The translations under genes were made by a program, and so were the position numbers. A model generated the notes under the pieces. That model searched no databases. It saw only the letters and a list, made by a program, of their open reading frames with translations, and was not told the origin of the DNA. This document shows, piece by piece, positions 1 through 64,000 of a stretch of 64,000 bases of DNA. Every line of letters begins with the position of its first letter. The stretch's first letter is position 1. The stretch is from NCBI RefSeq assembly GCF_018324385.1, contig NZ_AP019536.1:372001-436000 (forward strand). The letters run 5' to 3'. This DNA comes from Ferrigenium kumadai (GTDB lineage Bacteria > Pseudomonadota > Gammaproteobacteria > Burkholderiales > Gallionellaceae).

Positions 1-372
1 CAGATATTCCTTGAGCGTGAGAATCCGCAGATCGACGTGCAACTGCATAGCCAGGCCGCTTCGGTCGAAGAAGGTGTCTTCGAAGTGGCTGTGATGAGTA
101 CCGTAACTGCCAAGATCGGCGACAAGGTGATGTTCCTGATCGAGGCCAAGCAGGCCGGCATCTTCCAGGTGCGCAATGTGCCGAATGAAGAGCTGGAACC
201 TATCCTCGCGGTAGTGTGCCCGAACATCCTTTTCCCGTATTTGCGCGAAGTGGTTTCCGATATGGCGGTGCGCGCCGGTTTCGCGCCGGTGTTGCTGAAC
301 CCGATCAACTTCGAGGTGCTCTACCAGCAGCAGAAACAGCAGGCGCAGGCCGCAACGGCCACCACACACTGA
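1..372 (+). CDS. secB: Protein-export chaperone SecB (5' truncated by window edge)
   Basis: SecB is the tetrameric cytosolic chaperone that keeps preproteins unfolded and hands them to SecA. The frame is open from base 1, so the N-terminus lies outside the window. The visible 123 codons begin with QIFLEREN and PQIDVQLH, typical of the SecB N-terminal third, and continue through the conserved core (FEVAV, FLIEAKQAGIF, CPNILFPYLRE) to a Q/A-rich tail. The GTG at 37 is an internal codon, not the start. The stop overlaps the next start (TGATG at 370-374), so the two genes are translationally coupled. Identification is secure from the core motifs. Confidence 0.95.
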   Translation, partial: QIFLERENPQIDVQLHSQAASVEEGVFEVAVMSTVTAKIGDKVMFLIEAKQAGIFQVRNVPNEELEPILAVVCPNILFPYLREVVSDMAVRAGFAPVLLNPINFEVLYQQQKQQAQAATATTH

Positions 373-821
373 TGAGGAATAATCCATTGCGTTTTGCCGC
401 TCTGTTGGCGCTGCTTTGCGGTGCGAGCACGGCCTGCGCGGTGGATTATGTATCGGTCGGAGAGCGCAGCGCGATTCTCTACGATGCGCCTTCGCTCAAG
501 GCGAAGAAGCTGTTCGTGGTGAACCGCTACATGCCTTTCGAACAGGTCGTCGCGCTGGACAACTGGGTCAAGGTGCGCGACCGTTCCGGCAGCTTGTACT
601 GGGTGGAGAAGCGCGTGCTGAGCAGCAAGCGCTATGTGTTTGCGCTACCGCCGCTGCTGGACGTGCGCGCAGAGCCGGACTCCATTTCGCCGCGCCTGTT
701 CCAGGTGCGACAGCAGGTGGTGCTGGAGCGCCTTGAATCGACCGGTACCGGATGGGTCAAGGTGCGGCATCAGGACGGTGAAACGGGATATGTGCGCAGC
801 ACCGAAGTCTGGGGCGAATAA
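372..821 (+). CDS. Secreted SH3-domain protein
   Basis: A 149-residue exported protein. The start at 372 overlaps the secB stop and opens a clear signal peptide (hydrophobic LRFAALLALLCGA, cleavage probably after ACA near residue 22). The mature part looks like two bacterial SH3-like repeats: about residues 25-80 (VGERSAILYDAPSLKAKK, then WVKVRDRSG and YWVEKRVL) and about 87-149 (LLDVRAEPDSISPR, then WVKVRHQDGETGYVRSTEVWG). Such domains bind peptidoglycan or proteins in the periplasm. It sits between secB and gpsA. The fold call is good; the precise role is unknown. Confidence 0.8.
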   Translation: MRNNPLRFAALLALLCGASTACAVDYVSVGERSAILYDAPSLKAKKLFVVNRYMPFEQVVALDNWVKVRDRSGSLYWVEKRVLSSKRYVFALPPLLDVRAEPDSISPRLFQVRQQVVLERLESTGTGWVKVRHQDGETGYVRSTEVWGE

Positions 822-945
822 TTCCAGTCCCATTTCATCGGTGAAACTGCGTTGGCTTCCTCGCTCACTCCTTGCCGTGCTACCTGCACTGTCTGCCTCG
901 TTCGCTCGTCGCTGCCTTATTTGACCTTCGAAATGAAACTGGAAT
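821..945. repeat. Intergenic 125-bp inverted-repeat element
   Basis: The gap between the SH3 gene and gpsA is nearly filled by an element with imperfect terminal inverted repeats: 821-836 (attccagtcccatttc) and the complement of 930-945 (attccagtttcatttc) agree at 14 of 16 positions. The interior is pyrimidine-rich with repeated cctcgctc/gttcgctcg motifs. The arrangement looks like a REP- or MITE-type intergenic repeat. No second copy lies in this window. Confidence 0.55.
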
Positions 946-952
946 AGCGAGT

Positions 953-1951
953 ATGAACATTACCGTTGTCGGCGCGGGCGCATGGGGAACCGCTCTCGCG
1001 ATCAGTCTGGCCGCGAACCACCGCGTCACGCTGTGGGCACGCGCTGCGGAGCAGGTAGAGGCGATGCGTGCCGCGCGTTGCAACCAGCGTTACCTGCCGG
1101 ATACTCCCTTCCCGCCCAATTTGACGCTGAGCGCGAACCTGTCCGCCGCGTTATCGGTCGCCGATCTGGCGATCATCGCCGTGCCGACTGCGGCGTTGCG
1201 TTCCATCCTGCAGCAGATCGCCCGGATGCCCAACCGCTTCGGTGTGGTGTGGTTGTGCAAGGGCTTCGAAGCGGAGACCTCCAAGCTGCCGCATCAGGTG
1301 GTCGCCGAAGTGTTGCCGGAAGAATTTCGCTACGGCGTGTTGTCCGGTCCCAGTTTCGCCCAGGAGGTCGCGCGCGGCCTGCCTACGGCCCTGACGCTCG
1401 CCTCCTCCGATGTGGAATTTGCGCGCGATACGGCACATGCGCTGCATCACGCGCGCTTGCGCATCTACGCCAGTACCGATGTGGTGGGGGTGGAAGTCGG
1501 AGGGGCGGTGAAGAACGTGATGGCGATCGCCTCCGGCATCTGCGACGGCATGGGGTTCGGCTATAACGCCCGTGCCGCCTTGTTGACGCGCGGCCTGGCC
1601 GAGATATCCCGCCTCGGGTTGAAGCTCGGCGGAAGGCCCGAAACGCTCACCGGGTTGTCCGGAGTGGGGGATCTGATCCTGACCTGTACCGGGGACTTGT
1701 CGCGCAACCGGCAGGTCGGCCTGCTGCTGGCGCAACAACACGACCTGGCGGAGATACTGCACCGGATCGGGCATGTCGCCGAAGGGGTGTATACCGTGCG
1801 TGAGGTGCGCGGCCTCGCGCAACGCCTCGGCGTGGAGATGCCGATCTGCGAAGCGGTCTACCGCATCATTTACGAGAAGGTTCCGGCAGGCGAAGTGGTC
1901 GCCGACTTGCTCAGCCGCACCCCGAATTACGAGTTCGATCTCAACCCGTAA
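953..1951 (+). CDS. gpsA: NAD(P)-dependent glycerol-3-phosphate dehydrogenase
   Basis: GpsA reduces dihydroxyacetone phosphate to sn-glycerol-3-phosphate for phospholipid synthesis in the cytosol. The ATG at 953 is chosen because it opens directly into the Rossmann motif ([10 protein letters not shown] at residues 7-16); the longer frame from 872 would add 27 residues unlike the family and run through the repeat. The 332-residue length is normal. The C-terminal helical domain has the conserved [13 protein letters not shown] (catalytic Lys), TRGLAEI and [13 protein letters not shown] segments. Its tail overlaps the convergent trmL by 11 bp. Confidence 0.96.
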
Positions 1952-2411
1952 TCGCGCCTTCGAAGCCGCATTGCCGCCACGCTTCGAACACCGTCACGGC
2001 TACCGTGTTTGACAGGTTCAGGCTGCGGTTGTCGGGCAGCATCGGCAGCCGCACGCGTTGCACGGCATCGAATTGCGCAAGCACCTCATCGGGTAATCCA
2101 CGGCTCTCCGGGCCGAACAGGAAGGCATCTCCTGCCTGGTAGCGGATCTGATGGAAGGGCTGGGAGCCCTTGGTGGTGAACGCGAAAACGCGCGCCGGAT
2201 CAAAAGCCGCCAAGCAGTCTTGCAGCGTGTCGTGTACACGCAACGTGGCGAACTCGTGGTAATCAAGGCCGGCACGAATGAGTTGCTTATCTTCCAGCGT
2301 GAATCCGAGCGGACGGACCAGATGCAGCTGGCAGCCGGTATTGGCGCACAGGCGGATGATGTTGCCGGTGTTGGGCGGGATTTCCGGCTGATACAGAATG
2401 ACGTGGAACAT
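1941..2411 (-). CDS. trmL: tRNA (cytidine(34)-2'-O)-methyltransferase TrmL
   Basis: A SPOUT-class methyltransferase that 2'-O-methylates the wobble base of tRNA-Leu isoacceptors. At 156 residues it has the usual length. It starts [21 protein letters not shown], then shows the knot-forming parts [11 protein letters not shown] and IPM-like [18 protein letters not shown], which bind S-adenosylmethionine and make the dimer. It is convergent with gpsA and ends inside the last codons of that gene. Confidence 0.95.
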
Positions 2412-2509
2412 GAAAAAGTGCCCGTTAAGGCTTGTCAGTATAAGAAAAAAGGGCTAACTTCTCCGGCTGTTATGGCCTTCGTAGCAGTAAAACCACTCAG
2501 GGAAGAATT

Positions 2510-4213
2510 ATGGCGCGTCCGGAAAAAGTTCGCTTAGGCGATTTGCTGGTTCAGCAAAAACTTATTTCCCTAGATCAGCTCAAGTTTGCGCTTGAGCAGC
2601 AGAAGCGTAGCGGTCGCAAGCTCGGCCGGGTGCTGGTGGACAACGCCTTTGTCACCGAGGAGCAGATATCCGAGGCGCTCGCCAAGCAGCTCAACATTCC
2701 CTACATCAACCTCAAGTACTACAACCTCAATCTCGAGCAGGTTCGGCTGCTGCCTGAGAACCAGGCGCGGCGTTTCCGCGCCGTCGTGCTGGAGGAACGT
2801 AACGGCATGCTGCTGATCGGTATGGCCGACCCCACCGATCTGTTCGCCTTCGACGAGATCAGCCGTATCGTCAAGCGCGACATCGATGTGGCTGTGGTCA
2901 CCGAGGGGCAGTTGCTGGAAAGCATAGACCGAGGCTATCGCCGCACCGACGAGATCTCTGGCTTGGCGCGCGAACTCAGCGAAGAGCTGGGCGATACCTA
3001 TGTCGATTTCGGCACCCTGACCGGGGCGGTCGGCGCCGAAGAGGCGCCCGTGGTCAAGCTGTTGCAGACCATGTTCGACGATGCCACGCAGATCCGCGCG
3101 TCCGACATCCACATCGAGCCGCAGGAAGGCCGGCTGATGATCCGCTTCCGCATCGACGGCGCGCTGCACCTGCAGACCGAGGCCGACAACAAGATCGCGC
3201 CGGCGCTGGTGCTGCGCCTGAAGCTGATGTCCGGCCTGGATATCTCGGAGAAGCGCCTGCCTCAGGACGGCCGCTTCCAGGTGCGGGTGCGCGACCAGGG
3301 CGTGGATGTGCGTATCGCCACTTGCCCCACGCAGTACGGCGAATCGGTGGTGATGCGTCTGCTGCGGCAGGAAGGCGGGATGATCAGCCTGGACAAGATC
3401 GGCATGCCGGCTGAGATGCTGAAGCGATTCCGCGAGGTCATTCGGCGCAGCAACGGCATGGTGCTAGTCACCGGGCCGACCGGCAGCGGCAAGACCACCA
3501 CGCTGTACTCGGCCCTGGCCGAGATCAACACCATCGACCAGAAGATCATCACCGTGGAAGACCCGGTGGAATACCGACTGTCCGGCATTAACCAAGTGCA
3601 GGTGAACGAGAAGATCGATCTGTCTTTCGCGCGCGTGCTGCGTTCCGCCTTGCGCCAGGATCCGGACGTGATCCTGGTCGGCGAAATGCGCGACGTCGAG
3701 ACAGCACAGATCGGCCTGCGCGCGGCGATGACCGGTCACCTGGTGTTCTCCACCCTGCATACCCGCGATGCGGCGGGTACCCTGTTCCGCCTGGTGGATA
3801 TGGGCACGCCGCGCTTCATGGTGGCCTCCTCGGTGCAGGCGGTGGTGGCGCAGCGCCTGTTGCGCCGCATCTGCGAAAGCTGCAGCGAGCCGCATACGCC
3901 TACGCCGCAGGAAAGCGAGTGGCTGGAGGCGGAAGGGGTGCTGCCCGATCAGTGTCAGGGCCTGTTGCATGGCCGTGGATGCTCGCACTGCAACGGCACG
4001 GGTTATCACGGTCGCATGGGCGTGTACGAGATGCTGGAGATGGGGCGCGAACTGGTCGAGGCCGCCGCGCATGACAGCGCCACCCACTTCATCCAGGTCG
4101 CGCGCCAGCACATGCGCGGCAAGACCATACTCGACAACGCGCTGGCACAGATGAAGCTGGGGCGTACCACGGTCGCGGAAGTGATGCGCATCAGCAATCA
4201 GGTCGAGGATTAG
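2510..4213 (+). CDS. mshE: MSHA-type pilus assembly ATPase (MshE/GspE family)
   Basis: Cytoplasmic hexameric ATPase that powers pilin polymerisation. Of 567 residues, about 1-150 form an MshEN/T2SSE N-domain (GDLLVQQKLISLDQL, then a c-di-GMP-type region), followed by the PilB/GspE core: Walker A GPTGSGKTTT, Asp box VEDPVEYRL, Walker B ILVGEMRD, His box STLHTRDA. A C4 zinc site (CESC, CSHC) follows near residue 460-505. It is the first gene of the pilus run, with mshG 2 bp downstream. MshE is preferred to PilB because of the MSH gene neighbours. Confidence 0.92.
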   Translation: MARPEKVRLGDLLVQQKLISLDQLKFALEQQKRSGRKLGRVLVDNAFVTEEQISEALAKQLNIPYINLKYYNLNLEQVRLLPENQARRFRAVVLEERNGMLLIGMADPTDLFAFDEISRIVKRDIDVAVVTEGQLLESIDRGYRRTDEISGLARELSEELGDTYVDFGTLTGAVGAEEAPVVKLLQTMFDDATQIRASDIHIEPQEGRLMIRFRIDGALHLQTEADNKIAPALVLRLKLMSGLDISEKRLPQDGRFQVRVRDQGVDVRIATCPTQYGESVVMRLLRQEGGMISLDKIGMPAEMLKRFREVIRRSNGMVLVTGPTGSGKTTTLYSALAEINTIDQKIITVEDPVEYRLSGINQVQVNEKIDLSFARVLRSALRQDPDVILVGEMRDVETAQIGLRAAMTGHLVFSTLHTRDAAGTLFRLVDMGTPRFMVASSVQAVVAQRLLRRICESCSEPHTPTPQESEWLEAEGVLPDQCQGLLHGRGCSHCNGTGYHGRMGVYEMLEMGRELVEAAAHDSATHFIQVARQHMRGKTILDNALAQMKLGRTTVAEVMRISNQVED

Positions 4214-4215
4214 CG

Positions 4216-5454
4216 ATGGGCGTGTTTGCCTACAAGGGGCGAAACGGGCGCGGCGATCTGGTGGAAGGCACGCTGGACGGCGACGACAGCAGCGCCATCG
4301 CCGACCAGCTGATGCATACCGGTATTACGCCGATCGAGATCAGGCCATTCCGCGGGGTGACTGGGGCGACGGCGAGCAAGCAGGACTGGCTCAAGAAGCT
4401 GTTCACCGAGAAGCCGATCACGCAGATGGATCTGATGCTGTTCAGTCGCCAGATGTACACCCTGCTCAAGGCCGGCGTGCCCATCCTGCGCGCCCTGGCG
4501 GGTTTGCAGGAGTCCACCCAGAATCCCACCTTCGCCGCGATGATCCAGGACTTGCGCGAGAGCCTCGACAGCGGGCGCGAGCTCAGTGCGGCGATGCGCC
4601 GCCACCCAAAGGTGTTCTCGCCGTTCTACATCAGCATGGTGCAGGTCGGCGAAATGACCGGCATGCTGGATGAGACCTTCATCCGGCTGTACGACCATCT
4701 GGAGTTCGAGCGCGAAACGCGCGAGCGGGTAAAGGCCGCCATGCGCTACCCGACGTTTGTGGTGGTTGCGATGGCGATCGCCATCGTGGTCATCAACTTG
4801 TTCGTTATTCCCGCTTTCGCCAAGGTCTATGCGGGCTTCCATGCCGAACTGCCGATGCTCACCCGGTTTCTGATCGGCTTCTCCAACTTCATGGTGCAGT
4901 ACTGGATGCTGATGCTGGCGATGCTGGTCGGTGCCGTGCTGGGCTTCCGTTACTACATCAACACGCCGGATGGCCGCTACAACTGGGATAGATACAAGCT
5001 CAAGCTGCCTATTGCCGGCAAGATCATCTTCAAGTCGACGCTGTCGCGCTTCGCGCGCAGCATGGCACTGTCGTTCAAGAGCGGCATGCCGATCCTGCAG
5101 GGGCTGAACGTGGTCGGGATGGTGGTGGACAACGAATTCATGCGCAGCCGCATCGAGCAGATGCGCGACGGCGTGGAGCGCGGCGAAAGCATCCTGCGCA
5201 CCGCGGTCGCGACCGGCGTGTTCAATCCCGTGGTGCTGCAGATGATCGCGGTCGGCGAAGAGACCGGCGACATGGATGGCTTGATGTTCGAAATCGCCGC
5301 CATGTACGAGCGCGAAGTCGATTACGAGGTGAAGACCCTGAGTTCGCAGATCGAGCCTATCCTGATCGTGGCGCTGGGCATTCTGGTGCTGATCCTCGCG
5401 CTGGGCGTGTTCCTGCCGATGTGGGACTTGGGCAAGGCGGCGTTGCACCGATGA
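4216..5454 (+). CDS. mshG: MSHA-type pilus platform protein (MshG/GspF/PilC family)
   Basis: Polytopic inner-membrane platform that couples the MshE ATPase to pilin insertion. The 412 residues contain two T2SSF repeats (about 70-195 and 270-395), each with the family signature: FSRQMYTLLKAGVPILRAL and RFARSMALSFKSGMPILQGL, then QVGEMTGML and AVGEETGDM. Three transmembrane helices are visible (about 175-197, 225-250, 375-398). The stop overlaps the start of the following prepilin gene (ATGA at 5451-5454). A long open frame on the opposite strand is only a shadow. Confidence 0.93.
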   Translation: MGVFAYKGRNGRGDLVEGTLDGDDSSAIADQLMHTGITPIEIRPFRGVTGATASKQDWLKKLFTEKPITQMDLMLFSRQMYTLLKAGVPILRALAGLQESTQNPTFAAMIQDLRESLDSGRELSAAMRRHPKVFSPFYISMVQVGEMTGMLDETFIRLYDHLEFERETRERVKAAMRYPTFVVVAMAIAIVVINLFVIPAFAKVYAGFHAELPMLTRFLIGFSNFMVQYWMLMLAMLVGAVLGFRYYINTPDGRYNWDRYKLKLPIAGKIIFKSTLSRFARSMALSFKSGMPILQGLNVVGMVVDNEFMRSRIEQMRDGVERGESILRTAVATGVFNPVVLQMIAVGEETGDMDGLMFEIAAMYEREVDYEVKTLSSQIEPILIVALGILVLILALGVFLPMWDLGKAALHR

Positions 5455-6032
5455 CTTTTCAGGATACGGGACTCAGGATGCGGGATACAGAATACGGGCG
5501 GCAGCGGCCTGTATCCTGTATCCCGTATCCCGTATCCTCGAAAGGCTTCACCCTCATCGAACTGGTGGTGGTCATCATCATCGTCATGGTGATGATGGGG
5601 TTGTTCCTCGATCGTGCGCGGTTCTACCAGGAACAGGCCGAGAAGACTGCGATGGAACAGGTGGCGGGGGCCATACAAAGCGCCTTGATCATGCAGTATG
5701 GCCAGATACTGACACGGGGCAAGCAGTTCGATGTGGCGGCTTTGGCGGAAGACAATCCGATGAACTGGCTGCAGAAGAAGCCGCACAACTATGCCGGCGA
5801 GTTCTATGATCCCGCGCCGTCGTCCGTCGAGTCCGGAAACTGGGTGTTCGACCTCAAGTCACGCGATCTGATCTACGTCGTGCACAATGCCAATTACTTC
5901 AAGCCGGGCAAGGACGGCAATAAATGGATACGTTTCCATGTCGTCGTGAACACAGAACCTTTGCGTCCGGGTGCGCAGCCGGAGCTGACCGGCTTGCTGT
6001 TCGATCCGGTCGAGCCGTATTCGTGGTTCTGA
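5451..6032 (+). CDS. MshF/MshB-like prepilin with long repeat-encoded leader
   Basis: A 193-residue type IV prepilin-like protein in the position MshF/MshB occupies in MSHA loci. The prepilin peptidase motif is KG|FTLIEL, with Gly32 before the cut and Glu at +5, followed by a hydrophobic helix (VVVIIIVMVMMGLFL). The soluble part has MshF-like segments (ARFYQEQAEK, NPMNWLQKKPHNYAGEF, WVFDLKSRDLIYVVHNA). The leader of 32 residues is far longer than the usual 5-10 because codons 4-29 are made from an inverted-repeat element (5461-5538). Translation could also start at the internal ATG at 5478. Confidence 0.8.
   Translation: MTFQDTGLRMRDTEYGRQRPVSCIPYPVSSKGFTLIELVVVIIIVMVMMGLFLDRARFYQEQAEKTAMEQVAGAIQSALIMQYGQILTRGKQFDVAALAEDNPMNWLQKKPHNYAGEFYDPAPSSVESGNWVFDLKSRDLIYVVHNANYFKPGKDGNKWIRFHVVVNTEPLRPGAQPELTGLLFDPVEPYSWF
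5461..5538. repeat. Inverted repeat of ggatacg-type heptamers inside a coding region
   Basis: The left arm (5461-5498) and right arm (5508-5538) are imperfect reverse complements built from ggatacggg/ggatacagg units; the right arm read on the minus strand is aggatacgggatacggga followed by further units. The element lies entirely within the leader-peptide codons of the prepilin gene and keeps the frame open. Confidence 0.8.
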
Positions 6033-6039
6033 TGAAGCC

Positions 6040-6651
6040 ATGAATACTGACTTGGCAGAAATCATTCTGTGGGAAGCTTCCACCATCTTTCTGCTGGTGG
6101 GCTCGCTGCTCGGCGTTCTGGCCGGACTGCTGCTCATCCTCAGGCCGCAGCTGATGCTGATGGTCAATCGCGTGGCCAGCCGCTGGATACCCACTCGCCG
6201 TCTGCACCTGATGCTGGATCATAGCGTCAGTATCGAGCATTGGTTCTACCGTCATCATCGCGTGTTCGGCATGCTTGCCGTGCTGGGAGCGGTCTACCTC
6301 TTCGTTTCCTTCGGTCTGCTGTTCGACAAGGCGGTTGCCATTCGGCGCCTGAGCGGTTACATCCCGTTCCGGCTACTCGACGGATTGCTCGATGCCCTGG
6401 TGCTGAGCGCGCTGGTCGGCGCAGCGGCGGCATTCATGACTGGGCTGTTCCTGTGGTTGCGTCCCAGCCTGTTGCGCGGCATCGAGGCGGATGCCAATAA
6501 ATGGGTGTGCACGCGCCGGGCTACGAGGGCGCTGGACAGGTCGCGCGATCATGTGGAGCGCGTCGTCGTGCGCCATGCGCCGCGCGTGGGTTGGCTGCTG
6601 TTGCTGGGGAGCATTTACCTGTTCTTTGTGCTGGTCAATTGGCTGGTTTAG
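6040..6651 (+). CDS. Tandemly duplicated four-helix membrane protein in the pilus locus
   Basis: An unrecognised 203-residue inner-membrane protein with four predicted helices (about 13-36, 74-95, 115-140, 183-202). The sequence is an internal duplication: each half has LRP, a WxxTRR motif (WIPTRR near 48, WVCTRR near 156), an LD-S-E-RH run and a closing G-L-LG-YLF helix. It lies between the MshF-like gene and the major pilin, 7 bp after the former, so a role in pilus biogenesis is likely from context only. The start follows a modest ribosome-binding sequence. Confidence 0.65.
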   Translation: MNTDLAEIILWEASTIFLLVGSLLGVLAGLLLILRPQLMLMVNRVASRWIPTRRLHLMLDHSVSIEHWFYRHHRVFGMLAVLGAVYLFVSFGLLFDKAVAIRRLSGYIPFRLLDGLLDALVLSALVGAAAAFMTGLFLWLRPSLLRGIEADANKWVCTRRATRALDRSRDHVERVVVRHAPRVGWLLLLGSIYLFFVLVNWLV

Positions 6652-6793
6652 CGCGGGCGGCGCAGTTGCGCGCAGGGGCGGCTTCGCTTATAGTGTGGCC
6701 GGTTTTGTCAAATTCCTTGCTGCGGCAAGGGGTTAACAGGGCAGGAAGTGGTTCGATAATCGGGGCTGCGGCCCCAATCTTTAGGAGCATAAA

Positions 6794-7249
6794 ATGAACA
6801 AACAAACTGGTTTTACCCTGATCGAACTGATCATGGTCATCGTGATTCTGGGCATCCTGGCGGCGACGGCGCTGCCACGGTTCGCCAATTTGCAGGGCGA
6901 TGCGCGCATGGCATCCGCGAATGCGGCCCTGGGTTCTATAAGCTCCGCTGCAACCATCGCGCATGCGCAATGGCTTCTTCGCAATCAGCCGGCTTCTGCT
7001 GTGATCGAAGGCGTGACAGTTACCTATGATGCAAATAACGGCGGTTATCCGGACGCGGGTTCGATTGCGCCTTTGGCGGGCATTACCGCAGCAAATTATC
7101 AGATCGCAGCATCGGGAACCGCCCAAGTGGTGACGCCTAACGGGGCGGCGCAGGGTAGCTGTACAGTGAGCTATACACCGCCGACAGGTGCAAATCTCCC
7201 CCCGACAATTGTTACCGTTCCATCGCCACTCGTTCCGGGAAATTGCTAA
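6794..7249 (+). CDS. mshA: Major MSHA-type pilin
   Basis: A 151-residue type IV pilin. The leader MNKQTG is six residues, cut before FTLIELIMVIVILGILAATALPRF, with the Glu+5 and Pro22 features of the class. The mature domain is small and Ala/Gly/Thr-rich, with two cysteines (SCTVSY and the final NC) spaced to form the C-terminal disulfide loop. The start follows a good ribosome-binding site (taggagcataaa) and a 5' untranslated region with two small GC hairpins. A strong hairpin follows the stop, as expected for a highly expressed pilin. MshA is preferred over the minor pilins for its position and length. Confidence 0.88.
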   Translation: MNKQTGFTLIELIMVIVILGILAATALPRFANLQGDARMASANAALGSISSAATIAHAQWLLRNQPASAVIEGVTVTYDANNGGYPDAGSIAPLAGITAANYQIAASGTAQVVTPNGAAQGSCTVSYTPPTGANLPPTIVTVPSPLVPGNC

Positions 7250-7262
7250 TCTGAAACGTGGA

Positions 7263-7287
7263 AAAGTGGGCGCGTTGCGCCCACTTT
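7263..7287 (+). terminator. Hairpin terminator or attenuator after the major pilin
   Basis: A perfect 11-bp stem (7263-7273 with 7277-7287, aaagtgggcgc/gcgcccacttt) with a 3-nt loop lies 13 bp after the mshA stop. There is no strong T-run, so it may act as a partial terminator or mRNA stabiliser that separates high pilin expression from the genes downstream. Confidence 0.7.
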
Positions 7288-7403
7288 GAAATTCCAGCCA
7301 GGGGGGCGTGCTCCCCTATTTTTTTGCCTGCAATTTGTCGGTTGGTTGCGGATGGGATCAAGGGAATTTTTGCGGTACACAAGATTTTGTGGCACTTGAA
7401 AAC

Positions 7404-7862
7404 ATGAGCAGGTTTGGGCGGTTCGGCAAAGACATCCAACGCGGCTTCACGATGGTGGAGCTGATCATGACGATGATGATCATCGGCATTCTCGCGGCCG
7501 TTGTTGCGCCGCGCTTCTTCGACAACAATGTATTCCAGTCGCGCGGCTTTGCCGACCAGGTGCGTGCGTCATTGCGCTATGCGCAAAAAGTGGCGATTGC
7601 GCAACGCAGGTTTGTTTGCGCTGCATTTACGAACAACAGCGTGACGCTGACAGTCGGAGCGACAGCGGCTTGCGGGACGAATCTGCAATCGCCCGACGGT
7701 GCGGCGGCATATGTCATTGTCGCGCCATCCAACGTGACGTTTGCGACACAACCCGCGAATTTCAATTTCAACGAATTCGGCCGGCCGAGCGCCGCCGTAT
7801 CAGGCGTAATCGACGGCTCGACCATCGCAGTCGAAGCGGAGACAGGGTATGTGCACCAGTAA
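7404..7862 (+). CDS. mshC: MSHA-type minor pilin (MshC/GspH-like)
   Basis: A 152-residue minor pilin. ATG 7404 is chosen because it gives a 15-residue leader ending in RG before FTMVELIMTMMIIGILAAVVAPRFF; the frame is open upstream to 7308 but that part is unlike a leader. The body has the GspH/FimT feel: SRGFADQVRASLRYAQKVAIAQRR, then a hydrophobic beta-rich region with two cysteines. It follows the pilin terminator and overlaps the next gene by 14 bp. Confidence 0.8.
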   Translation: MSRFGRFGKDIQRGFTMVELIMTMMIIGILAAVVAPRFFDNNVFQSRGFADQVRASLRYAQKVAIAQRRFVCAAFTNNSVTLTVGATAACGTNLQSPDGAAAYVIVAPSNVTFATQPANFNFNEFGRPSAAVSGVIDGSTIAVEAETGYVHQ

Positions 7863-8337
7863 CCGGTCTTCTTTGCAGCGGGGCGTCAGTCTGATCGAGC
7901 TGATCATGTACATCGTCATCGTCAGCGTCGCGCTGGCGGGTATCCTGCTGGTGATGAACACCGTCACCCGCGGCAGCGCCGATCCGCTGGTGCGCAAGCA
8001 GGCGCTGGCTGCCGCCTATTCGCTGCTGGAAGAGATCGAGTTGCAGGATTTTATTTCCGCCTCCGGTGCGACAGCCGCCGTCACGCAGGCGAATCGTGCC
8101 TCCGCTTACCACATCGTCACCGACTACAACAACTTTGCCACGAGCGGGATATTCCCGGTGGATGATGCTTTGTCGGCATCGGCCGTGCTGCCAAACTACA
8201 GTGTCAGTGTTTCGGCGGTGCCGGAAGCTGCCGCGTGGAACGGCATCCCGGCGGCCAGTGCGGTGCGGGTCAGCGTGACGGTGATCGCGCCGAATGGCGA
8301 GGCAGTCACTGCAACCGGTTACAGGACGGCTTACTGA
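7849..8337 (+). CDS. mshD: MSHA-type minor pilin MshD
   Basis: A 162-residue minor pilin with leader ending LQRG before VSLIELIMYIVIVSVALAGILLVMN. The sequence after the helix (RGSADPLVRKQALAAAYSLLEEIELQDF) matches the MshD/GspI-like pattern of a kept QA-A---LLEEI helix. It has no cysteine pair in its C-terminal half. It overlaps mshC by 14 bp and its stop overlaps the mshO start, so the cluster is translated as a coupled unit. Confidence 0.85.
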   Translation: MCTSNRSSLQRGVSLIELIMYIVIVSVALAGILLVMNTVTRGSADPLVRKQALAAAYSLLEEIELQDFISASGATAAVTQANRASAYHIVTDYNNFATSGIFPVDDALSASAVLPNYSVSVSAVPEAAAWNGIPAASAVRVSVTVIAPNGEAVTATGYRTAY

Positions 8338-9155
8338 TGCGCGCGCCACATCGCCAGCACGCCGGATTTACCCTGGTCGAAATGATCATGGTGATCGTGA
8401 TCACCGGCATTATCGGCGGCATGGTCGCCATGTTCCTCCGCGCGCCGATCCAGCAATACATGGATGTGTCGCGCCGCGCGGAGCTGACCGATATCGCCGA
8501 TACGGCTTTGTATCGTATGGCCAGCGACATCAGCACCGCCGTGCCGAACAGTGTCCGCGTCGCGGGTTGCGGTGCGACGCCCTGCGTGGAATTCCTGCCG
8601 ACCAGGGATGCCGGCCGTTATCGCGCCGGTGCGCCCGGCAATACTCTCGTGTTTGACGGAGTCGACACGACTTTCGATATGATGGGCACGGCGAATGTCG
8701 CGGCGGGTGACCAAATCGTGATCGGCAGTACCAGTTCGACCGGAGCGATGGCCTATGCCGGAGGGTTGCGCACGGTGAATGCGGTGGCAGGAGCGACCAT
8801 TACACTTAACGCCGGGTTGCCGATAGTGGCGGAGCTTTCTACGAGGCGTTTCGACGTGGTGGATGGCGCACAGAATGCAGTGACTTATGCCTGCACCGGT
8901 ACCTTGGGGACACTTGATGCCAACCAGAATGGGCAGGCCAGGCTGGTGCGTTATGCGAATTATGGTATCAATGCAATCCAATCCCTTCCGGCTACGCCGA
9001 CCCCCCCGGTACTTGCCGACCGGGTTAGCGGCTGCGTGATCGATTACGCAGCCGTCAATCAGCGGATGGGCTTGCTGGCCATCCGACTGACATTGACGAG
9101 CGGCGGCGAGAGCGTCAGCCTGTACCACGAGATCCATGTGAACAACGTGCCATGA
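8337..9155 (+). CDS. mshO: MSHA-type minor pilin MshO
   Basis: A 272-residue minor pilin. The ATG at 8337 overlaps the mshD stop (TGATG); it yields leader MRAPHRQHAG before FTLVEMIMVIVITGIIGGMVAMFL. MshO-type features are the long body and the segment RAELTDIADTALYRMASDISTAVPNSVRV, with cysteine pairs at CGATPC and near YACTG/GCVIDY. It is coupled to the next gene by an ATGA overlap (9152-9155). Confidence 0.87.
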   Translation: MRAPHRQHAGFTLVEMIMVIVITGIIGGMVAMFLRAPIQQYMDVSRRAELTDIADTALYRMASDISTAVPNSVRVAGCGATPCVEFLPTRDAGRYRAGAPGNTLVFDGVDTTFDMMGTANVAAGDQIVIGSTSSTGAMAYAGGLRTVNAVAGATITLNAGLPIVAELSTRRFDVVDGAQNAVTYACTGTLGTLDANQNGQARLVRYANYGINAIQSLPATPTPPVLADRVSGCVIDYAAVNQRMGLLAIRLTLTSGGESVSLYHEIHVNNVP

Positions 9156-9574
9156 TGAGTTTGCGTCAAAAAGGTTTCAGTCTCGTTTCGGCGATCTTCC
9201 TGCTGGTAGTTATTGCCGCTTTGGGTACTTTCGCCGTGACGCTTTCCGTCACGCAGAACCAGAGCCAGGCGATGGACGTGATGGGCGCGCGCGCCTATCA
9301 GGCGGCTTTGGCCGGTGTAGAATGGGCAGCATACAATGTAAACGTACAGCCGGTGAGTGCGGCCACTGCATGGGGGTGCGTTGCAAGCAGTGTGACGGTC
9401 GGCGGCAATCTGGCGGCTTTCAGTCCCGTGACTGTGAACTGCAGCGCGACTTCCGCCGTGGAGGGCGTCAGCACGGTCTGGATATACGATGTGTCGGCGG
9501 TCGCCAGCGCGGGCGGCGCTTCCGGCGATTTGAATTACGTGGAACAGGTGGCAACGGCGAAATTCGCCAGGTAG
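9152..9574 (+). CDS. mshP: MSHA biogenesis protein MshP
   Basis: A 140-residue minor pilin-like protein. It starts with tandem ATG codons (9152 or 9155), then leader ending QKG before FSLVSAIFLLVVIAALGTFAV, where the usual Glu+5 is replaced by Ser, as in PilX/MshP proteins. The segment QAMDVMGARAYQAALAGVEWAAYNV is the diagnostic PilX/MshP helix. Two cysteines follow. Confidence 0.85.
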   Translation: MMSLRQKGFSLVSAIFLLVVIAALGTFAVTLSVTQNQSQAMDVMGARAYQAALAGVEWAAYNVNVQPVSAATAWGCVASSVTVGGNLAAFSPVTVNCSATSAVEGVSTVWIYDVSAVASAGGASGDLNYVEQVATAKFAR

Positions 9575-9605
9575 CAAACAATCAGTCAGTTGAACGGGGG
9601 AGAAT

Positions 9606-11909
9606 ATGAAACGAGCAAATCATTGGTTGGGCGTGTTGAGTCTGATTGCCATGTCCGCGTTTGCGCAGGGTGCGCTGGCGGCGACCTGTACCAGCATTGC
9701 CACCACCCAAACCGACTGGAACAAGGGTGCTGCGTGGGACAATGGCGGTGGCTGCGGCACGGGACAGCCTCCCACCGGTGCAACGGTGATTATCGATACC
9801 GGCACTTCGATACTCGCCGATGCGAGCACCAATGTGGTTGGCAATGTCACCATCAACTCCGGTGGGATCCTGTCAGGTCAGGCGGGCAACACCATCAGCC
9901 TGTCCGGCAACCTCACCAACATCCCTGGCGGAACCTTCACCGCGGGCGGCGGCATCGTGAGTCTTTTCAACCTTCTTACTCCCCAGACAATTTCAGGGAC
10001 ATTCACGTTTGCGGATTTGATGTTGAACAATCTTTTGGGGGGAGTCACTTTTTCCGGAAATGTAACCGTTACGGGAGCATTCACTCCAGGACTCACGCCG
10101 ATAACCGTTGAAGCGGGTTCGACGCTGACTGTCGGTGGTACAACTTATACCGGCCCTTGCGCCTCGGCTATATTCATTGCCGCGACTTATTGTGGCGGCG
10201 GTACGAAACCGCCCGCGCCCCTTGCGTTCGACGCCTTTGAACAGGGCAGTACCGTTGGTGGGCATATCTGGACACACATTGCAGGTCAGCAATTCCAGTT
10301 AGACGTAGTGAAGATCAGGGCGGCCACGGGCGGGGTTGATACTGGCTATACCAGCAGGATAACCGTTGGTCTGGTGGATGCCTCTGCCGCAGGGTTCACC
10401 TGCGCAACTGCCGTTCCTGTAACGGCAACGGTCAGCCCGGGCGCCAACACGAGGATGACAAGCGGCAAAACGACTTATACGTTTACCGTGCCGGCTGCCT
10501 ACAAAAATCTGCAAGTGCAGGTGACCGACAGAAATGGCGTGGTAACTTGCCCCAACGACCATTTCGCGGTGCGTCCATCGTTGTTCACGGTGAGCTCCAG
10601 CAATGCCAATGCCGATGCGACCGGTGCCAGTGCAACTGCGACGCCGGTGGTGAAGGCGGGAGCCAATTTCGCGCTAACGGCAACCGCAGTAACGGCAACC
10701 TCAACGACGGACACAGGCTATGCCGGCACCCCTACGCTGGATAATGCGCAGTTGGCCGCCCACGCCGGTGCGGTGCGCAACGGTACCCTCGCGGGAACAT
10801 TCGGTGCCGCTGTTGCGGGTGTGGCGAGCGGGACGGCATTTACCTACGACGATGTGGGCTACTTCATGCTCAACGCCAATGGCGTTGTGGACGCGACTTT
10901 CACGGCGGTCGATAGCGCGGTTGGCGATTGCGTCATTAACGACGCTATTCCCGCTAATGATTTCAGCAACACGCCAAACGCCGCGGGCAAGGTCGGCTGC
11001 AAATTCGGTAATACGGCAGCCACAAGTTATTTCGGCCGTTTTATTCCGGATCACTTCGATACGGCTGTGGTGGCAACAGCCACCACTCCGATGCCATGCC
11101 CGACCGGGCTGACTTGTCCGGTTTCGTATGACGGATTCGTTTATTCCGGCCAGCCATTCAGCGTCCAAGTGTCGGCACGCAATACTACTGCCTGTGCCGG
11201 CGGTTCGCCGGACGCATGTACTACGCAAAATTACCAGGGTACGTTTGCCCAGACGGTGACTTTGAGCGCCGCGGCGAGCAAGGGCGGTGCGGTGATTGCA
11301 ACGGGTGGTGCAGGTCAGCCGACGATCGTTCCCGCAAACATCGCCGGATTCGGCAGCGGGGTCGCAACCACAAGCGGGGCCGCATCTTCGGCATTTACGT
11401 TCGCGGTTGTAGCCACCCCCCCCACCGATGTCTATGTGCGCGCAAACGATACAGATGGGGCCTCATCGTTAAGGGGGGCAAGTTCGGTGGAAGGCGGTGT
11501 CAAGGTGGCCAGCGGCCAAATCAAGATTTCCAACGCATACGGATCGGAACTGTTGCCGCTCACCATGACGGCGACGGTCCAGTATTGCTCTGCCGTGGCG
11601 GGAGGCAATTGCACCTGGACTAAGAGTACTACGGACAGTGCGACTTCTTTCAACACGGCGGCGGACATTGTGGCTCAGATCATCGATGGGCCGCTGGCTG
11701 GCGGTGATCTGAAAGTCTCCGGCGGCGGAGCGGTCACCGTAGGTGGCGGCAGCAGAACCTTTACATTTGGTGCGCCAAACAAGACAGGAAGCGCAAACAT
11801 CAGTCTTGGCGCCCCCGCCTATTTGTCGCCCAATGCGGCTGGCCGTGCCACTTTCGGTGTGTATAAGGGCAACGAGGCCGTCATTTATCGCGGCCGGCGC
11901 GGCCGCTGA
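9606..11909 (+). CDS. mshQ: MshQ-like surface protein with DUF6701-type C-terminus
   Basis: A 767-residue exported protein with a clean signal peptide (cut after GALA, residue 25) and a strong ribosome-binding site (gggggag). Residues about 26-180 form a Gly/Thr-rich beta-repeat stretch (repeated GNVTI, GNLTN, GNVTV phrases) suggesting a beta-helix. From about 205 to the end it resembles the MshQ/DUF6701 region, with paired cysteines, RPSLFTV and the ending GRATFGVYKGNEAVIYRG. I see no concanavalin/LamG-like domain, which longer MshQ proteins have. It may be a pilus-tip or surface adhesin. Confidence 0.78.
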   Translation: MKRANHWLGVLSLIAMSAFAQGALAATCTSIATTQTDWNKGAAWDNGGGCGTGQPPTGATVIIDTGTSILADASTNVVGNVTINSGGILSGQAGNTISLSGNLTNIPGGTFTAGGGIVSLFNLLTPQTISGTFTFADLMLNNLLGGVTFSGNVTVTGAFTPGLTPITVEAGSTLTVGGTTYTGPCASAIFIAATYCGGGTKPPAPLAFDAFEQGSTVGGHIWTHIAGQQFQLDVVKIRAATGGVDTGYTSRITVGLVDASAAGFTCATAVPVTATVSPGANTRMTSGKTTYTFTVPAAYKNLQVQVTDRNGVVTCPNDHFAVRPSLFTVSSSNANADATGASATATPVVKAGANFALTATAVTATSTTDTGYAGTPTLDNAQLAAHAGAVRNGTLAGTFGAAVAGVASGTAFTYDDVGYFMLNANGVVDATFTAVDSAVGDCVINDAIPANDFSNTPNAAGKVGCKFGNTAATSYFGRFIPDHFDTAVVATATTPMPCPTGLTCPVSYDGFVYSGQPFSVQVSARNTTACAGGSPDACTTQNYQGTFAQTVTLSAAASKGGAVIATGGAGQPTIVPANIAGFGSGVATTSGAASSAFTFAVVATPPTDVYVRANDTDGASSLRGASSVEGGVKVASGQIKISNAYGSELLPLTMTATVQYCSAVAGGNCTWTKSTTDSATSFNTAADIVAQIIDGPLAGGDLKVSGGGAVTVGGGSRTFTFGAPNKTGSANISLGAPAYLSPNAAGRATFGVYKGNEAVIYRGRRGR

Positions 11910-12131
11910 GTGCGGGCGAGTCCGGTCTGCTCGTTGCAGGGGCAGTTGGCTTGTGGGTGGACTTGGGTGTGCCGGCGGCGTATTGCAAGTTTGCCCCGCA
12001 GCTTGCTGCTCGAGTCCGAGGCAGGCATGGCGTAATAACCGCGATATGAATGAATGGGTTCCCGTGATGGGAATGGGGATATTGGATGCAGAGTCGGGGT
12101 TGCCAACCGTCCAGGACGCGGGCGGAGTACC

Positions 12132-12169
12132 TATAATTTATTGACAACAATGGGTTATTGAATTAACTT
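12132..12169 (+). promoter_or_regulatory. Possible promoter for the second half of the pilus locus
   Basis: In the 270-bp gap after mshQ there is a perfect TTGACA at 12141-12146, with TAACTT 17 bp later (12164-12169), and a separate TATAAT at 12132-12137. The first pair would start RNA only a few bases before the ATG at 12180, which has no visible Shine-Dalgarno sequence. This is weak evidence for a promoter and possibly a nearly leaderless message. Confidence 0.3.
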
Positions 12170-12179
12170 CGCGTCGATT

Positions 12180-13136
12180 ATGAAAATTCCGTCGATCTCC
12201 AGTCTGTTTGGCCGAAAATCCCGCGATGCGGGGTGGTTTGCCGTCTGCCTGGCCGAGCATGGCGTTTATCTGGCAAAGATCCAATTCGTCGAAACTATGC
12301 CCAGGGTATTGCGCTGCGAATACCATGAGACCGGCAAGGTGTCCGCGGACGCACTCGAGCGGTTGCGCCGTGAGACAGGGCTCGATGGCCAGGCTTTTAC
12401 CACTTTGCTGGCACCGGGCGAATACCAGATGTTGATGGTCGAAGCGCCCAATGTCCCCGCCAGCGAATTGAAGACGGCAATCCGCTGGAAGATCAAGGAT
12501 GGGTTGAATTTCCATATCGACGACGCGATGGTCGATGTGTTGCAGATACCCGCCAGTAAATACGGTTCTGACCGGCCGACTTCGATGTATGCGATCGCCG
12601 CTTCGAATACCACGATCCAGAAACGCATCGAGCTGTTCGAGCATGCAAAGATCCCGCTGGATGTGATCGATATTCCCGAAATGGCGCAGCGGAATATCGC
12701 CGCGCTGTTTGAGACGGAAGAGCGGGCGCTGGCGTTGTTGTCGTTCGACGACCGGGGCGGATTGCTGACGTTCTCGGCTGGCGGAGAGTTGTATCTGTCT
12801 CGGCGCATCGAAATCAGCGTGGGGCAGTTGCAGGACGCCAACGAGGATTTGCGCGCGCAATACTGCGACCGCGTCGAGTTGGAGCTGCAGCGCTCGCTGG
12901 ATTATTTCGACCGGCAATTTAACCACCTGCCACTCAGTCGCGTCCTGGTCTGTGCGCCGGATAGCACGCGAGTGGTGGAGTTCCTCGCTTCGGCGGTCGA
13001 CGCCAGGGTGGAGAAATTGGACCTGTCTCAGGTCTTGGATGTCAGTGCGGTTCCCGCACTCGGCGATAGCGAGTTCGTTTCGTTTGCGTTGCCGGCGCTG
13101 GGCGCGGCCTTGCGTCAGGAGAAGCGTGCGCTATGA
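12180..13136 (+). CDS. mshI: MshI (PilM-like) pilus assembly protein
   Basis: A 318-residue actin-fold protein of the PilM/MshI group, acting at the cytoplasmic face of the alignment subcomplex. It has MshI-like segments: FAVCLAEHGVYLAKI near 20-35, LLAPGEYQMLMVEAPNVPASELKTAIRWKIKDG near 79-110, and MAQRNIAALFE. The ATP-site glycine pattern is less clear than in PilM, as is usual for MshI. It overlaps the next gene by 4 bp. Confidence 0.85.
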   Translation: MKIPSISSLFGRKSRDAGWFAVCLAEHGVYLAKIQFVETMPRVLRCEYHETGKVSADALERLRRETGLDGQAFTTLLAPGEYQMLMVEAPNVPASELKTAIRWKIKDGLNFHIDDAMVDVLQIPASKYGSDRPTSMYAIAASNTTIQKRIELFEHAKIPLDVIDIPEMAQRNIAALFETEERALALLSFDDRGGLLTFSAGGELYLSRRIEISVGQLQDANEDLRAQYCDRVELELQRSLDYFDRQFNHLPLSRVLVCAPDSTRVVEFLASAVDARVEKLDLSQVLDVSAVPALGDSEFVSFALPALGAALRQEKRAL

Positions 13137-13774
13137 GCCAGCAGATCAATCTGTTCAATCCGGTCTTCATGAAGCAGCGCAAGTACTTCTCGCTGCTCAC
13201 CATGCTGCAGGCGCTGGGGTTGATCATGGCGGGCTCGTTGTGTTTTTACGCCTACGCGAATTATCAGGTCAGGCAGCTCGAAAAGCAGGCTGCCGAGAGC
13301 GTCAAGGGTTACGAGGCGGAGCAGGCTCGTTTGGTGCGTTTCTCCGCAGAGTTCTCCCCGCAGCTGGCCGGCAAGCAGTTGCAGGATGAGGTGCAGCAAA
13401 TGGAAAAGCATGTCGCTGACCAGTCTGACCTGATCGAGACACTGAAGTCCGGGGCGGTCGGGAATACCACCGGCTATTCGGAATACCTGCGCGCGTTTGC
13501 GCGCCAGGTCGTGCCGGGGGTGTGGTTGACCGGCTTTACTTTGATTGGTGATGCATCGCAGATCAGCCTGAAGGGCGGGGCGGTCAGCCCGGAATCGCTG
13601 CCGGTCTATATCCAGCGCCTGAGCAAGGAGCGCATCATGCAGGGCAAGACATTCGCGACCTTGCAGATGCAGCAACCCAAGACAGACGGCGGTGCCGGTG
13701 CGGTTTCTCATGGTGCATCGCGCTATGTGGAGTTTGTCTTGCATTCCGCGCCGGAAAGCGAGGCCAAGAAATGA
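13133..13774 (+). CDS. PilN-like pilus alignment protein (MshI2)
   Basis: A 213-residue bitopic inner-membrane protein starting SQQINLFNPVF, the PilN signature that docks into the PilM/MshI groove. One transmembrane helix (about 22-42), a coiled-coil (about 45-100, ending in MEKHVADQSDLIETL) and a small ferredoxin-like periplasmic domain (VWLTGFTLIGDASQISLKGG) follow. It is coupled by ATGA overlaps to its neighbours. In Vibrio loci the same part is called MshI2 or lies in the MshI fusion. Confidence 0.82.
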   Translation: MSQQINLFNPVFMKQRKYFSLLTMLQALGLIMAGSLCFYAYANYQVRQLEKQAAESVKGYEAEQARLVRFSAEFSPQLAGKQLQDEVQQMEKHVADQSDLIETLKSGAVGNTTGYSEYLRAFARQVVPGVWLTGFTLIGDASQISLKGGAVSPESLPVYIQRLSKERIMQGKTFATLQMQQPKTDGGAGAVSHGASRYVEFVLHSAPESEAKK

Positions 13775-14463
13775 TGCGGCGTTACTGGGGACTGGCGAGC
13801 GGCAAGATAGATGAGATGTCTTTGCGGGAGCGCGCGCTGATCTTTGCGGCGGCGGCTTTCGTGGCGATATCCACAATCAATGCGGTACTGCTTGACCCGT
13901 TGTTGGCCAAGCAAAAAGTATTGTCCTCCCAAATCGTGCAGCAACAGGAGAAAAGGAAAGAGCTGCAGGCGCAAGTGCAAGCCTTGGCACAAGCCAAGCG
14001 CGACGACGAGCATTCTCCGTTGCGGCTTCGGCTGGAGCAGCTCAAGCAGCAATTGCAAGAGCAGGATGGATATTTGCAGGGCCTTCAGGACCGTCTGGTC
14101 GAGCCCGGCAAGATGGCCGGGCTGCTGGAACAAGTCCTGAACAAAAACGGCAGGCTGGAACTGGTGTCTCTGAACACGTTGCCTGCCGGGTTGTTGATCG
14201 AGAAGCCGTTGCCGGATGGAACGCCGGCACAGCCTGCGGCCAAGGATCTGCCCGGGGGGGAGAAGCAGATATTCAAGCATGGCGTGAAAATAACCGTGCG
14301 TGGTAGCTATCCGGATCTGCTGCAATATCTCTCCGCGCTGGAGAAGATGCCCGTGCAGATGCTATGGGGTGAGGCGAACCTGAGCGTGGACCAGTACCCG
14401 ACTGCGACGCTGACACTGACTTTGTATACCCTGAGCTTGGATAAGACATGGCTAACGGTTTGA
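13771..14463 (+). CDS. mshJ: MshJ (PilO-like) pilus alignment protein
   Basis: A 230-residue PilO/GspM-like protein. It has an N-terminal membrane helix (about 20-42), a long coiled coil (about 46-105, rich in Gln/Lys/Leu) and a periplasmic ferredoxin-like domain that includes VKITVRGSYPDLLQYLSALEKMP, the conserved MshJ motif. It should pair with the PilN-like product. It overlaps mshK by 16 bp. Confidence 0.84.
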   Translation: MMRRYWGLASGKIDEMSLRERALIFAAAAFVAISTINAVLLDPLLAKQKVLSSQIVQQQEKRKELQAQVQALAQAKRDDEHSPLRLRLEQLKQQLQEQDGYLQGLQDRLVEPGKMAGLLEQVLNKNGRLELVSLNTLPAGLLIEKPLPDGTPAQPAAKDLPGGEKQIFKHGVKITVRGSYPDLLQYLSALEKMPVQMLWGEANLSVDQYPTATLTLTLYTLSLDKTWLTV

Positions 14464-14873
14464 GCAAACAAAGTGCGCTTCTCGCGCTGATGCTGCCGAT
14501 TTGCGCATTGGCCGAGGAATTGCCCGACCCGACGCGGCCTCCGGTCGCGATCCTGGCCCCGTCCGCCACCGGCGCGATAGAGGCGCCGGCCACGGGATTG
14601 CAGTCTGTCATCATCTCCGGGCATCGCCGTGCTGCGATCATCGACGGTGAAACCGTCGAGTTGGGCAGGAAACATGGCGATGCCAGGTTAATCGAGGTGA
14701 ACGAAAGCAGCGTAGTGTTGAAGGGGTCTCAAGGCAGGCAAGTGCTGACGTTGTTCCCCGGTGTGAAAATGACCAGCAAGGTAGAAACGAAAGCAAAACC
14801 GCCAGTGGCGGCTGACAAGGTGCAGTCCGGCAAGCATAAAACCAAACCGGTCGCACGCAAGGAGGGAAAATGA
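14448..14873 (+). CDS. mshK: MshK (PilP-like) periplasmic protein
   Basis: A 141-residue exported protein with a short signal peptide (cut near ALA-EE, residue 22), then LPDPTRPP, the typical MshK/PilP proline segment, and a small beta domain (LQSVIISGHRRAAIIDGETVELG). A Lys/Ala-rich tail (about 108-141) ends the protein. In the family it links the inner-membrane alignment proteins to the secretin. The start is set inside the end of mshJ, and it overlaps mshL by 4 bp. Confidence 0.83.
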   Translation: MANGLSKQSALLALMLPICALAEELPDPTRPPVAILAPSATGAIEAPATGLQSVIISGHRRAAIIDGETVELGRKHGDARLIEVNESSVVLKGSQGRQVLTLFPGVKMTSKVETKAKPPVAADKVQSGKHKTKPVARKEGK

Positions 14874-16576
14874 GGGCATTGTTATGGTTAAGCGCGGGGC
14901 TGCTGTTGGCGGGCTGCGCGGTTCCGGCGGGTAAGAGCCAGACGGCGGATGTCATTCAGCGTGAAATGAACCAGGCAGTGCAGGACAGCACGCAGTCTAA
15001 AGCCGATGCGGTGAACAACGCCTTGTTGCCGCCGCTGGCGGCCGCCATGCCCAAACTGGAGAACAAGCCGCTGGAAACCAAGTTCGACCTGTCGGTGAAC
15101 AACACGCCGGCCAGCCAGGTGTTCATGGCCATCGTCTCAGGGACGCGTTACAGCGTGTTGTTGCACCCGGAAGTCGGCGGCAGCATCTCGCTCAATCTCA
15201 AGGACGTGACGGTGTTCGAGGCGCTGGAAGCGATCCGCGAGATATACGGTTACGATTACAAGGTCGACGGCTCGCGCATCTACATACAGCCGTTGACCCT
15301 GCAGACGCGGTTGTTCCAGGTGAATTACCTGACGGGGCAGCGCAAGGGAGAGTCTGCGCTGCGAGTCACATCTGGCTCGGTATCGGATAATCCGTCCGCA
15401 ACGTCGGGAACGGCAGGCACTACGACAACCACTTCCAGCACCACTACCCGTGGCCTGGATAGCAGCAAGGTGAGCATGACTTCCAGTGCTGATTTCTGGG
15501 AGGAACTGGTCAAGGCGCTGACCGCGATCGTCGGCAACGACAAAGGGCGTAGTGTGGTGGTCAGCCCGATGACCGGTGTGATCGTGGTGCGCGCGATGCC
15601 AGATGAGTTGAAGAATGTGGCTGCCTATCTCAAGGCATCGCAGATATCGATCGAGCGACAGGTGATACTCGAGGCCAAGATCGTCGAGGTGCAGTTGAAC
15701 GACGGCTTCCAGTCCGGCGTGAACTGGGCTGCATTCAAAACCAAACCGGATAGCCGGGTATCGTTCGGCCAGCTTGGGGCCGCTACCACGCTGGCGCCCA
15801 ATGCTGCGGGTGGTGCCGCGCAATCAATTGGCAACTCGCTGCTGAACGGCGGGGTGGGGGGCGTGACTACTGGCGTGGTGCCCGGATCGAACCTGCTGTC
15901 CTCTGCAGCGACAGGCGGGACATTGTTTGGCTTGGCATTCCAGACCAACAACTTTGCCGCGCTGCTGAACTTCCTCGAATCACAGGGCAACGTGCACGTG
16001 TTGTCCAGTCCGCGCATCGCTACCCTGAACAACCAGAAGGCGGTGCTGAAGGTCGGGACGGACGAGTTCTTCGTGACCAATGTGACTTCGACCACCACCA
16101 CCGGCACGGCGACCACCACCACGCCCAGCGTGACGTTGCAGCCGTTCTTCTCGGGTATTGCGCTGGATGTGACGCCGCGCATCGACGAGGACAATGAGAT
16201 CATCCTGCACGTGCATCCTTCGGTGAGTCAGGTGTCCACGGTGAACAAGACGGTGAATGTCGGCGGCGTGGGCGGAACGCTGAACTTGCCGTTGGCGTCC
16301 AGTTCCGTTTCCGAGACCGATAGCATCGTGCGTGCGAGAGATGGACAGATCGTCGCGATCGGCGGTCTGATGCGCCAGGCGACCTTCGACGACCAGTCCG
16401 GCTTGCCGGGACTGCCCAAGACGGTGTTCGGCCAGACCAACAAACGCAACGAGAAGCGCGAACTGGTGATCCTGCTGAAGCCCACCGTGGTGGACAACGA
16501 CAAGGACTGGTCGCAGGACATCACGCAAAGTCGTGACCGATTCAACAGCATGGCGGGTTCCGCCGGCAAACAGTGA
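14870..16576 (+). CDS. mshL: MshL outer-membrane secretin
   Basis: The secretin that forms the outer-membrane pore for the pilus. The 568-residue product is a lipoprotein (lipobox LLAG|C16). Domains: STN/N0-like (about 65-140), secretin N1 domain with an inserted Ser/Thr-rich loop (about 170-200), and the C-terminal secretin barrel (about 255-555) with VHVLSSPRIATLNNQKAVLKVG and the family end motif DGQIVAIGGLM followed by GLP. Length and order fit MshL. Confidence 0.94.
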   Translation: MRALLWLSAGLLLAGCAVPAGKSQTADVIQREMNQAVQDSTQSKADAVNNALLPPLAAAMPKLENKPLETKFDLSVNNTPASQVFMAIVSGTRYSVLLHPEVGGSISLNLKDVTVFEALEAIREIYGYDYKVDGSRIYIQPLTLQTRLFQVNYLTGQRKGESALRVTSGSVSDNPSATSGTAGTTTTTSSTTTRGLDSSKVSMTSSADFWEELVKALTAIVGNDKGRSVVVSPMTGVIVVRAMPDELKNVAAYLKASQISIERQVILEAKIVEVQLNDGFQSGVNWAAFKTKPDSRVSFGQLGAATTLAPNAAGGAAQSIGNSLLNGGVGGVTTGVVPGSNLLSSAATGGTLFGLAFQTNNFAALLNFLESQGNVHVLSSPRIATLNNQKAVLKVGTDEFFVTNVTSTTTTGTATTTTPSVTLQPFFSGIALDVTPRIDEDNEIILHVHPSVSQVSTVNKTVNVGGVGGTLNLPLASSSVSETDSIVRARDGQIVAIGGLMRQATFDDQSGLPGLPKTVFGQTNKRNEKRELVILLKPTVVDNDKDWSQDITQSRDRFNSMAGSAGKQ

Positions 16577-16577
16577 G

Positions 16578-17534
16578 ATGTACCTACAGCACTTCGGCCT
16601 GCGTGAACCGCCTTTTGGTCTAACTCCTGACACCAGCTTTTTTTTCGCCTGCACCAGCTACCAGGAGGCGCTAAACACCTTGCTGGTGGCGGCGCGCAAT
16701 GGCGAAGGCTTCATCAAGATCACCGGCGAGGTGGGCAATGGCAAGACGCTGTTGTGCCGCAAGTTCCTCTCCACGCTCGGCCAGGGGCGGCAATCGACCA
16801 CACTGATCGGCACGCAGGACGAGGCGGCGGATGCGCCTCCCGCGCCGCGCTTTATTACCGCCTACATTCCCAATCCCTATCTCGAACCGCGCAGCCTGTT
16901 GCTGGCGCTGGCGGAAGAGTTCCGCGTGCCGCTGGAGAAGGACACCGACCAGCACCAGTTGCTGAAGGGTTTGACGCATGCGCTGCTGGAATGCGCCCGC
17001 AACGGTCAGCGCGCGCTGGTATGTCTGGACGAGGCTCAGGCGATGCCGCTGGAAAGCCTGGAGGTGTTGCGCCTGCTGACCAATCTCGAAACCGAAAAGC
17101 GCAAACTGTTGCAGGTGGTGCTGTTCGGCCAGCCGGAGCTGAATGAACGTTTGCGTCACAATTCCATTCGCCAACTGCGCCAGCGCATCAGCTTCCAATA
17201 CGATCTGCGGGGGCTGCTCCGGGATGAACTGGAGCGCTATGTGCGCCATCGCCTGACGGTGGCGGGGTTTGAGGGCGAGACGCTGTTCGGCAAGAGGGCG
17301 GTGGGTAAGCTGCACCGCATCACAGGCGGCACGCCGAGACTGGTCAACATCGTCGCGCATAAGTCATTGATGCTCGCCTTCAGCGAAGGCCGGAGTCAGG
17401 TACTGGCCAAGCACGTTCGCGATGCGGCGGCCGATACGCCTGAGGTGCGCCGTGACTGGCTGCCCTGGGCGGTGGCATTGTCCGGAGCGGCGCTCATCGC
17501 CTCGCTGGCGGCTGCGTGGATGGCCTTGCAATGA
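16578..17534 (+). CDS. mshM: MshM (ExeA-like AAA ATPase)
   Basis: A 318-residue ExeA-type ATPase. The ATG at 16578 opens the conserved YLQHFGLREPPFGLTPD; the upstream 15 codons lie in the mshL tail and are excluded. Walker A is GEVGNGKT (about 50-57), Walker B ALVCLDEAQAM, and the arginine-finger end GGTPRLVN is present. A single C-terminal helix (about 294-318) anchors it in the membrane, but the peptidoglycan-binding domain of ExeA is absent. In the family it helps build or open the secretin across the cell wall. It overlaps mshN by 4 bp. Confidence 0.88.
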   Translation: MYLQHFGLREPPFGLTPDTSFFFACTSYQEALNTLLVAARNGEGFIKITGEVGNGKTLLCRKFLSTLGQGRQSTTLIGTQDEAADAPPAPRFITAYIPNPYLEPRSLLLALAEEFRVPLEKDTDQHQLLKGLTHALLECARNGQRALVCLDEAQAMPLESLEVLRLLTNLETEKRKLLQVVLFGQPELNERLRHNSIRQLRQRISFQYDLRGLLRDELERYVRHRLTVAGFEGETLFGKRAVGKLHRITGGTPRLVNIVAHKSLMLAFSEGRSQVLAKHVRDAAADTPEVRRDWLPWAVALSGAALIASLAAAWMALQ

Positions 17535-18547
17535 GTGTCATCAACCAGGTGCTCAACCAGCTCGAACAGCGCGGGGCGAACACCGCGCCGGAACAGACCA
17601 TGGTGCGTTCCGTGCCGCCCGCCAGGCGCAGCCTGCTCAAGCCTTTCTTGCTGGTGTTGCTGCTGGCGGCAGTCGGGAGCGCCGCATGGCTGCAAGTCTG
17701 GAAACCGGCAGTCGTGTCGCCGAACGTAACACAGCCAGTTACCACGGCAATGCCACCCGATGAGTCAGTGCAAGAGATGGGCCCCGCTTCTCGCCTGAGT
17801 TTTGACTTGAGTTCAGTGCCATTGCCGTCAGCCGCTCGCGAGGAAAAAAGCACTGCCGTGTCTCATTCATCTGAGGGAATTCAGACAGCCAACGAGCCAG
17901 GCAAACCACGGTTTTTGATAGCCCAGAATGCGCCTGCCGTCGAGGCTGCAGCCGGAGAGTTGCCAGTCAAAAAAGTCAGTCAGGCTCAACAGGCCGACGC
18001 GGAATTCCGGCGGGGAATATCACTGATGCAGCAAGGGCGCGTTGCCGAAGCGATTACCGGGTACGAGGCGACGTTGCGGCTGGATGCGGCACACCATGCG
18101 GCGCGCCAGGCGCTGGCGGCCTTGTTGCTGGAGGGAAAGCGCACCGCGGATGCAGAACGCGTGCTGCAGGAAGGGCTAAAAGACAGGCCGGAGCAAGCAG
18201 GATTCGCCATGTTGCTGGCCCGTCTTCAGGTCGAGCGCGGCGCGGTCGAGCAGGCCGTGGCGACGCTTGAGAATTCCCTGCCGTATGCGGGTAACCAGGC
18301 CGATTATCAGGCGTTTGTCGCCGCGATGTTGCAGCGTCAGGGGCGGCACATGGAGGCTGTCAATCACTATCAGCTTGCGCTGCAGCATGCCCCAAGCAAT
18401 GGCGTATGGCTGATGGGCTACGGCATTTCTCTGCAAGGCTTGCAGCGCAACGCGGATGCCAGGGATGCGTTCAAGCGCGCGCTCGATTCGCAGACCCTCA
18501 GTCCGGATCTGCAGAAGTTCGTGCAGCAGAAGCTCAAGGAGCTGTAG
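17531..18547 (+). CDS. mshN: MshN TPR protein
   Basis: A 338-residue bitopic protein. The ATG at 17531 gives the MshN-type start SVINQVLNQLEQRG, followed by a basic stretch, one transmembrane helix (about 39-58), a proline-rich linker and about four to five tetratricopeptide repeats (from about 155 to the end: AEFRRGISLMQQGRVAEAITGYEATLRLD and later copies). It closes the pilus run. Its role in the family is accessory, bridging MshM and other parts. Confidence 0.85.
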   Translation: MSVINQVLNQLEQRGANTAPEQTMVRSVPPARRSLLKPFLLVLLLAAVGSAAWLQVWKPAVVSPNVTQPVTTAMPPDESVQEMGPASRLSFDLSSVPLPSAAREEKSTAVSHSSEGIQTANEPGKPRFLIAQNAPAVEAAAGELPVKKVSQAQQADAEFRRGISLMQQGRVAEAITGYEATLRLDAAHHAARQALAALLLEGKRTADAERVLQEGLKDRPEQAGFAMLLARLQVERGAVEQAVATLENSLPYAGNQADYQAFVAAMLQRQGRHMEAVNHYQLALQHAPSNGVWLMGYGISLQGLQRNADARDAFKRALDSQTLSPDLQKFVQQKLKEL

Positions 18548-18565
18548 AGCTTACTGAGTGGGCTT

Positions 18566-19285
18566 TTAATGCCTGTGCGGCAGCGTCCGCGCCACCACCC
18601 ATGCCTCGATCTCGGCCGCGCCGCGTAGCCTGACCGCTTCTGCGAGCGCGTTCAGGCTGGCGCCCGTGGTCAGTACGTCATCTACCAGCACCACGCGTTT
18701 GCCGCTCAAATCCACCTCGCAACCAAAGGCGTTGCGCATGTTCTTCTTGCGCGCTTTCCAAGGCAGGCTGGATTGCGGCGCAGTGTCGCGCACGCGCATG
18801 CAGGCATGGGGCAACAGTTCGAGGTCGAGTGTGCGGGCGATGGGTGCGGCGAGCAGCAGCGACTGGTTGTAGCCTCGTTCACGCAATTTGGCGGGGTGCA
18901 GCGGCATGGGGATGACGCAGTCCGGCAGGCTGTCTCGGGGGATGCGCCGCGCCAGCCTGTCCGCGAAGGCGTGCGCCAGTGCCAATTGTTCGCCGTATTT
19001 CATCGCCTGAACCAGTTTGTCGAGCGGGAAGGCGTAGCCGAACGCGGCTACGGTGCGCGTGAACAATGGCGGATGTTTGAGGCAATGCCCGCATAGTTCG
19101 CCGGACGGTGTCGGCAATGCGCAAGCCGGGCAGTGCGGCATATCCAGATAGGGCAAGGCATCGTCGCAGGCGGCGCACCACAGGCCGTCCCGGCTCATCT
19201 GCCCGCACAGCGCGCAAGGCTGGGTCGGCAGGATGTGCTTAATTTCTGAGCGAATGTTAAGCAAGGCGCTGTGTAAAATTGACAA
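18566..19285 (-). CDS. comF: ComF family phosphoribosyltransferase-like protein
   Basis: Member of the ComF/GntX group linked to DNA uptake. It has an N-terminal zinc-ribbon pattern (CALCG, CAAC, CPAC, CGHC) and a C-terminal PRTase domain with the PRPP loop VVLVDDVLTTGAS. The frame is open from an ATG at 19321, but that is only 16 bp from the divergent bioB start; a TTG at 19285 with upstream agaaaggg is chosen here. The start is thus uncertain by 12 codons. ComF beside a type IV pilus locus fits a competence role, but this is inference. Confidence 0.85.
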   Translation of the reverse strand: MSILHSALLNIRSEIKHILPTQPCALCGQMSRDGLWCAACDDALPYLDMPHCPACALPTPSGELCGHCLKHPPLFTRTVAAFGYAFPLDKLVQAMKYGEQLALAHAFADRLARRIPRDSLPDCVIPMPLHPAKLRERGYNQSLLLAAPIARTLDLELLPHACMRVRDTAPQSSLPWKARKKNMRNAFGCEVDLSGKRVVLVDDVLTTGASLNALAEAVRLRGAAEIEAWVVARTLPHRH

Positions 19286-19337
19286 GCCATTACCCTTTCT
19301 AGGATGATGTTGCGTTCCCATGATACCCAGTTAGGCC

Positions 19338-20333
19338 ATGAACACCCAGACCATAGAATTCCTGCGTCCCATCAAGACCAATCCCGACTCTCAACGCTGG
19401 AGCGTGGCGGAGGTCGAAGCGCTGTTCAAGCTGCCGTTCTCGGACCTGCTGTACCGCGCTCAGCAAGTGCACCGCGAGCATTTCGACCCGAACGCGGTGC
19501 AGCTTTCCACGCTGCTGTCGATCAAGACCGGTGGCTGTTCCGAGGACTGCGGCTACTGCCCGCAATCGGCATTCCACAATGCCGGCGTGGAAAACAGGAA
19601 GATGCTGGACGTGAGCGAAGTGGTGAAGGCCGCCAAGGCCGCACAGGATGCCGGGGCTGACCGATTCTGCATGGGCGCTGCGTGGCGCGAGCCGACCGAG
19701 GAGGATATGGCCGCAGTCATTGAGATGGTCAAGGAAGTGCGCGCACTGGGCATGGAGACCTGCGCGACATTGGGCATGCTCAATGACGAGCAGACCGAAC
19801 AATTGCGCGCAGCAGGCCTGGATTACTACAACCACAACCTCGACACTACGCCGGAGTTCTACGGCAACATCATCAGCACGCGCGACTATCAGGATCGTCT
19901 CGACACGCTGGAGCGCGTGCGGAAGGCCGGCATGCATGTGTGCAGCGGCGGGATCGTCGGCATGGGGGAGAACCTTACCCAGCGCGCCGGGCTGATTGCG
20001 CAACTGGCGAACATGGAGCCGTATCCGGAAAGCGTGCCGATCAACAACCTGGTGAAAGTTGAAGGCACGCCGCTGGCAGGCCAGGAAGACCTCGATCCTC
20101 TGGATTTCGTGCGCACCATCGCCGTGGCGCGCATCACCATGCCGACGGCGCGCGTGCGCCTGTCCGCCGGGCGTCAGCAGATGAGCGATGCGGTGCAGGC
20201 CCTGTGCTTCCTCGCCGGGGCGAACTCCATCTTCTACGGAGATCAACTGCTGACCACGGGCAACCCCGATGTCGAACGTGACCGTGCGTTGATGGACAAG
20301 CTGGGCATGTACCCATTCGCCGAAAGTCATTAA
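19338..20333 (+). CDS. bioB: Biotin synthase
   Basis: Radical SAM enzyme that inserts sulfur into dethiobiotin. The 331-residue protein has the 4Fe-4S cysteines C67, C71 and C74 in [16 protein letters not shown], followed by [28 protein letters not shown] and the 2Fe-2S/substrate region to SAGRQQMSD near the end. It leads the biotin cluster; a repeat (20336-20405) separates it from bioF. Confidence 0.97.
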
Positions 20334-20335
20334 GC

Positions 20336-20405
20336 GTAGGTCGGATTAGCCAGCCAACCCGACTATGAGATGTCGGGTTACGGCCTGTGGCCTAACCCGA
20401 CCTAC
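20336..20405. repeat. REP-like palindromic repeat between bioB and bioF
   Basis: Outer arms gtaggtcggattagcc (20336-20351) and ggcctaacccgacctac (20389-20405) are near-perfect reverse complements, and inside them aacccgac pairs with gtcgggtt. The gtaggtcgggttag-type arm is a widespread intergenic repeat style in proteobacteria. Confidence 0.75.
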
Positions 20406-20419
20406 CGGAAACACAATAC

Positions 20420-21574
20420 GTGCCATTCACCCAACTCCAAACCGAACTCGACGAGCGCGCAGCGCAAGGGCTGTTGCGGAGCCGTCGCACACTGGAAAGC
20501 CCGCAGTCGCCGCATATCGTGGTGGACGGCAAATCCTATCTCGCGTTTTGCAGCAACGATTACATGGGCCTGGCGAATCACCCTCACCTTATCGCCGCAT
20601 TGCAGCAGGCTGTATTGCAGCATGGCGTGGGGGCGGGAGCGGCGCATCTTGTGAGCGGTCACAGCGATGCACATCATCGGCTCGAACAGCGGCTTGCATC
20701 CTTCGTCGGTAAGCCCGCAGCTCTTCTGTTCTCTACCGGCTACATGGCGAATCTCGGCACGGTTCAGGCACTGGTCGGGCGGGGCGATACGGTATTCGCC
20801 GACAAGCTCAATCACGCTTCGCTGAACGATGCGATGCTGCTGTCCCGTGCCGAGGTGAAACGCTATCGTCACGGCGACATCGCGCAACTCGAGCAATTGC
20901 TGGAACAGACGAAGAACGGACGCAAACTCATCGTCACCGACACGGTATTCAGCATGGACGGGGACATCGCGCCGTTGCGCGAATTGCTGGCCCTGTGCGA
21001 GCGGCATGACGCTTGGCTGTATGTGGACGACGCGCACGGCTTCGGCGTATTGGGAGAACAGGGACGCGGTTCGCTGTCGCATTTCGGCATCGATTCGCCG
21101 CGCATCGTCTACATGGCGACGCTGGGCAAGGCGGCGGGCGTGTTCGGCGCCTTCGTCGCGGCGGAGCCCGCAGTCATCGACACGCTGGTCAATCATGCGC
21201 ACAGTTACGTTTACACCACCGCCACGCCGCCGGCACTGTCCATCGCTTTGCTGGAAAGCGTGAACCTGATCGAGCAGGGCGCAGCGTTGCGCGAGCATCT
21301 GCATCGCCTCATCGAAAAGTTACGCGAGGGACTCGCGGACTTGCCCTGGAAGCTGATGCAGTCGGACACGGCGATCCAGCCGCTGCTGATTGGCGACAAC
21401 CTGCAGGCGTTGAAGTTGAGCGAAGGATTGCGCCAGCGCGGCATCTGGGTCGCGGCGATCCGCCCACCCACCGTGCCTCAGGGCACGGCACGGCTGCGCA
21501 TCACCCTGTCCGCCGCACACAGCGAAGCGGACGTCGAACGGTTGGCCGAAGCACTGCATGAGCTTGCACGTTGA
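20420..21574 (+). CDS. bioF: 8-amino-7-oxononanoate synthase
   Basis: PLP enzyme joining pimeloyl-ACP and alanine. It starts at GTG 20420 right after the REP-like repeat; 384 residues is normal. Motifs: FCSNDYMGLANHP, GAGAAHLVSGH, DDAHGFGVLG and the PLP lysine K237 in MATLGKAAGVFGAF. It overlaps bioH by 17 bp. Confidence 0.96.
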   Translation: MPFTQLQTELDERAAQGLLRSRRTLESPQSPHIVVDGKSYLAFCSNDYMGLANHPHLIAALQQAVLQHGVGAGAAHLVSGHSDAHHRLEQRLASFVGKPAALLFSTGYMANLGTVQALVGRGDTVFADKLNHASLNDAMLLSRAEVKRYRHGDIAQLEQLLEQTKNGRKLIVTDTVFSMDGDIAPLRELLALCERHDAWLYVDDAHGFGVLGEQGRGSLSHFGIDSPRIVYMATLGKAAGVFGAFVAAEPAVIDTLVNHAHSYVYTTATPPALSIALLESVNLIEQGAALREHLHRLIEKLREGLADLPWKLMQSDTAIQPLLIGDNLQALKLSEGLRQRGIWVAAIRPPTVPQGTARLRITLSAAHSEADVERLAEALHELAR

Positions 21575-22334
21575 AGAGTCTGGCAGCGGAGAGCCGCTGC
21601 TGCTGATCCACGGCTGGGGCATGCACGGCGGCATGTGGGGCGATGTGGCTAGCAGGCTGGCGCAGGATTTTCGCGTGCTGGTGGTGGATTTGCCGGGGCA
21701 CGGACGCAGTCCGGGGATCGAGGTTCTCGGATCGAGTTCTGCGCTGGATGCCATCGTCGACGAATTGGCTGAGCGGTTCGACGAGTCGCTCACCGTGTGC
21801 GGCTGGTCGCTGGGCGGACAGATCGCGTTGCGCTGGGCGGCGAGCCATCCGCGGCAGGTCAGCCGTTTGGTGATGGTGGCGAGCACGCCGTGTTTCGTGC
21901 GTCAGCCGGGATGGGACTGCGCGATGGCGCCGGACACCCTGGCGCAGTTCGCCGCTGCGCTGCAGCGGGATCATGCGGCGACCTTGCGCCGTTTTCTCGC
22001 GCTGCAGGTGCGCGGCAGCGAGGGCGAACGCGAGTTGCTGGCGCGGTTGCGCGCAGCCTTGTTCAGCCGCGGTGAACCGGACATGGCTGCGTTGCAGTCC
22101 GGGCTGGAGATATTGCGCGACAGCGACCAGCGCGCGGCACTGCCGGAGATCGAGCTGCCGGTGCTGGTGATCGCCGGGGAACGTGATACGCTCACACCGC
22201 CGCAGGCTTCTCGATACAGCGCAGAACGCCTGCCCGATGCGCGGCTGGAAATCATCGGAGGGGCGGCGCATGCGCCGTTCCTGTCGCATCCGGAAAAGTT
22301 TATGGGAAGTTTGAAGAGTTTTTTGCATGAATGA
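21558..22334 (+). CDS. bioH: Pimeloyl-ACP methyl ester carboxylesterase
   Basis: Alpha/beta hydrolase that removes the methyl ester from pimeloyl-ACP and ends the disguised fatty-acid cycle. It has HGWGMHGGMW (oxyanion hole), nucleophile S84 in GWSLGG, Asp in GERDTLTPP and His in GGAAHAPFLSHP. Of 258 residues, it overlaps both bioF (17 bp) and bioC (8 bp), which fixes its role in the biotin operon. Confidence 0.94.
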   Translation: MSLHVEESGSGEPLLLIHGWGMHGGMWGDVASRLAQDFRVLVVDLPGHGRSPGIEVLGSSSALDAIVDELAERFDESLTVCGWSLGGQIALRWAASHPRQVSRLVMVASTPCFVRQPGWDCAMAPDTLAQFAAALQRDHAATLRRFLALQVRGSEGERELLARLRAALFSRGEPDMAALQSGLEILRDSDQRAALPEIELPVLVIAGERDTLTPPQASRYSAERLPDARLEIIGGAAHAPFLSHPEKFMGSLKSFLHE

Positions 22335-23196
22335 GTTCGAGATAGACAAGCGCCAGGTGCGCCGCTCCTTCAGTCGAGCGGCAACGGATTACGATGCGGC
22401 TGCCGTGTTGCAGCGTGAGGTGTGCTCGCGCATGCTGGAGCGGCTCGATTACGTCAAGCTCCAGCCCTCGCGTGTCCTGGATGTGGGCAGTGGCACGGGA
22501 TGGGGGACGCGCCAGCTGGCGCAACGCTATCCAGCTGCGCAGATGGTCGCGCTGGATATCGCCATCGGCATGTTGCAGTCCTCGCGCGGACAGGCGGGCT
22601 GGTGGCAGAAATTGTTCGGCGGCGCGAAGCAGGGCTATGTCTGCGCTGATGTGGAGGCGCTGCCGCTGGCGGCGAACAGCGTGGAACTGGTGTGGTCGAA
22701 CCTCGCGCTGCAGTGGTGCAATGACCTGCCGGCGACCTTCGCCGGGCTGCATCGCGTGCTGAAGGCGGATGGGCTGTTGATGTTCAGCACCTTCGGACCG
22801 GACACCCTGAAGGAATTGCGCCAGGCATTCCACGGCGTGGACGGGCACAATCACCTCAACCGCTTCGCCGACATGCACGACATCGGCGACATGCTGACGC
22901 ACAGCGGCTTTGCTGAACCGGTGATGGACATGGAATATCTGACGCTGACCTATGACGACGTGCGCGGTGTGATGTACGACCTGAAACGCATCGGCGCGCA
23001 TAATGCCACCGGGGGGCGCGGGCAGGGGTTGATGGGCAAGCAGGCCTGGGCCCGTTTGCTGGATAATTACGAAGGGTTGCGCCGCGACGGCAAACTGCCG
23101 GCCACCTATGAAGTGGTCTACGGCCATGCCTGGAAGGCACAACCGCGCATGACCAAAGAGGGAGCGGCGATCATCCGGACGCCATTCAAACTATGA
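22327..23196 (+). CDS. bioC: Malonyl-ACP O-methyltransferase
   Basis: Class I SAM methyltransferase that methylates malonyl-ACP to start pimeloyl synthesis. The 289-residue protein begins with the BioC-typical DKRQVRRSFSRAATDYDAAAVLQREV, then SAM motif VLDVGSGTGWGTRQLA, ALDIA, and LVWSNLALQWCNDLP, the family signature. It overlaps bioH by 8 bp and bioD by 4 bp. Confidence 0.95.
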   Translation: MNEFEIDKRQVRRSFSRAATDYDAAAVLQREVCSRMLERLDYVKLQPSRVLDVGSGTGWGTRQLAQRYPAAQMVALDIAIGMLQSSRGQAGWWQKLFGGAKQGYVCADVEALPLAANSVELVWSNLALQWCNDLPATFAGLHRVLKADGLLMFSTFGPDTLKELRQAFHGVDGHNHLNRFADMHDIGDMLTHSGFAEPVMDMEYLTLTYDDVRGVMYDLKRIGAHNATGGRGQGLMGKQAWARLLDNYEGLRRDGKLPATYEVVYGHAWKAQPRMTKEGAAIIRTPFKL

Positions 23197-23873
23197 GCTA
23201 TTTTGTTACAGGCACCGATACGGGGGCGGGCAAGACCCTGATTTCTTGCGCGCTGCTGCACGCATTCGCCGTGCAGGGCAAGCGCGTGATCGGCATGAAA
23301 CCGGTCGCGGCCGGTTGCGACGAGGATGACCAGCACGAGGATGTGGTGCGCCTGCGTGCAGCAAGCAACGTGATTGCCGGCAAGGGGCAGGTCAACCCGT
23401 ATTGTTTCCCACGACCGGTCGCGCCGCATCTGGCCGCGCGGTTCGTCGGCGTCAGCATCAATTTCTCGCGCATCGTGGAGTCGCTCAGCGAACTGAACGG
23501 GATGGCGGACGAGGTCATCGTCGAGGGCGCGGGCGGGCTGCTGGTGCCACTGAATGAAGAACAGGACAGCGCCGACCTGATGGAGGAGATGGGGCTGCCC
23601 GTCATACTGGTCGTCGGGATGCGGCTGGGGTGCCTGAACCATGCCTTGCTGACGGTGGATGCGATGAAGTGGCGGGGCCTGAAACTGGCGGGCTGGGTAG
23701 CGAATGAGGTGGATGCGGATATGTCGATGCTGGACGAGAACGTCGCCGCGTTGAGGCAACGCATCGCCGCACCTTTGCTGGGTATCGTGCCGTATCTCGC
23801 GCAACCCGATGCGCTCGAAGCCGCAAAATATCTTGATCTGAGCTTGCTGGAACAAGCGGAAGCGCATGACTGA
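23193..23873 (+). CDS. bioD: Dethiobiotin synthetase
   Basis: ATP-dependent carboxylase that closes the ureido ring from 7,8-diaminopelargonate. The P-loop GTDTGAGKT is at residues 7-15, with GMKPVAAGC and VEGAGGLLVPL following. At 226 residues it is of normal length. No bioA is visible in the window, so the aminotransferase must lie elsewhere or be replaced. It overlaps the next gene by 8 bp. Confidence 0.96.
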   Translation: MSYFVTGTDTGAGKTLISCALLHAFAVQGKRVIGMKPVAAGCDEDDQHEDVVRLRAASNVIAGKGQVNPYCFPRPVAPHLAARFVGVSINFSRIVESLSELNGMADEVIVEGAGGLLVPLNEEQDSADLMEEMGLPVILVVGMRLGCLNHALLTVDAMKWRGLKLAGWVANEVDADMSMLDENVAALRQRIAAPLLGIVPYLAQPDALEAAKYLDLSLLEQAEAHD

Positions 23874-24576
23874 ATTCAGCATCATCGCGGTGTTTCTGGT
23901 CGGGCTGCTGGGAGGCGTGCACTGCCTCGGCATGTGCGGCAGCATCGTCGGCATCTTCACGACGCAGGTGCCGAAAGACGCACCGCGCTGGCCGTTCCAT
24001 CTGGCTTACAGCAGCGGGCGCATCGCGAGCTACGCGATCGCAGGCGCACTGGCCGGTGCCGTGGGACAGGCCGGTTTGCTGATGCGCGATGCGGTTCCGG
24101 TGCAGCACTTGTTGTTTGCACTGTCCAGCCTGATGCTCATCGTCCTGGGGATGTACCTCGCCGGGCTTTGGGGGGCGGCGAGGCAGCTTGAGCGTATGGG
24201 GAGCGGTCTGTGGAAACGCCTGCAACCGCTCACCACCAGACTGTTGCCGGTGAACACCGTGCCGCGCGCATTGGGACTCGGGGCCTTGTGGGGCTGGCTG
24301 CCGTGTGGATTGGTGTACAGCGTGCTGGTCACCTCGCTGGCGAGCGGCAGCGCATCGCAGGGCGCGATCATCATGCTGGCGTTCGGCCTCGGCACGCTGC
24401 CGAACCTGCTGGCGATCGGGTTGTTCTGGGAAAGCATCAAACGCTGGGCGCAGTCGCCGGGCATGCGGCTGACCGCCGGCCTGCTGGTGGCGGGATTCGG
24501 TGTGTATGGCCTGATCAAGGTGGGATACACTTTTTACACTTACGGTTGGGCGGGGAGTTGCCATGTGGCTGCGTAA
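23866..24576 (+). CDS. TauE/SafE (UreH-like) membrane protein
   Basis: A 236-residue polytopic membrane protein of the sulfite-exporter TauE/SafE, cytochrome-biogenesis-related group, with about six helices. The start has the signature GLLGGVHCLGMCGSIVGIF; further on are SSGRIASYAIAGALAGAVG and a second half-repeat (LWGWLPCGLVYSVL). The CxxMC and PCGL motifs suggest metal (copper) or thiol handling. It is coupled by a 14-bp overlap to the SCO gene, consistent with copper supply to cbb3-type oxidase, which is inference. Confidence 0.78.
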   Translation: MTEFSIIAVFLVGLLGGVHCLGMCGSIVGIFTTQVPKDAPRWPFHLAYSSGRIASYAIAGALAGAVGQAGLLMRDAVPVQHLLFALSSLMLIVLGMYLAGLWGAARQLERMGSGLWKRLQPLTTRLLPVNTVPRALGLGALWGWLPCGLVYSVLVTSLASGSASQGAIIMLAFGLGTLPNLLAIGLFWESIKRWAQSPGMRLTAGLLVAGFGVYGLIKVGYTFYTYGWAGSCHVAA

Positions 24577-25153
24577 TCTGTTCCTGTGCGCGCTGGTCGT
24601 CCTGCTTGGAGCTTGCGGCGAACCCAAGCTGCCTTCTCCCTTCCATGCCAGCGAGGTCGGAGCGAAGTTCGCGCAGGCCGATTTTCATCTGACCGATCAC
24701 AATGGCACGCCGCGCACGCTGGCGGATTTCCGCGGCAAGGCGGTGATGCTGTTCTTCGGTTATACCCATTGCCCGGACGTGTGCCCCACCACGCTGGCCG
24801 ACCTGGCGCATGTGATGCGCTTGCTGGGCAAGGATGCGGACAGGGTGCAGGTGCTGTTCGTTACGATTGATCCCGAGCGCGACAAGCCGGAGATGCTGGC
24901 GCAGTACGTGCCAGCTTTTCATCCATCCTTCCTCGCCCTGTACGGCGATGCACAAGCCACGGCCCAGGTTGCCAAGGCGTTCGATGTGACCTATCAGAAG
25001 CAGCCGACCAGCTCCGGCTACAACATGGACCACAGCGCGGGAACGTTCCTGATCGACCCCGCCGGGAGGGGGCGGTTGCTCGCGCCTTATGCGCAGCGCG
25101 CCGAATGGCTGGCCGACGATGTGCGCTTGTTGCTGGCGTTGAATCGCAAATGA
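24563..25153 (+). CDS. SCO1/SenC-type copper chaperone lipoprotein
   Basis: Thioredoxin-fold copper chaperone for cytochrome oxidase CuA or CuB assembly. The 196-residue product has a lipobox (LLGA|C18), the copper motif C70PDVC74P, and the third ligand His in NMDHSAGTF. It overlaps the TauE-like gene by 14 bp and its stop overlaps the histidine kinase start. Confidence 0.9.
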   Translation: MWLRNLFLCALVVLLGACGEPKLPSPFHASEVGAKFAQADFHLTDHNGTPRTLADFRGKAVMLFFGYTHCPDVCPTTLADLAHVMRLLGKDADRVQVLFVTIDPERDKPEMLAQYVPAFHPSFLALYGDAQATAQVAKAFDVTYQKQPTSSGYNMDHSAGTFLIDPAGRGRLLAPYAQRAEWLADDVRLLLALNRK

Positions 25154-26574
25154 TCATGCAAAAGATTCTCGATTGCTTCTTCGCCATGACCCGCAGCGAT
25201 ATCGATGAGGAGAATTTCCCGATTCGTGCCGAGCAGATCCGTGCTCGCCTGCAAAACTATCCGTTGATGGTGGGCGGGCAGATGCTGCTGGCGCCGTTGC
25301 TGTGCGCGCTCATGTGGCAGGCGGTCGATCACGGGACACTGTTGGGATGGCTGGCGCTGGTGTATATCGCGCATCTGGCTGAAATAGGCTATTGGGCCGT
25401 TTACCGCAAGGCGAACGGCACGATGGCGGAGTGCAAGCGGTGGCGAACGCGGTTCATCCTGTTCGTCACGGTATTGGGCTCGCTGTGGGGCAGCATCGGT
25501 GTTCTGATGTTCGTCCCCGGCGATCTGGCCTACCAGGCGATGCTGATCTGCGTAGTCCTGGGATTGGCCGCGGGAGCGGTGACCGTCAATCCGGTGTTCC
25601 CGCCATCCCTGTACATCTACGTTGTCCTGCTGATTCTGCCGGTCACGTTCAGTAGCCTGCTGGTGGCAGATCATCCCCATCTTGTTCTGGCGTTGATGCT
25701 GGCGGTGTATCTGGCATTTGTGCTGCGTGCCGGACGCGAAATGGCCGCCACTTTCGAGTTGTCGCTACGCCGGGGGCTGGAGAACGCAAAGCTGGTCAAG
25801 CAGCTGACGGAAGAGAAACAGCGCGCCGAAGATGCGCAACGCTCCGCCGAGCAGGCCAACCGGATGAAATCGAAGTTCTTCGCCGCCGCCAGCCACGACC
25901 TGCGCCAGCCCATGCACGCGTTGACCTTGTTCGTGGACGTGCTGAAAAACCGCGAACACGATCTGCAGACTACTCACCTGGTCGGACAAGTGGAACAGTC
26001 CGTAGAAGTGCTGGGTTCGATGTTCGATGCCTTGCTGGACATTTCCAGGCTCGATGCGGGAGTGGTACAACCTCGCTATGAGCGATTTTCCATCCAGCCG
26101 TTGCTGGACCGGATGTATGCCGAATTTTCCTGGCTGGCGCTGGGCAAGGGGCTGCGCTTCGAGATGGCGGACAGCAGTGCAGAGGTTTACAGCGATTCGT
26201 TGCTGCTGGAGCGTATTTTGCGCAACCTGATCGCCAATGCGATCCGCTACACCGAGCGGGGCGAAGTGGTGGTGAGCTGCCGGCAAGCCGGCGATGGCCT
26301 GCAGATCGAGGTGCGCGACACCGGGATCGGCATTGCGCCGGAGCATTTGCCGCACATCTTCGAGGAGTATTACCAAGTCGGGAACCGGCAGCGCGACCGC
26401 AGCAATGGCCTGGGGCTGGGGCTGGCGATCGTGAAACGCCTGGAGCAATTGCTGGGCTACCGGATGACTCTGGATTCAACGCTCGGCGAGGGGAGCTGCT
26501 TCGCTTTTGTCGTGCCGCTGGCCGATGCGGCGGCATCTCCTGATGCTATGATTAGCCCCGTCGAATCGGCCTGA
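25150..26574 (+). CDS. Membrane sensor histidine kinase
   Basis: A 474-residue kinase with an N-terminal domain of about six helices (about 40-195) and no periplasmic sensor domain, a short coiled coil (about 205-240), then HisKA with phospho-His249 in SHDLRQPMHAL and a HATPase domain with N (NLIANAIRY), G1 (DTGIGIAP) and G2 (GLGLGLAI) boxes. The ATG at 25150 overlaps the SCO stop; ATG 25156 is an alternative. It is followed 17 bp later by its likely cognate regulator. The input signal is unknown; respiratory or membrane redox sensing is a guess. Confidence 0.88.
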   Translation: MIMQKILDCFFAMTRSDIDEENFPIRAEQIRARLQNYPLMVGGQMLLAPLLCALMWQAVDHGTLLGWLALVYIAHLAEIGYWAVYRKANGTMAECKRWRTRFILFVTVLGSLWGSIGVLMFVPGDLAYQAMLICVVLGLAAGAVTVNPVFPPSLYIYVVLLILPVTFSSLLVADHPHLVLALMLAVYLAFVLRAGREMAATFELSLRRGLENAKLVKQLTEEKQRAEDAQRSAEQANRMKSKFFAAASHDLRQPMHALTLFVDVLKNREHDLQTTHLVGQVEQSVEVLGSMFDALLDISRLDAGVVQPRYERFSIQPLLDRMYAEFSWLALGKGLRFEMADSSAEVYSDSLLLERILRNLIANAIRYTERGEVVVSCRQAGDGLQIEVRDTGIGIAPEHLPHIFEEYYQVGNRQRDRSNGLGLGLAIVKRLEQLLGYRMTLDSTLGEGSCFAFVVPLADAAASPDAMISPVESA

Positions 26575-26591
26575 GGGGAGGAAGGCAAACC

Positions 26592-27266
26592 ATGAAGATT
26601 TTGCTGGTAGATGATCACGCGCTGTTCCGCGAGGGGTTGCGCTATGTGTTGCAGCAATTGCCGGAAGACGTCGAAGTGCTGGAGGCAGGCAATTTCCACG
26701 ACGGACTTAAGCTGGCGGAGCAGTATCCGGAGCTGGACCTGGCATTGCTGGACCTCAATATGCCCGGTAGCGAAGGGCCGATTTCCATCAAGTTCTTCCA
26801 TCAGCGCTATCCCCATATCCCGGTGGTGGTGGTGTCCGGCGAGGATGGGCGCGGGGTCATGGAAACAGTGATGAACTACGGCGCAATGGGCTTCGTGTGC
26901 AAGAACTCCACGGCACCGGTGATGCTGGGCGCACTGAAGCTGGTGCTGTCCGGCGGCGTGTACATCCCGCCGCAGATATTGCAGCAGCACAGTGTGGCGG
27001 AGCCGAAGCCTCGGGACGGGGATCGGGTCGACCGGCGCAGTCTGCGTACCAACGAGTATGGCTTGACGGCGCGTCAGATGGAAGTGCTGAAACACCTTGC
27101 GGCGGGCCTATCCAACAAGGAGATCGCCCAGGCCGTGTATCTCGCCGAGGGGACGGTGAAGATCCACGTTGCCGCGATATACCAGCTGTTGCGGGTAAAC
27201 AGCCGCATGGAGGCGGTGCGTGCCGCCGAGCAGCTGGGCTTGATCGGTAGCTCCTCGCATGGCTGA
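26592..27266 (+). CDS. LuxR/NarL-family response regulator
   Basis: A 224-residue regulator with a REC domain (D7, D8, phospho-acceptor D54 in LLDLNMPG, and Lys in GFVCKNS) and a C-terminal LuxR HTH (about 155-220; [36 protein letters not shown]). A strong ribosome-binding site (gaggggaggaa) precedes it. It pairs with the kinase upstream and overlaps ftsK by 8 bp. Confidence 0.92.
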
Positions 27267-29529
27267 GGCAAGCGGCGAGCTGCCGGGAAACAAGCTGTTC
27301 GTCCTGCTGCGCGAGTCGCGCTGGCTGCTGCTGGCCGCCGGTGCGGCGTATTTCGCCATGGCGTTGTATGGCTACGACCCAGCCGACCCGTCCTGGTCGC
27401 ACAGCGCCACCGGCGCGCTGACCGGCAATCCCGCCGGTGCGCTCGGGGCGCATCTGGCTGACCTGCTGTTCTACCTGTTCGGAGCCTCCGCCTGGTGGCT
27501 GGTGGCGTTCATGCTGCAGCGCGTGTGGGCGGGTTACCGCGACCTGCGCCCCGACAGCGTTTTCTGCAAGCGCACTTTCTGGGTTTCCGTTGCCGGTTTT
27601 GCCGTGCTGCTGCTGGCCAGCAGTGCGCTTGAAGCCATCCGTTTGCACAGTCTGCAAGTCGCGCTGCCGCTGGCTCCCGGCGGCATGCTCGGCGCCGTGC
27701 TCGGCGACGCACTGACCATGTTGCTTGGGTTCACCGGCGCCACGCTGCTGCTGCTGGTTTTGATCGCGACCGGCTTCAGCGTGTTCAGCGGCCTGTCCTG
27801 GCTGCGATTCATCGATAGTCTGGGCGGTGTGCTGGAGGAGGCATATCGCCGGGCATCTCTGGCGTGGCAGACTCGGCGCGACAAGCGTATCGGCGCGCAG
27901 GCGATGCAGGAACGCAGCATCGTGGTGAAAGAAGAGAAGAAGCGCGTCGAGGAGCATCAGCCCATCCATATCGAGATGCCCGTCGTCGAGATCCCGCGCT
28001 CAAAGCGCGTGGAAAAGGAGAAGCAGGTCTCGCTGTTCACCGAGATGCCCGATTCGCCGCTGCCCCCGTTGCACCTGCTGGACGAGGCGACGCAGCAGGT
28101 CGAGGTGGTCTCCGCCGAGACGCTCGAATTCACTTCGCGCCTGATCGAGCGCAAACTCAAGGACTTCGGCGTGGAGGTCAAGGTGGTCGGCGCTTATCCC
28201 GGTCCGGTCATCACGCGCTACGAGGTCGATCCCGCGGTCGGGGTGAAGGGCAGCCAGGTCGTCAACCTGATGAAGGACTTGGCGCGCGCGCTGTCGGTGG
28301 TCAGTATCCGCGTGGTTGAGACCATCCCCGGCAAGACCTACATGGCGCTTGAGCTGCCCAATCCGAAACGGCAGATGGTGCATCTGTCCGAGATACTCGG
28401 TTCGCAGGTATACGCCGATATGGGCTCGATGCTGACCATGGCGATGGGCAAGGACATCTCCGGCAAGCCCGTGGTCGCCGACCTGGCCAAGATGCCGCAC
28501 GTGCTGGTAGCGGGTACTACCGGTTCCGGCAAGTCGGTGGCGATCAACGCGATGATCCTGTCTCTGCTGTACAAGGCCACGCCGCAGCAGGTGCGCCTTC
28601 TGCTGGTCGATCCCAAGATGCTGGAGCTTTCCGTTTACGAGGGCATTCCGCATCTGCTCTGCCCCGTGGTCACCGACATGCGCCAGGCCGCATCCGGCCT
28701 GAACTGGTGTGTGCAGGAGATGGACCGGCGCTACAAGCTGATGTCCGCACTGGGCGTGCGCAACATCGCCGGCTACAACCAGAAGGTGCGAGATGCGATC
28801 AAGGCCGAGAAGCCGTTGACCAACCCGTTCACCCTCACGCCGGAGAACCCCGAGGCGCTGGAAGAATTGCCGCTGCTCGTGGTGTTCATCGACGAACTGG
28901 CCGACTTGATGATGGTGGTGGGAAAGAAGATCGAAGAGCTGATCGCGCGCCTCGCGCAGAAGGCACGCGCCTCCGGCATCCATCTGGTGCTGGCGACGCA
29001 GCGCCCGTCGGTGGACGTGATCACCGGCCTGATCAAGGCCAACGTGCCGACGCGCGTGGCGTTCCAAGTGTCGTCCAAGATCGACTCGCGCACCATCCTC
29101 GACCAGATGGGCGCGGAAGCGCTGCTGGGTCAGGGCGACATGCTCTACCTGCCGCCGGGCACCGGTTATCCCCAGCGCGTGCACGGTGCGTTCGTGTCCG
29201 ACCAGGAAGTGCACCGCGTCGCCGAATACCTCAAGGCGCAGGGCGAGCCGCAATACATCGACGGCGTGTTGAATTCGCTGGAGGAGGGCGGCGGCGAGGA
29301 TGGCGAGGGCGGCCCTGCTCTGGATGCCGAAGCCGATCCGCTGTACGACCAGGCGGTGGACATCGTGCTGAAGTCGCGCCGGGCGTCGATCTCGTCGGTG
29401 CAGCGCCAGTTGCGCATCGGCTATAACCGTGCCGCACGGCTCATCGAGCAGATGGAGGCCGCAGGCATCGTCAGCGCGATGCAGAGCAACGGCAACCGCG
29501 AGGTGATCGCTCCAAACAGGGAAGGGTGA
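27259..29529 (+). CDS. ftsK: DNA translocase FtsK
   Basis: Septal DNA pump that resolves chromosome dimers at division. The 756-residue short-linker form has four N-terminal helices (about 18-40, 70-90, 110-130, 155-180), a short linker, the alpha/beta motor with Walker [10 protein letters not shown] (K425) and Walker [11 protein letters not shown], and a C-terminal gamma winged helix ([28 protein letters not shown]) that reads KOPS. Its last codons lie in an inverted repeat. Confidence 0.95.
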
Positions 29530-29594
29530 AGGGAGAAGGGGAAGGGAGGCCGAGCGCAGGTTTACCCTTCTCCCATCTCTCTTCTCCCTTTTCC
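29519..29594. repeat. Inverted repeat of gaaggg units spanning the ftsK stop
   Basis: Left arm 29519-29546 (gggaagggtgaagggagaag and more) and right arm 29565-29594 (cccttctcccatctctcttc and more) are imperfect reverse complements made of gaaggg/gagaaggg units. The left arm includes the ftsK stop codon, and the right arm ends 16 bp before lolA. It can form a long purine/pyrimidine hairpin and may act as a terminator. Confidence 0.7.
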
Positions 29595-29610
29595 AACCCG
29601 GATATTGAAC

Positions 29611-30228
29611 ATGTGTAAAAAACTTCTTCTCGGACTCTCGATTTTCTTGTGTGCCGCTACCTCCCACGCAGGCGGCATCGACAAGCTCAAGGAATTCGTT
29701 GCTTCCACCCGTTCCGCGCAGGCGAACTTCAGCCAGGTGGTGCTGGACCAGGGCGGCAAGCGCATCCAGAGCGCCTCCGGCGTGATGCAGTTCGTGCGTC
29801 CCGGCAAGTTCCGCTGGACCTACCAGAAACCCTATGAGCAGCTGATCGTCGGCGATGGTGCGAAGTTCTGGCTGTATGACGTGGATCTTAATCAGGTGAC
29901 GGTGAAGAAACTGGATGCCGCGCTGGGCAGCAGCCCGGCGGCGTTGTTGTCCGGCAGCAACGAGATCGAGCGGGGCTTCGCGCTCAAGGAGAGCGGCAGC
30001 CAGGACGGGCTGGACTGGCTGCAAGCCACGCCCAAGGCGCAGGACAGCAGTTTCAACAGCATCCTGATGGGTTTCAATGCGCAGGCCGAACTGGTCGTCA
30101 TGGAGTTGAATGACCAGTTCGGTCACAAGACCGTGCTGCGCTTCTCGGGCCTGAAACGCAATCCGCAACTGCCGCCTCAATTGTTCAAGTTCGAGCCGCC
30201 GAAAGGCGCGGATGTGCTGAGCGAGTAA
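29611..30228 (+). CDS. lolA: Outer-membrane lipoprotein carrier protein LolA
   Basis: Periplasmic chaperone that takes lipoproteins from LolCDE to LolB. ATG 29611 is chosen over an upstream TTG (29605); it opens a signal peptide CKKLLLGLSIFLCAATSHA before GGIDKLKEF. The mature part has the LolA markers ANFSQVVLD, PGKFRWTYQKPYEQLIVGDG and LWLYD-like KFWLYDVDLNQV. 205 residues. It overlaps rarA by one base. Confidence 0.94.
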   Translation: MCKKLLLGLSIFLCAATSHAGGIDKLKEFVASTRSAQANFSQVVLDQGGKRIQSASGVMQFVRPGKFRWTYQKPYEQLIVGDGAKFWLYDVDLNQVTVKKLDAALGSSPAALLSGSNEIERGFALKESGSQDGLDWLQATPKAQDSSFNSILMGFNAQAELVVMELNDQFGHKTVLRFSGLKRNPQLPPQLFKFEPPKGADVLSE

Positions 30229-31548
30229 TGCGCGACCTGTTCGCCCCCAACCAGCCCGCCGCGCCGCTCGCCGAGCGGCTGCGTCCCAGGCATATAGATG
30301 AAGTCATCGGCCAATCCCATCTGCTGGGCGAGGGCAAACCGCTGCGCCTCGCGTTCCAGTCCGGCAAGCTGCATTCGATGATCCTGTGGGGGCCTCCCGG
30401 CGTGGGCAAGACCACGCTGGCACGGTTGATGGCTTCCGCGTTCGATGCCGAGTTCGTGCCGCTGTCTGCGGTGCTGTCCGGCGTGAAGGACATCCGCGAG
30501 GCCATCGCGCAGGCGGAGCAGACCCTGCAGCAGAGCGGCCGTCACACCATCCTTTTCGTGGACGAAGTCCACCGCTTCAACAAGTCTCAGCAGGACGCCT
30601 TCCTGCCTTATGTAGAGCAGGGACTGGTCACCTTCATCGGTGCGACCACCGAGAATCCCTCGTTCGAGTTGAACAACGCGTTGCTGTCGCGGGCGCAGGT
30701 GTATGTGCTGCAATCCCTGTCCGAAAATGAGATGGGACAATTGTTCGAGCGTGCGCAGCAGACCGCGCTGCAGGGGCTGGAGTTCGAGACGGCGGCGAAG
30801 GAGCGCATCATCGGTTATGCCGACGGCGATGCGCGCCGCCTGCTCAATGTGCTGGAACAGTTGCAGACCGCCGCCAGCGCGGCCAAGGTCGGCATGATCG
30901 ACACGAAGTTCCTTGATGCCACGCTGGCGCAGAAGATGCGCCGTTTCGACAAGGGCGGCGAGGCCTTCTACGACCAGATCTCCGCGCTGCACAAGTCGGT
31001 GCGCGGCTCGAACCCCGATGCCGCGCTGTACTGGCTGGTGCGCATGCTGGACGGCGGCGCCGACCCGCGTTACCTGGCGCGGCGCATCGTGCGCATGGCG
31101 TGGGAAGACATCGGCCTCGCCGACCCGCGCGCCATCCAGTTGTGCAACGATGCCGCAGCGACGTACGAACGCCTAGGCTCGCCGGAAGGCGAGCTGGCGC
31201 TGGCACAGGCCGTGCTGTATCTCGCAGTCGCCGCCAAGTCGAACGCGGGATACGTCGCGTATAATGCCGCCCGCGCCTGGGTCAGGCAGGACGGTTCGCG
31301 CGAAGTGCCGCTGCACTTGCGCAACGCGCCGACCAAATTGATGAAACAGCTCGATTACGGCAAGGACTACCGCTACGCGCACGACGAGGCTGAAGGCTAT
31401 GCGGCGGGCGAGAGATATTTCCCGGATGGAATGCCGAAAGTGAGTTTCTACGAGCCTGTGGAGCGCGGGCTGGAAGCGAAGATTTCGGAGAAGTTGGCGC
31501 ATTTGCGCGAATTGGATGCTGCGGCAAAAAACAAGAATAGAGAAAACG

Positions 31549-31556
<8 letters not shown>
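30228..31556 (+). CDS. rarA: Replication-associated recombination protein RarA
   Basis: AAA+ ATPase of the RarA/MgsA/WRNIP1 group acting at stalled forks. It begins PLAERLRPRHIDEVIGQSHLLG and has Walker A GPPGVGKTT (K61), Walker B LFVDEVHRFN and the C-terminal tetramerisation domain (SALHKSVRGSNPDAALYWLVRML). 442 residues fit. The lolA-rarA-serS order is common in betaproteobacteria. Confidence 0.95.
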
Positions 31557-34418
<2,862 letters not shown>

Positions 34419-34422
<4 letters not shown>

Positions 34423-35804
34423 CGCAGCAGGCGTTTTAGCGGCTCGATCAGGCGGTATGAGATTGCGTTTGAATCGAAGGCGGTCGCGTCGGGGGCCAGC
34501 CGCTCGAGCATGTCATGGTAGCTGCGAATGCTTTCCACCAGTATCACCGCCTCGCCGCCGCGTGCGTAGCCGTACTTGAGCGTCTCGTAATAGCCGGGTT
34601 GATTCAGCAACGGCATCCATTTCTTCACGTCCGCCCAGCTATCCGGATTCATTCCCATGCGTTTGGTCAGGACGCGAGCATCTTCCAGATGTCCATAGCC
34701 CTGGTTGTAGGCGGCCAGAGACATCCAGGTGCGATCCGGTTCGGCGATGCGTTCCGGCATCTGATCCCTGATCAAAGCCAGGTATTTTGCGCCGGCGATA
34801 ATGCTCTCGCGGGCATCAAGCCGGTTGGTGACATTCATCCGGTCGGCAGTTTCTTCAGTCAGCATCATCATGCCGCGCACGTTGGTAAAGGATGTGGCGA
34901 GCGGGTCCCATTGCGATTCCTGGTAGGCCAGTGCCGCCAGCAAACGCCAGTCGATTCCTGTCAGCGTTGCAGCTTCTTCGAACAGGTTGCGGTATTTCGG
35001 CAGTATCTGGTTGATGTTGGCGATGAAGGAGGCGGCATCCAGAGTCTGCAGTCTGTTGTTGTGTCCGTAGTAGCGTTCCAGCAGGCGGTTCAACGTGCCA
35101 TCCCGCTCGATGCGGGAGAAAAATGCTTGCGCCTCTTTGTATAAGGCAGGGTCGACATCCCTTGAGAATGCCCAGGCCAGTTTGGATGGGGTGCCGATAT
35201 CCAGAGTTGCGACCAGGTTCGAGTAATAGTTGCGCGCGCTGGCATACCGGTTTTCGTTTGCCACCGTGCAGTCCAGTGTCCCGTCGGACACTTCCCGGAT
35301 CAGGCCTTCGGTGGTGGTGTTGCGCCGGGATTCCCATTTGAGGGGTGAGAAATTGGCTCTGGCTTCCATCAGGGCTGCTTCCGGGGCGGAGCCGACTGGT
35401 ACGGCGAGGCTCATGCCCTGCAGATCGGCCAGGCGTCGTGGCTGCTTGTGATCACGGTTGCAGATCAACTGTTCGCGCACGGTCTGGTAGCTGGGGCCGA
35501 AGTGCAGGGCGGAAACGTTGATCTCGCTGCGTAGTGAGGCTGCGGCCAGATGGGCGCGATGTCTGCGCAATGCCCGATCGATCTTGTTTGGCGGGCTGGG
35601 GATCAATTCAACGGTGGAATGCAGGTGCTCGGCAAAAATTGTTGCCAGTTCACGCTCGAATTCCGCCTCCGCGCCTTGTGAGGCATCGGGCACGATCACC
35701 AGCAGCTTGTCATTCCGCCAGGAGGGGAGCTGCTGGCCACAGCCGGCCAGCAGCACACATATGCCAAGGGTGGCCGCACTCAAATATCGGGTTGGGTTCC
35801 GCAT
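34419..35804 (-). CDS. mltF: Membrane-bound lytic transglycosylase MltF
   Basis: Cleaves peptidoglycan with anhydromuramyl formation at the outer membrane. The ATG at 35804 is chosen since it gives a lipoprotein signal (LSAATLGICVLLAG|C); the frame is open back to 36002 only because it crosses the tRNA-Ser gene. An SBP_bac_3-type domain (about 35-265: LLVIVPDASQGAEAEFE, GMSLAVPVGSAPEAAL) is followed by a Slt domain (about 285-440) with the catalytic Glu in LAALAYQESQWDPLA. 461 residues, usual length. Confidence 0.93.
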
Positions 35805-35869
35805 GCGAACATGATGCACGAAATTGCGGGTTGCTGGTAGAATGCGCGCCGCTGTTATAGACCGCATCC

Positions 35870-35961
<92 letters not shown>

Positions 35962-36000
35962 TATTCGTTATGCGCACCGCAGTTCCGGCGCATACCCCGC

Positions 36001-36027
36001 AAAGCCCCGCACCACGCGGGCCTTTGT
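36001..36027 (+). terminator. Terminator after tRNA-Ser
   Basis: A hairpin of 10 paired positions with one mismatch (36001-36010 with 36016-36025, aaagccccgc/gcgggccttt) lies 40 bp after the tRNA. It fits an intrinsic terminator with a short T-run. Confidence 0.6.
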
Positions 36028-36160
36028 CATTCGCGTATTCTCTACGGTACGTTGTGCCTCGAAAATTAGGCCATTTTCTTCTGAATTCTCTGCGTGCTCA
36101 TTAGCCGGTACCGATAGTGCCGTATTGTTGATTCGAATGGTCGGGAATTTAAGGCTGTGA

Positions 36161-37858
36161 TTACGCGGTGGGTGCGAAACCGAATAATTTTCGTTGTTCG
36201 TTCCAGTCAATGGGGAGGGGGAGGTTCTGTTTGAGCTTATCCAATGTCAGAGAGGCTGGCTGGGTGCCTTCGAGAATGGCCTGAACGATATCGGGTGCCA
36301 GAAAGCTACGATAGACGACCCGGGTGACATAGGAACTAGTGACACCTTCTGCATCCGCGATTTCCTGAACGCTTTTCGCATTACCGGAAGTCAATCGTCC
36401 GAGCCAGTCGTGTGCCTTGGCGATAAGTTGTATCAGCCCCTGATCCGGAGCTATCCTTTGTGGTGCGTTCTGCCCCTGAATGATTAACCGCATTGCCAAA
36501 CCGCAGCGGCGAACTTGCGCCGGGATGGTTAGCTCGCGAGGGGACAGTTCAGATTCTCTGGCCGATGCTGAGTTTGCTAGAAACAACGTTGTTGGGCTGA
36601 GGGCGATGCGCACTTCACTGTTTGCGATTGTGACTCTGCTAACCAGTTTCTGCACTATCTGGTATCGGTTCCCGGAAGGATTTTCTAGTTCTGAAATAAC
36701 TTGTTGAGCATGAATCAGGATGCCTTGCACTGCCGCGTGATCAATCCGGCCAAGTGAATCGAGCATGGCAGATGAATCGCTCAGCCAGTCGCATAAGCTG
36801 TTTATCACCAAGGTTTCGATTTCCTGCGCGGGCAGACGAATGCCATTGGGTGCATTTTCCCGGTTGGATATGACTAATGTTTCTGACACGTAGTAACGAA
36901 AGCGTTTGCTCTTCTTCTGGCTGTGGGAGGGAAGTAAGCGATGTCCATGTTCATCGTAGAGCCGTCCGGCGAGCAAGCTGTCTGACGGGGTAGATCTTCG
37001 TTGATGATGTCCTTGGCGATTCTCACGCAACTGGTTCTGGACGGCATCCCATAGCTCCTGATCGATGATGGCGGGATGTTGCCCAGGGAAATCCTGGTCC
37101 CGATGCACGATCCGGCCGATGTATACCGGGTTGGCTAGAATCTTATAAAGCGCGCCCCGACTGAAGTGGCATCCTCCATACGACTTGCCTGTTTTGCTGG
37201 TGCGGAGCGGCGTTCTGATGTTGGAGGTGATGAGTTCTTGCTGCAGCGACCAAACACAGCCCAATGCCAGATAGCGCTGATAGATGGTTCTGACTAAAGC
37301 GGCATTGGGTTCATCTATCGCGAGGGTACGTTCCTGCCCTTTGTAGCCTAGAGGAGGGACGCCACCCATCCACATTCCCTTTTGCTTTGAGGCGGCGATC
37401 TTGTCCCGGATACGTTCTCCAGTTACCTCCCGCTCAAACTGCGCAAATGACAACAACACATTCAAGGTGAGTCGCCCCATCGAGGAGGTCGTATTGAATT
37501 GTTGCGTCACCGACACGAAGGACACGCCACGCCCATCAAACCGTTCGACGATCTTTGCAAAGTCTGCAAGGGATCTGGTTAGCCGATCTACCTTGTAGAC
37601 GACTACAACCTGAATTCGCTTGCTGTCGATGTCATCCAGCAATTGCTTCAGGGCTGGCCGATCCATATTCCCGCCGGAATAGCCTCCGTCGTTATAGTGG
37701 GTCGGTATGGTTCGCCAGCCTTCATGCTGCTGGCTCAAAACGAAAGCCTCGCAGGCCTCCCGTTGGGCATCTAAGGAGTTGAATCCTTGTTCCAGGCCTT
37801 CCTCGGATGATTTGCGGGTGTAGATTGCGCAATTGATCGTTTGCCGACGCGAGCTCAT
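36161..37858 (-). CDS. Large serine recombinase (resolvase/invertase family)
   Basis: A 565-residue site-specific recombinase. The resolvase domain (about 10-150) begins CAIYTRKSSEEG with the catalytic Ser of the YTRKS motif, then YNDGGYSGGNMDRPAL and VVVYKVDRLTRSLADF. A recombinase domain (about 160-285: GGVPPLGYKG, YKILANPVYIGRI) and a zinc-ribbon region without clear CxxC pairs follow. The ATG at 37858 overlaps the DUF2924 stop and is preferred to 37891. Probably moves or moved the island, but large serine recombinases rarely use tRNA ends. Confidence 0.9.
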   Translation of the reverse strand: MSSRRQTINCAIYTRKSSEEGLEQGFNSLDAQREACEAFVLSQQHEGWRTIPTHYNDGGYSGGNMDRPALKQLLDDIDSKRIQVVVVYKVDRLTRSLADFAKIVERFDGRGVSFVSVTQQFNTTSSMGRLTLNVLLSFAQFEREVTGERIRDKIAASKQKGMWMGGVPPLGYKGQERTLAIDEPNAALVRTIYQRYLALGCVWSLQQELITSNIRTPLRTSKTGKSYGGCHFSRGALYKILANPVYIGRIVHRDQDFPGQHPAIIDQELWDAVQNQLRENRQGHHQRRSTPSDSLLAGRLYDEHGHRLLPSHSQKKSKRFRYYVSETLVISNRENAPNGIRLPAQEIETLVINSLCDWLSDSSAMLDSLGRIDHAAVQGILIHAQQVISELENPSGNRYQIVQKLVSRVTIANSEVRIALSPTTLFLANSASARESELSPRELTIPAQVRRCGLAMRLIIQGQNAPQRIAPDQGLIQLIAKAHDWLGRLTSGNAKSVQEIADAEGVTSSYVTRVVYRSFLAPDIVQAILEGTQPASLTLDKLKQNLPLPIDWNEQRKLFGFAPTA

Positions 37859-38232
37859 TTCTTGATTCCGAAGAACACCGGGCCGGACCATGGTGTGCCG
37901 GTAATGGCCCTAGCGATTGCGCTCAGGCTTTTCCAGTGCTTCCCAGCGTAGGAGTAGCCTTTCTCCAAAACCATCACTTGGTGAGTTTCGCCTTGCCAGA
38001 CGCGGATCAGGCGCGAGCCGACGACAAGCGGCTGAGAGGGGCCTTTGCGAAGCTGTCGACGATGTGATCCGGTAAGCCCGCCTTGTGCATCAGCTTGTAT
38101 TCTCCAGCCAAGCGCTTGTCGCATTAGCATCTCTCGACTATTGAGAGGAGCCGGGTGGCCGAATACCTCCTGCCACCGCAGAATCAATGCTCGTCGATCC
38201 ATTGCCATCAGTTCGGCGAGCTGGGCTTTCAT
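37855..38232 (-). CDS. DUF2924 domain protein
   Basis: A 125-residue basic protein with the DUF2924 layout: RRALILRWQEVFGHPAP, LNSREMLMRQALGWRIQA, then PGSRLIRVWQGETHQVMVLEKGYSYAGKHWKSLSAIARAITGT. The C-terminal half looks like a small DNA-associated fold. It is locked by 4-bp overlaps to DUF3489 upstream and the recombinase downstream, a cassette seen repeatedly in proteobacterial prophages and islands. The function is unknown; recombination directionality or DNA binding is a guess. Confidence 0.85.
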   Translation of the reverse strand: MKAQLAELMAMDRRALILRWQEVFGHPAPLNSREMLMRQALGWRIQADAQGGLTGSHRRQLRKGPSQPLVVGSRLIRVWQGETHQVMVLEKGYSYAGKHWKSLSAIARAITGTPWSGPVFFGIKK

Positions 38233-38621
38233 GCTTGTGCCTGCTTGATGATCCGGTACCGCCGGGTGCCATCGGAAGCTAATTCTGAGATTACATTCAG
38301 GCTGAGGCGTTTCTTTAACACTCCGCTGATGACGCCACGGATGGAGTGAGCTTGCCAGCCGGTGGCTTCTATCATCTCGGTTATGGTCGAGCCTTTTCCC
38401 TGCTTCATCAGGGCGATGAGCCGATCCTGCTTGCTTGATGGTGGCTCTGAGACGATGGGTGCCTTCTTGCGGGGGGTGGCGGGTTTTGTTTTTGTGGGGG
38501 CAGATGAGGCGGAAGCGAGGAAAGCAGGGATTTCAAGCTTGGCCGCTTTGTTTTTGGCTGGTTGCGTCTGTTTGCCGGGCTTGGAAGCGGCTGCTTTGGT
38601 TGCAGATGGGGCTTTTGTCAT
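38229..38621 (-). CDS. DUF3489 domain protein
   Basis: A 130-residue protein. The ATG at 38621 is chosen because of its ribosome-binding site (aaggagac) although the frame is open to 38810. The N-terminal 70 residues are Lys/Ala/Pro-rich and disordered; the C-terminal part is a winged-helix-like DUF3489 (SKQDRLIALMKQGKGSTITEMIEATGWQAHSIRGVISGVLKKRL). The first gene of the recombinase cassette, likely DNA-binding. Confidence 0.85.
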   Translation of the reverse strand: MTKAPSATKAAASKPGKQTQPAKNKAAKLEIPAFLASASSAPTKTKPATPRKKAPIVSEPPSSKQDRLIALMKQGKGSTITEMIEATGWQAHSIRGVISGVLKKRLSLNVISELASDGTRRYRIIKQAQA

Positions 38622-38818
38622 GATTGTCTCCTTGTTTATCCGGCGCGAAAGTCGCGGCGGTGAGCAAGTAACGCTCTGAAGGCGGAACACATCAAGTCTT
38701 TCGTGCATGCCGGCAGATGCAGCTTTGTGTGGCTGCAAATCGGCGGCACCTTGTGTTCTGGTCAGGCGATTGATAGGCTCCGAACCTTGCTGAACGTAAA
38801 CCACAGGCACCTAAGGTA

Positions 38819-40291
38819 ATGAATTCCCCGTCTGATTTTGAGCATTACGCTGACTCGCTCTCCGAAATCGAAGCGTCGCTGAGGGCGCTGGGCGCAGACA
38901 AAGCTATCCTGAAAATTCTGCCGCGCAATGCCAATGATAAAAATCAGATTTACTTCGCCAGCAGCTTTAGTTCGCTCTATAACAATTTTGACCTGACACT
39001 GGCCGAGCGCGGGGGCAGCACCAGCCAGACCAAGTCCCGCTCTGCGCCGGGCAGTTGTATTCCGGAAGCCGTCTTCAACCGATTTTCATGGGTTAAAGCC
39101 GATGGCTCTCTGATTCAGGCAAAGAACGTTAAGGTCATCGTATATACCCAGTACCCCGAAGCCCGGCTGTCGGGATTTCAGACTGTGGAAAACACAATGC
39201 CACATTCGCTTTCTGTGGCCTATACCAAAGAACATCCGGAAACAATGCGGCTACTGGTACTGGCACGCCTGCCTGGCGGGGCATGTCTCGGGCTGATGTA
39301 TCTTGATGTGTCGCAAAGTCTCCTTGACGAAATTACAGCACTGCCTGGACTGGACGGGTCAAGAGTCTGCAAGGTTTTGGAGATCAGTACCGGCAATGCA
39401 GAGAAGCTGTTCACTCAGTTGGCGCAGATCGTCTCTCGCCCGATGAAAGGCTGTCGTCTGGATGCCGCCGGAAATACCCTTCCGTTCACTGGCACACAGG
39501 TATGCGGATACACACTGGAACATGCCTTGGGTATCATTCCGAATGCGGCAAAAGACGGTGATATTTACGGCATCGAACTTAAAACGCATACGCAGGTGAA
39601 AGCCACGCTGTTCACGCCAGAGCCGGATTTTGGTCTGTATACCGAGAGCTTCGAAGCGTTCATGCGCAGTTATGGTTATGAAATGAACGGCGCATTCCGG
39701 GTCACCGGCATTCACCGGGCCGGCGTGCGTTGCGATAAATCCGGCCTGACTTTAAAAATCCGTGAATACCACACAGCCGAATCCGAATGTGACGGAACTG
39801 ACTGGATCCGGGATGCAAAAGGTGACAAACAGCCTTTTCCGTACGACCCGATGACCCCACTGACCACAAAGCTGGGGGCCGTGGAGGTTGTGCTGGAAGA
39901 TGACAACAGTTTCGTTGCCGCAGGCTGGACACTGGAACGTCTGATGAACAACTGGGGCGTCAAACACAATGAGGTGATTTATATCCCGGCCACCAAGACA
40001 GCCAATCCGGATGCGGAGGAAGCCAGACAAGGCTTCGAATATGTGGTGATTTTCGAACCGACCGTAATTTGGTGCCGGGAAACTTCGGCAGAACATCTGC
40101 TGAATGCGATCAGCAGTGGGGTGATCTATCTGGATCCTGCCCCGAAATTTGTGCCGGGAGATCCATCGAAGAACAAGCGTCGTGCTCAGTGGAGGGTGAA
40201 TGACATCACCAAGGCAGTGGCAGCTCTGTATCAGCATACCGAGGTGCTGCGTATTTCCGGAGAGGTCAGCGATCAGCCACCATCAATCTGA
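38819..40291 (+). CDS. MvaI/BcnI-like restriction endonuclease
   Basis: A 490-residue protein with a C-terminal domain resembling MvaI/BcnI monomeric endonucleases: GYTLEHALGI (about 230-239), then D248-x4-E253-L-K255 (DIYGIELKTHT), the D-x4-ExK catalytic pattern of that family. The N-terminal 200 residues are an extra domain, of unknown function and larger than in MvaI itself. It starts 8 bp after the divergent frame end of the recombinase cassette. MvaI and BcnI cut CCNGG-type sites; a Dcm-type methylase for CCWGG lies 10 kb away. Its own partner methylase is not adjacent. Confidence 0.75.
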   Translation: MNSPSDFEHYADSLSEIEASLRALGADKAILKILPRNANDKNQIYFASSFSSLYNNFDLTLAERGGSTSQTKSRSAPGSCIPEAVFNRFSWVKADGSLIQAKNVKVIVYTQYPEARLSGFQTVENTMPHSLSVAYTKEHPETMRLLVLARLPGGACLGLMYLDVSQSLLDEITALPGLDGSRVCKVLEISTGNAEKLFTQLAQIVSRPMKGCRLDAAGNTLPFTGTQVCGYTLEHALGIIPNAAKDGDIYGIELKTHTQVKATLFTPEPDFGLYTESFEAFMRSYGYEMNGAFRVTGIHRAGVRCDKSGLTLKIREYHTAESECDGTDWIRDAKGDKQPFPYDPMTPLTTKLGAVEVVLEDDNSFVAAGWTLERLMNNWGVKHNEVIYIPATKTANPDAEEARQGFEYVVIFEPTVIWCRETSAEHLLNAISSGVIYLDPAPKFVPGDPSKNKRRAQWRVNDITKAVAALYQHTEVLRISGEVSDQPPSI

Positions 40292-40614
40292 CTGATCATT
40301 TTTATTAGACTTGTACTGTTGCGTAGCGTCTGGTTCTCGGCCGCAGCCCTTCTCACCATCGACCCAATAGCGGCCCGGCAGAAAATATATAGACCTTCAG
40401 GTCTGTTGACGCCCCTACTCCATACCGGTACGGTATGCGCCGCAAACGCAGCTCAAGCTGCAAAATCATGATGTCGTTTTTTCTGGCGAGGTTGGGCTGT
40501 TTATGAATTGTAATTCTCAGGGAATCAATAGGATGAGTTCTGTGCCGCCAGATTGTCCGACATCCGCAGCCGGATTAAACGACACTTTGGGTGTCTAGTT
40601 GAGGTTAGACCTTT
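40292..40614. other. Intergenic region with two small palindromes
   Basis: About 320 bp without a gene. It holds a perfect palindrome agacct-tc-aggtct (40391-40404) and another, cataccg-gta-cggtatg (40421-40437), 16 bp apart. These could be part of a terminator or a regulatory site, but there is no T-run. Nothing else recognisable. Confidence 0.4.
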
Positions 40615-41091
40615 ATGACCACCACATTTCGGCACTCCGCAGGATTCGGCAAAAGAATTGAATATTGGATCATCGGCCTCATGCTCAAGGAAGGCATGGA
40701 TGTTTACGTTCCTCTCGTTGACGATCATGCTGTTGATGCAATAGTCCGGCGCAAAGATGGAAGCATTGCCCTTGTACAAATCAAGGCACGCTCAAAAACA
40801 GTCGCTTTTGGCGATGCTGCACTGTACGCAGCCATTACACACGAGAACCGAGCTGACTACTGGTTTGTTTTCTACTCTGAGCGTCTTGAAACAATCTGGC
40901 TCATGACCTCCGAAGAGTTCCTCGAAGAATCAAATCAAAACAAGAACGGAAAAAACATTGGCTTGCGCAGCGTCTGGTTTAACGGCAAGCGCACAGATCG
41001 CAAGACAGGAGAAAAATCAGAATATGTCAAAGAACGTTACTTGCGTTATGTCGTTAAAGACTTTACCAGGCTCGCAATGCAGAAGGTCTAA
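40615..41091 (+). CDS. Small PD-(D/E)xK-like nuclease protein
   Basis: A 158-residue protein with a restriction-nuclease-like core: E16 in GKRIEYWIIGLML, D41 in VDDHAVDAIVRR and Q55-I-K57 in IALVQIKARS. The Q-x-K variant is seen in some members of this superfamily. The C-terminal part (WFVFYSERLETIWLMTSEEFLEE) also fits the fold. It may be a resolvase-like or standalone nuclease; the partner is unclear. The next gene, an HNH endonuclease, starts 78 bp later. Confidence 0.6.
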   Translation: MTTTFRHSAGFGKRIEYWIIGLMLKEGMDVYVPLVDDHAVDAIVRRKDGSIALVQIKARSKTVAFGDAALYAAITHENRADYWFVFYSERLETIWLMTSEEFLEESNQNKNGKNIGLRSVWFNGKRTDRKTGEKSEYVKERYLRYVVKDFTRLAMQKV

Positions 41092-41169
41092 CCTTGCGTT
41101 CGAGCGTGATGCCGAAAAAGCGCGGCGTCCCTCAACTTTACGTCGTGCTTCTCTATTAACTGGCCGTAT

Positions 41170-42003
41170 ATGGAACTGAAAAAAACTCAGGATCTCTTTT
41201 CTCTTTCAACTGGAGACATTGTCAGCAAGCGAAATCTGTATGACCTCGTGCAGTTCTCGAAAGTCGAGGCATCTCCCTACTGGTCTGGTACGGATGGCAT
41301 TATTGGCAATACGCCACAGCAAGGAATAAATTGGGTCGGTCAGCCACCTGAAGTTCAGGCGGTGATAATCAAGACGCGCCCAGGTTCCTACGACGACGAT
41401 GGATGGTCTGACGAAGCTAAAACTTCCTACCGCTATTCCTTCAAAGCAAGGGACAGTGAAATCTCATATACCGAAAAAGCAAATGAAGTCCTTGTTAAGC
41501 AGCCTCAACATCTTTATCCAATATTCCTGTTCACGGAACACAAAGATGGGTGGTACTTTGAGGGGGATTTTTCAGTTTCTGAAATAGAAAATAAATTCGT
41601 CGTCCTGCATCGTGGCCTAGCTTCTGTTGCTGAGATTTCCGCACCGCAGGATGAGCTGTTGTTTCTAGAGGGTGAGAGGAAGTACGTTACGCACCTTATG
41701 GCTGAAAGAAGCAAGGGGGTTGTGAAGTCGCTGAAAAGCGTCGAGTCATGGCTATGCGATATATGTGGTGAGGATTTTTTCGTCAGGTACGGAGCCAAAT
41801 ACATTGAAGCCCACCACAAGGTCCCAATATCCACTTATTCCGCGAGCTATGTCGTCAGCCTTTCAGACTTTGCTCTTCTCTGCCCTAACTGTCACAAGGC
41901 GGTTCACATCTATATGAAGAAATGCGGCTATGAGTACGCGAAAATCAAAAGCGTTTTGGGCGCAAAAGCCCAACCCATCATTCCACCGGACGCTGTGCGA
42001 TAA
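41170..42003 (+). CDS. HNH endonuclease with N-terminal sensor-like domain
   Basis: A 277-residue protein with a C-terminal HNH nuclease: zinc C196-x2-C199, E213-A-H-H, and LLCPNCHKAVH (C238-x2-C241). The N-terminal 150 residues form a beta-rich domain (for example GIIGNTPQQGINWVGQPPEVQAVIIKTRPGS) that may read modified or foreign DNA, as in type IV enzymes with SRA-type domains, but I cannot assign it. Its location in the defence cargo supports a restriction role. Confidence 0.75.
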   Translation: MELKKTQDLFSLSTGDIVSKRNLYDLVQFSKVEASPYWSGTDGIIGNTPQQGINWVGQPPEVQAVIIKTRPGSYDDDGWSDEAKTSYRYSFKARDSEISYTEKANEVLVKQPQHLYPIFLFTEHKDGWYFEGDFSVSEIENKFVVLHRGLASVAEISAPQDELLFLEGERKYVTHLMAERSKGVVKSLKSVESWLCDICGEDFFVRYGAKYIEAHHKVPISTYSASYVVSLSDFALLCPNCHKAVHIYMKKCGYEYAKIKSVLGAKAQPIIPPDAVR

Positions 42004-42432
42004 AGTCGCGCAGCGCCGGTGAATTCAAACGTAGCTAATGGCCAGCTGCAGGGGCGATCCGCCTATCGGCGGCGCGCCCCTGAACTTGAACATTGAACGT
42101 CTGGTATTGAGCAAGTACCGGAAGAAATTTCAAGCAAGCCGGCAGGACGGCTAAGGCCGAAGTCCGGTCGTCGGCCAGAACAGGCAGTCTGATAGGAAGG
42201 TCGTGGTGGCCGTTATCGACCAGAAGCTGTCGGCCGATTCGTCTGGCTGGATGACTGCACAAGACTGCTTGCGGTCGGTCATAATCGGCCGCGCTATCAA
42301 CGTGCTGTCGAAATTCTGTAGAAATTTACATCGTGGCAAGCACAGATGCCATTGATCTGAGAGCGAATTAATAAGGGGCGCAAGGAGAAATTGGCCGCGG
42401 CTCCCACTGCGCCGCCCACGGGTGAATACGCT
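42004..42432. other. Intergenic region between convergent genes
   Basis: About 430 bp. The only clear structure is a hairpin at 42049-42082. The rest contains low-value open frames and cggccga/tcggccg-rich debris; I see no gene. Confidence 0.4.
42049..42082. terminator. GC-rich two-tier hairpin
   Basis: caggggcg (42049-42056) pairs with cgcccctg (42075-42082); inside, ccgcc (42059-42063) pairs with ggcgg (42068-42072) around a 4-nt loop. It lies between convergent genes, so may end both messages, but there is no T-run. Confidence 0.45.
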
Positions 42433-45400
42433 TCAGCTCGGCGACGAAGGGCAGATGGTTGAGAAGTCGCAGCGAGTGCAATGGTGACCTACGATCGAAC
42501 TGGTTTCTCCCGAGAGCAGCCGTATAGCAGCTCCATACGACTTCGTTGCCTCAATCCGCTTAGCGCCTGGAACGTCGTCCACCTTTTCGGAAAGAACGTA
42601 GTTCAATGTCATCTTCTTCGAGCCGGAGACATTGAGCCCCGGGACTAGGGGCTTAAGCACCGTGGACAGGTCTGCGACTCGTCTGCGTGCGAACCTCACC
42701 ATCGCATATTCAAGAGCATAGCTACCGTTGATTGCAAAACCCCAAGGCATCTGCACGGTGACACCCCCGACGACAGCAGAAGGCTCATAGAAACTACCGC
42801 CGCGCACCCGTGCGGATTTTATGAGTGCGGTACCGCGAGCCATCGCGTATTGAGCGTCCCTCCAAAGCGTAGGGTCCTCAACAGCCGAAGGCAACTTCCG
42901 AGTGGTCCACGCAGCTGAAAGCGATGCCTCTGATGAGCCCATGGCTCCGGATGCCACCGCCTTAAGTGCATCGAGCACTGCTCTACGGGCTCGAATCGAG
43001 ACATCAACATCTGCTTCGCTTTGGAGCCCCAATATCCGGGAGTACCAGTAGTTGAGCGAGCACATCACGTAAGAGTCAAAATCCTCGAAGCTCAGCGTGC
43101 TTGGTACAACGAACGCCTTTGTCGTGGCTACCTTCGCCGCTTTTAAAACTGGGCCGCCAAAAATTTGAGGCGTGAACTTTTGCGGGAAGTGAGTAAACTG
43201 TGGAGCAAGAGTGTGGTCGCCGAACTTATTGTCTTGGTAGACGTAAAGGTGACGCTTCGCACGAGAGACAGCAACATATAGCAAGTTGTTCCGTTCGACC
43301 GCGGACTCGCTCTCGTACTCCTCTATGCTGCTGCCCAATGCCTCAGGTGGCACTATGTCGAGGATGCCTTCTGGTCGCCAGCTAGGTTTCTGTCCACCGT
43401 AGTTGTCAGCGGTGACGTACGCCACATGCACCGCCTCAAATTCAAGGCCCTTGCTCCCATGCACTGTCATAAGACGCACGCCGTCAAGGCTTCCAGCCTC
43501 AGGAGGAAGCTCGCGCTGAACTTGGCTGTCTCCAATGCGCTGACGTAGGCGTTGTCGCATCAGGAAGCGAGAAAGCCGCGCTTCTTTTATCTCGCCATCA
43601 CCGTTGCGAACGGCGTAGGCGAACTGCCATAAGGCGATTCGCTTGACCCAGGCTTGGACGGACACGTCCGCAGTAGGCGGGAGACAAAATCGCCTCTCGA
43701 GCAGTATGTCGCATACAAAGTCCCAAGGATTTGAATTGTGGCTATGTTTGCCAATCAACTGACGCAAGTTCGCGACAACGACTTGCCCAGCCGAGGAGAG
43801 CCCGGGCGGAGGAGAGTGCAGCCACCTACCGCGCTGACGCGCCACATCGGCCTCGGTCGCATGTAAAAGCACATTGACGTCGCTCATGGACATGCTCAGT
43901 CCAGCATTGCCAAAAAGGCCAATCAACGCCTTAGGACGGCGCTCTACTAGCAATTGCATTAGGCAGAGCAACTGCTTTATCTCTGTGCGTTGCGCCAGTT
44001 CTCCGATATGGATGACTGGAATCCCCTGCCCTGCTAAGAGCTCCGAGGCTCTTTGCACATCCGAAGCGCTCCGACAGAGGACTGCCTGTTGGCCAAACGA
44101 CACACCTTGATGACGCAGAGCCTGAATGTTCTGCAGAACTGAGCTCAGGATGGCGTCTCGTTCGGAGCACGTTACGACGACTGGTTTTTCTCCGCAATTT
44201 CCCTTTGTCGCCATCACGTCATCTAGCGGCATTGCCGACTCCAGCATGTGAATGCGCCCCACATGCTGCGTGAGGTCAACAATCTCTTGCGTACTTCGAC
44301 GATTGTTGCTGAGTGGATAGCGCTGAATCTTCGTTCCGTCAGCATGTGCTTTGAACACCGTGTCGAATTTTAGTAGGCTCTTGAGCGATGCTCCGCGCCA
44401 GTGGTGGATGGCCTGACGTACATCTCCAACCACCCAGATGGATTTCTTTTGTGCGAGCTGACGCAGCATCTCGACCATCGCTTGGGTCACGTCCTGATAC
44501 TCATCAACGAGCACGTACTGGAACCGGTCAACGAGTTCGGTGAACGGCGCGCGGCCAGCCTTGAGCGCGACGGCTGGTTTCGCTATTAGGTCAACAAAAT
44601 CGACTGACTTGCGCTCGGTTAACAGGACCTCGTAAAGCTCGTAAATGGTTGCCACATCCAAGCGTTTACGTTGCAGTTCAAGGTCTGGCACCGGATGGCT
44701 TTCGACGAAGCTTCGATAAGCAGCGGGAGTGACGAGTTCCTCTTTGAGGCGTGTTATGCCTTCAATAACAGGACCCAGCCACTCGTAAGGGTCTTCAACG
44801 CGCAAAAAGTTGGTCAGGGTGACGCGAGGGAGGGCCGCGACCAGCATCGTCATGGACGAGAGAAGGTCCGACACGTGCAGTTCGGCTTCCAGTCCAAAGT
44901 GTTGGTGGTACTTGCGCAGGAACTCGAGACCGAACGAGTGGAAGGTTCCAGCCCAGATCTCCGTGGCTTCGCTGATGCCAGAGCTTCTGAGCCGCTCCAC
45001 CAGTTCGAGGGCAGCCTTGTTAGTGAACGTCAGAACAAGAATCTGACTGGGGTGAACCTTTTTCATATCCACCAGGTACTTGACCCGATGAATCAGGGTA
45101 GTCGTCTTGCCGGTGCCTGGGCCGGCCACTACGTTGGCGGCGCGCTCTTCAGCCATTGCCGCAGCCAGCTGGTCTGGGCTGGGAGCACTCAACGAGGTAG
45201 GGGGGAACGCAGCCTCTGGCAACAGCAGTGCATCGAGCATCTGTTGACGGACGAACTCGAGCGGAATACCAAGCAGCTTGCCAATCTCAGTCGGTCCCTT
45301 CCCAGCCACTGCAAGATTCCGCGCCACGTCTCGGGGCAATAGAAGTTCCCGCGCGAAGACGTTGGCCTGAAGTTCCTGGCGCTCTCGAGCACCATATGCC

Positions 45401-45765
45401 TCCACCTTCATGGCTCCCGGCGAGCCCTCGCTGCCAAATAGTGTGCTCAGGTGGGCTACGGTAAGGGGAGCCTTCGAGCCATCAAGGAAGAAGTGGCCCA
45501 GCTCGTGTGCGACCAGCCCGCAGAACTCGTCGCCCCACTCATGCACACTCGTGCTGAGGTAGATGAACTGTTGGTCCCGCTGAAGGACTGCACTTCCTCC
45601 GCCCAAGTCTGCGTAGGTTGTAGCCACTTGCTCAATTGCGATATTAAGGACCTTCTCAACTTGGAAAAGGAGATCCTTCGCAGAAATTGCGGTATGAGCT
45701 AGCCCCGGAGCCAGCTTCGCTCTGGTTGCATGTGCTTCCTCTCGAGCTCGCTGGAATGGATTCAT
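42433..45765 (-). CDS. ImmA/IrrE metallopeptidase-UvrD helicase fusion with C-terminal Cys4 domain
   Basis: A 1110-residue multi-domain protein. Residues 1-185 are an ImmA/IrrE-type zinc peptidase (H87-E-L-G-H91, third ligand probably E131 in ERQELQANVFARELLLP). From about 195 an SF1 UvrD/Rep helicase follows: Walker A GPGTGKTTT (K220), LTFTNKAA, Walker B DEYQD (421-425), and HGSKGLEFEAVHVAYV, ending near 870. The last 220 residues resemble the PD-(D/E)xK/Fe-S end of AddB or Cas4, with C902 and C1096-x2-C1099-x5-C1105, but no clear D and ExK. It shares a 4-bp overlap with its upstream partner. The combination suggests a defence helicase with a protease sensor. Confidence 0.85.
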   Translation of the reverse strand: MNPFQRAREEAHATRAKLAPGLAHTAISAKDLLFQVEKVLNIAIEQVATTYADLGGGSAVLQRDQQFIYLSTSVHEWGDEFCGLVAHELGHFFLDGSKAPLTVAHLSTLFGSEGSPGAMKVEAYGARERQELQANVFARELLLPRDVARNLAVAGKGPTEIGKLLGIPLEFVRQQMLDALLLPEAAFPPTSLSAPSPDQLAAAMAEERAANVVAGPGTGKTTTLIHRVKYLVDMKKVHPSQILVLTFTNKAALELVERLRSSGISEATEIWAGTFHSFGLEFLRKYHQHFGLEAELHVSDLLSSMTMLVAALPRVTLTNFLRVEDPYEWLGPVIEGITRLKEELVTPAAYRSFVESHPVPDLELQRKRLDVATIYELYEVLLTERKSVDFVDLIAKPAVALKAGRAPFTELVDRFQYVLVDEYQDVTQAMVEMLRQLAQKKSIWVVGDVRQAIHHWRGASLKSLLKFDTVFKAHADGTKIQRYPLSNNRRSTQEIVDLTQHVGRIHMLESAMPLDDVMATKGNCGEKPVVVTCSERDAILSSVLQNIQALRHQGVSFGQQAVLCRSASDVQRASELLAGQGIPVIHIGELAQRTEIKQLLCLMQLLVERRPKALIGLFGNAGLSMSMSDVNVLLHATEADVARQRGRWLHSPPPGLSSAGQVVVANLRQLIGKHSHNSNPWDFVCDILLERRFCLPPTADVSVQAWVKRIALWQFAYAVRNGDGEIKEARLSRFLMRQRLRQRIGDSQVQRELPPEAGSLDGVRLMTVHGSKGLEFEAVHVAYVTADNYGGQKPSWRPEGILDIVPPEALGSSIEEYESESAVERNNLLYVAVSRAKRHLYVYQDNKFGDHTLAPQFTHFPQKFTPQIFGGPVLKAAKVATTKAFVVPSTLSFEDFDSYVMCSLNYWYSRILGLQSEADVDVSIRARRAVLDALKAVASGAMGSSEASLSAAWTTRKLPSAVEDPTLWRDAQYAMARGTALIKSARVRGGSFYEPSAVVGGVTVQMPWGFAINGSYALEYAMVRFARRRVADLSTVLKPLVPGLNVSGSKKMTLNYVLSEKVDDVPGAKRIEATKSYGAAIRLLSGETSSIVGHHCTRCDFSTICPSSPS

Positions 45766-46799
45766 AACCTTTCATGCTCTAGGTCGAGAAGGGCCTTGGT
45801 TTGGTCCGCCGGGAGGTTTAAGGATTTCACAGCCACGCCCCATGGAGTAGGAGATTTAGAGACTTCGGGTTTCCCGTTCTCCGCCTTGAAGGCGGGAACC
45901 ATTCTGTTGTTAAACGAGCGCTTGAACAGCGTAGTCAGCAATGCTTCTGGAGCTTCAAAGATGCTCTCAAGCCTTTTGAGAAGGGCCTTCGGTGCTCGTA
46001 CGTTGCCTACAAGAACGCCGGAAAGCAGGGAGGCCGCATAGGAACCTAGTCCTACTTGAGCTACCAGCGAACGTATAGCAGCCCCCTTGCAATTGGAAAC
46101 TTTAGCCTCGAGAGATACCAGTTGCTCCTGTAAAACGAGTCCATGAGCTATGAATAGGGCGCCAAGCTCAGAGGCAGACTTTCCGTACTCCTTTGCTGTA
46201 GCCCTGATACGAGCCGCGTGCCCAGGCTCTAGCCTTAGCATCACTTGCTCAGAGTCTGAGCTCTGCCACCCACGGAGCTCGCTTCCCAGCGTCTCAAAGA
46301 GCGATTTCGAGCTGACAAAGAGAGACTTATCTACAAAGTCCTCAAAGCCGAATACCGCAATTCTTCGAGAGACCTCAGCAAAGCTTGTCCTTTGCGAGTC
46401 AGCAAGGGAAACAAGGTGGTCCTTTAAGCGAGTTGACATCGTTACGCCAACGGTGATCTGTCGAGTCTTTGAGTGGAACCGCTCGGCGGTCATATGCGAA
46501 GTCAATTTAGTTCCTCCCGTTGAGGAAACATTAGCGAGCATTGGATGATCCGAATCTAAGTAGGGTTGACTAGTCAGTATTGAAGCAAGTTCGATAAGGG
46601 CCAAGCGAATTGCTTCGTTGGAGGATGAGGCTGATGTTGATCGTTTCCCAACGCCAGGAACTTCGAATCTGCAAGCTACTCTGCTCATGCCTTCTTGTTC
46701 AAGGCTGGCCTCTTTAAGAATGGTAAAGTAACCATCTGAAAGCCGGGATAAGAGTGTTTGCCCTTGCGCAAGGTTTACCCGGTCAAGAGTGGGATTCAT
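45762..46799 (-). CDS. Double ribbon-helix-helix-like partner protein of the helicase fusion
   Basis: A 345-residue protein I do not recognise as a whole. ATG 46799 is chosen for its ribosome-binding site (ggaggg, 6 nt away) over 46835. Two segments look like RHH folds: about 113-150 (QITVGVTMSTRLKDHLVSLA, then TSFAEVSRRIAVFGFEDF) and about 184-222 (EQVMLRLEPGHAARIRATAK, then KSASELGALFIAHGL). The C-terminal part (about 235-300) is helical. It overlaps the helicase start (45762-45765), so the two are made together. It may be a repressor cleaved by the ImmA-like domain, as in ImmR/ImmA pairs; that is inference. Confidence 0.6.
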   Translation of the reverse strand: MNPTLDRVNLAQGQTLLSRLSDGYFTILKEASLEQEGMSRVACRFEVPGVGKRSTSASSSNEAIRLALIELASILTSQPYLDSDHPMLANVSSTGGTKLTSHMTAERFHSKTRQITVGVTMSTRLKDHLVSLADSQRTSFAEVSRRIAVFGFEDFVDKSLFVSSKSLFETLGSELRGWQSSDSEQVMLRLEPGHAARIRATAKEYGKSASELGALFIAHGLVLQEQLVSLEAKVSNCKGAAIRSLVAQVGLGSYAASLLSGVLVGNVRAPKALLKRLESIFEAPEALLTTLFKRSFNNRMVPAFKAENGKPEVSKSPTPWGVAVKSLNLPADQTKALLDLEHERL

Positions 46800-46857
46800 G
46801 AGCGCCCTCCATGGCAGTTGGAGGCGCATGTTCACCCCCTTAAGAAAAGTGTAGTAC

Positions 46858-46877
46858 TATATCAACAATATATCAAC
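46858..46877. promoter_or_regulatory. Phased direct repeat in divergent promoter region
   Basis: Two identical 9-bp units (tatatcaac) at 46858-46866 and 46869-46877 are spaced 11 bp apart, one helical turn, between divergent starts at 46799 and 46891. Such phasing is typical of operators for RHH dimers. A palindrome tagtacta (46853-46860) abuts it. Confidence 0.55.
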
Positions 46878-46890
46878 CCCAAAGAATACT

Positions 46891-47925
46891 ATGACAGAGC
46901 CGGAACTGGCTGTGGCCATCAAGACCGCCGTAGACGCATGGATTCAGGCTAAATCGCCTGATCAGTGGCTTGTTGACCTTAACAATCCTGCTGAGCTAAG
47001 CGCCATGTTGGCCGCAACTGTCGAGAAGGTGCTGGTCAATGACGGCTTTACCTTGGGGGCCGCGCGGCAAGTCGTGCTGGGGGCTCCGTACTTTCACATG
47101 AAGCAAGTGTTCGTCCCGGCCGACCTTCCGGATACACCGGAGTCGTTTACTCCTGTGCCTGACGGGGCCGGTTCCGTGGCCGGTCGCGCAGCCGCGCTGG
47201 CTGTACATGGTTTTCTAGGTAAGGAGACAGTCTCTTACGGGTCGGAGAACGATGGCGCCCTTTTCGTGAACCTTGTGCCGCTACCCGGCGAGGGCAGGTT
47301 CGCTGACAAGTCTAAAAGCGGGATGCGAGGTCATACGGAAGCCGTGACCTTTCCATTCAGTGGAGATGTCGACGCACATGACCCGCGAATCGCGCCCTCA
47401 CCCGACATATTGACCTTGGTGGGGCTGCGCAACCCGAATTCAGTACCGACGACTGTGATGGTGTTGGAGGATGTGCTTGCCGAGCTGTCGCCAACCGATA
47501 TCGCCGAACTGAAAAAAAGTCAGTATTCCTTAACGGCCCAGTTGACCTTCATCTCCGGTATGAAGGAAATCTTGGGGGACGTTCACACCGCCAATGATGA
47601 GCCGGTGCTGAAGGACGTTCCTCCACTGACTATCGTTCGCTATAGCCACAGCTCGGTTCTGCCGACTGATGAGGGCGGTGCAGCACAGACAGCTTCGGAC
47701 AATTTCGAGGCCGCGTGCAATAAAGTGGTCATCCGAGTCGTAATTGAACCTGGCGATGTGCTAGTCGTCAGCAATCGGCTTTGCTTGCACGGGCGCGGTG
47801 TCGTAGGCGAGGGTGTCGGAGGTGAGGCAAGATGGCTGCTTCGAACCTACGGGTTGGACACATCAGACTTGGACTCGAGCCGGCGGCATCTGGATGGCCG
47901 CCCATCTTACGTCCTCTATCCCTGA
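46891..47925 (+). CDS. Clavaminate synthase-like Fe(II)/2-oxoglutarate oxygenase
   Basis: A 344-residue protein of the TauD/clavaminate-synthase (AsnO/VioC-like) group. The metal motif is H148-T-E150 (RGHTEAVTFPF), with the distal His H300 in NRLCLHGRGVV and the 2OG-binding Arg in EARWLLRTYGL (R314 or R318). The segment ILTLVGLRNPNSVPT also fits the AsnO pattern. Known members hydroxylate free or carrier-bound amino acids. It is divergent from the RHH-like/ImmA-UvrD pair across 91 bp. No biosynthetic neighbours are visible, so its substrate here is unknown; nucleic acid or a peptide is a guess. Confidence 0.75.
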   Translation: MTEPELAVAIKTAVDAWIQAKSPDQWLVDLNNPAELSAMLAATVEKVLVNDGFTLGAARQVVLGAPYFHMKQVFVPADLPDTPESFTPVPDGAGSVAGRAAALAVHGFLGKETVSYGSENDGALFVNLVPLPGEGRFADKSKSGMRGHTEAVTFPFSGDVDAHDPRIAPSPDILTLVGLRNPNSVPTTVMVLEDVLAELSPTDIAELKKSQYSLTAQLTFISGMKEILGDVHTANDEPVLKDVPPLTIVRYSHSSVLPTDEGGAAQTASDNFEAACNKVVIRVVIEPGDVLVVSNRLCLHGRGVVGEGVGGEARWLLRTYGLDTSDLDSSRRHLDGRPSYVLYP

Positions 47926-48436
47926 TAAGCGCTCATGGCCTACGGGGAACCTCGAGTCTTCCAGACCTGTAAGCACCATGAGTGTTTCGCCTCAGGATGA
48001 TCGCTTTCGGCCGCATCGCGTTTAACGATCCGAACGAACTAAGCAAGTGACAGTAGCCGCTGCCGATCAGTTCGGTGACACTGAAGTTCGGATGTCCGCA
48101 ATGGGTTGGTGGCGGACTCTTTCGATAACCTGACTCAGAGGCGACTTTGGCCGATTATGTAACGCTCCACATAAGGCAGATGATAGGTCGTCGACCCAAG
48201 TGATTATCCGCAACAAATGAGGGTAATGGCTGCTTTACACATCTTTCTCGACAATCTTGGCAGTGTGGTTCAATGCGCTCGGAGTATGCGTCTCCCTTTT
48301 CGTAATGTAATAAAGAAACGTAGTCATACATAAGCACTTAACAAGGATAGGAGGCTAAAATGCCTGTCTCTATATTGAAAAACATTCGGCCTCATGGGGC
48401 TCTACAACAACTATTAGCTTCCACAGGAGAGAGCCA
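47926..48436. other. Intergenic region without recognisable gene
   Basis: About 510 bp. The sequence contains fragments such as ctttcggccgcatcgcg and has no long frame on either strand. A ribosome-binding site (aggagag) for the next gene lies at its end. No repeat or RNA gene is evident. Confidence 0.4.
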
Positions 48437-49510
48437 TTGGCAAAGCGAGATCCAAACAACTCGGCCCGGAATAGGATAATTAAGTCTATCAAACTCAAGC
48501 TGAGGGAGATGTTGCCAGACGTTCTTAAGGAGACAGGGTTTGAAGATGAACAATCCCTGAACGCGACGATCGGCAGCAAGAATGATGAGTTTTTCGATCT
48601 CAAGAATGATGTGATTCACGGTCAAGAGGAGTTTGTCTCCAGATGGCTAGAGGGCTTGAAGACCAGTGCTTTGGAAAACGGCGTCGCTGCACATCTCTCG
48701 ATTTGGAAGTACCTGAAGAAGCACAAGAAATTCCGGGAGTACACGGTTCTGTTTCTAAAGCGATCATATCTCAAGCATTTCGATGAGCTATCGAAGAACC
48801 GTCCAGAGGTAGAGGACGCCGAGCTTTGGATCGGCCAAGAAAACGCGAACTACGGTCTTCTCGTCAGCCCGCGGTTTAGGAAGGGCGCTTGGGAGAACGA
48901 CAAGAGCGAGATCAGGGCTTTTACCAAGGCATACTGGACCATTGGGCACGTGATGGCTACAGGGCTAGTGATTCCTGGTAAGGAAAAGATTTTCAAGTTT
49001 AGTGACGTCGAGCAGTACCTTTTATTTTTCCAAGACACCCTGGTCCGAAATTCTGGGTCGAGGTATGAGTACGAGATTGCTGGCCACTATTGCGACTATG
49101 TCCGAAATCAAACCGATCCGAACCAAGTTCCCCTCCTGATCCCAGAGTTTAGATATGCAGGATTGGAGAAGAAGCATGTGTATCGCCTCGATTTTCTTGT
49201 GATCAACCCGTATACCTTGGACAAAGTCGGATTTGAGCTTTCACCGTGGTCTACGCACGGATATCTCTCGAAAATCGGAGGATTGACTCAGAAAAAGATC
49301 AACGAGATGGCGGCAGACAATTTTGCAAAGGAAATGAAGAAGCATCGCGCCTACTTCAAAGAGCATTCTGTCATGTGTCTTATCTACACAGATGAGGAGC
49401 TAAAGGACACGAAGAGGCTCTTCGATGAAGACATCGCTCCGCTTCTCGCTCCTGAAAGAACGCGGGTTCAACTTTCTTTTCAGATTATGGAGGAGTTCTT
49501 TGACGGTTGA
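48437..49510 (+). CDS. Unrecognised protein with nuclease-like core
   Basis: A 357-residue protein starting at TTG 48437 with a good ribosome-binding site (aggagag, 7 nt). The N-terminal 200 residues are helical and charged. Around 235-270 is a pattern consistent with a restriction-nuclease fold: E237 (PEFRYAG), D252 (YRLDFLVINPY) and E267-L-S (VGFELSPW), the last position not being the usual Lys. The C-terminal region (KINEMAADNFAKEMKKHRAYFKEH) is helical. The gene is AT-richer than the core genome. Probably a defence effector; unconfirmed. Confidence 0.5.
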   Translation: MAKRDPNNSARNRIIKSIKLKLREMLPDVLKETGFEDEQSLNATIGSKNDEFFDLKNDVIHGQEEFVSRWLEGLKTSALENGVAAHLSIWKYLKKHKKFREYTVLFLKRSYLKHFDELSKNRPEVEDAELWIGQENANYGLLVSPRFRKGAWENDKSEIRAFTKAYWTIGHVMATGLVIPGKEKIFKFSDVEQYLLFFQDTLVRNSGSRYEYEIAGHYCDYVRNQTDPNQVPLLIPEFRYAGLEKKHVYRLDFLVINPYTLDKVGFELSPWSTHGYLSKIGGLTQKKINEMAADNFAKEMKKHRAYFKEHSVMCLIYTDEELKDTKRLFDEDIAPLLAPERTRVQLSFQIMEEFFDG

Positions 49511-49826
49511 CTCAGCTTTGAGCTGGTTGTTGATGGCTAACAAATCCTTCCATCTGACCACCTATGACGCTGCTGAACTCCTAGAAGCCCAACAACGAAC
49601 TATCCGCTTCGGCCTCTCGTGCCCGAAAATTCCATCCCCGTGCGGGCGACTGCTCACGCCGGAACGCCACGACAATTTCCCTACGCGGTTCGTGATGCCG
49701 TTGGAGAACAGAGCCCTCGAAGCCTGTGTAGTGAGTCCGGATATCTGCGCACAGCAGTCATCCTGTCACAAAAGCCGGGTTGACTGCTATGGCCGAAAAG
49801 CCGGCAATGTGCTGCCGCGCTTCCAG
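49511..49826. other. Intergenic region without recognisable gene
   Basis: About 316 bp between the convergent nuclease-like gene and vsr. A frame (49425-49871) covers it but shows no family features. No terminator is obvious. Confidence 0.4.
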
Positions 49827-50255
49827 CTAAATTTTATCGGAATTACTTTTTCCCAAGCTTGGGCGTATTAAATCCAATATCCCTTGCCCGCAAGCTTTTA
49901 CTTCACATTCCCAAACTACAATCACGCTCCATCCAAGCTGGATTAGCTGAGCAATATGTTCCCGGTCTCTTGCTTGGTTTGTTTCAATCTTTTCCTGCCA
50001 GAACTTGGTGCGCGTTTGGGGTAGCTTGAAAAATTTACAGTCATGGCCGTGCCAGAAGCAGCCGTGAACGAAGATCACCGTGCGGTATTTTGGCAGAACG
50101 ATGTCCGGTTTCCCGGGCAGCCGTTTATCGTGCAAGCGATACCGGAATCCGGCTGCATGGAGACTTTTGCGGACGAGCAGTTCAGGCTTTGTGTTTTTTG
50201 ACCGGATCGCCCGCATGTTTTTTGAGCGAACCGCCGGGCTGTGCACGTCTGCCAT
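49827..50255 (-). CDS. vsr: Very short patch repair endonuclease Vsr
   Basis: Nicks 5' to T in T:G mismatches made by deamination of 5-methylcytosine in Dcm sites. The 142-residue protein has [17 protein letters not shown], the catalytic Asp in GKPDIVLP, and the zinc/active-site segment [14 protein letters not shown]. Its start lies 74 bp within the 3' end of dcm in another frame, the same arrangement as in E. coli dcm-vsr. Confidence 0.95.
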
Positions 50256-51627
50256 CTGAACTCCGTTTCTGCTGCATTTTCTTGCGGGCTTTGATTGCGG
50301 CCATGATGTGGGGTTTCATGAGCTTGGCTGCGGCCTCAAAAACCGGCACTACCACGGAGTTTCCAAACTGTTTGTATGCCTGCGTATCGGAAACAGGGAT
50401 GCGGAATTCTGCCCCCCTTGGGCTATCGTAACCCATCAGTCGTGCGCATTCCCTTGGGGTCAGACGACGCGGCCGGTTCTTAATGTTTTCCGGGTGACTG
50501 AAATCCTGCGCAGGATCAAATCCGCGGTCAATGAGGATTTCAGAGCCGTCCTTGTAATACCTTGCTGACAGCGTGCGGGTGATGTCTTTGCCGCTGACGA
50601 GCCCATACCCAAAGCCGTTTCCCTTGGCTTTATGCTTGATCGAATAATTGAACAGATACTCCCAGAGCTTAGGAGTCAGGATGTATTTGTCATCAACCTT
50701 CTCTTCGAGGATGTCGCTCAGCCTGGGCTTTTTCTTCGGGAATAATTGTTTAATGCTCCTCAGTGAAAAATCTTCCTGACTTCCTAGGTCGCGCCGAAAG
50801 CCTACCAGGACAATCCGTTCGCGGTGCTGCGGAACAAAATGCTGGCCATCAATGATTTTCGGATCATTTGCGCCCAAGACCTCTGAGTCAGAAACCCAGT
50901 AGCCAAGTTCATCCAGTGTTTCCATGATCACCTTGAATGTCCTGCCTTTATCGTGGCTCTTCAGGTTTTTCACGTTTTCCAGAAGGAATGCGGCCGGGCG
51001 TTTAACTTCAAGAATGCGGGCCACATCGAAGAAAAGGGTGCCCTGGGTTTTGCACTCAAAACCATGAGCGCGGCCAAGTGCATTCTTCTTTGAAACACCA
51101 GCGATAGAAAATGGCTGACACGGGAATCCTGCCAGCAGAACATCATGATCCGGGATCATCTTCTGAATATTTAATGCTGCCTCTTCCGCTGATATTTCTT
51201 CCCTGTGGCTTAGTGTTACTTCGCGGATATCCTCGTTAAAGGAATGGAAGGCCGGATCTGCATAGTGATTGGCCTTGTAGGTTCTCAGCGCCTGACTGTT
51301 CCATTCGCTGGTAAACACGCATCGTCCGCCAGCTGCTTCAAAGCCACGCCGGATACCTCCGATTCCAGCAAAGAGGTCGATGAAATCAAATTCATAACCG
51401 GGGTGGTTGACGGGCGGTGCCGGAAGCAGCTTTTTGAGGGCCTCAAGTTCATGATGGCTGAGGCGCGGTGATGCTTTTCCATTCAGCCAGCGATTAATTG
51501 TCTCCCGGCACCATTCGCCCGGGGAGACCTCGTTCAGATAGCTGCCAATGAACTTCTGGTCGTAAATTTCCAGCAGGGTTTTCAGGAGGGCCAAGTCTTC
51601 TTGCTGAGGATTCATCGCGGTGTTCAT
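50182..51627 (-). CDS. dcm: DNA (cytosine-5) methyltransferase, Dcm-like
   Basis: C5 methyltransferase closely similar to E. coli Dcm over the whole length, so CCWGG specificity is likely. Motifs: [16 protein letters not shown] (I), GFPCQPFS (IV, catalytic Cys), [13 protein letters not shown] (VI), [15 protein letters not shown] (VIII), then [19 protein letters not shown] and [10 protein letters not shown] (X). An N-terminal helical region of about 70 residues is also Dcm-like. ATG 51627 is taken as start (alternatives TTG 51636 and ATG 51615); none has a good ribosome-binding site. An inverted repeat sits over the start region. Confidence 0.94.
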
Positions 51628-51632
51628 CTGGG

Positions 51633-51663
51633 TCAATTGTGTGACGAATTATCACTCAATTGA
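51633..51663. promoter_or_regulatory. Inverted repeat at the dcm start
   Basis: tcaattgtgtg (51633-51643) and cactcaattga (51653-51663) are reverse complements at 10 of 11 positions with a 9-bp spacer. It covers the region just upstream of the dcm start, so could be an operator, for example for autoregulation by Dcm's N-terminal region. Confidence 0.5.
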
Positions 51664-51710
51664 CACGGTATGTCGAACGCAATGTGGGTTCATGGAATGC
51701 TCATGACGGC

Positions 51711-51808
51711 GATATATATTTGTTTTGTTGCACTGTTATATTCGATATATATGTTGCAAAACTGCAAAAATATGGTGTATAAAGACCGCAACAAAATGCA
51801 CATATATG
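51711..51808. promoter_or_regulatory. AT-rich divergent promoter region with inverted repeats
   Basis: Site gatatatatttgttttgttgc (51711-51731) and the reverse complement of 51788-51808 share 15 of 21 bases (common part ttttgttgc and atatat), with a further gatatatatgttgc (from 51744) between. The stretch separates dcm from the GHKL-ATPase operon and may bind a shared regulator. Confidence 0.4.
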
Positions 51809-51858
51809 AGAAATGTGCGCAATAGATTGGTTATTTTCTATCTGGAGCAGGAGCAAAA

Positions 51859-52098
51859 ATGGCTGAAAAAACAGAGAAAAGAGATGCTGCAGAGAAGTTT
51901 GTAGAGCTGGCTAATAAACGTGTGACAAGGGCAATCAAGGATTTGCGTCTTGTGGGAAATCTCGCGAACCGCCGGGCTTATAAATACGATGAGGCAGATG
52001 CAAAAAAAATCATCCGTGCATTACAGAAGGAAGTGGATGTTCTGAAAGCACGCTTCCGCGGTGATGACGGGGATGACGATTCAATTTTTTCCCTTTAG
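51859..52098 (+). CDS. Small charged protein, first gene of the GHKL-ATPase operon
   Basis: A 79-residue protein with ribosome-binding site ggagcaggag. It is mostly helical, with a run of Lys/Arg and Glu (AEKFVELANKRVTRAIKDLRLVGNLANRR; KKIIRALQKEVDVLKARF) and an acidic tail (DDGDDDSIF). A coiled-coil or DNA-associated helper for the next gene is plausible. The family is not recognised. The gap to the next gene is 9 bp. Confidence 0.7.
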   Translation: MAEKTEKRDAAEKFVELANKRVTRAIKDLRLVGNLANRRAYKYDEADAKKIIRALQKEVDVLKARFRGDDGDDDSIFSL

Positions 52099-52107
52099 GA
52101 GGGAGTG

Positions 52108-54039
52108 ATGGCTGCAGACTGGGTATATCCGGAAGTAACGCCGTATCAGGTTCAGGGCAGAGATCTGTCAGAAGATAATTTCGCGCAGGAGGACCGGACG
52201 AGTCTGGAAATTCTGATGCGGGAAGTTCTCCAGAATCCGCTTGATGCGCGGGCATCTGATAATGCCGGCCCGGTCAGAGTCACACTTAAAATTCTTCAGC
52301 CAGGTAATTTTGACGCAGACTATCTGGCCAGCCTGCTGGGTGGTGAGTATTCGAAGCGTCTGGAGGCGTCCGGCGGCGAGCCTCTTCCGGACCTTGCCAT
52401 GAGCTCTGTTCTGGTAATCGAAGACTTTGGCACAACAGGCCTGCAGGGACGCTGGGATGATCAGAATGCTGACGGCCCTGAAGAAAACTGGAACGCATTC
52501 TGGTTCCGGGAAGGGGAAGGCGCCAAGTCGGCGACAGGCAGTAATGGTCGTGCCGGGCAGGGAAAAATTACCTACTACCGGATTGGTGCTGCCCGGGCAG
52601 TATTTGGATTTACCGTCCGCAAGTCAGACGGGCAGCGGCTTTTGATGGGACGCAGTGCTTTTCGCAGGGTCTACCCGTATGGCGGATCAAAATTCAACCG
52701 TCACTCATTCTGGTGTTGCGGAAGTGAACAGCCGCTTCCGGTTACTGATGACGAAGAAATTACGGCTTTCCAGGATGCATTCGGGCTTTCGCGCAAGAGC
52801 GAGCCGGGGCTAAGTCTGGTGATTCCATTCCCGGCTGGTTTTGATCCGAAAGAGGCCGTCCGTACGCTTATCAGCGATTTTTACTACCCGATAGCCTGTG
52901 GCAACCTAGAGCTCTCACTTGCCAGCATGGATATTGACTCATCCAATGTCGACACCATCGCAGTACGTGAGTTTTCAGATGAAACTGCCTACAAGAGGAA
53001 GTCCAGCTTTACCAAGGGCTTCAGAAATCTTGTCCGGAGCGCAATCGATGCCAAAAATAATGGGGATAAGTTTGTCGAGCTGAAGCCCGGCTGGGACAAA
53101 ACGCCAACACTGAAGGAGGATTCCCTGCCGGAAGGAGCGCTTGAGACGCTCCGGGCCGCGATGGAGAACGGGAAGCGTATTTCAGTCCGCTGCCCGGTTA
53201 CAGTCCGCCCGAGAAAGACGGAGTTAATTCAGACTTGGTTTGATGTTCATATCGAAATTCCTGAAGATCTTGCGCGGGCTGAAGAGGCATACATCCGCCG
53301 TGATTTGCTGATCGGTTCAGAGAGTCATCTTGCTGCCAGTGCATATCTGCAGAAGGCACGGGCACTTACGATTATCAGTGACAGTAACCTGTCTGCGTTT
53401 CTCGCCGATGCCGAGGAGCCGACGCACCTCAAGTGGAATGGCAGCCGTCCTCGTCTGGCCGAGGATTATTTAAATCCGCAGGCAACACTCCGCGCGGTGA
53501 GGAATGCGGCTCCCCGTCTGCTTGCACTTGTATCAAACGGAATGGTCAGGCGCGATATGAAAGCTCTGGCTAAATACTTTACGCGGCATACAGATGAAGG
53601 AAAACGTCATGCTGCGGGCGGCAATGTTAAGCCGGGTGGCGGAACCCCTCCTAATCCTGATATCACAGCGCCAAAAGTACGGAAGCCTGTAAAAATTGTG
53701 ACAGGTACGGACAGGGTGCGGGTTCTGCCAAATGGCAGTTCAGCGCTGACGGCGGAGGGACTGCCGATATCCTGTGGGCTTGAGCTGGCATACGAAGGTC
53801 TTGATCAGGATCCGTTCAAGGCTTATGACCCATTCGATTTTGATCTTGCAGATGAGAGCGTGCACCAAGTCACGACTTCCGGTGCCACCATAACAGGCAG
53901 GCAGGGAAACAGGATTAATTTCGACATCACCGAGCCGGAATTCGTCCTTGAGGTGCCGGGATTCGATCCGAACATCCGCCTGCGTGCAAGGCTTAACTAT
54001 ACGGAGAAGAGCAATGGGACGTCTGTCAGCGAGGAGTAA
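52108..54039 (+). CDS. GHKL ATPase of MORC/MutL-like type
   Basis: A 643-residue ATPase. ATG 52108 follows a strong ribosome-binding site (aggaggga); GTG 52105 is possible. The ATPase (about 30-290) has N box E39-V-L-Q-N43-P-L-D46-A, G1 box E105-D106-F-G-T-T-G and G2 box G147-R-A-G-Q-G152. The middle part lacks a clear nuclease, and the C-terminal 110 residues are beta-rich (NRINFDI, LEVPGFDPNIRLRARLNY). GHKL proteins of the MORC/paraMORC class occur in restriction systems; that context, divergent from dcm, is matched here. ATP-driven clamp or remodeller is the expected role. Confidence 0.8.
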   Translation: MAADWVYPEVTPYQVQGRDLSEDNFAQEDRTSLEILMREVLQNPLDARASDNAGPVRVTLKILQPGNFDADYLASLLGGEYSKRLEASGGEPLPDLAMSSVLVIEDFGTTGLQGRWDDQNADGPEENWNAFWFREGEGAKSATGSNGRAGQGKITYYRIGAARAVFGFTVRKSDGQRLLMGRSAFRRVYPYGGSKFNRHSFWCCGSEQPLPVTDDEEITAFQDAFGLSRKSEPGLSLVIPFPAGFDPKEAVRTLISDFYYPIACGNLELSLASMDIDSSNVDTIAVREFSDETAYKRKSSFTKGFRNLVRSAIDAKNNGDKFVELKPGWDKTPTLKEDSLPEGALETLRAAMENGKRISVRCPVTVRPRKTELIQTWFDVHIEIPEDLARAEEAYIRRDLLIGSESHLAASAYLQKARALTIISDSNLSAFLADAEEPTHLKWNGSRPRLAEDYLNPQATLRAVRNAAPRLLALVSNGMVRRDMKALAKYFTRHTDEGKRHAAGGNVKPGGGTPPNPDITAPKVRKPVKIVTGTDRVRVLPNGSSALTAEGLPISCGLELAYEGLDQDPFKAYDPFDFDLADESVHQVTTSGATITGRQGNRINFDITEPEFVLEVPGFDPNIRLRARLNYTEKSNGTSVSEE

Positions 54040-54763
54040 TCCAACCGGACTGAAGGAAGTTGATCGCAGCCGGGTTGGTATTTCGGTTTCGGAAGTGGGG
54101 GGTAAGCGCAGCTTCACGCTTGACCGTCTGGATCTCAAAGACACAGGTCTTTCTGACTCCCTCAGTGTTGTGATTGTGGCTCGTGCAGGCAATACTAATG
54201 TGCGCCATGAAATGGGCTCAGTTGCGGAGATTGGGAATGAGAGCAGATCCATCGACGGACTGGACAGGTCTCAGCCTCTGCGTTTCCGTGTCCTGATGCA
54301 TGAAAAGGATAGTCCGAAGCTTGTGGCATCGATCGAAAATCTGCGAGCCCGCGATGACTCGCAGAGCGAGAGTCTGCTGCCTATGGAGCCCGCAGATCTC
54401 GGGGAACGGTTGTGGAAACTCGCGATCAGCGAGGACGGTCCTGTGCTGCAGTTTAATTCGAGGGTATTTCCAAGTGCTGCCGGAGCCGAGAACTACATAC
54501 CATTTGGAGCCATGGTGCTTCCTGAAGCGCTTCGTCAGGTAATGGAAAAAATTGCTGACGAGCCGGGGTGTCTTGAGGATGAAGGTGATCCCTGGAGTGT
54601 CTGGGGTGTATGGCTGTCCTCAATCGGGGCAGGCCTTCCGCCTGCGGATGATGACGAGGCAAAAGCAGTCTGGTGCAACCAGGTGGTTGACCGTTTCTGT
54701 GAAAAATTTAGCTTTGCCTCACGCCTTCAGGCTGAACTGTTGAAGGGAGCCGGAAATGATTAA
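54014..54763 (+). CDS. Unrecognised protein in the GHKL-ATPase operon
   Basis: A 249-residue protein. ATG 54014 overlaps the ATPase gene by 26 bp. The first 110 residues look beta-rich (GISVSEVGGKRSFTLDRL, SDSLSVVIVARAGNTNV), the rest helical with FNSRVFPSAAGAENYIPFGAMVLPEALRQVM and an acidic segment EDEGDPWSVWGVW. I do not recognise the family. The tight overlap with neighbours on both sides (8 bp with the next gene) means it is made with the ATPase, probably in one complex. Confidence 0.6.
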   Translation: MGRLSARSNPTGLKEVDRSRVGISVSEVGGKRSFTLDRLDLKDTGLSDSLSVVIVARAGNTNVRHEMGSVAEIGNESRSIDGLDRSQPLRFRVLMHEKDSPKLVASIENLRARDDSQSESLLPMEPADLGERLWKLAISEDGPVLQFNSRVFPSAAGAENYIPFGAMVLPEALRQVMEKIADEPGCLEDEGDPWSVWGVWLSSIGAGLPPADDDEAKAVWCNQVVDRFCEKFSFASRLQAELLKGAGND

Positions 54764-55490
54764 GAGCAGAATGCTGAATGCGGATGGAATAGCAACATTT
54801 ACAAAATGGCTTGAAAATCCCTCAGGCAGCCAGCCTCCGGCCCCCCTTCTCGACAGCGAAGAAATGACCGAGCCATTTGGTGATTTCGACATTGATCCTT
54901 CCCGGGAGTTTGTCTCCCGTCAGGAGTTCGGGGAATACCTGAATGAACAATTTTCAGGAGCCAACTTCAATGAACTGATGTCGCCGGACAGTGATGGTTT
55001 CTGGGCATGGGTTGCGATTGCATACTTCCGTCAGCTAACGGCGAAAGGAATCCGCCGGGCTGAGCACTATGTGGTGATACGAAAAGGATCTGCAGGCTCA
55101 CTTGCCTATCGTCATGCAGTACGCACGCCATATGAGCTTGTGCATATACACGGAGCTTTCGCTGAAATATGTCTGAAGAGTCCAATGGCCACATTCGGTG
55201 ACATGACCGAACAGCTTGCTTCACGTCAGGGAATTGCGCATAACAGGGGGTTTTTCCAGACGGCTCATGAGCTTTATATCAAAGGCGGAGTGCTTAAACG
55301 TGGGGCATCGTCGAAGCCAAAGAAACTGAAGGATCGAAAACCCGGTGATCGAACTGGCTTGGGGAGCGTGCGGAGATTGGCAATTGCCCTGCAGCGTCTG
55401 GATCTTACCTACGATACTGAAGATATGGATTCCCGGCAGATGTGCGACGTGCTGCCAAAAGAGTTTTCTATGTGGCAGAAATTTGCCTAG
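54756..55490 (+). CDS. Unrecognised protein in the GHKL-ATPase operon
   Basis: A 244-residue protein with no family I recognise. Features: a SGSQPPAPLLDSEE linker near 25-35, an aromatic helix DGFWAWVAIAYFRQLT (about 80-95), then HYVVIRKGSAGSLAYRHAVRTPYELVHIHG and a basic C-terminal third (KRGASSKPKKLKDRKPGD). It may bind DNA through the basic part. It is coupled to the gene before by an 8-bp overlap. Confidence 0.6.
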   Translation: MIKSRMLNADGIATFTKWLENPSGSQPPAPLLDSEEMTEPFGDFDIDPSREFVSRQEFGEYLNEQFSGANFNELMSPDSDGFWAWVAIAYFRQLTAKGIRRAEHYVVIRKGSAGSLAYRHAVRTPYELVHIHGAFAEICLKSPMATFGDMTEQLASRQGIAHNRGFFQTAHELYIKGGVLKRGASSKPKKLKDRKPGDRTGLGSVRRLAIALQRLDLTYDTEDMDSRQMCDVLPKEFSMWQKFA

Positions 55491-55534
55491 GATGAAACTT
55501 GCCATGCGTATCGATTTTCTCAAAGGTGACCAAC

Positions 55535-56737
55535 TTGCCACTTGATTCCCAAACAACACAAGCTGTAGCGAAAAGAAGTGGCTCGAAACAATCCTCGGCG
55601 GTCATGGAGCCTCTCTGCAAAGATTTCCAATCAGGAAACCTTAAGCATTCTGAGATTAATGATGTTCGTAGGCAGCTCATGGCTGAAGGATACAAACGAA
55701 CAGAGGCAATGTTGTTCGAGGAGTTGTTTCAGCGCTTGGTCATCAGGGCATTCAAGAACGATATAGGAAAAATCTCGTTCGGTTGGGTCGGGGCTTTTGC
55801 TTATGGGAGTCTTTCTTATTGGTTTCGTTTGGAAACAGATAGCGACTTGTGGAATGTTTGCGACGATGCGATTGCTAAAAAGCTGCAGAGTAAAAAGTGG
55901 ATTAAAAATAGAAAAGATGGAAGTGGTGAATTTACGGTAAGCACGGATGTATATCGGGTCAGGCTATGTCCAAACAAAGGACTGTTTGTTTTTTCCAAGA
56001 GAGGGGAGGATGGAAAATTCTGGAATGAGGTCGACGAAAATGCACTCCGAAAAATACTAAAGCGGGATGGTAAAGATGTTTCAAAGATACAGGACTCATC
56101 TGGGAGTAATTCAGGCAGGCAGGAGCGAGCTATCAGGTGCTTGGAATATTTACGAGATTCCAATCTGAAAGATCTTTCCATTCGCAGGCGATTCATGAAT
56201 TGCTTGATTCCAGGATTCGGCTGGAGCCCAATAGATCTGGATGTTGTCCACCTCGCTGAGGATGGGCAAATTCGTTATATTGAATTCAAGAGAAAATACC
56301 CTGCGGCAGGGCAAGAAAAATTCGGCCTTGATGAGGCGCATGTAAGTGTAATGAATTTGATGAAGGACGTCGGTGTCGCGTCATTACACATACTTCTTGT
56401 CAGTCCTGTCTGGACTGCTAATGCAGACCCGGTACTTTGGTATCTGGATGTCCCAAACTTTGAACACAAGTGGGCATGGGTTGCTGCGACACTTGATGAA
56501 AAATTTATCGGGCATGACACTTCAATGCAAACCGAAGGCGGGGACTCAGGCCATCATGGCGGAGCGCGCGTTCAGCATGCGATCGAATGGGATGGATGCC
56601 GCTTATTGTCACAAGGACTCGGGATGAGTGAATCTGCGCTTATAAGCCTGAGAGACTTTCTTGCATCAGCTTCCATGGAGAAACTTCCGAAAATTGGATA
56701 TGACGGACTGAGGCGACTGACAGATCAGTGCCAATAA
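55535..56737 (+). CDS. PD-(D/E)xK nuclease, last gene of the GHKL-ATPase operon
   Basis: A 400-residue protein. TTG 55535 with aaaggtg upstream is chosen; the frame is open from 55499 and an ATG lies at 55604. The N-terminal 180 residues are mixed and basic; the nuclease core is near 228-255: GWSPIDLDVVHL (D234 or D236) followed by IRYIEFKRKYP (E250-F-K252). The gene is AT-richer than its neighbours and lies 44 bp after them, so may be a separate recruit. Likely the DNA-cutting part of the system. Confidence 0.7.
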   Translation: MPLDSQTTQAVAKRSGSKQSSAVMEPLCKDFQSGNLKHSEINDVRRQLMAEGYKRTEAMLFEELFQRLVIRAFKNDIGKISFGWVGAFAYGSLSYWFRLETDSDLWNVCDDAIAKKLQSKKWIKNRKDGSGEFTVSTDVYRVRLCPNKGLFVFSKRGEDGKFWNEVDENALRKILKRDGKDVSKIQDSSGSNSGRQERAIRCLEYLRDSNLKDLSIRRRFMNCLIPGFGWSPIDLDVVHLAEDGQIRYIEFKRKYPAAGQEKFGLDEAHVSVMNLMKDVGVASLHILLVSPVWTANADPVLWYLDVPNFEHKWAWVAATLDEKFIGHDTSMQTEGGDSGHHGGARVQHAIEWDGCRLLSQGLGMSESALISLRDFLASASMEKLPKIGYDGLRRLTDQCQ

Positions 56738-56800
56738 TCTGTCAGTCGAGTTAAGTTAGCCCAATCTTGAGTGGCACATGCAGTTTAACTTGGCGAATCG

Positions 56801-57052
56801 CTACCGCGCCAACATGCTTGTGATGCTCGTGACGAATTGATCGTCCTGCCTGAAGTAGTCATCCATTTCCTCAAGCAATTCAGCATTAGCCTTCAGCGCG
56901 GCACTGGGAACGTAATGATCCAGCACGCTGACCGGCGTGCCGCATCGTATACATTGCACAAACTGCACTTTGATTCCTTGCCTCGCTAACAGGTTTTCAC
57001 GAACTTCAAAGCGGGTATTTCCGCATTTAACACATGTTGATTGCACCATCAT
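56801..57052 (-). CDS. Small zinc-ribbon protein
   Basis: An 83-residue protein with two CxxC knuckles (CVKCG at about 8-11 and CIRCG at about 34-37), a typical zinc ribbon, then a helical tail (SAALKANAELLEEMDDYFRQ). A strong ribosome-binding site (aaggaga) precedes tandem ATG codons at 57052/57049. It opens the phage-like right-hand part of the island. Function unknown. Confidence 0.75.
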   Translation of the reverse strand: MMVQSTCVKCGNTRFEVRENLLARQGIKVQFVQCIRCGTPVSVLDHYVPSAALKANAELLEEMDDYFRQDDQFVTSITSMLAR

Positions 57053-57104
57053 ATATCTCCTTGAATTTGAATTGCCGTACCTTCAGATTCGCCGTCCATG
57101 CCTG

Positions 57105-58616
57105 TTACCTCCGCTGGGGGAGAGGCGGCATACGCGGCGGCCCCTTCGGGTTCCGCATCGGATGCGGAACCTGCTTCCGTGCCGAACAGACACCTCCATT
57201 CTGAGGAGTGGTGACACCCAAAACCACAGGTGAATGTCGCCGCCTGTCCGGGTCTTCGACCCAGCTGAGATACTGACTGAGGGCGTCGACCTGATCGTCG
57301 TGAGGGGAGGTAGGAAACGAACACATTTCCTCGAAAAAATCGCTGAGCCAGTTTCCGGCATTCGGCAATAAGACATTGCCTCCGTTCAGCAAATGAAGGA
57401 CTGCCTCCAGACGTTCAATTTTGCTTTTCGTCGGGCGGGGTATGGAGCAGATGGTTAGTCTGTGCTCCCGCAGTGCCGAAATCATGGCCGTGCCCAATGC
57501 AGCATTCTCGATCAGGACAGAGTTCGGCGTATACTGACCGGCCAGCCGTAGCAGATCATTCTGAAGTTCGGCGAAGGCCGCCCGCTTGCGCAGTACATGA
57601 GCGAGATAGTGGTTGACTCCGTCTGTCCGGATCACGAGGACGCACGAATAGCTGGAGGTTTCACCGGTTGTCTGCCCGAAATCGCAACTGAATATCACCT
57701 TGTGTGCGTTCAGCGGTACGTTGTCGTATCGTCCAAACCAATCTGCCTTGACGATTCCGGAGTCCAGGAGAATTGGCGCTTGCTGGTACTGAGCCTGGAA
57801 GACATGTGCCGGCGATTCCCGGCGCAATACTTCAACTTCTTCCGCTGTATAGGATTGCGGGTCGATGATATCGCCTGCCGGCCGCCGCCATTCAAACTTC
57901 CCTGCCCGGTAGACCGTATCGGCCTCGGCCACCAGAGGTACGACCAAATGGCGGTAGGTAGTCCGGCCCTGAAGGTGGCCGCAAAGATCTTCAGCATGAA
58001 GTCGCTGCATCACGATCAGGATCTTGCCTTCTGATCGGTTATCGAGGCGCGAGGTGATTTTGCCGTCAAAAAGCGTATTCACGTTTTTACGCTCCACGCC
58101 TGAATAAGCGTCACTGGCATCGATTGGGTCGTCGAGGATGATCCAGTCACCCCCGTGGCCCGTGAGGCCACTTCCCACGGAGGTGGCGAGAACACCTCCG
58201 CCAGCCGTCGTCTTGAAATGAAGTGTCCCTGCGAAATCAGGCTGCAGCGCAGTTCCGGGAAACGCCTCCTGATACCATTTCGACTCGATAATTTGGCGGC
58301 ATCTGTACGCAAGGGTGTGCACGAGGTTCTTGTCGTGGCTGATGACGATGATTTTGGTGGACGGATCAAGTCCCAATAGCCATGCCGGGAAGCAGATGGA
58401 GCAGATGAACGACTTCAGCGTCCGAGGCGGGAGATTGATGATCTGCCGTCGAACGTCTCCCTCAGTCACCTCCTGCAGGGTTTCGCAAATCAGTCGGATG
58501 GCCTGCGTGGGACGCAAGCCATCTTTTACCTCTTCCCGGTCAAATGCCTGAAAAACGAACGCCTGCAGGTTGCGCCGCAGAATCGCAGACAATACTTGGG
58601 TGTTTGCATCACTCAT
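57105..58616 (-). CDS. Phage terminase large subunit
   Basis: A 503-residue TerL-type packaging motor. The ATPase half has a Walker-A-like loop NLPPRTLKSF (about 60-69), IVISHDKNL, and Walker B DWIILDDPIDASD; the nuclease half has the acidic residues in FSCDFGQTTGE, LIENAALG and DDQVDALSQYLSW. It overlaps the DUF5681 gene by 8 bp. No portal or capsid gene follows, so it is either a remnant or a satellite-type part. Confidence 0.88.
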   Translation of the reverse strand: MSDANTQVLSAILRRNLQAFVFQAFDREEVKDGLRPTQAIRLICETLQEVTEGDVRRQIINLPPRTLKSFICSICFPAWLLGLDPSTKIIVISHDKNLVHTLAYRCRQIIESKWYQEAFPGTALQPDFAGTLHFKTTAGGGVLATSVGSGLTGHGGDWIILDDPIDASDAYSGVERKNVNTLFDGKITSRLDNRSEGKILIVMQRLHAEDLCGHLQGRTTYRHLVVPLVAEADTVYRAGKFEWRRPAGDIIDPQSYTAEEVEVLRRESPAHVFQAQYQQAPILLDSGIVKADWFGRYDNVPLNAHKVIFSCDFGQTTGETSSYSCVLVIRTDGVNHYLAHVLRKRAAFAELQNDLLRLAGQYTPNSVLIENAALGTAMISALREHRLTICSIPRPTKSKIERLEAVLHLLNGGNVLLPNAGNWLSDFFEEMCSFPTSPHDDQVDALSQYLSWVEDPDRRRHSPVVLGVTTPQNGGVCSARKQVPHPMRNPKGPPRMPPLPQRR

Positions 58617-59055
58617 GATCTATCTCCTTTTTCGGTGCGGACTCTTCCCGCATGGCAGGTTTTTTAGGGATTTCCGCTGGCGTTGCTCCATGCTGGCGCA
58701 GGAAGTCGTCCAGAATCTGTTCCTCTGTTCTGGAAAGCGGGCGTGTGTCGGTTGCGGCGAGTTCTGGCACGATATATTTGTCGACCATCGTGATCAGCAC
58801 TGTGGCTGCCCGCGTGTCGCCCTTGAGTGCTTTGGCGACCAAGGCTTTGACCAGTGCGCGTTGCTTGGAGATCGATTTTTCCTGATCTCCTTCCCGCACA
58901 CGGATTCTTTCGCCGAGTTCGTCCTTCAGGTCGCTCGAAAGATTTCGGGTGCCCTTGGGCCTGCCTTTGGAATTGCCAGACTGGCCGGGCTGAAAACGGC
59001 TATGCTTGGGCGGCTTTGCATAGCCGACGTCATAGTTAGGATTTTTGGCTGTCAT
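58609..59055 (-). CDS. DUF5681 domain protein, small-terminase-like
   Basis: A 148-residue protein with the DUF5681 N-terminal motif HSRFQPGQSGNSKGRPKGTRNLSSDLKDEL (residues 18-47), then a helical part (QRALVKALVAKALKGDTRAATVLITMVDKYI) and a charged tail. By position before terL it probably serves as or beside the small terminase, an inference shared with many such cassettes. It starts 3 bp after the methyltransferase stop. Confidence 0.85.
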   Translation of the reverse strand: MTAKNPNYDVGYAKPPKHSRFQPGQSGNSKGRPKGTRNLSSDLKDELGERIRVREGDQEKSISKQRALVKALVAKALKGDTRAATVLITMVDKYIVPELAATDTRPLSRTEEQILDDFLRQHGATPAEIPKKPAMREESAPKKEIDHE

Positions 59056-59058
59056 GGC

Positions 59059-60414
59059 TCAGATTCCCCCGTTCGTGTTGCCCGCGGGCGATTGATCGGT
59101 AGCCTCAGCATTTCGGTGAGCAATCTCCTCACGATGCTCGAATGTTTCCCCCGTCCCGGACAGCATGGCTGTGCCGCCGGTATGGTCCATCCACCGGCGC
59201 ACGATCAAGTCCACGTAGAGCGGGTCGTACTCAATGCCGTAGCAGCGCCGGCCGGTAGTCTCGGCGGCAATCAGCGTCGTTCCTGAGCCAAGGAACGAAT
59301 CGAGCACGATACTGCCGCGATGAGAGACGTCCTTGATGGCGTCAGCCACAAGCGCGACAGGCTTTACGGTCGGGTGCAGTTTGAGCAGATCGTCGCGCTC
59401 CTGGCCAGGCACGTTCATACCCCGGTATGTCCAGAGATTGCTGCGGGACCGCCCTTTCTTGCCCAGCTCGAAGTTATTGATATGCGGCGCTGTTCCATGC
59501 TTGGCCGCAAGTACCATCTCGTGTTGAGAGCGGTAGAAGGTTCCCATTCCGGCGTTGGTTTTTGCCCACACGCAAAGATTCATGGGGGTGAGCCCGGCTC
59601 GCCCAGTTGCTGTGAACAGTTCCGGCAAGTGTTTCCAGTCCATACATATAAATAGAATGGCGCCGTCTGCCAGAACCGTGCAGGCCGTGGTCAGGAAGTC
59701 CGCAAGGAAGTCTGTAAACTGGATGCTGGTCATCTCGCCGGAGGCCATGGCAAACTCACGGTGGTGGTTGGCTCCCAGACCAGAAACATTGCCTACAATA
59801 GGGACATTGTATGGGGGGTCGCACATAACCATTTGTGCAGTCTGACCGTCGAACAGATGGGCCATTGCGGCTGGATCTCGGGCGTCACCGCAAAGTACGC
59901 GGTTGCCGCCCAGCACCCAAAGATCGCCGGGGCGCGTGACTGCGACGGCGTCCGGATCGACTGCCGGAGGTGCATCTTCGGTGATGGCGCTCGTCGGCTC
60001 CTCCATCGACAGTGTCATATCGATCTCGACTTGGTCAAAGCCGGTAAACGACATGTCGAAACCGATGTCCAGAAGCTCCTGAAATTCTGTCATCAGGCGG
60101 GCGTTGTCCCATTTCGCGTCTTGGGCAACGCGGTTTAAAGCTAGGCGAATTGCGCGGATCTCGGCCGGATCATTGGTGCAAACTTCTACGGTAGCCACTT
60201 TTTCGTGGCCGATCTCCTTCAATAACTCGACAACAAGGTGTCCATCTACAATTCCACCTTCCCCGTCGGTGATGATGGGGGCTATCTGACCAAAGCGGCG
60301 GAGGAGCTTGTCGAGCTTTTGGCGTTTTGCGCGGTTGTGGATGCGGGGAGAGTTTGCGTAAGGTTTGAGGTCTAGGATCTTGCGATACTTGATTTCCAGT
60401 TCGTTAGTCGTCAT
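59059..60414 (-). CDS. ParB-domain DNA methyltransferase
   Basis: A 451-residue fusion. ATG 60414 has the ribosome-binding site aaggaaac; the frame upstream is excluded. The N-terminal 95 residues are ParB-like (LKPYANSPRIHN, GGIVDGHLVVEL, AIRLALNRV). The methyltransferase half has DPPY (CDPPYNVPIVG) and motif I FLGSGTT near the C-terminus, the order of the beta class (N6-adenine or N4-cytosine). Common in prophages with terminase and DUF5681. Probably protects or marks the element DNA. Confidence 0.9.
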   Translation of the reverse strand: MTTNELEIKYRKILDLKPYANSPRIHNRAKRQKLDKLLRRFGQIAPIITDGEGGIVDGHLVVELLKEIGHEKVATVEVCTNDPAEIRAIRLALNRVAQDAKWDNARLMTEFQELLDIGFDMSFTGFDQVEIDMTLSMEEPTSAITEDAPPAVDPDAVAVTRPGDLWVLGGNRVLCGDARDPAAMAHLFDGQTAQMVMCDPPYNVPIVGNVSGLGANHHREFAMASGEMTSIQFTDFLADFLTTACTVLADGAILFICMDWKHLPELFTATGRAGLTPMNLCVWAKTNAGMGTFYRSQHEMVLAAKHGTAPHINNFELGKKGRSRSNLWTYRGMNVPGQERDDLLKLHPTVKPVALVADAIKDVSHRGSIVLDSFLGSGTTLIAAETTGRRCYGIEYDPLYVDLIVRRWMDHTGGTAMLSGTGETFEHREEIAHRNAEATDQSPAGNTNGGI

Positions 60415-60776
60415 AGCGATGTTTCCTTTTGCATTCCGGCGGAACCGGCGACGAGGTCTTATGTGGAAGAGATCTCCGTACCACCTAATCCGGAGAACCA
60501 AGTTCCGACCTCGCCGCCCGATCACGCAGATTTAGGCTGGCGACTAGCCGAATGAAACAACGTAAAGTTAAGTTTTTGACATGTTTTGACTCGGGGCATA
60601 CGCCGCGCAGGCGTGCAGTCCCCTCACGATACGAAGTCAGATCTTGTGATTATTAGAACCCAAGGACAAGAGGTAATTCGAGTCGAGACATGCGCTTACG
60701 TCACTACGGTCAGTAGCCAACCAGCCATATGCAATATGGTTAAGCTTATCTCCTTGAATTACTCATGGAGGTAGGT
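60415..60776. other. Divergent intergenic region with long stem
   Basis: About 360 bp between the methyltransferase and the HTH gene. gcgacgaggtc (60448-60458) pairs with gacctcgccgc (60507-60517) at 10 of 11 positions, with an inner ctccg/cggag pair, which could fold the 5' leader of the minus-strand gene. The rest shows no gene. Confidence 0.45.
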
Positions 60777-61913
60777 ATGAAAGTCCAATACACAAGAACT
60801 GAAATTTTCGGTCTGTTGTGGGAGACACCAACCACCAAGATCGCAAAACAGCTTGGTATTTCCGATGTCGCGTTAACCAAGTGGTGTGCAAAGCATGATA
60901 TTCCCAAACCCCCGTTGGGATATTGGGCGAAGAAAGAGCACGGCAAGCCGGTCCCACCAAAACCAGCACTGACTCCTTGGAAGTCAGGTGAAAGCGAGCC
61001 GGTGTATTGCGCTCATGATCCCAATCTCAAGCCGAGCTCACATCCGCTTCCGGCCGAACTTAGAGTGAAGCTGGAGAGCGCGCTTGCATTGCCTGTGATT
61101 TCCGTCACGACTAATGAAGATGTACCGCTGGGACCGGTCACGCGAAGAACCGCTAGAGCGTTGGATCGCAAACCCGATAAGGATGGCTTCATTTGGGGGA
61201 AGAGCGATACATTTACTGTTCGCATTTCTCCGGGCAGCAAAGACCGAGTAATTCGAATCCTGAACGTGCTCGAAACAAGCCTCGCTGCTGCCGGCATGAA
61301 GTGGGAGCAGGGGGAGAATCAGCGTGGCATAGTAGGACGCTTCCTCGAAGAAACCATCGTATTCAGTATTGTCGAGGCCACCTCTCGTACCGAGCATATA
61401 GAAAAGCATCCGACTTATAGCTGGATGGATAGTCGCAGCTATACCTATCAGTTCCTCGGCGACCTCAAAATTACCGTTGATGGATATTACGAAGGACGTA
61501 AATCATGGAGCGACGGGAAAACTCAGCGCCTCGAAGAGAAATTGCCGCAGATCATCGAGGGTTTCATTGCGGCCGCCGAGGCGATGCGGCGACGAACTGA
61601 GGAGTGGCGAGAGAGAGAAGCTCGATGGGCGGAAGAGGCAGCTATTCGCCGAGAGAAAGAACGCATTGCGTATGAGCGACAGCAATTCCTTGATGGGGCG
61701 CTGAAAGAGGCTAGGGCATGGTCTGATGCCACGCTGCTTCGTCAATATGTGGCACATCTGCGTGAAGTCGTGGCTTTTAGCCAAACAGAGCTAACCGATT
61801 ACGGAAAGAATTGGCTCAGTCGTGCAGAGGAGGCGGTTAGTTGGCTGGATCCGACAGAAAAGTGGCGCGGTAAAGGTGCGGCATCAAGTGTGCGGGAGGA
61901 TCAAGGCGAATGA
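60777..61913 (+). CDS. HTH protein of a common island family
   Basis: A 378-residue protein. ATG 60777 follows ggaggtaggt and is preferred to ATG 60765. The N-terminus is a helix-turn-helix with the pattern YTRTEIFGLLWETPTTKIAKQLGISDVALTKWCAKHDIPKPPLGYWAKKEHGKP, a layout I know from many proteobacterial islands and plasmids with no defined function (quoted in parts: YTRTEIFGLLW, IAKQLGISDVALTKWCAKHD, PPLGYWAKKEHGK). The C-terminal half is a long charged helix (RRRTEEWREREARWAEEAA). Probably a DNA-binding regulator or structural protein. Confidence 0.7.
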   Translation: MKVQYTRTEIFGLLWETPTTKIAKQLGISDVALTKWCAKHDIPKPPLGYWAKKEHGKPVPPKPALTPWKSGESEPVYCAHDPNLKPSSHPLPAELRVKLESALALPVISVTTNEDVPLGPVTRRTARALDRKPDKDGFIWGKSDTFTVRISPGSKDRVIRILNVLETSLAAAGMKWEQGENQRGIVGRFLEETIVFSIVEATSRTEHIEKHPTYSWMDSRSYTYQFLGDLKITVDGYYEGRKSWSDGKTQRLEEKLPQIIEGFIAAAEAMRRRTEEWREREARWAEEAAIRREKERIAYERQQFLDGALKEARAWSDATLLRQYVAHLREVVAFSQTELTDYGKNWLSRAEEAVSWLDPTEKWRGKGAASSVREDQGE

Positions 61914-62013
61914 GCACCCACCATGGGTTACGCCCTTCGAAGAGAGCATATCCATTAAGGACAAGGCAGCAGGAATCTGGCAGGATGGGGCATTGCTCTG
62001 AAAGCTGCCGATT

Positions 62014-62652
62014 ATGAAAAATCCCAGACACGAACGCCTTTATCGCTTGATGCGTCAGCATCATCGCCACAGCCAATGGGGGCTGACCAATGGGTTGTAT
62101 TTGCCGCACAGCTATGAGACCCCGCGCCAATTGTCCTGGTGGGACGACATCGGATTCATTCTGAATGGGCGGCGGGTGATGGTGTGGTGGATTCATCCAC
62201 GAATGGCCTATGCCGACGCCATCGAAGAACGGGCCTGGGAGGAAACGGTAACTACCCCGTCAGCTCTTCCAGAGCTATTGGGCCATGAACCCAGTCAGAA
62301 AATCTGGAAGAAAGTCGGGAAATCCCGCAAGAAGGTGGTCGGCTACCAAGCTCCGCCTCAGTCCGAATCTAGGCTGGAGCGCTATGACCAGGTCCAGGCT
62401 ACTGAGAAACGCCTGAAATCCGACGGAACCGATTTCGAAGTAAGGCCGTCCGTGTCCGTCAGAGCATATTCGTGGGGACTGGGTATGGAGCTTTGCGTGC
62501 CGGTGGAGGTGCGCGACCAGAACGAGGCTGGATCATTGGTCGATCTTGCCCGTCGCCTTATTAAAGGTATTGCCACTCTGGATGGCGAATTCCCCGGTTA
62601 TAGCTATGGCCGACAGCAATGGCTGGATGAGGCAGAGCGCCGGAACGGCTAG
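62014..62652 (+). CDS. Unrecognised protein near the island right end
   Basis: A 212-residue protein I do not recognise. It has an aromatic region (SWWDDIGFILNGRRVMVWWIHPRMAYAD, about 41-67), a basic centre (IWKKVGKSRKKVVGY) and a C-terminal part ending LARRLIKGIATLDGEFPGYSYGRQQWLDEAERR. It lies 100 bp after the HTH gene, whose end and this start are separate, and is the last protein gene of the island. Confidence 0.6.
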   Translation: MKNPRHERLYRLMRQHHRHSQWGLTNGLYLPHSYETPRQLSWWDDIGFILNGRRVMVWWIHPRMAYADAIEERAWEETVTTPSALPELLGHEPSQKIWKKVGKSRKKVVGYQAPPQSESRLERYDQVQATEKRLKSDGTDFEVRPSVSVRAYSWGLGMELCVPVEVRDQNEAGSLVDLARRLIKGIATLDGEFPGYSYGRQQWLDEAERRNG

Positions 62653-62779
62653 TGTTTATTTTCCACTGATAATTCCCTGTTCCAGTGTCGCCACCAATAG
62701 CCTGATTTCGCGCGAAACCGGCTCCGATATTGGGTTTTGTGCTGGTGTGTTTATGAAGCAGTGGGGTATCATTGCCAAA
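62653..62779. other. Short leader region before the candidate RNA
   Basis: Non-coding stretch of 127 bp. A -10-like TATCAT is at 62767-62772, seven bases before the first paired base region of the RNA below; no good -35 is seen. Confidence 0.35.
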
Positions 62780-62886
62780 TTCGCTGTATTTATCCCTGTT
62801 AGCAGGGGAAAACAGCAGAGAGAAAAGCGGTGGAGACTCTGCCCACCGCCAAATCAAAGCCGCCCCTTGTGGGCGGTTTTTATTTG
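62780..62886 (+). ncRNA. Candidate structured small RNA with intrinsic terminator
   Basis: About 107 nt with three consecutive hairpins. First, gctgt (62783-62787) pairs with acagc (62812-62816) around an inner ccctg/caggg hairpin (62794-62807). Second, gcggtgg (62827-62833) pairs with ccaccgc (62843-62849). Third, an intrinsic terminator ccgccc/gggcgg (62860-62876) extended by aaag/tttt. A -10-like TATCAT lies just upstream. It matches no RNA family I know. It lies inside the island, 200 bp before the right repeat. Confidence 0.5.
62856..62886 (+). terminator. Intrinsic terminator of the candidate small RNA
   Basis: Stem aaagccgccc/gggcggtttt with loop cttgt and T-run (62877-62881). It also blocks transcripts from the HTH and 62014 genes. 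Confidence 0.75.
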
Positions 62887-63083
62887 GCTGAAACCCAAGT
62901 GTGAATAGGGGCTTGTGTTCGACGACACGCGGCGAGGTTTGCTGCGACGCAGGCTAACGTGAGCTTGCGAATTTGAAGCGCGATAGCGCGGCCGTACTCA
63001 CCGGCCAGCGCTGCTCGCGCAGGACGCCCAGGGGGCGGTTCCAAGTGCAGCCGAGGAGTGAGGCTTTCGCAGACGCATCGAGC
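62887..63083. other. Non-coding right end of the island
   Basis: About 200 bp of GC-rich sequence (for example gcggttccaagtgcagccg) without a gene or clear structure, up to the right repeat. Confidence 0.4.
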
Positions 63084-63103
63084 AATCTCTTCCTCTCCGT
63101 CAG
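63084..63103 (+). other. Candidate attachment site, right copy
   Basis: aatctcttcctctccgtcag matches the tRNA-Ser 3' end (35942-35961) at 17 of 20 bases, the three differences being C-to-T transitions. It is followed, as a tRNA gene would be, by a terminator (63107-63135). This fits the original tRNA end displaced by insertion and then free to decay. Confidence 0.55.
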
Positions 63104-63106
63104 ATT

Positions 63107-63135
63107 AAGAAAGGCCCTCCGCATGGGAGGTCTTT
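63107..63135 (+). terminator. Intrinsic terminator at the island-core junction
   Basis: aaaggccctcc (63110-63120) pairs with gggaggtcttt (63125-63135) with two wobbles and one mismatch around gcat, then a T-rich run. It insulates the ccoN promoter from the island, and may be the original tRNA-Ser terminator. Confidence 0.6.
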
Positions 63136-63162
63136 TTCTTTGGCTCTCGCGCTAATTGAAAT

Positions 63163-63176
63163 TTGATATACATCAA
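63163..63176 (+). promoter_or_regulatory. FNR/ANR box for the cbb3 oxidase operon
   Basis: ttgat-atac-atcaa is a perfect FNR/ANR consensus. A -10-like tactat lies at 63198-63203, which places the box centre near -41 from the predicted start, as in class II FNR-activated promoters. Low-oxygen induction of ccoN is therefore expected. The leader to the GTG start is about 190 nt. Confidence 0.85.
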
Positions 63177-63402
63177 ACACCCCATTCCATTTCTGCATAC
63201 TATCCCTGCGTGCAATCAGCACCAATCTTGAGCGTTCTGGGTGGTTATGGCTGTAATTAGTACAGTTTTCCCCTTTACGTGTCCCTGATTGGTGTGCCAT
63301 GATTGCGCAGCTTTTAAAGCTGTAACGAAGTGGTGTGTTATTTGCTCGGTTTTTTTGAGGTAACACATTGTTTTTTAACTTGGCTCTGGGGAGGAGACTA
63401 CT

Positions 63403-64000
63403 GTGGAAGCAACTCAAGCGACACCAGTAAAGTACGACATGGAAGTGGTTCGATGGTTCACCATCGCTGCCGCTATCTACGCTGTAGTAGGTACGCTGAT
63501 CGGTGTGTATATCGCATCGGAACTGGCGTTCCCGTTTTTGAACTTTGACATTCCGTATATCACCTTCGGACGTTTGCGTCCGTTGCATACCAATGCGGTG
63601 ATTTTTGCATTCGGCGGTTGCGCGTTGATGGCGACCGGTTTCTATATGGTGCAGCGCACCGGCGCGACCAAGCTGTGGAGCAATGGCTTGGCATGGTTCA
63701 CCTTCTGGGGTTGGAACCTGATCATCGTGCTGGCTGTTGTTACTCTGCCGCTGGGTCTGACTTCCGGCAAGGAGTACGCGGAGCTGGAATGGCCGATCGA
63801 TATTCTGATCGCCGTGGTCTGGTTGTCCTTCGGTCTGAATCACATCATGACCGTGTCGATCCGCAAGACCTCTCACATCTATGTATCCAACTGGTTCACC
63901 ATGGGTATGATCGTGATGATCACCTACCTGCATGTGGTGAATAGCTTGGCTCTCCCGGTCAGTTTGACCAAGTCCTACTCCATCTACACCGGCGTGCAAG
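63403..64000 (+). CDS. ccoN: cbb3-type cytochrome c oxidase subunit I (3' truncated by window edge)
   Basis: Catalytic subunit of the high-affinity terminal oxidase. The GTG at 63403 follows ggggagga by 8 nt; an ATG at 63439 is an alternative. About 199 codons are visible, with TM helices starting WFTIAAAIYAVVGTLIGVYIA and the low-spin haem ligand His in FGRLRPLHTNAVIFAFGG, both CcoN hallmarks, then GLNHIMTVSIRKTSHIYVSNWF. The frame is open at the window end. Confidence 0.96.
   Translation, partial: MEATQATPVKYDMEVVRWFTIAAAIYAVVGTLIGVYIASELAFPFLNFDIPYITFGRLRPLHTNAVIFAFGGCALMATGFYMVQRTGATKLWSNGLAWFTFWGWNLIIVLAVVTLPLGLTSGKEYAELEWPIDILIAVVWLSFGLNHIMTVSIRKTSHIYVSNWFTMGMIVMITYLHVVNSLALPVSLTKSYSIYTGVQ

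Follow-up and report, generated by a model that had tools for sequence, protein, structure and literature searches.

The window analysed here, a 64,000-nucleotide stretch of the Ferrigenium kumadai genome, contains a gene for a peptidase-helicase fusion (P1, 42433..45765, minus strand, 1110 aa), a partner gene immediately ahead of it (P2, 45762..46799, minus strand, 345 aa from the ATG at 46799), and a divergent gene for an Fe(II)/2-oxoglutarate oxygenase of the clavaminate-synthase-like or amino-acid-hydroxylase type (P3, 46891..47925, plus strand, 344 aa). The initial annotation regarded this set as a candidate new defence system, which raises the question of whether the three genes belong together and, if so, what they sense and what they produce. 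They form a conserved module: P1, P2 and P3 are all present with identical geometry in 21 loci besides the window (class A) among the best 80 of 277 relatives of the P1 peptidase domain, with P3 divergent and P2 immediately ahead of P1 in 21 of 21, and because the gene triple and its geometry recur in 21 other loci they amount to more than chance. The anticipated co-occurrence was thus found, and no described system with this set is named in the libraries and literature searched. Among the 145 nearest ORFs of at least 110 aa, the class A loci share no gene other than P2 and P3.

The proposed architecture of P1, an ImmA/IrrE zinc peptidase and a UvrD-type SF1 helicase with a four-cysteine C-terminus, was upheld by Pfam matches to Peptidase_M78 at residues 65-175 (E 3.3e-7) and UvrD-helicase at residues 197-471 (E 1.7e-56), and by cysteines 902, 1096, 1099 and 1105, which are invariant in 82 of 82 homologues. 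In the M78 domain, delimited by Pfam and conservation as residues 1-185 (45211..45765, minus strand), H87, E88, H91 and E131, to which we assign a metal-ligand role, are each kept in 81 of 82 homologues, and the Walker lysine, DE box and motif-VI arginine of the helicase are intact in all 82. The four cysteines are housed in a PD-(D/E)XK-like domain (residues ~885-1110; 42436..43113, minus strand) that matches PDDEXK_1 in 8 of 10 family members (best E 3.1e-11), and they may hold an Fe-S cluster. No acidic residue, Lys, His, Gln or Asn of this nuclease-like domain is kept family-wide in the 82 homologues (highest 30 percent), and by that measure an active nuclease is unlikely there, although class A alone retains four acidic residues (E917, D921, D964 and D970) and so may still have a catalytic role there.

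The P2 reading frame is open from a GTG at 46835 (45762-46835, minus strand, 357 aa), from which P2 residues are numbered here, but the ATG at 46799 is the better start, since the ORFs of three relatives (L016, L019 and L022) start there and GGAGGG lies just 5' of it. With this start, the 91-bp promoter gap originally given between P2 and P3 is reproduced, and the suggested translational coupling of P2 and P1 is plausible given their 4-base overlap (ATGA) at the P1 start. The two ribbon-helix-helix (RHH)-like segments ascribed to P2 were corroborated by RHH_5 matches in 3 of 22 members (best E 8e-5) and by a confident AF2 model, in which a tandem RHH pair occupies residues 125-242 (46110..46463, minus strand) of a single chain. 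The model aligns with F-plasmid TraY (9f0x_F; Z 11.9, rmsd 2.9, 105 aligned) and with single-chain Arc (1u9p; Z 8.4, rmsd 3.1, 84 aligned). Since P2 models as two RHH units in one chain, in the manner of TraY, a repressor role is probable. TraY acts in the relaxosome, whereas P2 adds an N-terminal domain and a C-terminal partner domain to the shared two-unit chain; F TraY is described as a monomer carrying both RHH units (PMC12117103).

The N-terminal domain of P2 has an alpha-beta-beta-beta-alpha fold in the model and weak dsRBD-like matches (Z 5-6); a HicB-type antitoxin was considered for it and rejected, since the 22 members searched at E 0.1 matched five Pfam families, none of them HicB. 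The C-terminal domain (residues 240-357; 45765..46118, minus strand) consists of HTH-like helices, an FKAENGKP loop and a helical hairpin, and it shows little kinship to HTH repressors, HTH_31 matching 3 of 33 (best E 0.01) and PDB entries giving E 0.09 at best. It matches the partner proteins of related loci with ubiquitin-like genes (hhalign probability 98.3, E 1.7e-14, against a set holding no class A row), and it is the only domain that those partners share with P2; being common to the ubiquitin-type loci, it appears to be the part of P2 that goes with P1. No P2 relative was found on plasmids at E 0.01, and in 101 genomes of relatives P2 was found in its own genome only.

Between the divergent genes lies a predicted operator, an 11-bp direct repeat of the form TGATAY-N5-TGATAY (46859..46875, minus strand), overlapped by a predicted sigma70-type promoter for P2-P1 (TTGATA and TACACT 17 bases apart; 46848..46876, minus strand; 1 match found against a mean of 0.2 in shuffles). 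The strict repeat is present in 21 of the 22 divergent promoters, and in all 22 if the pyrimidines are relaxed, a count that does not represent 22 independent events because the loci share ancestry; motif distances were measured to the aligned P3 start, as several P3 homologues have no ATG there. The strict repeat is absent from the 68 other loci, which total 1.19 Mb; it is found in 0.0015 of 22 mononucleotide-shuffled promoters on average, and once in the 2.57 Mb genome of the window. Eight Pseudomonas promoters (L029, L032-L037 and L044) keep the repeat while their best -10 element in the P2 direction matches only 1-3 of 6 positions, so the repeat seems to be more than a -35 box. The genomes of 12 of the 21 relatives have 1-3 extra strict copies elsewhere (18 in total), whereas a reversed control pattern, which contains the possibly rare TAG, gives 1; thus the regulon may be wider in those genomes, or the pattern may not be specific.

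P3 was rightly called a clavaminate-synthase-like oxygenase, having the DSBH fold, the H-x-D/E...H triad and the arginine: H148, D/E150, H300, R314 and R318 are present in 22 of 22 members, the first three presumably forming the metal triad and R314 presumably binding 2-oxoglutarate. Its closest relatives are amino-acid hydroxylases, in particular those of free amino acids such as AsnO, VioC and KDO1; its profile is nearest the VioC/OrfP type (E 8e-15), and its fold aligns with AsnO (2og7; Z 25.7, rmsd 3.1, 297 aligned) and, at Z 21-26, with the VioC, OrfP, AsnO, CmnC and KDO1 group, with which it shares the fold, the metal triad and an Arg pair. P3 differs from OrfP and NapI in reading R-[YF]-S-H (R250, S252 and H253 in 22 of 22) where they read R-x-D, and, given the role that we assume for the Asp of that motif, free arginine is an unlikely substrate. 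Each class A genome has one strong P3 orthologue, adjoining the module.

Relatives of P1 are also found in other company. Typed by tblastn (E 1e-3), each family being represented by one or two reference proteins, 89 loci comprised 21 of class A, 59 with ubiquitin-like conjugation genes (class B) and 9 unassigned, of which L056, L057, L067 and L069 stop at most 650 bases from the match and L083 is a fragment. The 89 were 9 plasmid loci, chosen from 40 listed rows and all of class B, and the best 80 of 277 relatives (21 class A, 50 class B and 9 unassigned, some rows being near-copies), among which class A is over-represented because these are the relatives nearest the window's own peptidase domain. 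P1-type proteins among the 89 typed loci are commoner with ubiquitin-like genes (59) than with P3 (21). Class B denotes at least one marker; 55 of the 59 have two or more plus a ThiF match, and the weaker cases rest on one unassigned protein (L006 and L045), on a multiubiquitin match 6.6 kb from P1 (L009), or on one match plus the annotation of the record (L013). None of the 21 class A loci has a match to ubiquitin-like, E1-like or JAB genes (the downstream flank being under 2.6 kb in L019, L022, L023 and L027), none of the 22 class A genomes has DUF7665, and no P3 match occurs in the loci with ubiquitin-like genes. Multi_ubiq was not found in the F. kumadai genome, a weak result as no control genome gave a match; run on class B genomes or records, this search detected Multi_ubiq in 4 of 6. 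Four ubiquitin-like loci (L024, L026, L031 and L048) nest inside the oxygenase clade of a P1 tree that was made by a quick method from 82 of 90 proteins (the other 8 rows being short or missing) and carries long-branch warnings. That relatives of the predicted P1 sensor precede a ubiquitin-like system instead suggests an interchangeable alarm part.

The expected association with defence islands was observed: 180 PADLOC families (25 of them listed) were matched in 145 flanking ORFs (of 149, 4 long ones being left out), against 9 in 125 control ORFs of the same genomes (16 of 21 genomes, one place each, ORFs of at least 890 aa left out), these being counts of families rather than genes, in which one protein can draw hits from several related models. 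Distribution is sporadic: of 369 genomes of the class, counting that of the window, 2 have the P1 peptidase domain and 2 have P3; the other genome with the P1 peptidase domain is G433. Viral contigs yielded no confirmed relative of the P1 peptidase domain or of P3; no phage record covered 80 percent of P1, and of the 86 phage matches the five listed are to the helicase part only. Outside the module, at the low-coordinate edge of a lower-GC stretch, is a large serine recombinase gene (36161..37891, minus strand) adjoining a tRNA-Ser gene (35870-35960); no direct repeats of at least 22 bp were found within 35600-64000.

Several known systems resemble parts of this module. CapP is an M78-type peptidase without a helicase domain, whereas the P1 peptidase is fused to an SF1 helicase and a four-cysteine domain; in both cases an HEXXH peptidase gene adjoins the gene of a DNA-binding partner. 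CapH is an HTH repressor; the DNA-binding part of P2 is modelled as a tandem RHH, and its C-terminal helices resemble an HTH weakly. PprI, which has a GAF-like domain and no helicase, and the XRE-like DdrO, which governs a damage regulon, form the PprI/IrrE-DdrO pair of Deinococcus; its HEXXH peptidase, repressor-cleavage logic and ssDNA trigger resemble the switch proposed here. CapP is ssDNA-activated and cleaves CapH (PMC13373217), ssDNA activates the cleavage of DdrO by PprI (PMC10904395), and CapW or CapH+CapP stands beside 219 of 544 Bub operons (PMC13373217). Bub-like genes, one output of CapH+CapP, are also found beside P1 relatives, and we read the 59 ubiquitin-marker loci as Bub operons in those authors' sense; CapH+CapP precedes immune operons, and the proposed output in the window is a divergent oxygenase. 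In our reading the module is a switch of the CapH/CapP kind whose protease is joined to a helicase and whose outputs can be exchanged.

On balance, and by a small degree, we think it probable that the module is a self-contained stress switch with P2 as repressor, P1 as sensor-protease and P3 as output. The tandem RHH of P2 would bind TGATAY-N5-TGATAY and hold down both P3 and P2-P1. The P1 helicase would engage abnormal or single-stranded DNA arising from phage infection or damage, and this engagement would license cleavage of P2 by the M78 peptidase, the probable site being the conserved loop in the P2 C-terminal domain. With repression lifted, P3 would be made; its substrate would be of the amino-acid type, and the outcome may be defence. 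The initial annotation left open whether the protease relieves repression or activates the helicase; the P2 C-terminal domain, the predicted operator and the CapP and PprI literature favour the former, and a helicase that is part of the sensor is likelier than one activated by the protease, as there is neither a GajA-like gene nor a family-wide nuclease site.

An effector role for P1, in which the helicase attacks foreign DNA in a Gabija-like manner, M78 activates or self-processes it, and P2 and P3 regulate, appears improbable. It would suit the best PADLOC matches of P1, which are GajB (UvrD-type) helicases (E 1.6e-54), the intact helicase motifs, the acidic residues retained in class A and the defence-rich flanks. 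SF1 helicase similarity alone is generic, however, the nuclease-like domain has no family-wide catalytic residues, class A loci have only P2 and P3 in common, and in the 59 ubiquitin-like loci (55 with ThiF) the P1 relatives look like a controller. Membership in Gabija itself, considered in view of the GajB matches, was rejected: P1 has a protease fusion and nothing GajA-like belongs to the module, GajA in class A flanks being confined to 1 of 145 ORFs.

It is unlikely, though less so, that the same switch serves a general DNA-damage or stress response on mobile islands rather than an anti-phage one, with P3 making or detoxifying an amino-acid-derived metabolite; the resemblance of P3 to the free-amino-acid hydroxylases AsnO, VioC and KDO1 fits this, but the flanks of the module match many more defence families than do other parts of these genomes, and the distribution is sporadic. 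Very improbable is a place for P3 inside the sensing circuit, hydroxylating P2 or P1 in an oxygen- or 2-oxoglutarate-dependent way so as to tune repression. The invariant divergent pairing with the repressor gene and the single strong orthologue beside each class A module would agree with it, but the fold and conserved Arg pair, the second Arg in the role that we assume for it, suit a small molecule resembling an amino acid better than a protein as substrate, and the loci with ubiquitin-like genes have no P3 match.

Beyond the sensor-protease switch itself, a broader and tentative possibility is that P1 belongs to a portable DNA-damage or phage sensor placed before interchangeable outputs, either ubiquitin-like conjugation or amino-acid hydroxylation by P3 as defence effector, with the DNA-binding half (a sigma-like gene plus short partner, or an RHH repressor), the promoter and the output exchanged as one cassette. 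The nuclease-like domain of P1 would then be a cysteine-cluster domain whose family-wide active site was lost, and P3 would be a new defence effector that hydroxylates either a free or charged amino acid or a metabolite that the phage requires. An amino-acid-hydroxylase-type enzyme would be a possible new effector chemistry, and what the P1 sensor reads would become directly testable. If one sensor lineage has traded a ubiquitin-like cassette for a single oxygenase, the case would illustrate how defence outputs are swapped.

The protein encoded by the protease-helicase gene P1 (42433-45765, minus strand) joins an M78 zinc peptidase and a UvrD-type helicase to a four-cysteine, PD-(D/E)XK-like domain at the C-terminus; the peptidase matches Pfam at residues 65-175 and the helicase begins at residue 197. 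The initial annotation, made from the sequence alone, had described a peptidase-UvrD fusion with a four-cysteine C-terminal domain, and the Pfam matches and the PD-(D/E)XK-like domain bear this out. The start of P1 overlaps by four bases the end of P2 (45762-46799 or 46835, minus strand), an ORF for which no family was found in Pfam, PADLOC or NCBIfam. The previously noted 91-bp gap separates the better P2 start (ATG at 46799) from the start of P3 (46891-47925, plus strand), a 2OG oxygenase gene.

A scan of genome contigs with the peptidase domain yielded 277 relatives, of which the best 80, together with nine chosen plasmid loci, gave 89 loci for comparison. Homologues of P1, P2 and P3 occur together in 21 of the 89 (class A), and all 21 have P3 divergent and P2 immediately ahead of P1, so that the co-occurrence on which the proposal of a new defence system (42433-47925) depended is confirmed with its arrangement intact, at P1 identities of 40 to 69 percent. 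Apart from one pair shared by two loci, no further common gene was found among the 145 ORFs nearest to the class A modules, and the module therefore consists of three genes only. A single strong P3 orthologue, adjoining the module, is present in every class A genome, and one of these genomes has a weak second orthologue as well. Elsewhere P3 is scarce: it is matched in 2 of the 369 genomes from the class and in 2 of the 398 from the phylum, in both cases counting its own genome and one weak match.

The predicted structure of P2 (AlphaFold2, mean pLDDT 84) contains two ribbon-helix-helix units in one chain, in agreement with the two RHH-like segments of the initial annotation. Its best structural match is F TraY (Z 11.9, rmsd 2.9, 105 aligned residues), and single-chain Arc also matches (Z 8.4). 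The promoter region between P2 and P3 contains the repeat TGATA-N6-TGATA in the window and in all 21 class A loci, 16-23 bases from the aligned P3 start (L030 has one extra copy at 8 bases); its pyrimidine-fixed form is present in 21 of these 22 promoters, being missed in L021. Shuffled promoters contained the repeat in 0.0015 of 22 on average, and the strict repeat is absent from the 68 other loci (1.19 Mb). The window's genome contains the repeat once, in the P2/P3 promoter. Across the genomes of the 21 relatives there are 39 strict matches, of which 21 are in P2/P3 promoters (two in L030, none in L021) and 18 elsewhere, in 12 genomes, against one match to a reversed control pattern. In the window the repeat overlaps a sigma70-type promoter for P2-P1; in eight Pseudomonas loci it is kept without a sigma70-type -10 element. 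From its modelled fold and the promoter sequences, P2 is probably a repressor and the repeat its predicted operator.

The module lies within a lower-GC stretch that begins near a tRNA-Ser gene, adjoining which are genes of a large serine recombinase, DUF2924 and DUF3489 (36161-38810) that probably served for the integration of a mobile island. An MvaI/BcnI-type endonuclease gene (38819-40291) lies to one side of the three-gene module, and genes of a Dcm-type cytosine methyltransferase and a Vsr endonuclease (49827-51636) lie to the other; these three may be parts of a restriction-modification set. The protein encoded at 52105-54039 has a PADLOC match to the candidate family PDC-M33A (E 2.1e-12), and the ORFs that come after it in the same direction have no Pfam family. 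A phage-derived block (57105-60525, minus strand) lies at the island's far side and encodes a terminase RNaseH-like domain, a DUF5681 protein and an N6/N4 DNA methylase. The class A relatives have a defence-rich setting: the 145 ORFs beside class A modules matched 180 PADLOC families, whereas 125 ORFs taken from other places in 16 of these genomes matched 9. GajA, GajB, QatA, Avs2, AriA, AbiTii and PD-Lambda-3_A are among the 25 listed of these 180, and five of the 145 ORFs encode phage-type integrases.

P3 retains the metal triad and two arginines, matches the profile of L-arginine beta-hydroxylases (E 8e-15), and resembles AsnO, CmnC, VioC and KDO1 in fold (Z 24-26; model mean pLDDT 82, with low model quality at residues 132-151, where the first two metal ligands lie). 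Judging from the sequence, free arginine is unlikely to be the substrate, because the R-x-D of OrfP and NapI reads R-[YF]-S-H in P3.

In a larger group of loci (class B, 59 of 89) a related protease-helicase is accompanied by markers of ubiquitin-like conjugation: ThiF is matched in 55 of the 59, and multiubiquitin (PF14452), Prok-JAB, DUF7665 or DUF6527 proteins are also present in the members tested. The first marker is less than 1.5 kb from the end of the P1 match in all but L009, L053 and L068 (56 of 59). A sigma-factor-like gene is matched in 46 of the 59 (Sigma70_r4_2 in all four proteins tested, with the L026 and L031 scores above the curated cut-off). Ahead of P1 is a gene for a partner of roughly 200 residues. 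In L007-L014, related protease-helicases accompany ubiquitin-like conjugation genes on plasmids from Xanthomonas, Variovorax, Pseudomonas, Acinetobacter, Rhizobium, Mesorhizobium and Pseudohalocynthiibacter. None of the 89 loci combines the oxygenase with a ubiquitin-like output (E 1e-3).

Class A (20 loci and the window) does not form a single clade in the P1 tree, where the starred branches require three changes or more. Four class B loci (L024, L026, L031 and L048) are nested within the class A part; all four have a sigma-like ORF upstream, which Pfam supports in L026 and L031 alone, and their partners, of 205-238 residues, are not P2-like. Thus, it seems that the output was swapped along with the promoter and the DNA-binding part, and that P1 and the C-terminal domain of the partner were retained. 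Four Acidobacteriota loci (L049, L071, L080, L084) have a protease-helicase with sigma-like and partner matches; neither ubiquitin-like markers nor the oxygenase was found in these stretches, and a third output is possible there.

P2 residues 240-357 (numbered from the GTG at 46835) are homologous to the class B partners (hhalign probability 98.3, E 1.7e-14, with no common rows). A loop, [FYW]-[KRSN]-[ASGV]-x(1-4)-[KPRQ]-P (FKAENGKP in the window), precedes a helical hairpin in the partner ORFs of all 21 class A loci and of 41 of the 59 class B loci, and many of the remaining class B ORFs show variants by eye. Because this domain travels with the protease, it is a candidate for the region that the protease recognises or cleaves.

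In P1 itself, H87, E88, H91 and E131 are each kept in 81 of 82 homologues, and the Walker lysine and the four cysteines in all 82. The cysteines presumably hold an iron-sulphur cluster, their spacing being like that of Cas4/AddB-type nucleases. Between residues 905 and 1090, the D, E, K, H, Q and N considered were those conserved at 70 percent or above in class A, in class B or overall; across all homologues none of them exceeds 30 percent, but E917, D921, D964 and D970 are kept at 90-100 percent in class A alone.

Single-stranded DNA is described as switching on both CapP (PMC13373217) and PprI (PMC10904395), with cleavage of a repressor; by analogy, a helicase fused to the peptidase would be a natural reader of single-stranded or stalled DNA. 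Among the literature matches listed, the titles and opening lines of abstracts give no sign of an M78-UvrD fusion (further papers, among them one on CapH/CapP, and supplements may mention one), of the three-gene module or of a defence gene encoding a 2OG oxygenase. In the portions available, PMC1779556 contains neither "UvrD" nor "helicase", PMC11354881 lacks "helicase", PMC13373217 lacks "ImmA", "metallo" and "helicase", and PMC5512222 has UvrD in a fusion of another kind. Known components are found in an unusual assembly, in which the oxygenase allows a bold, tentative reading as a new kind of defence effector, and the module is read as a CapH/CapP-like switch with a motor within its protease and a swappable output.
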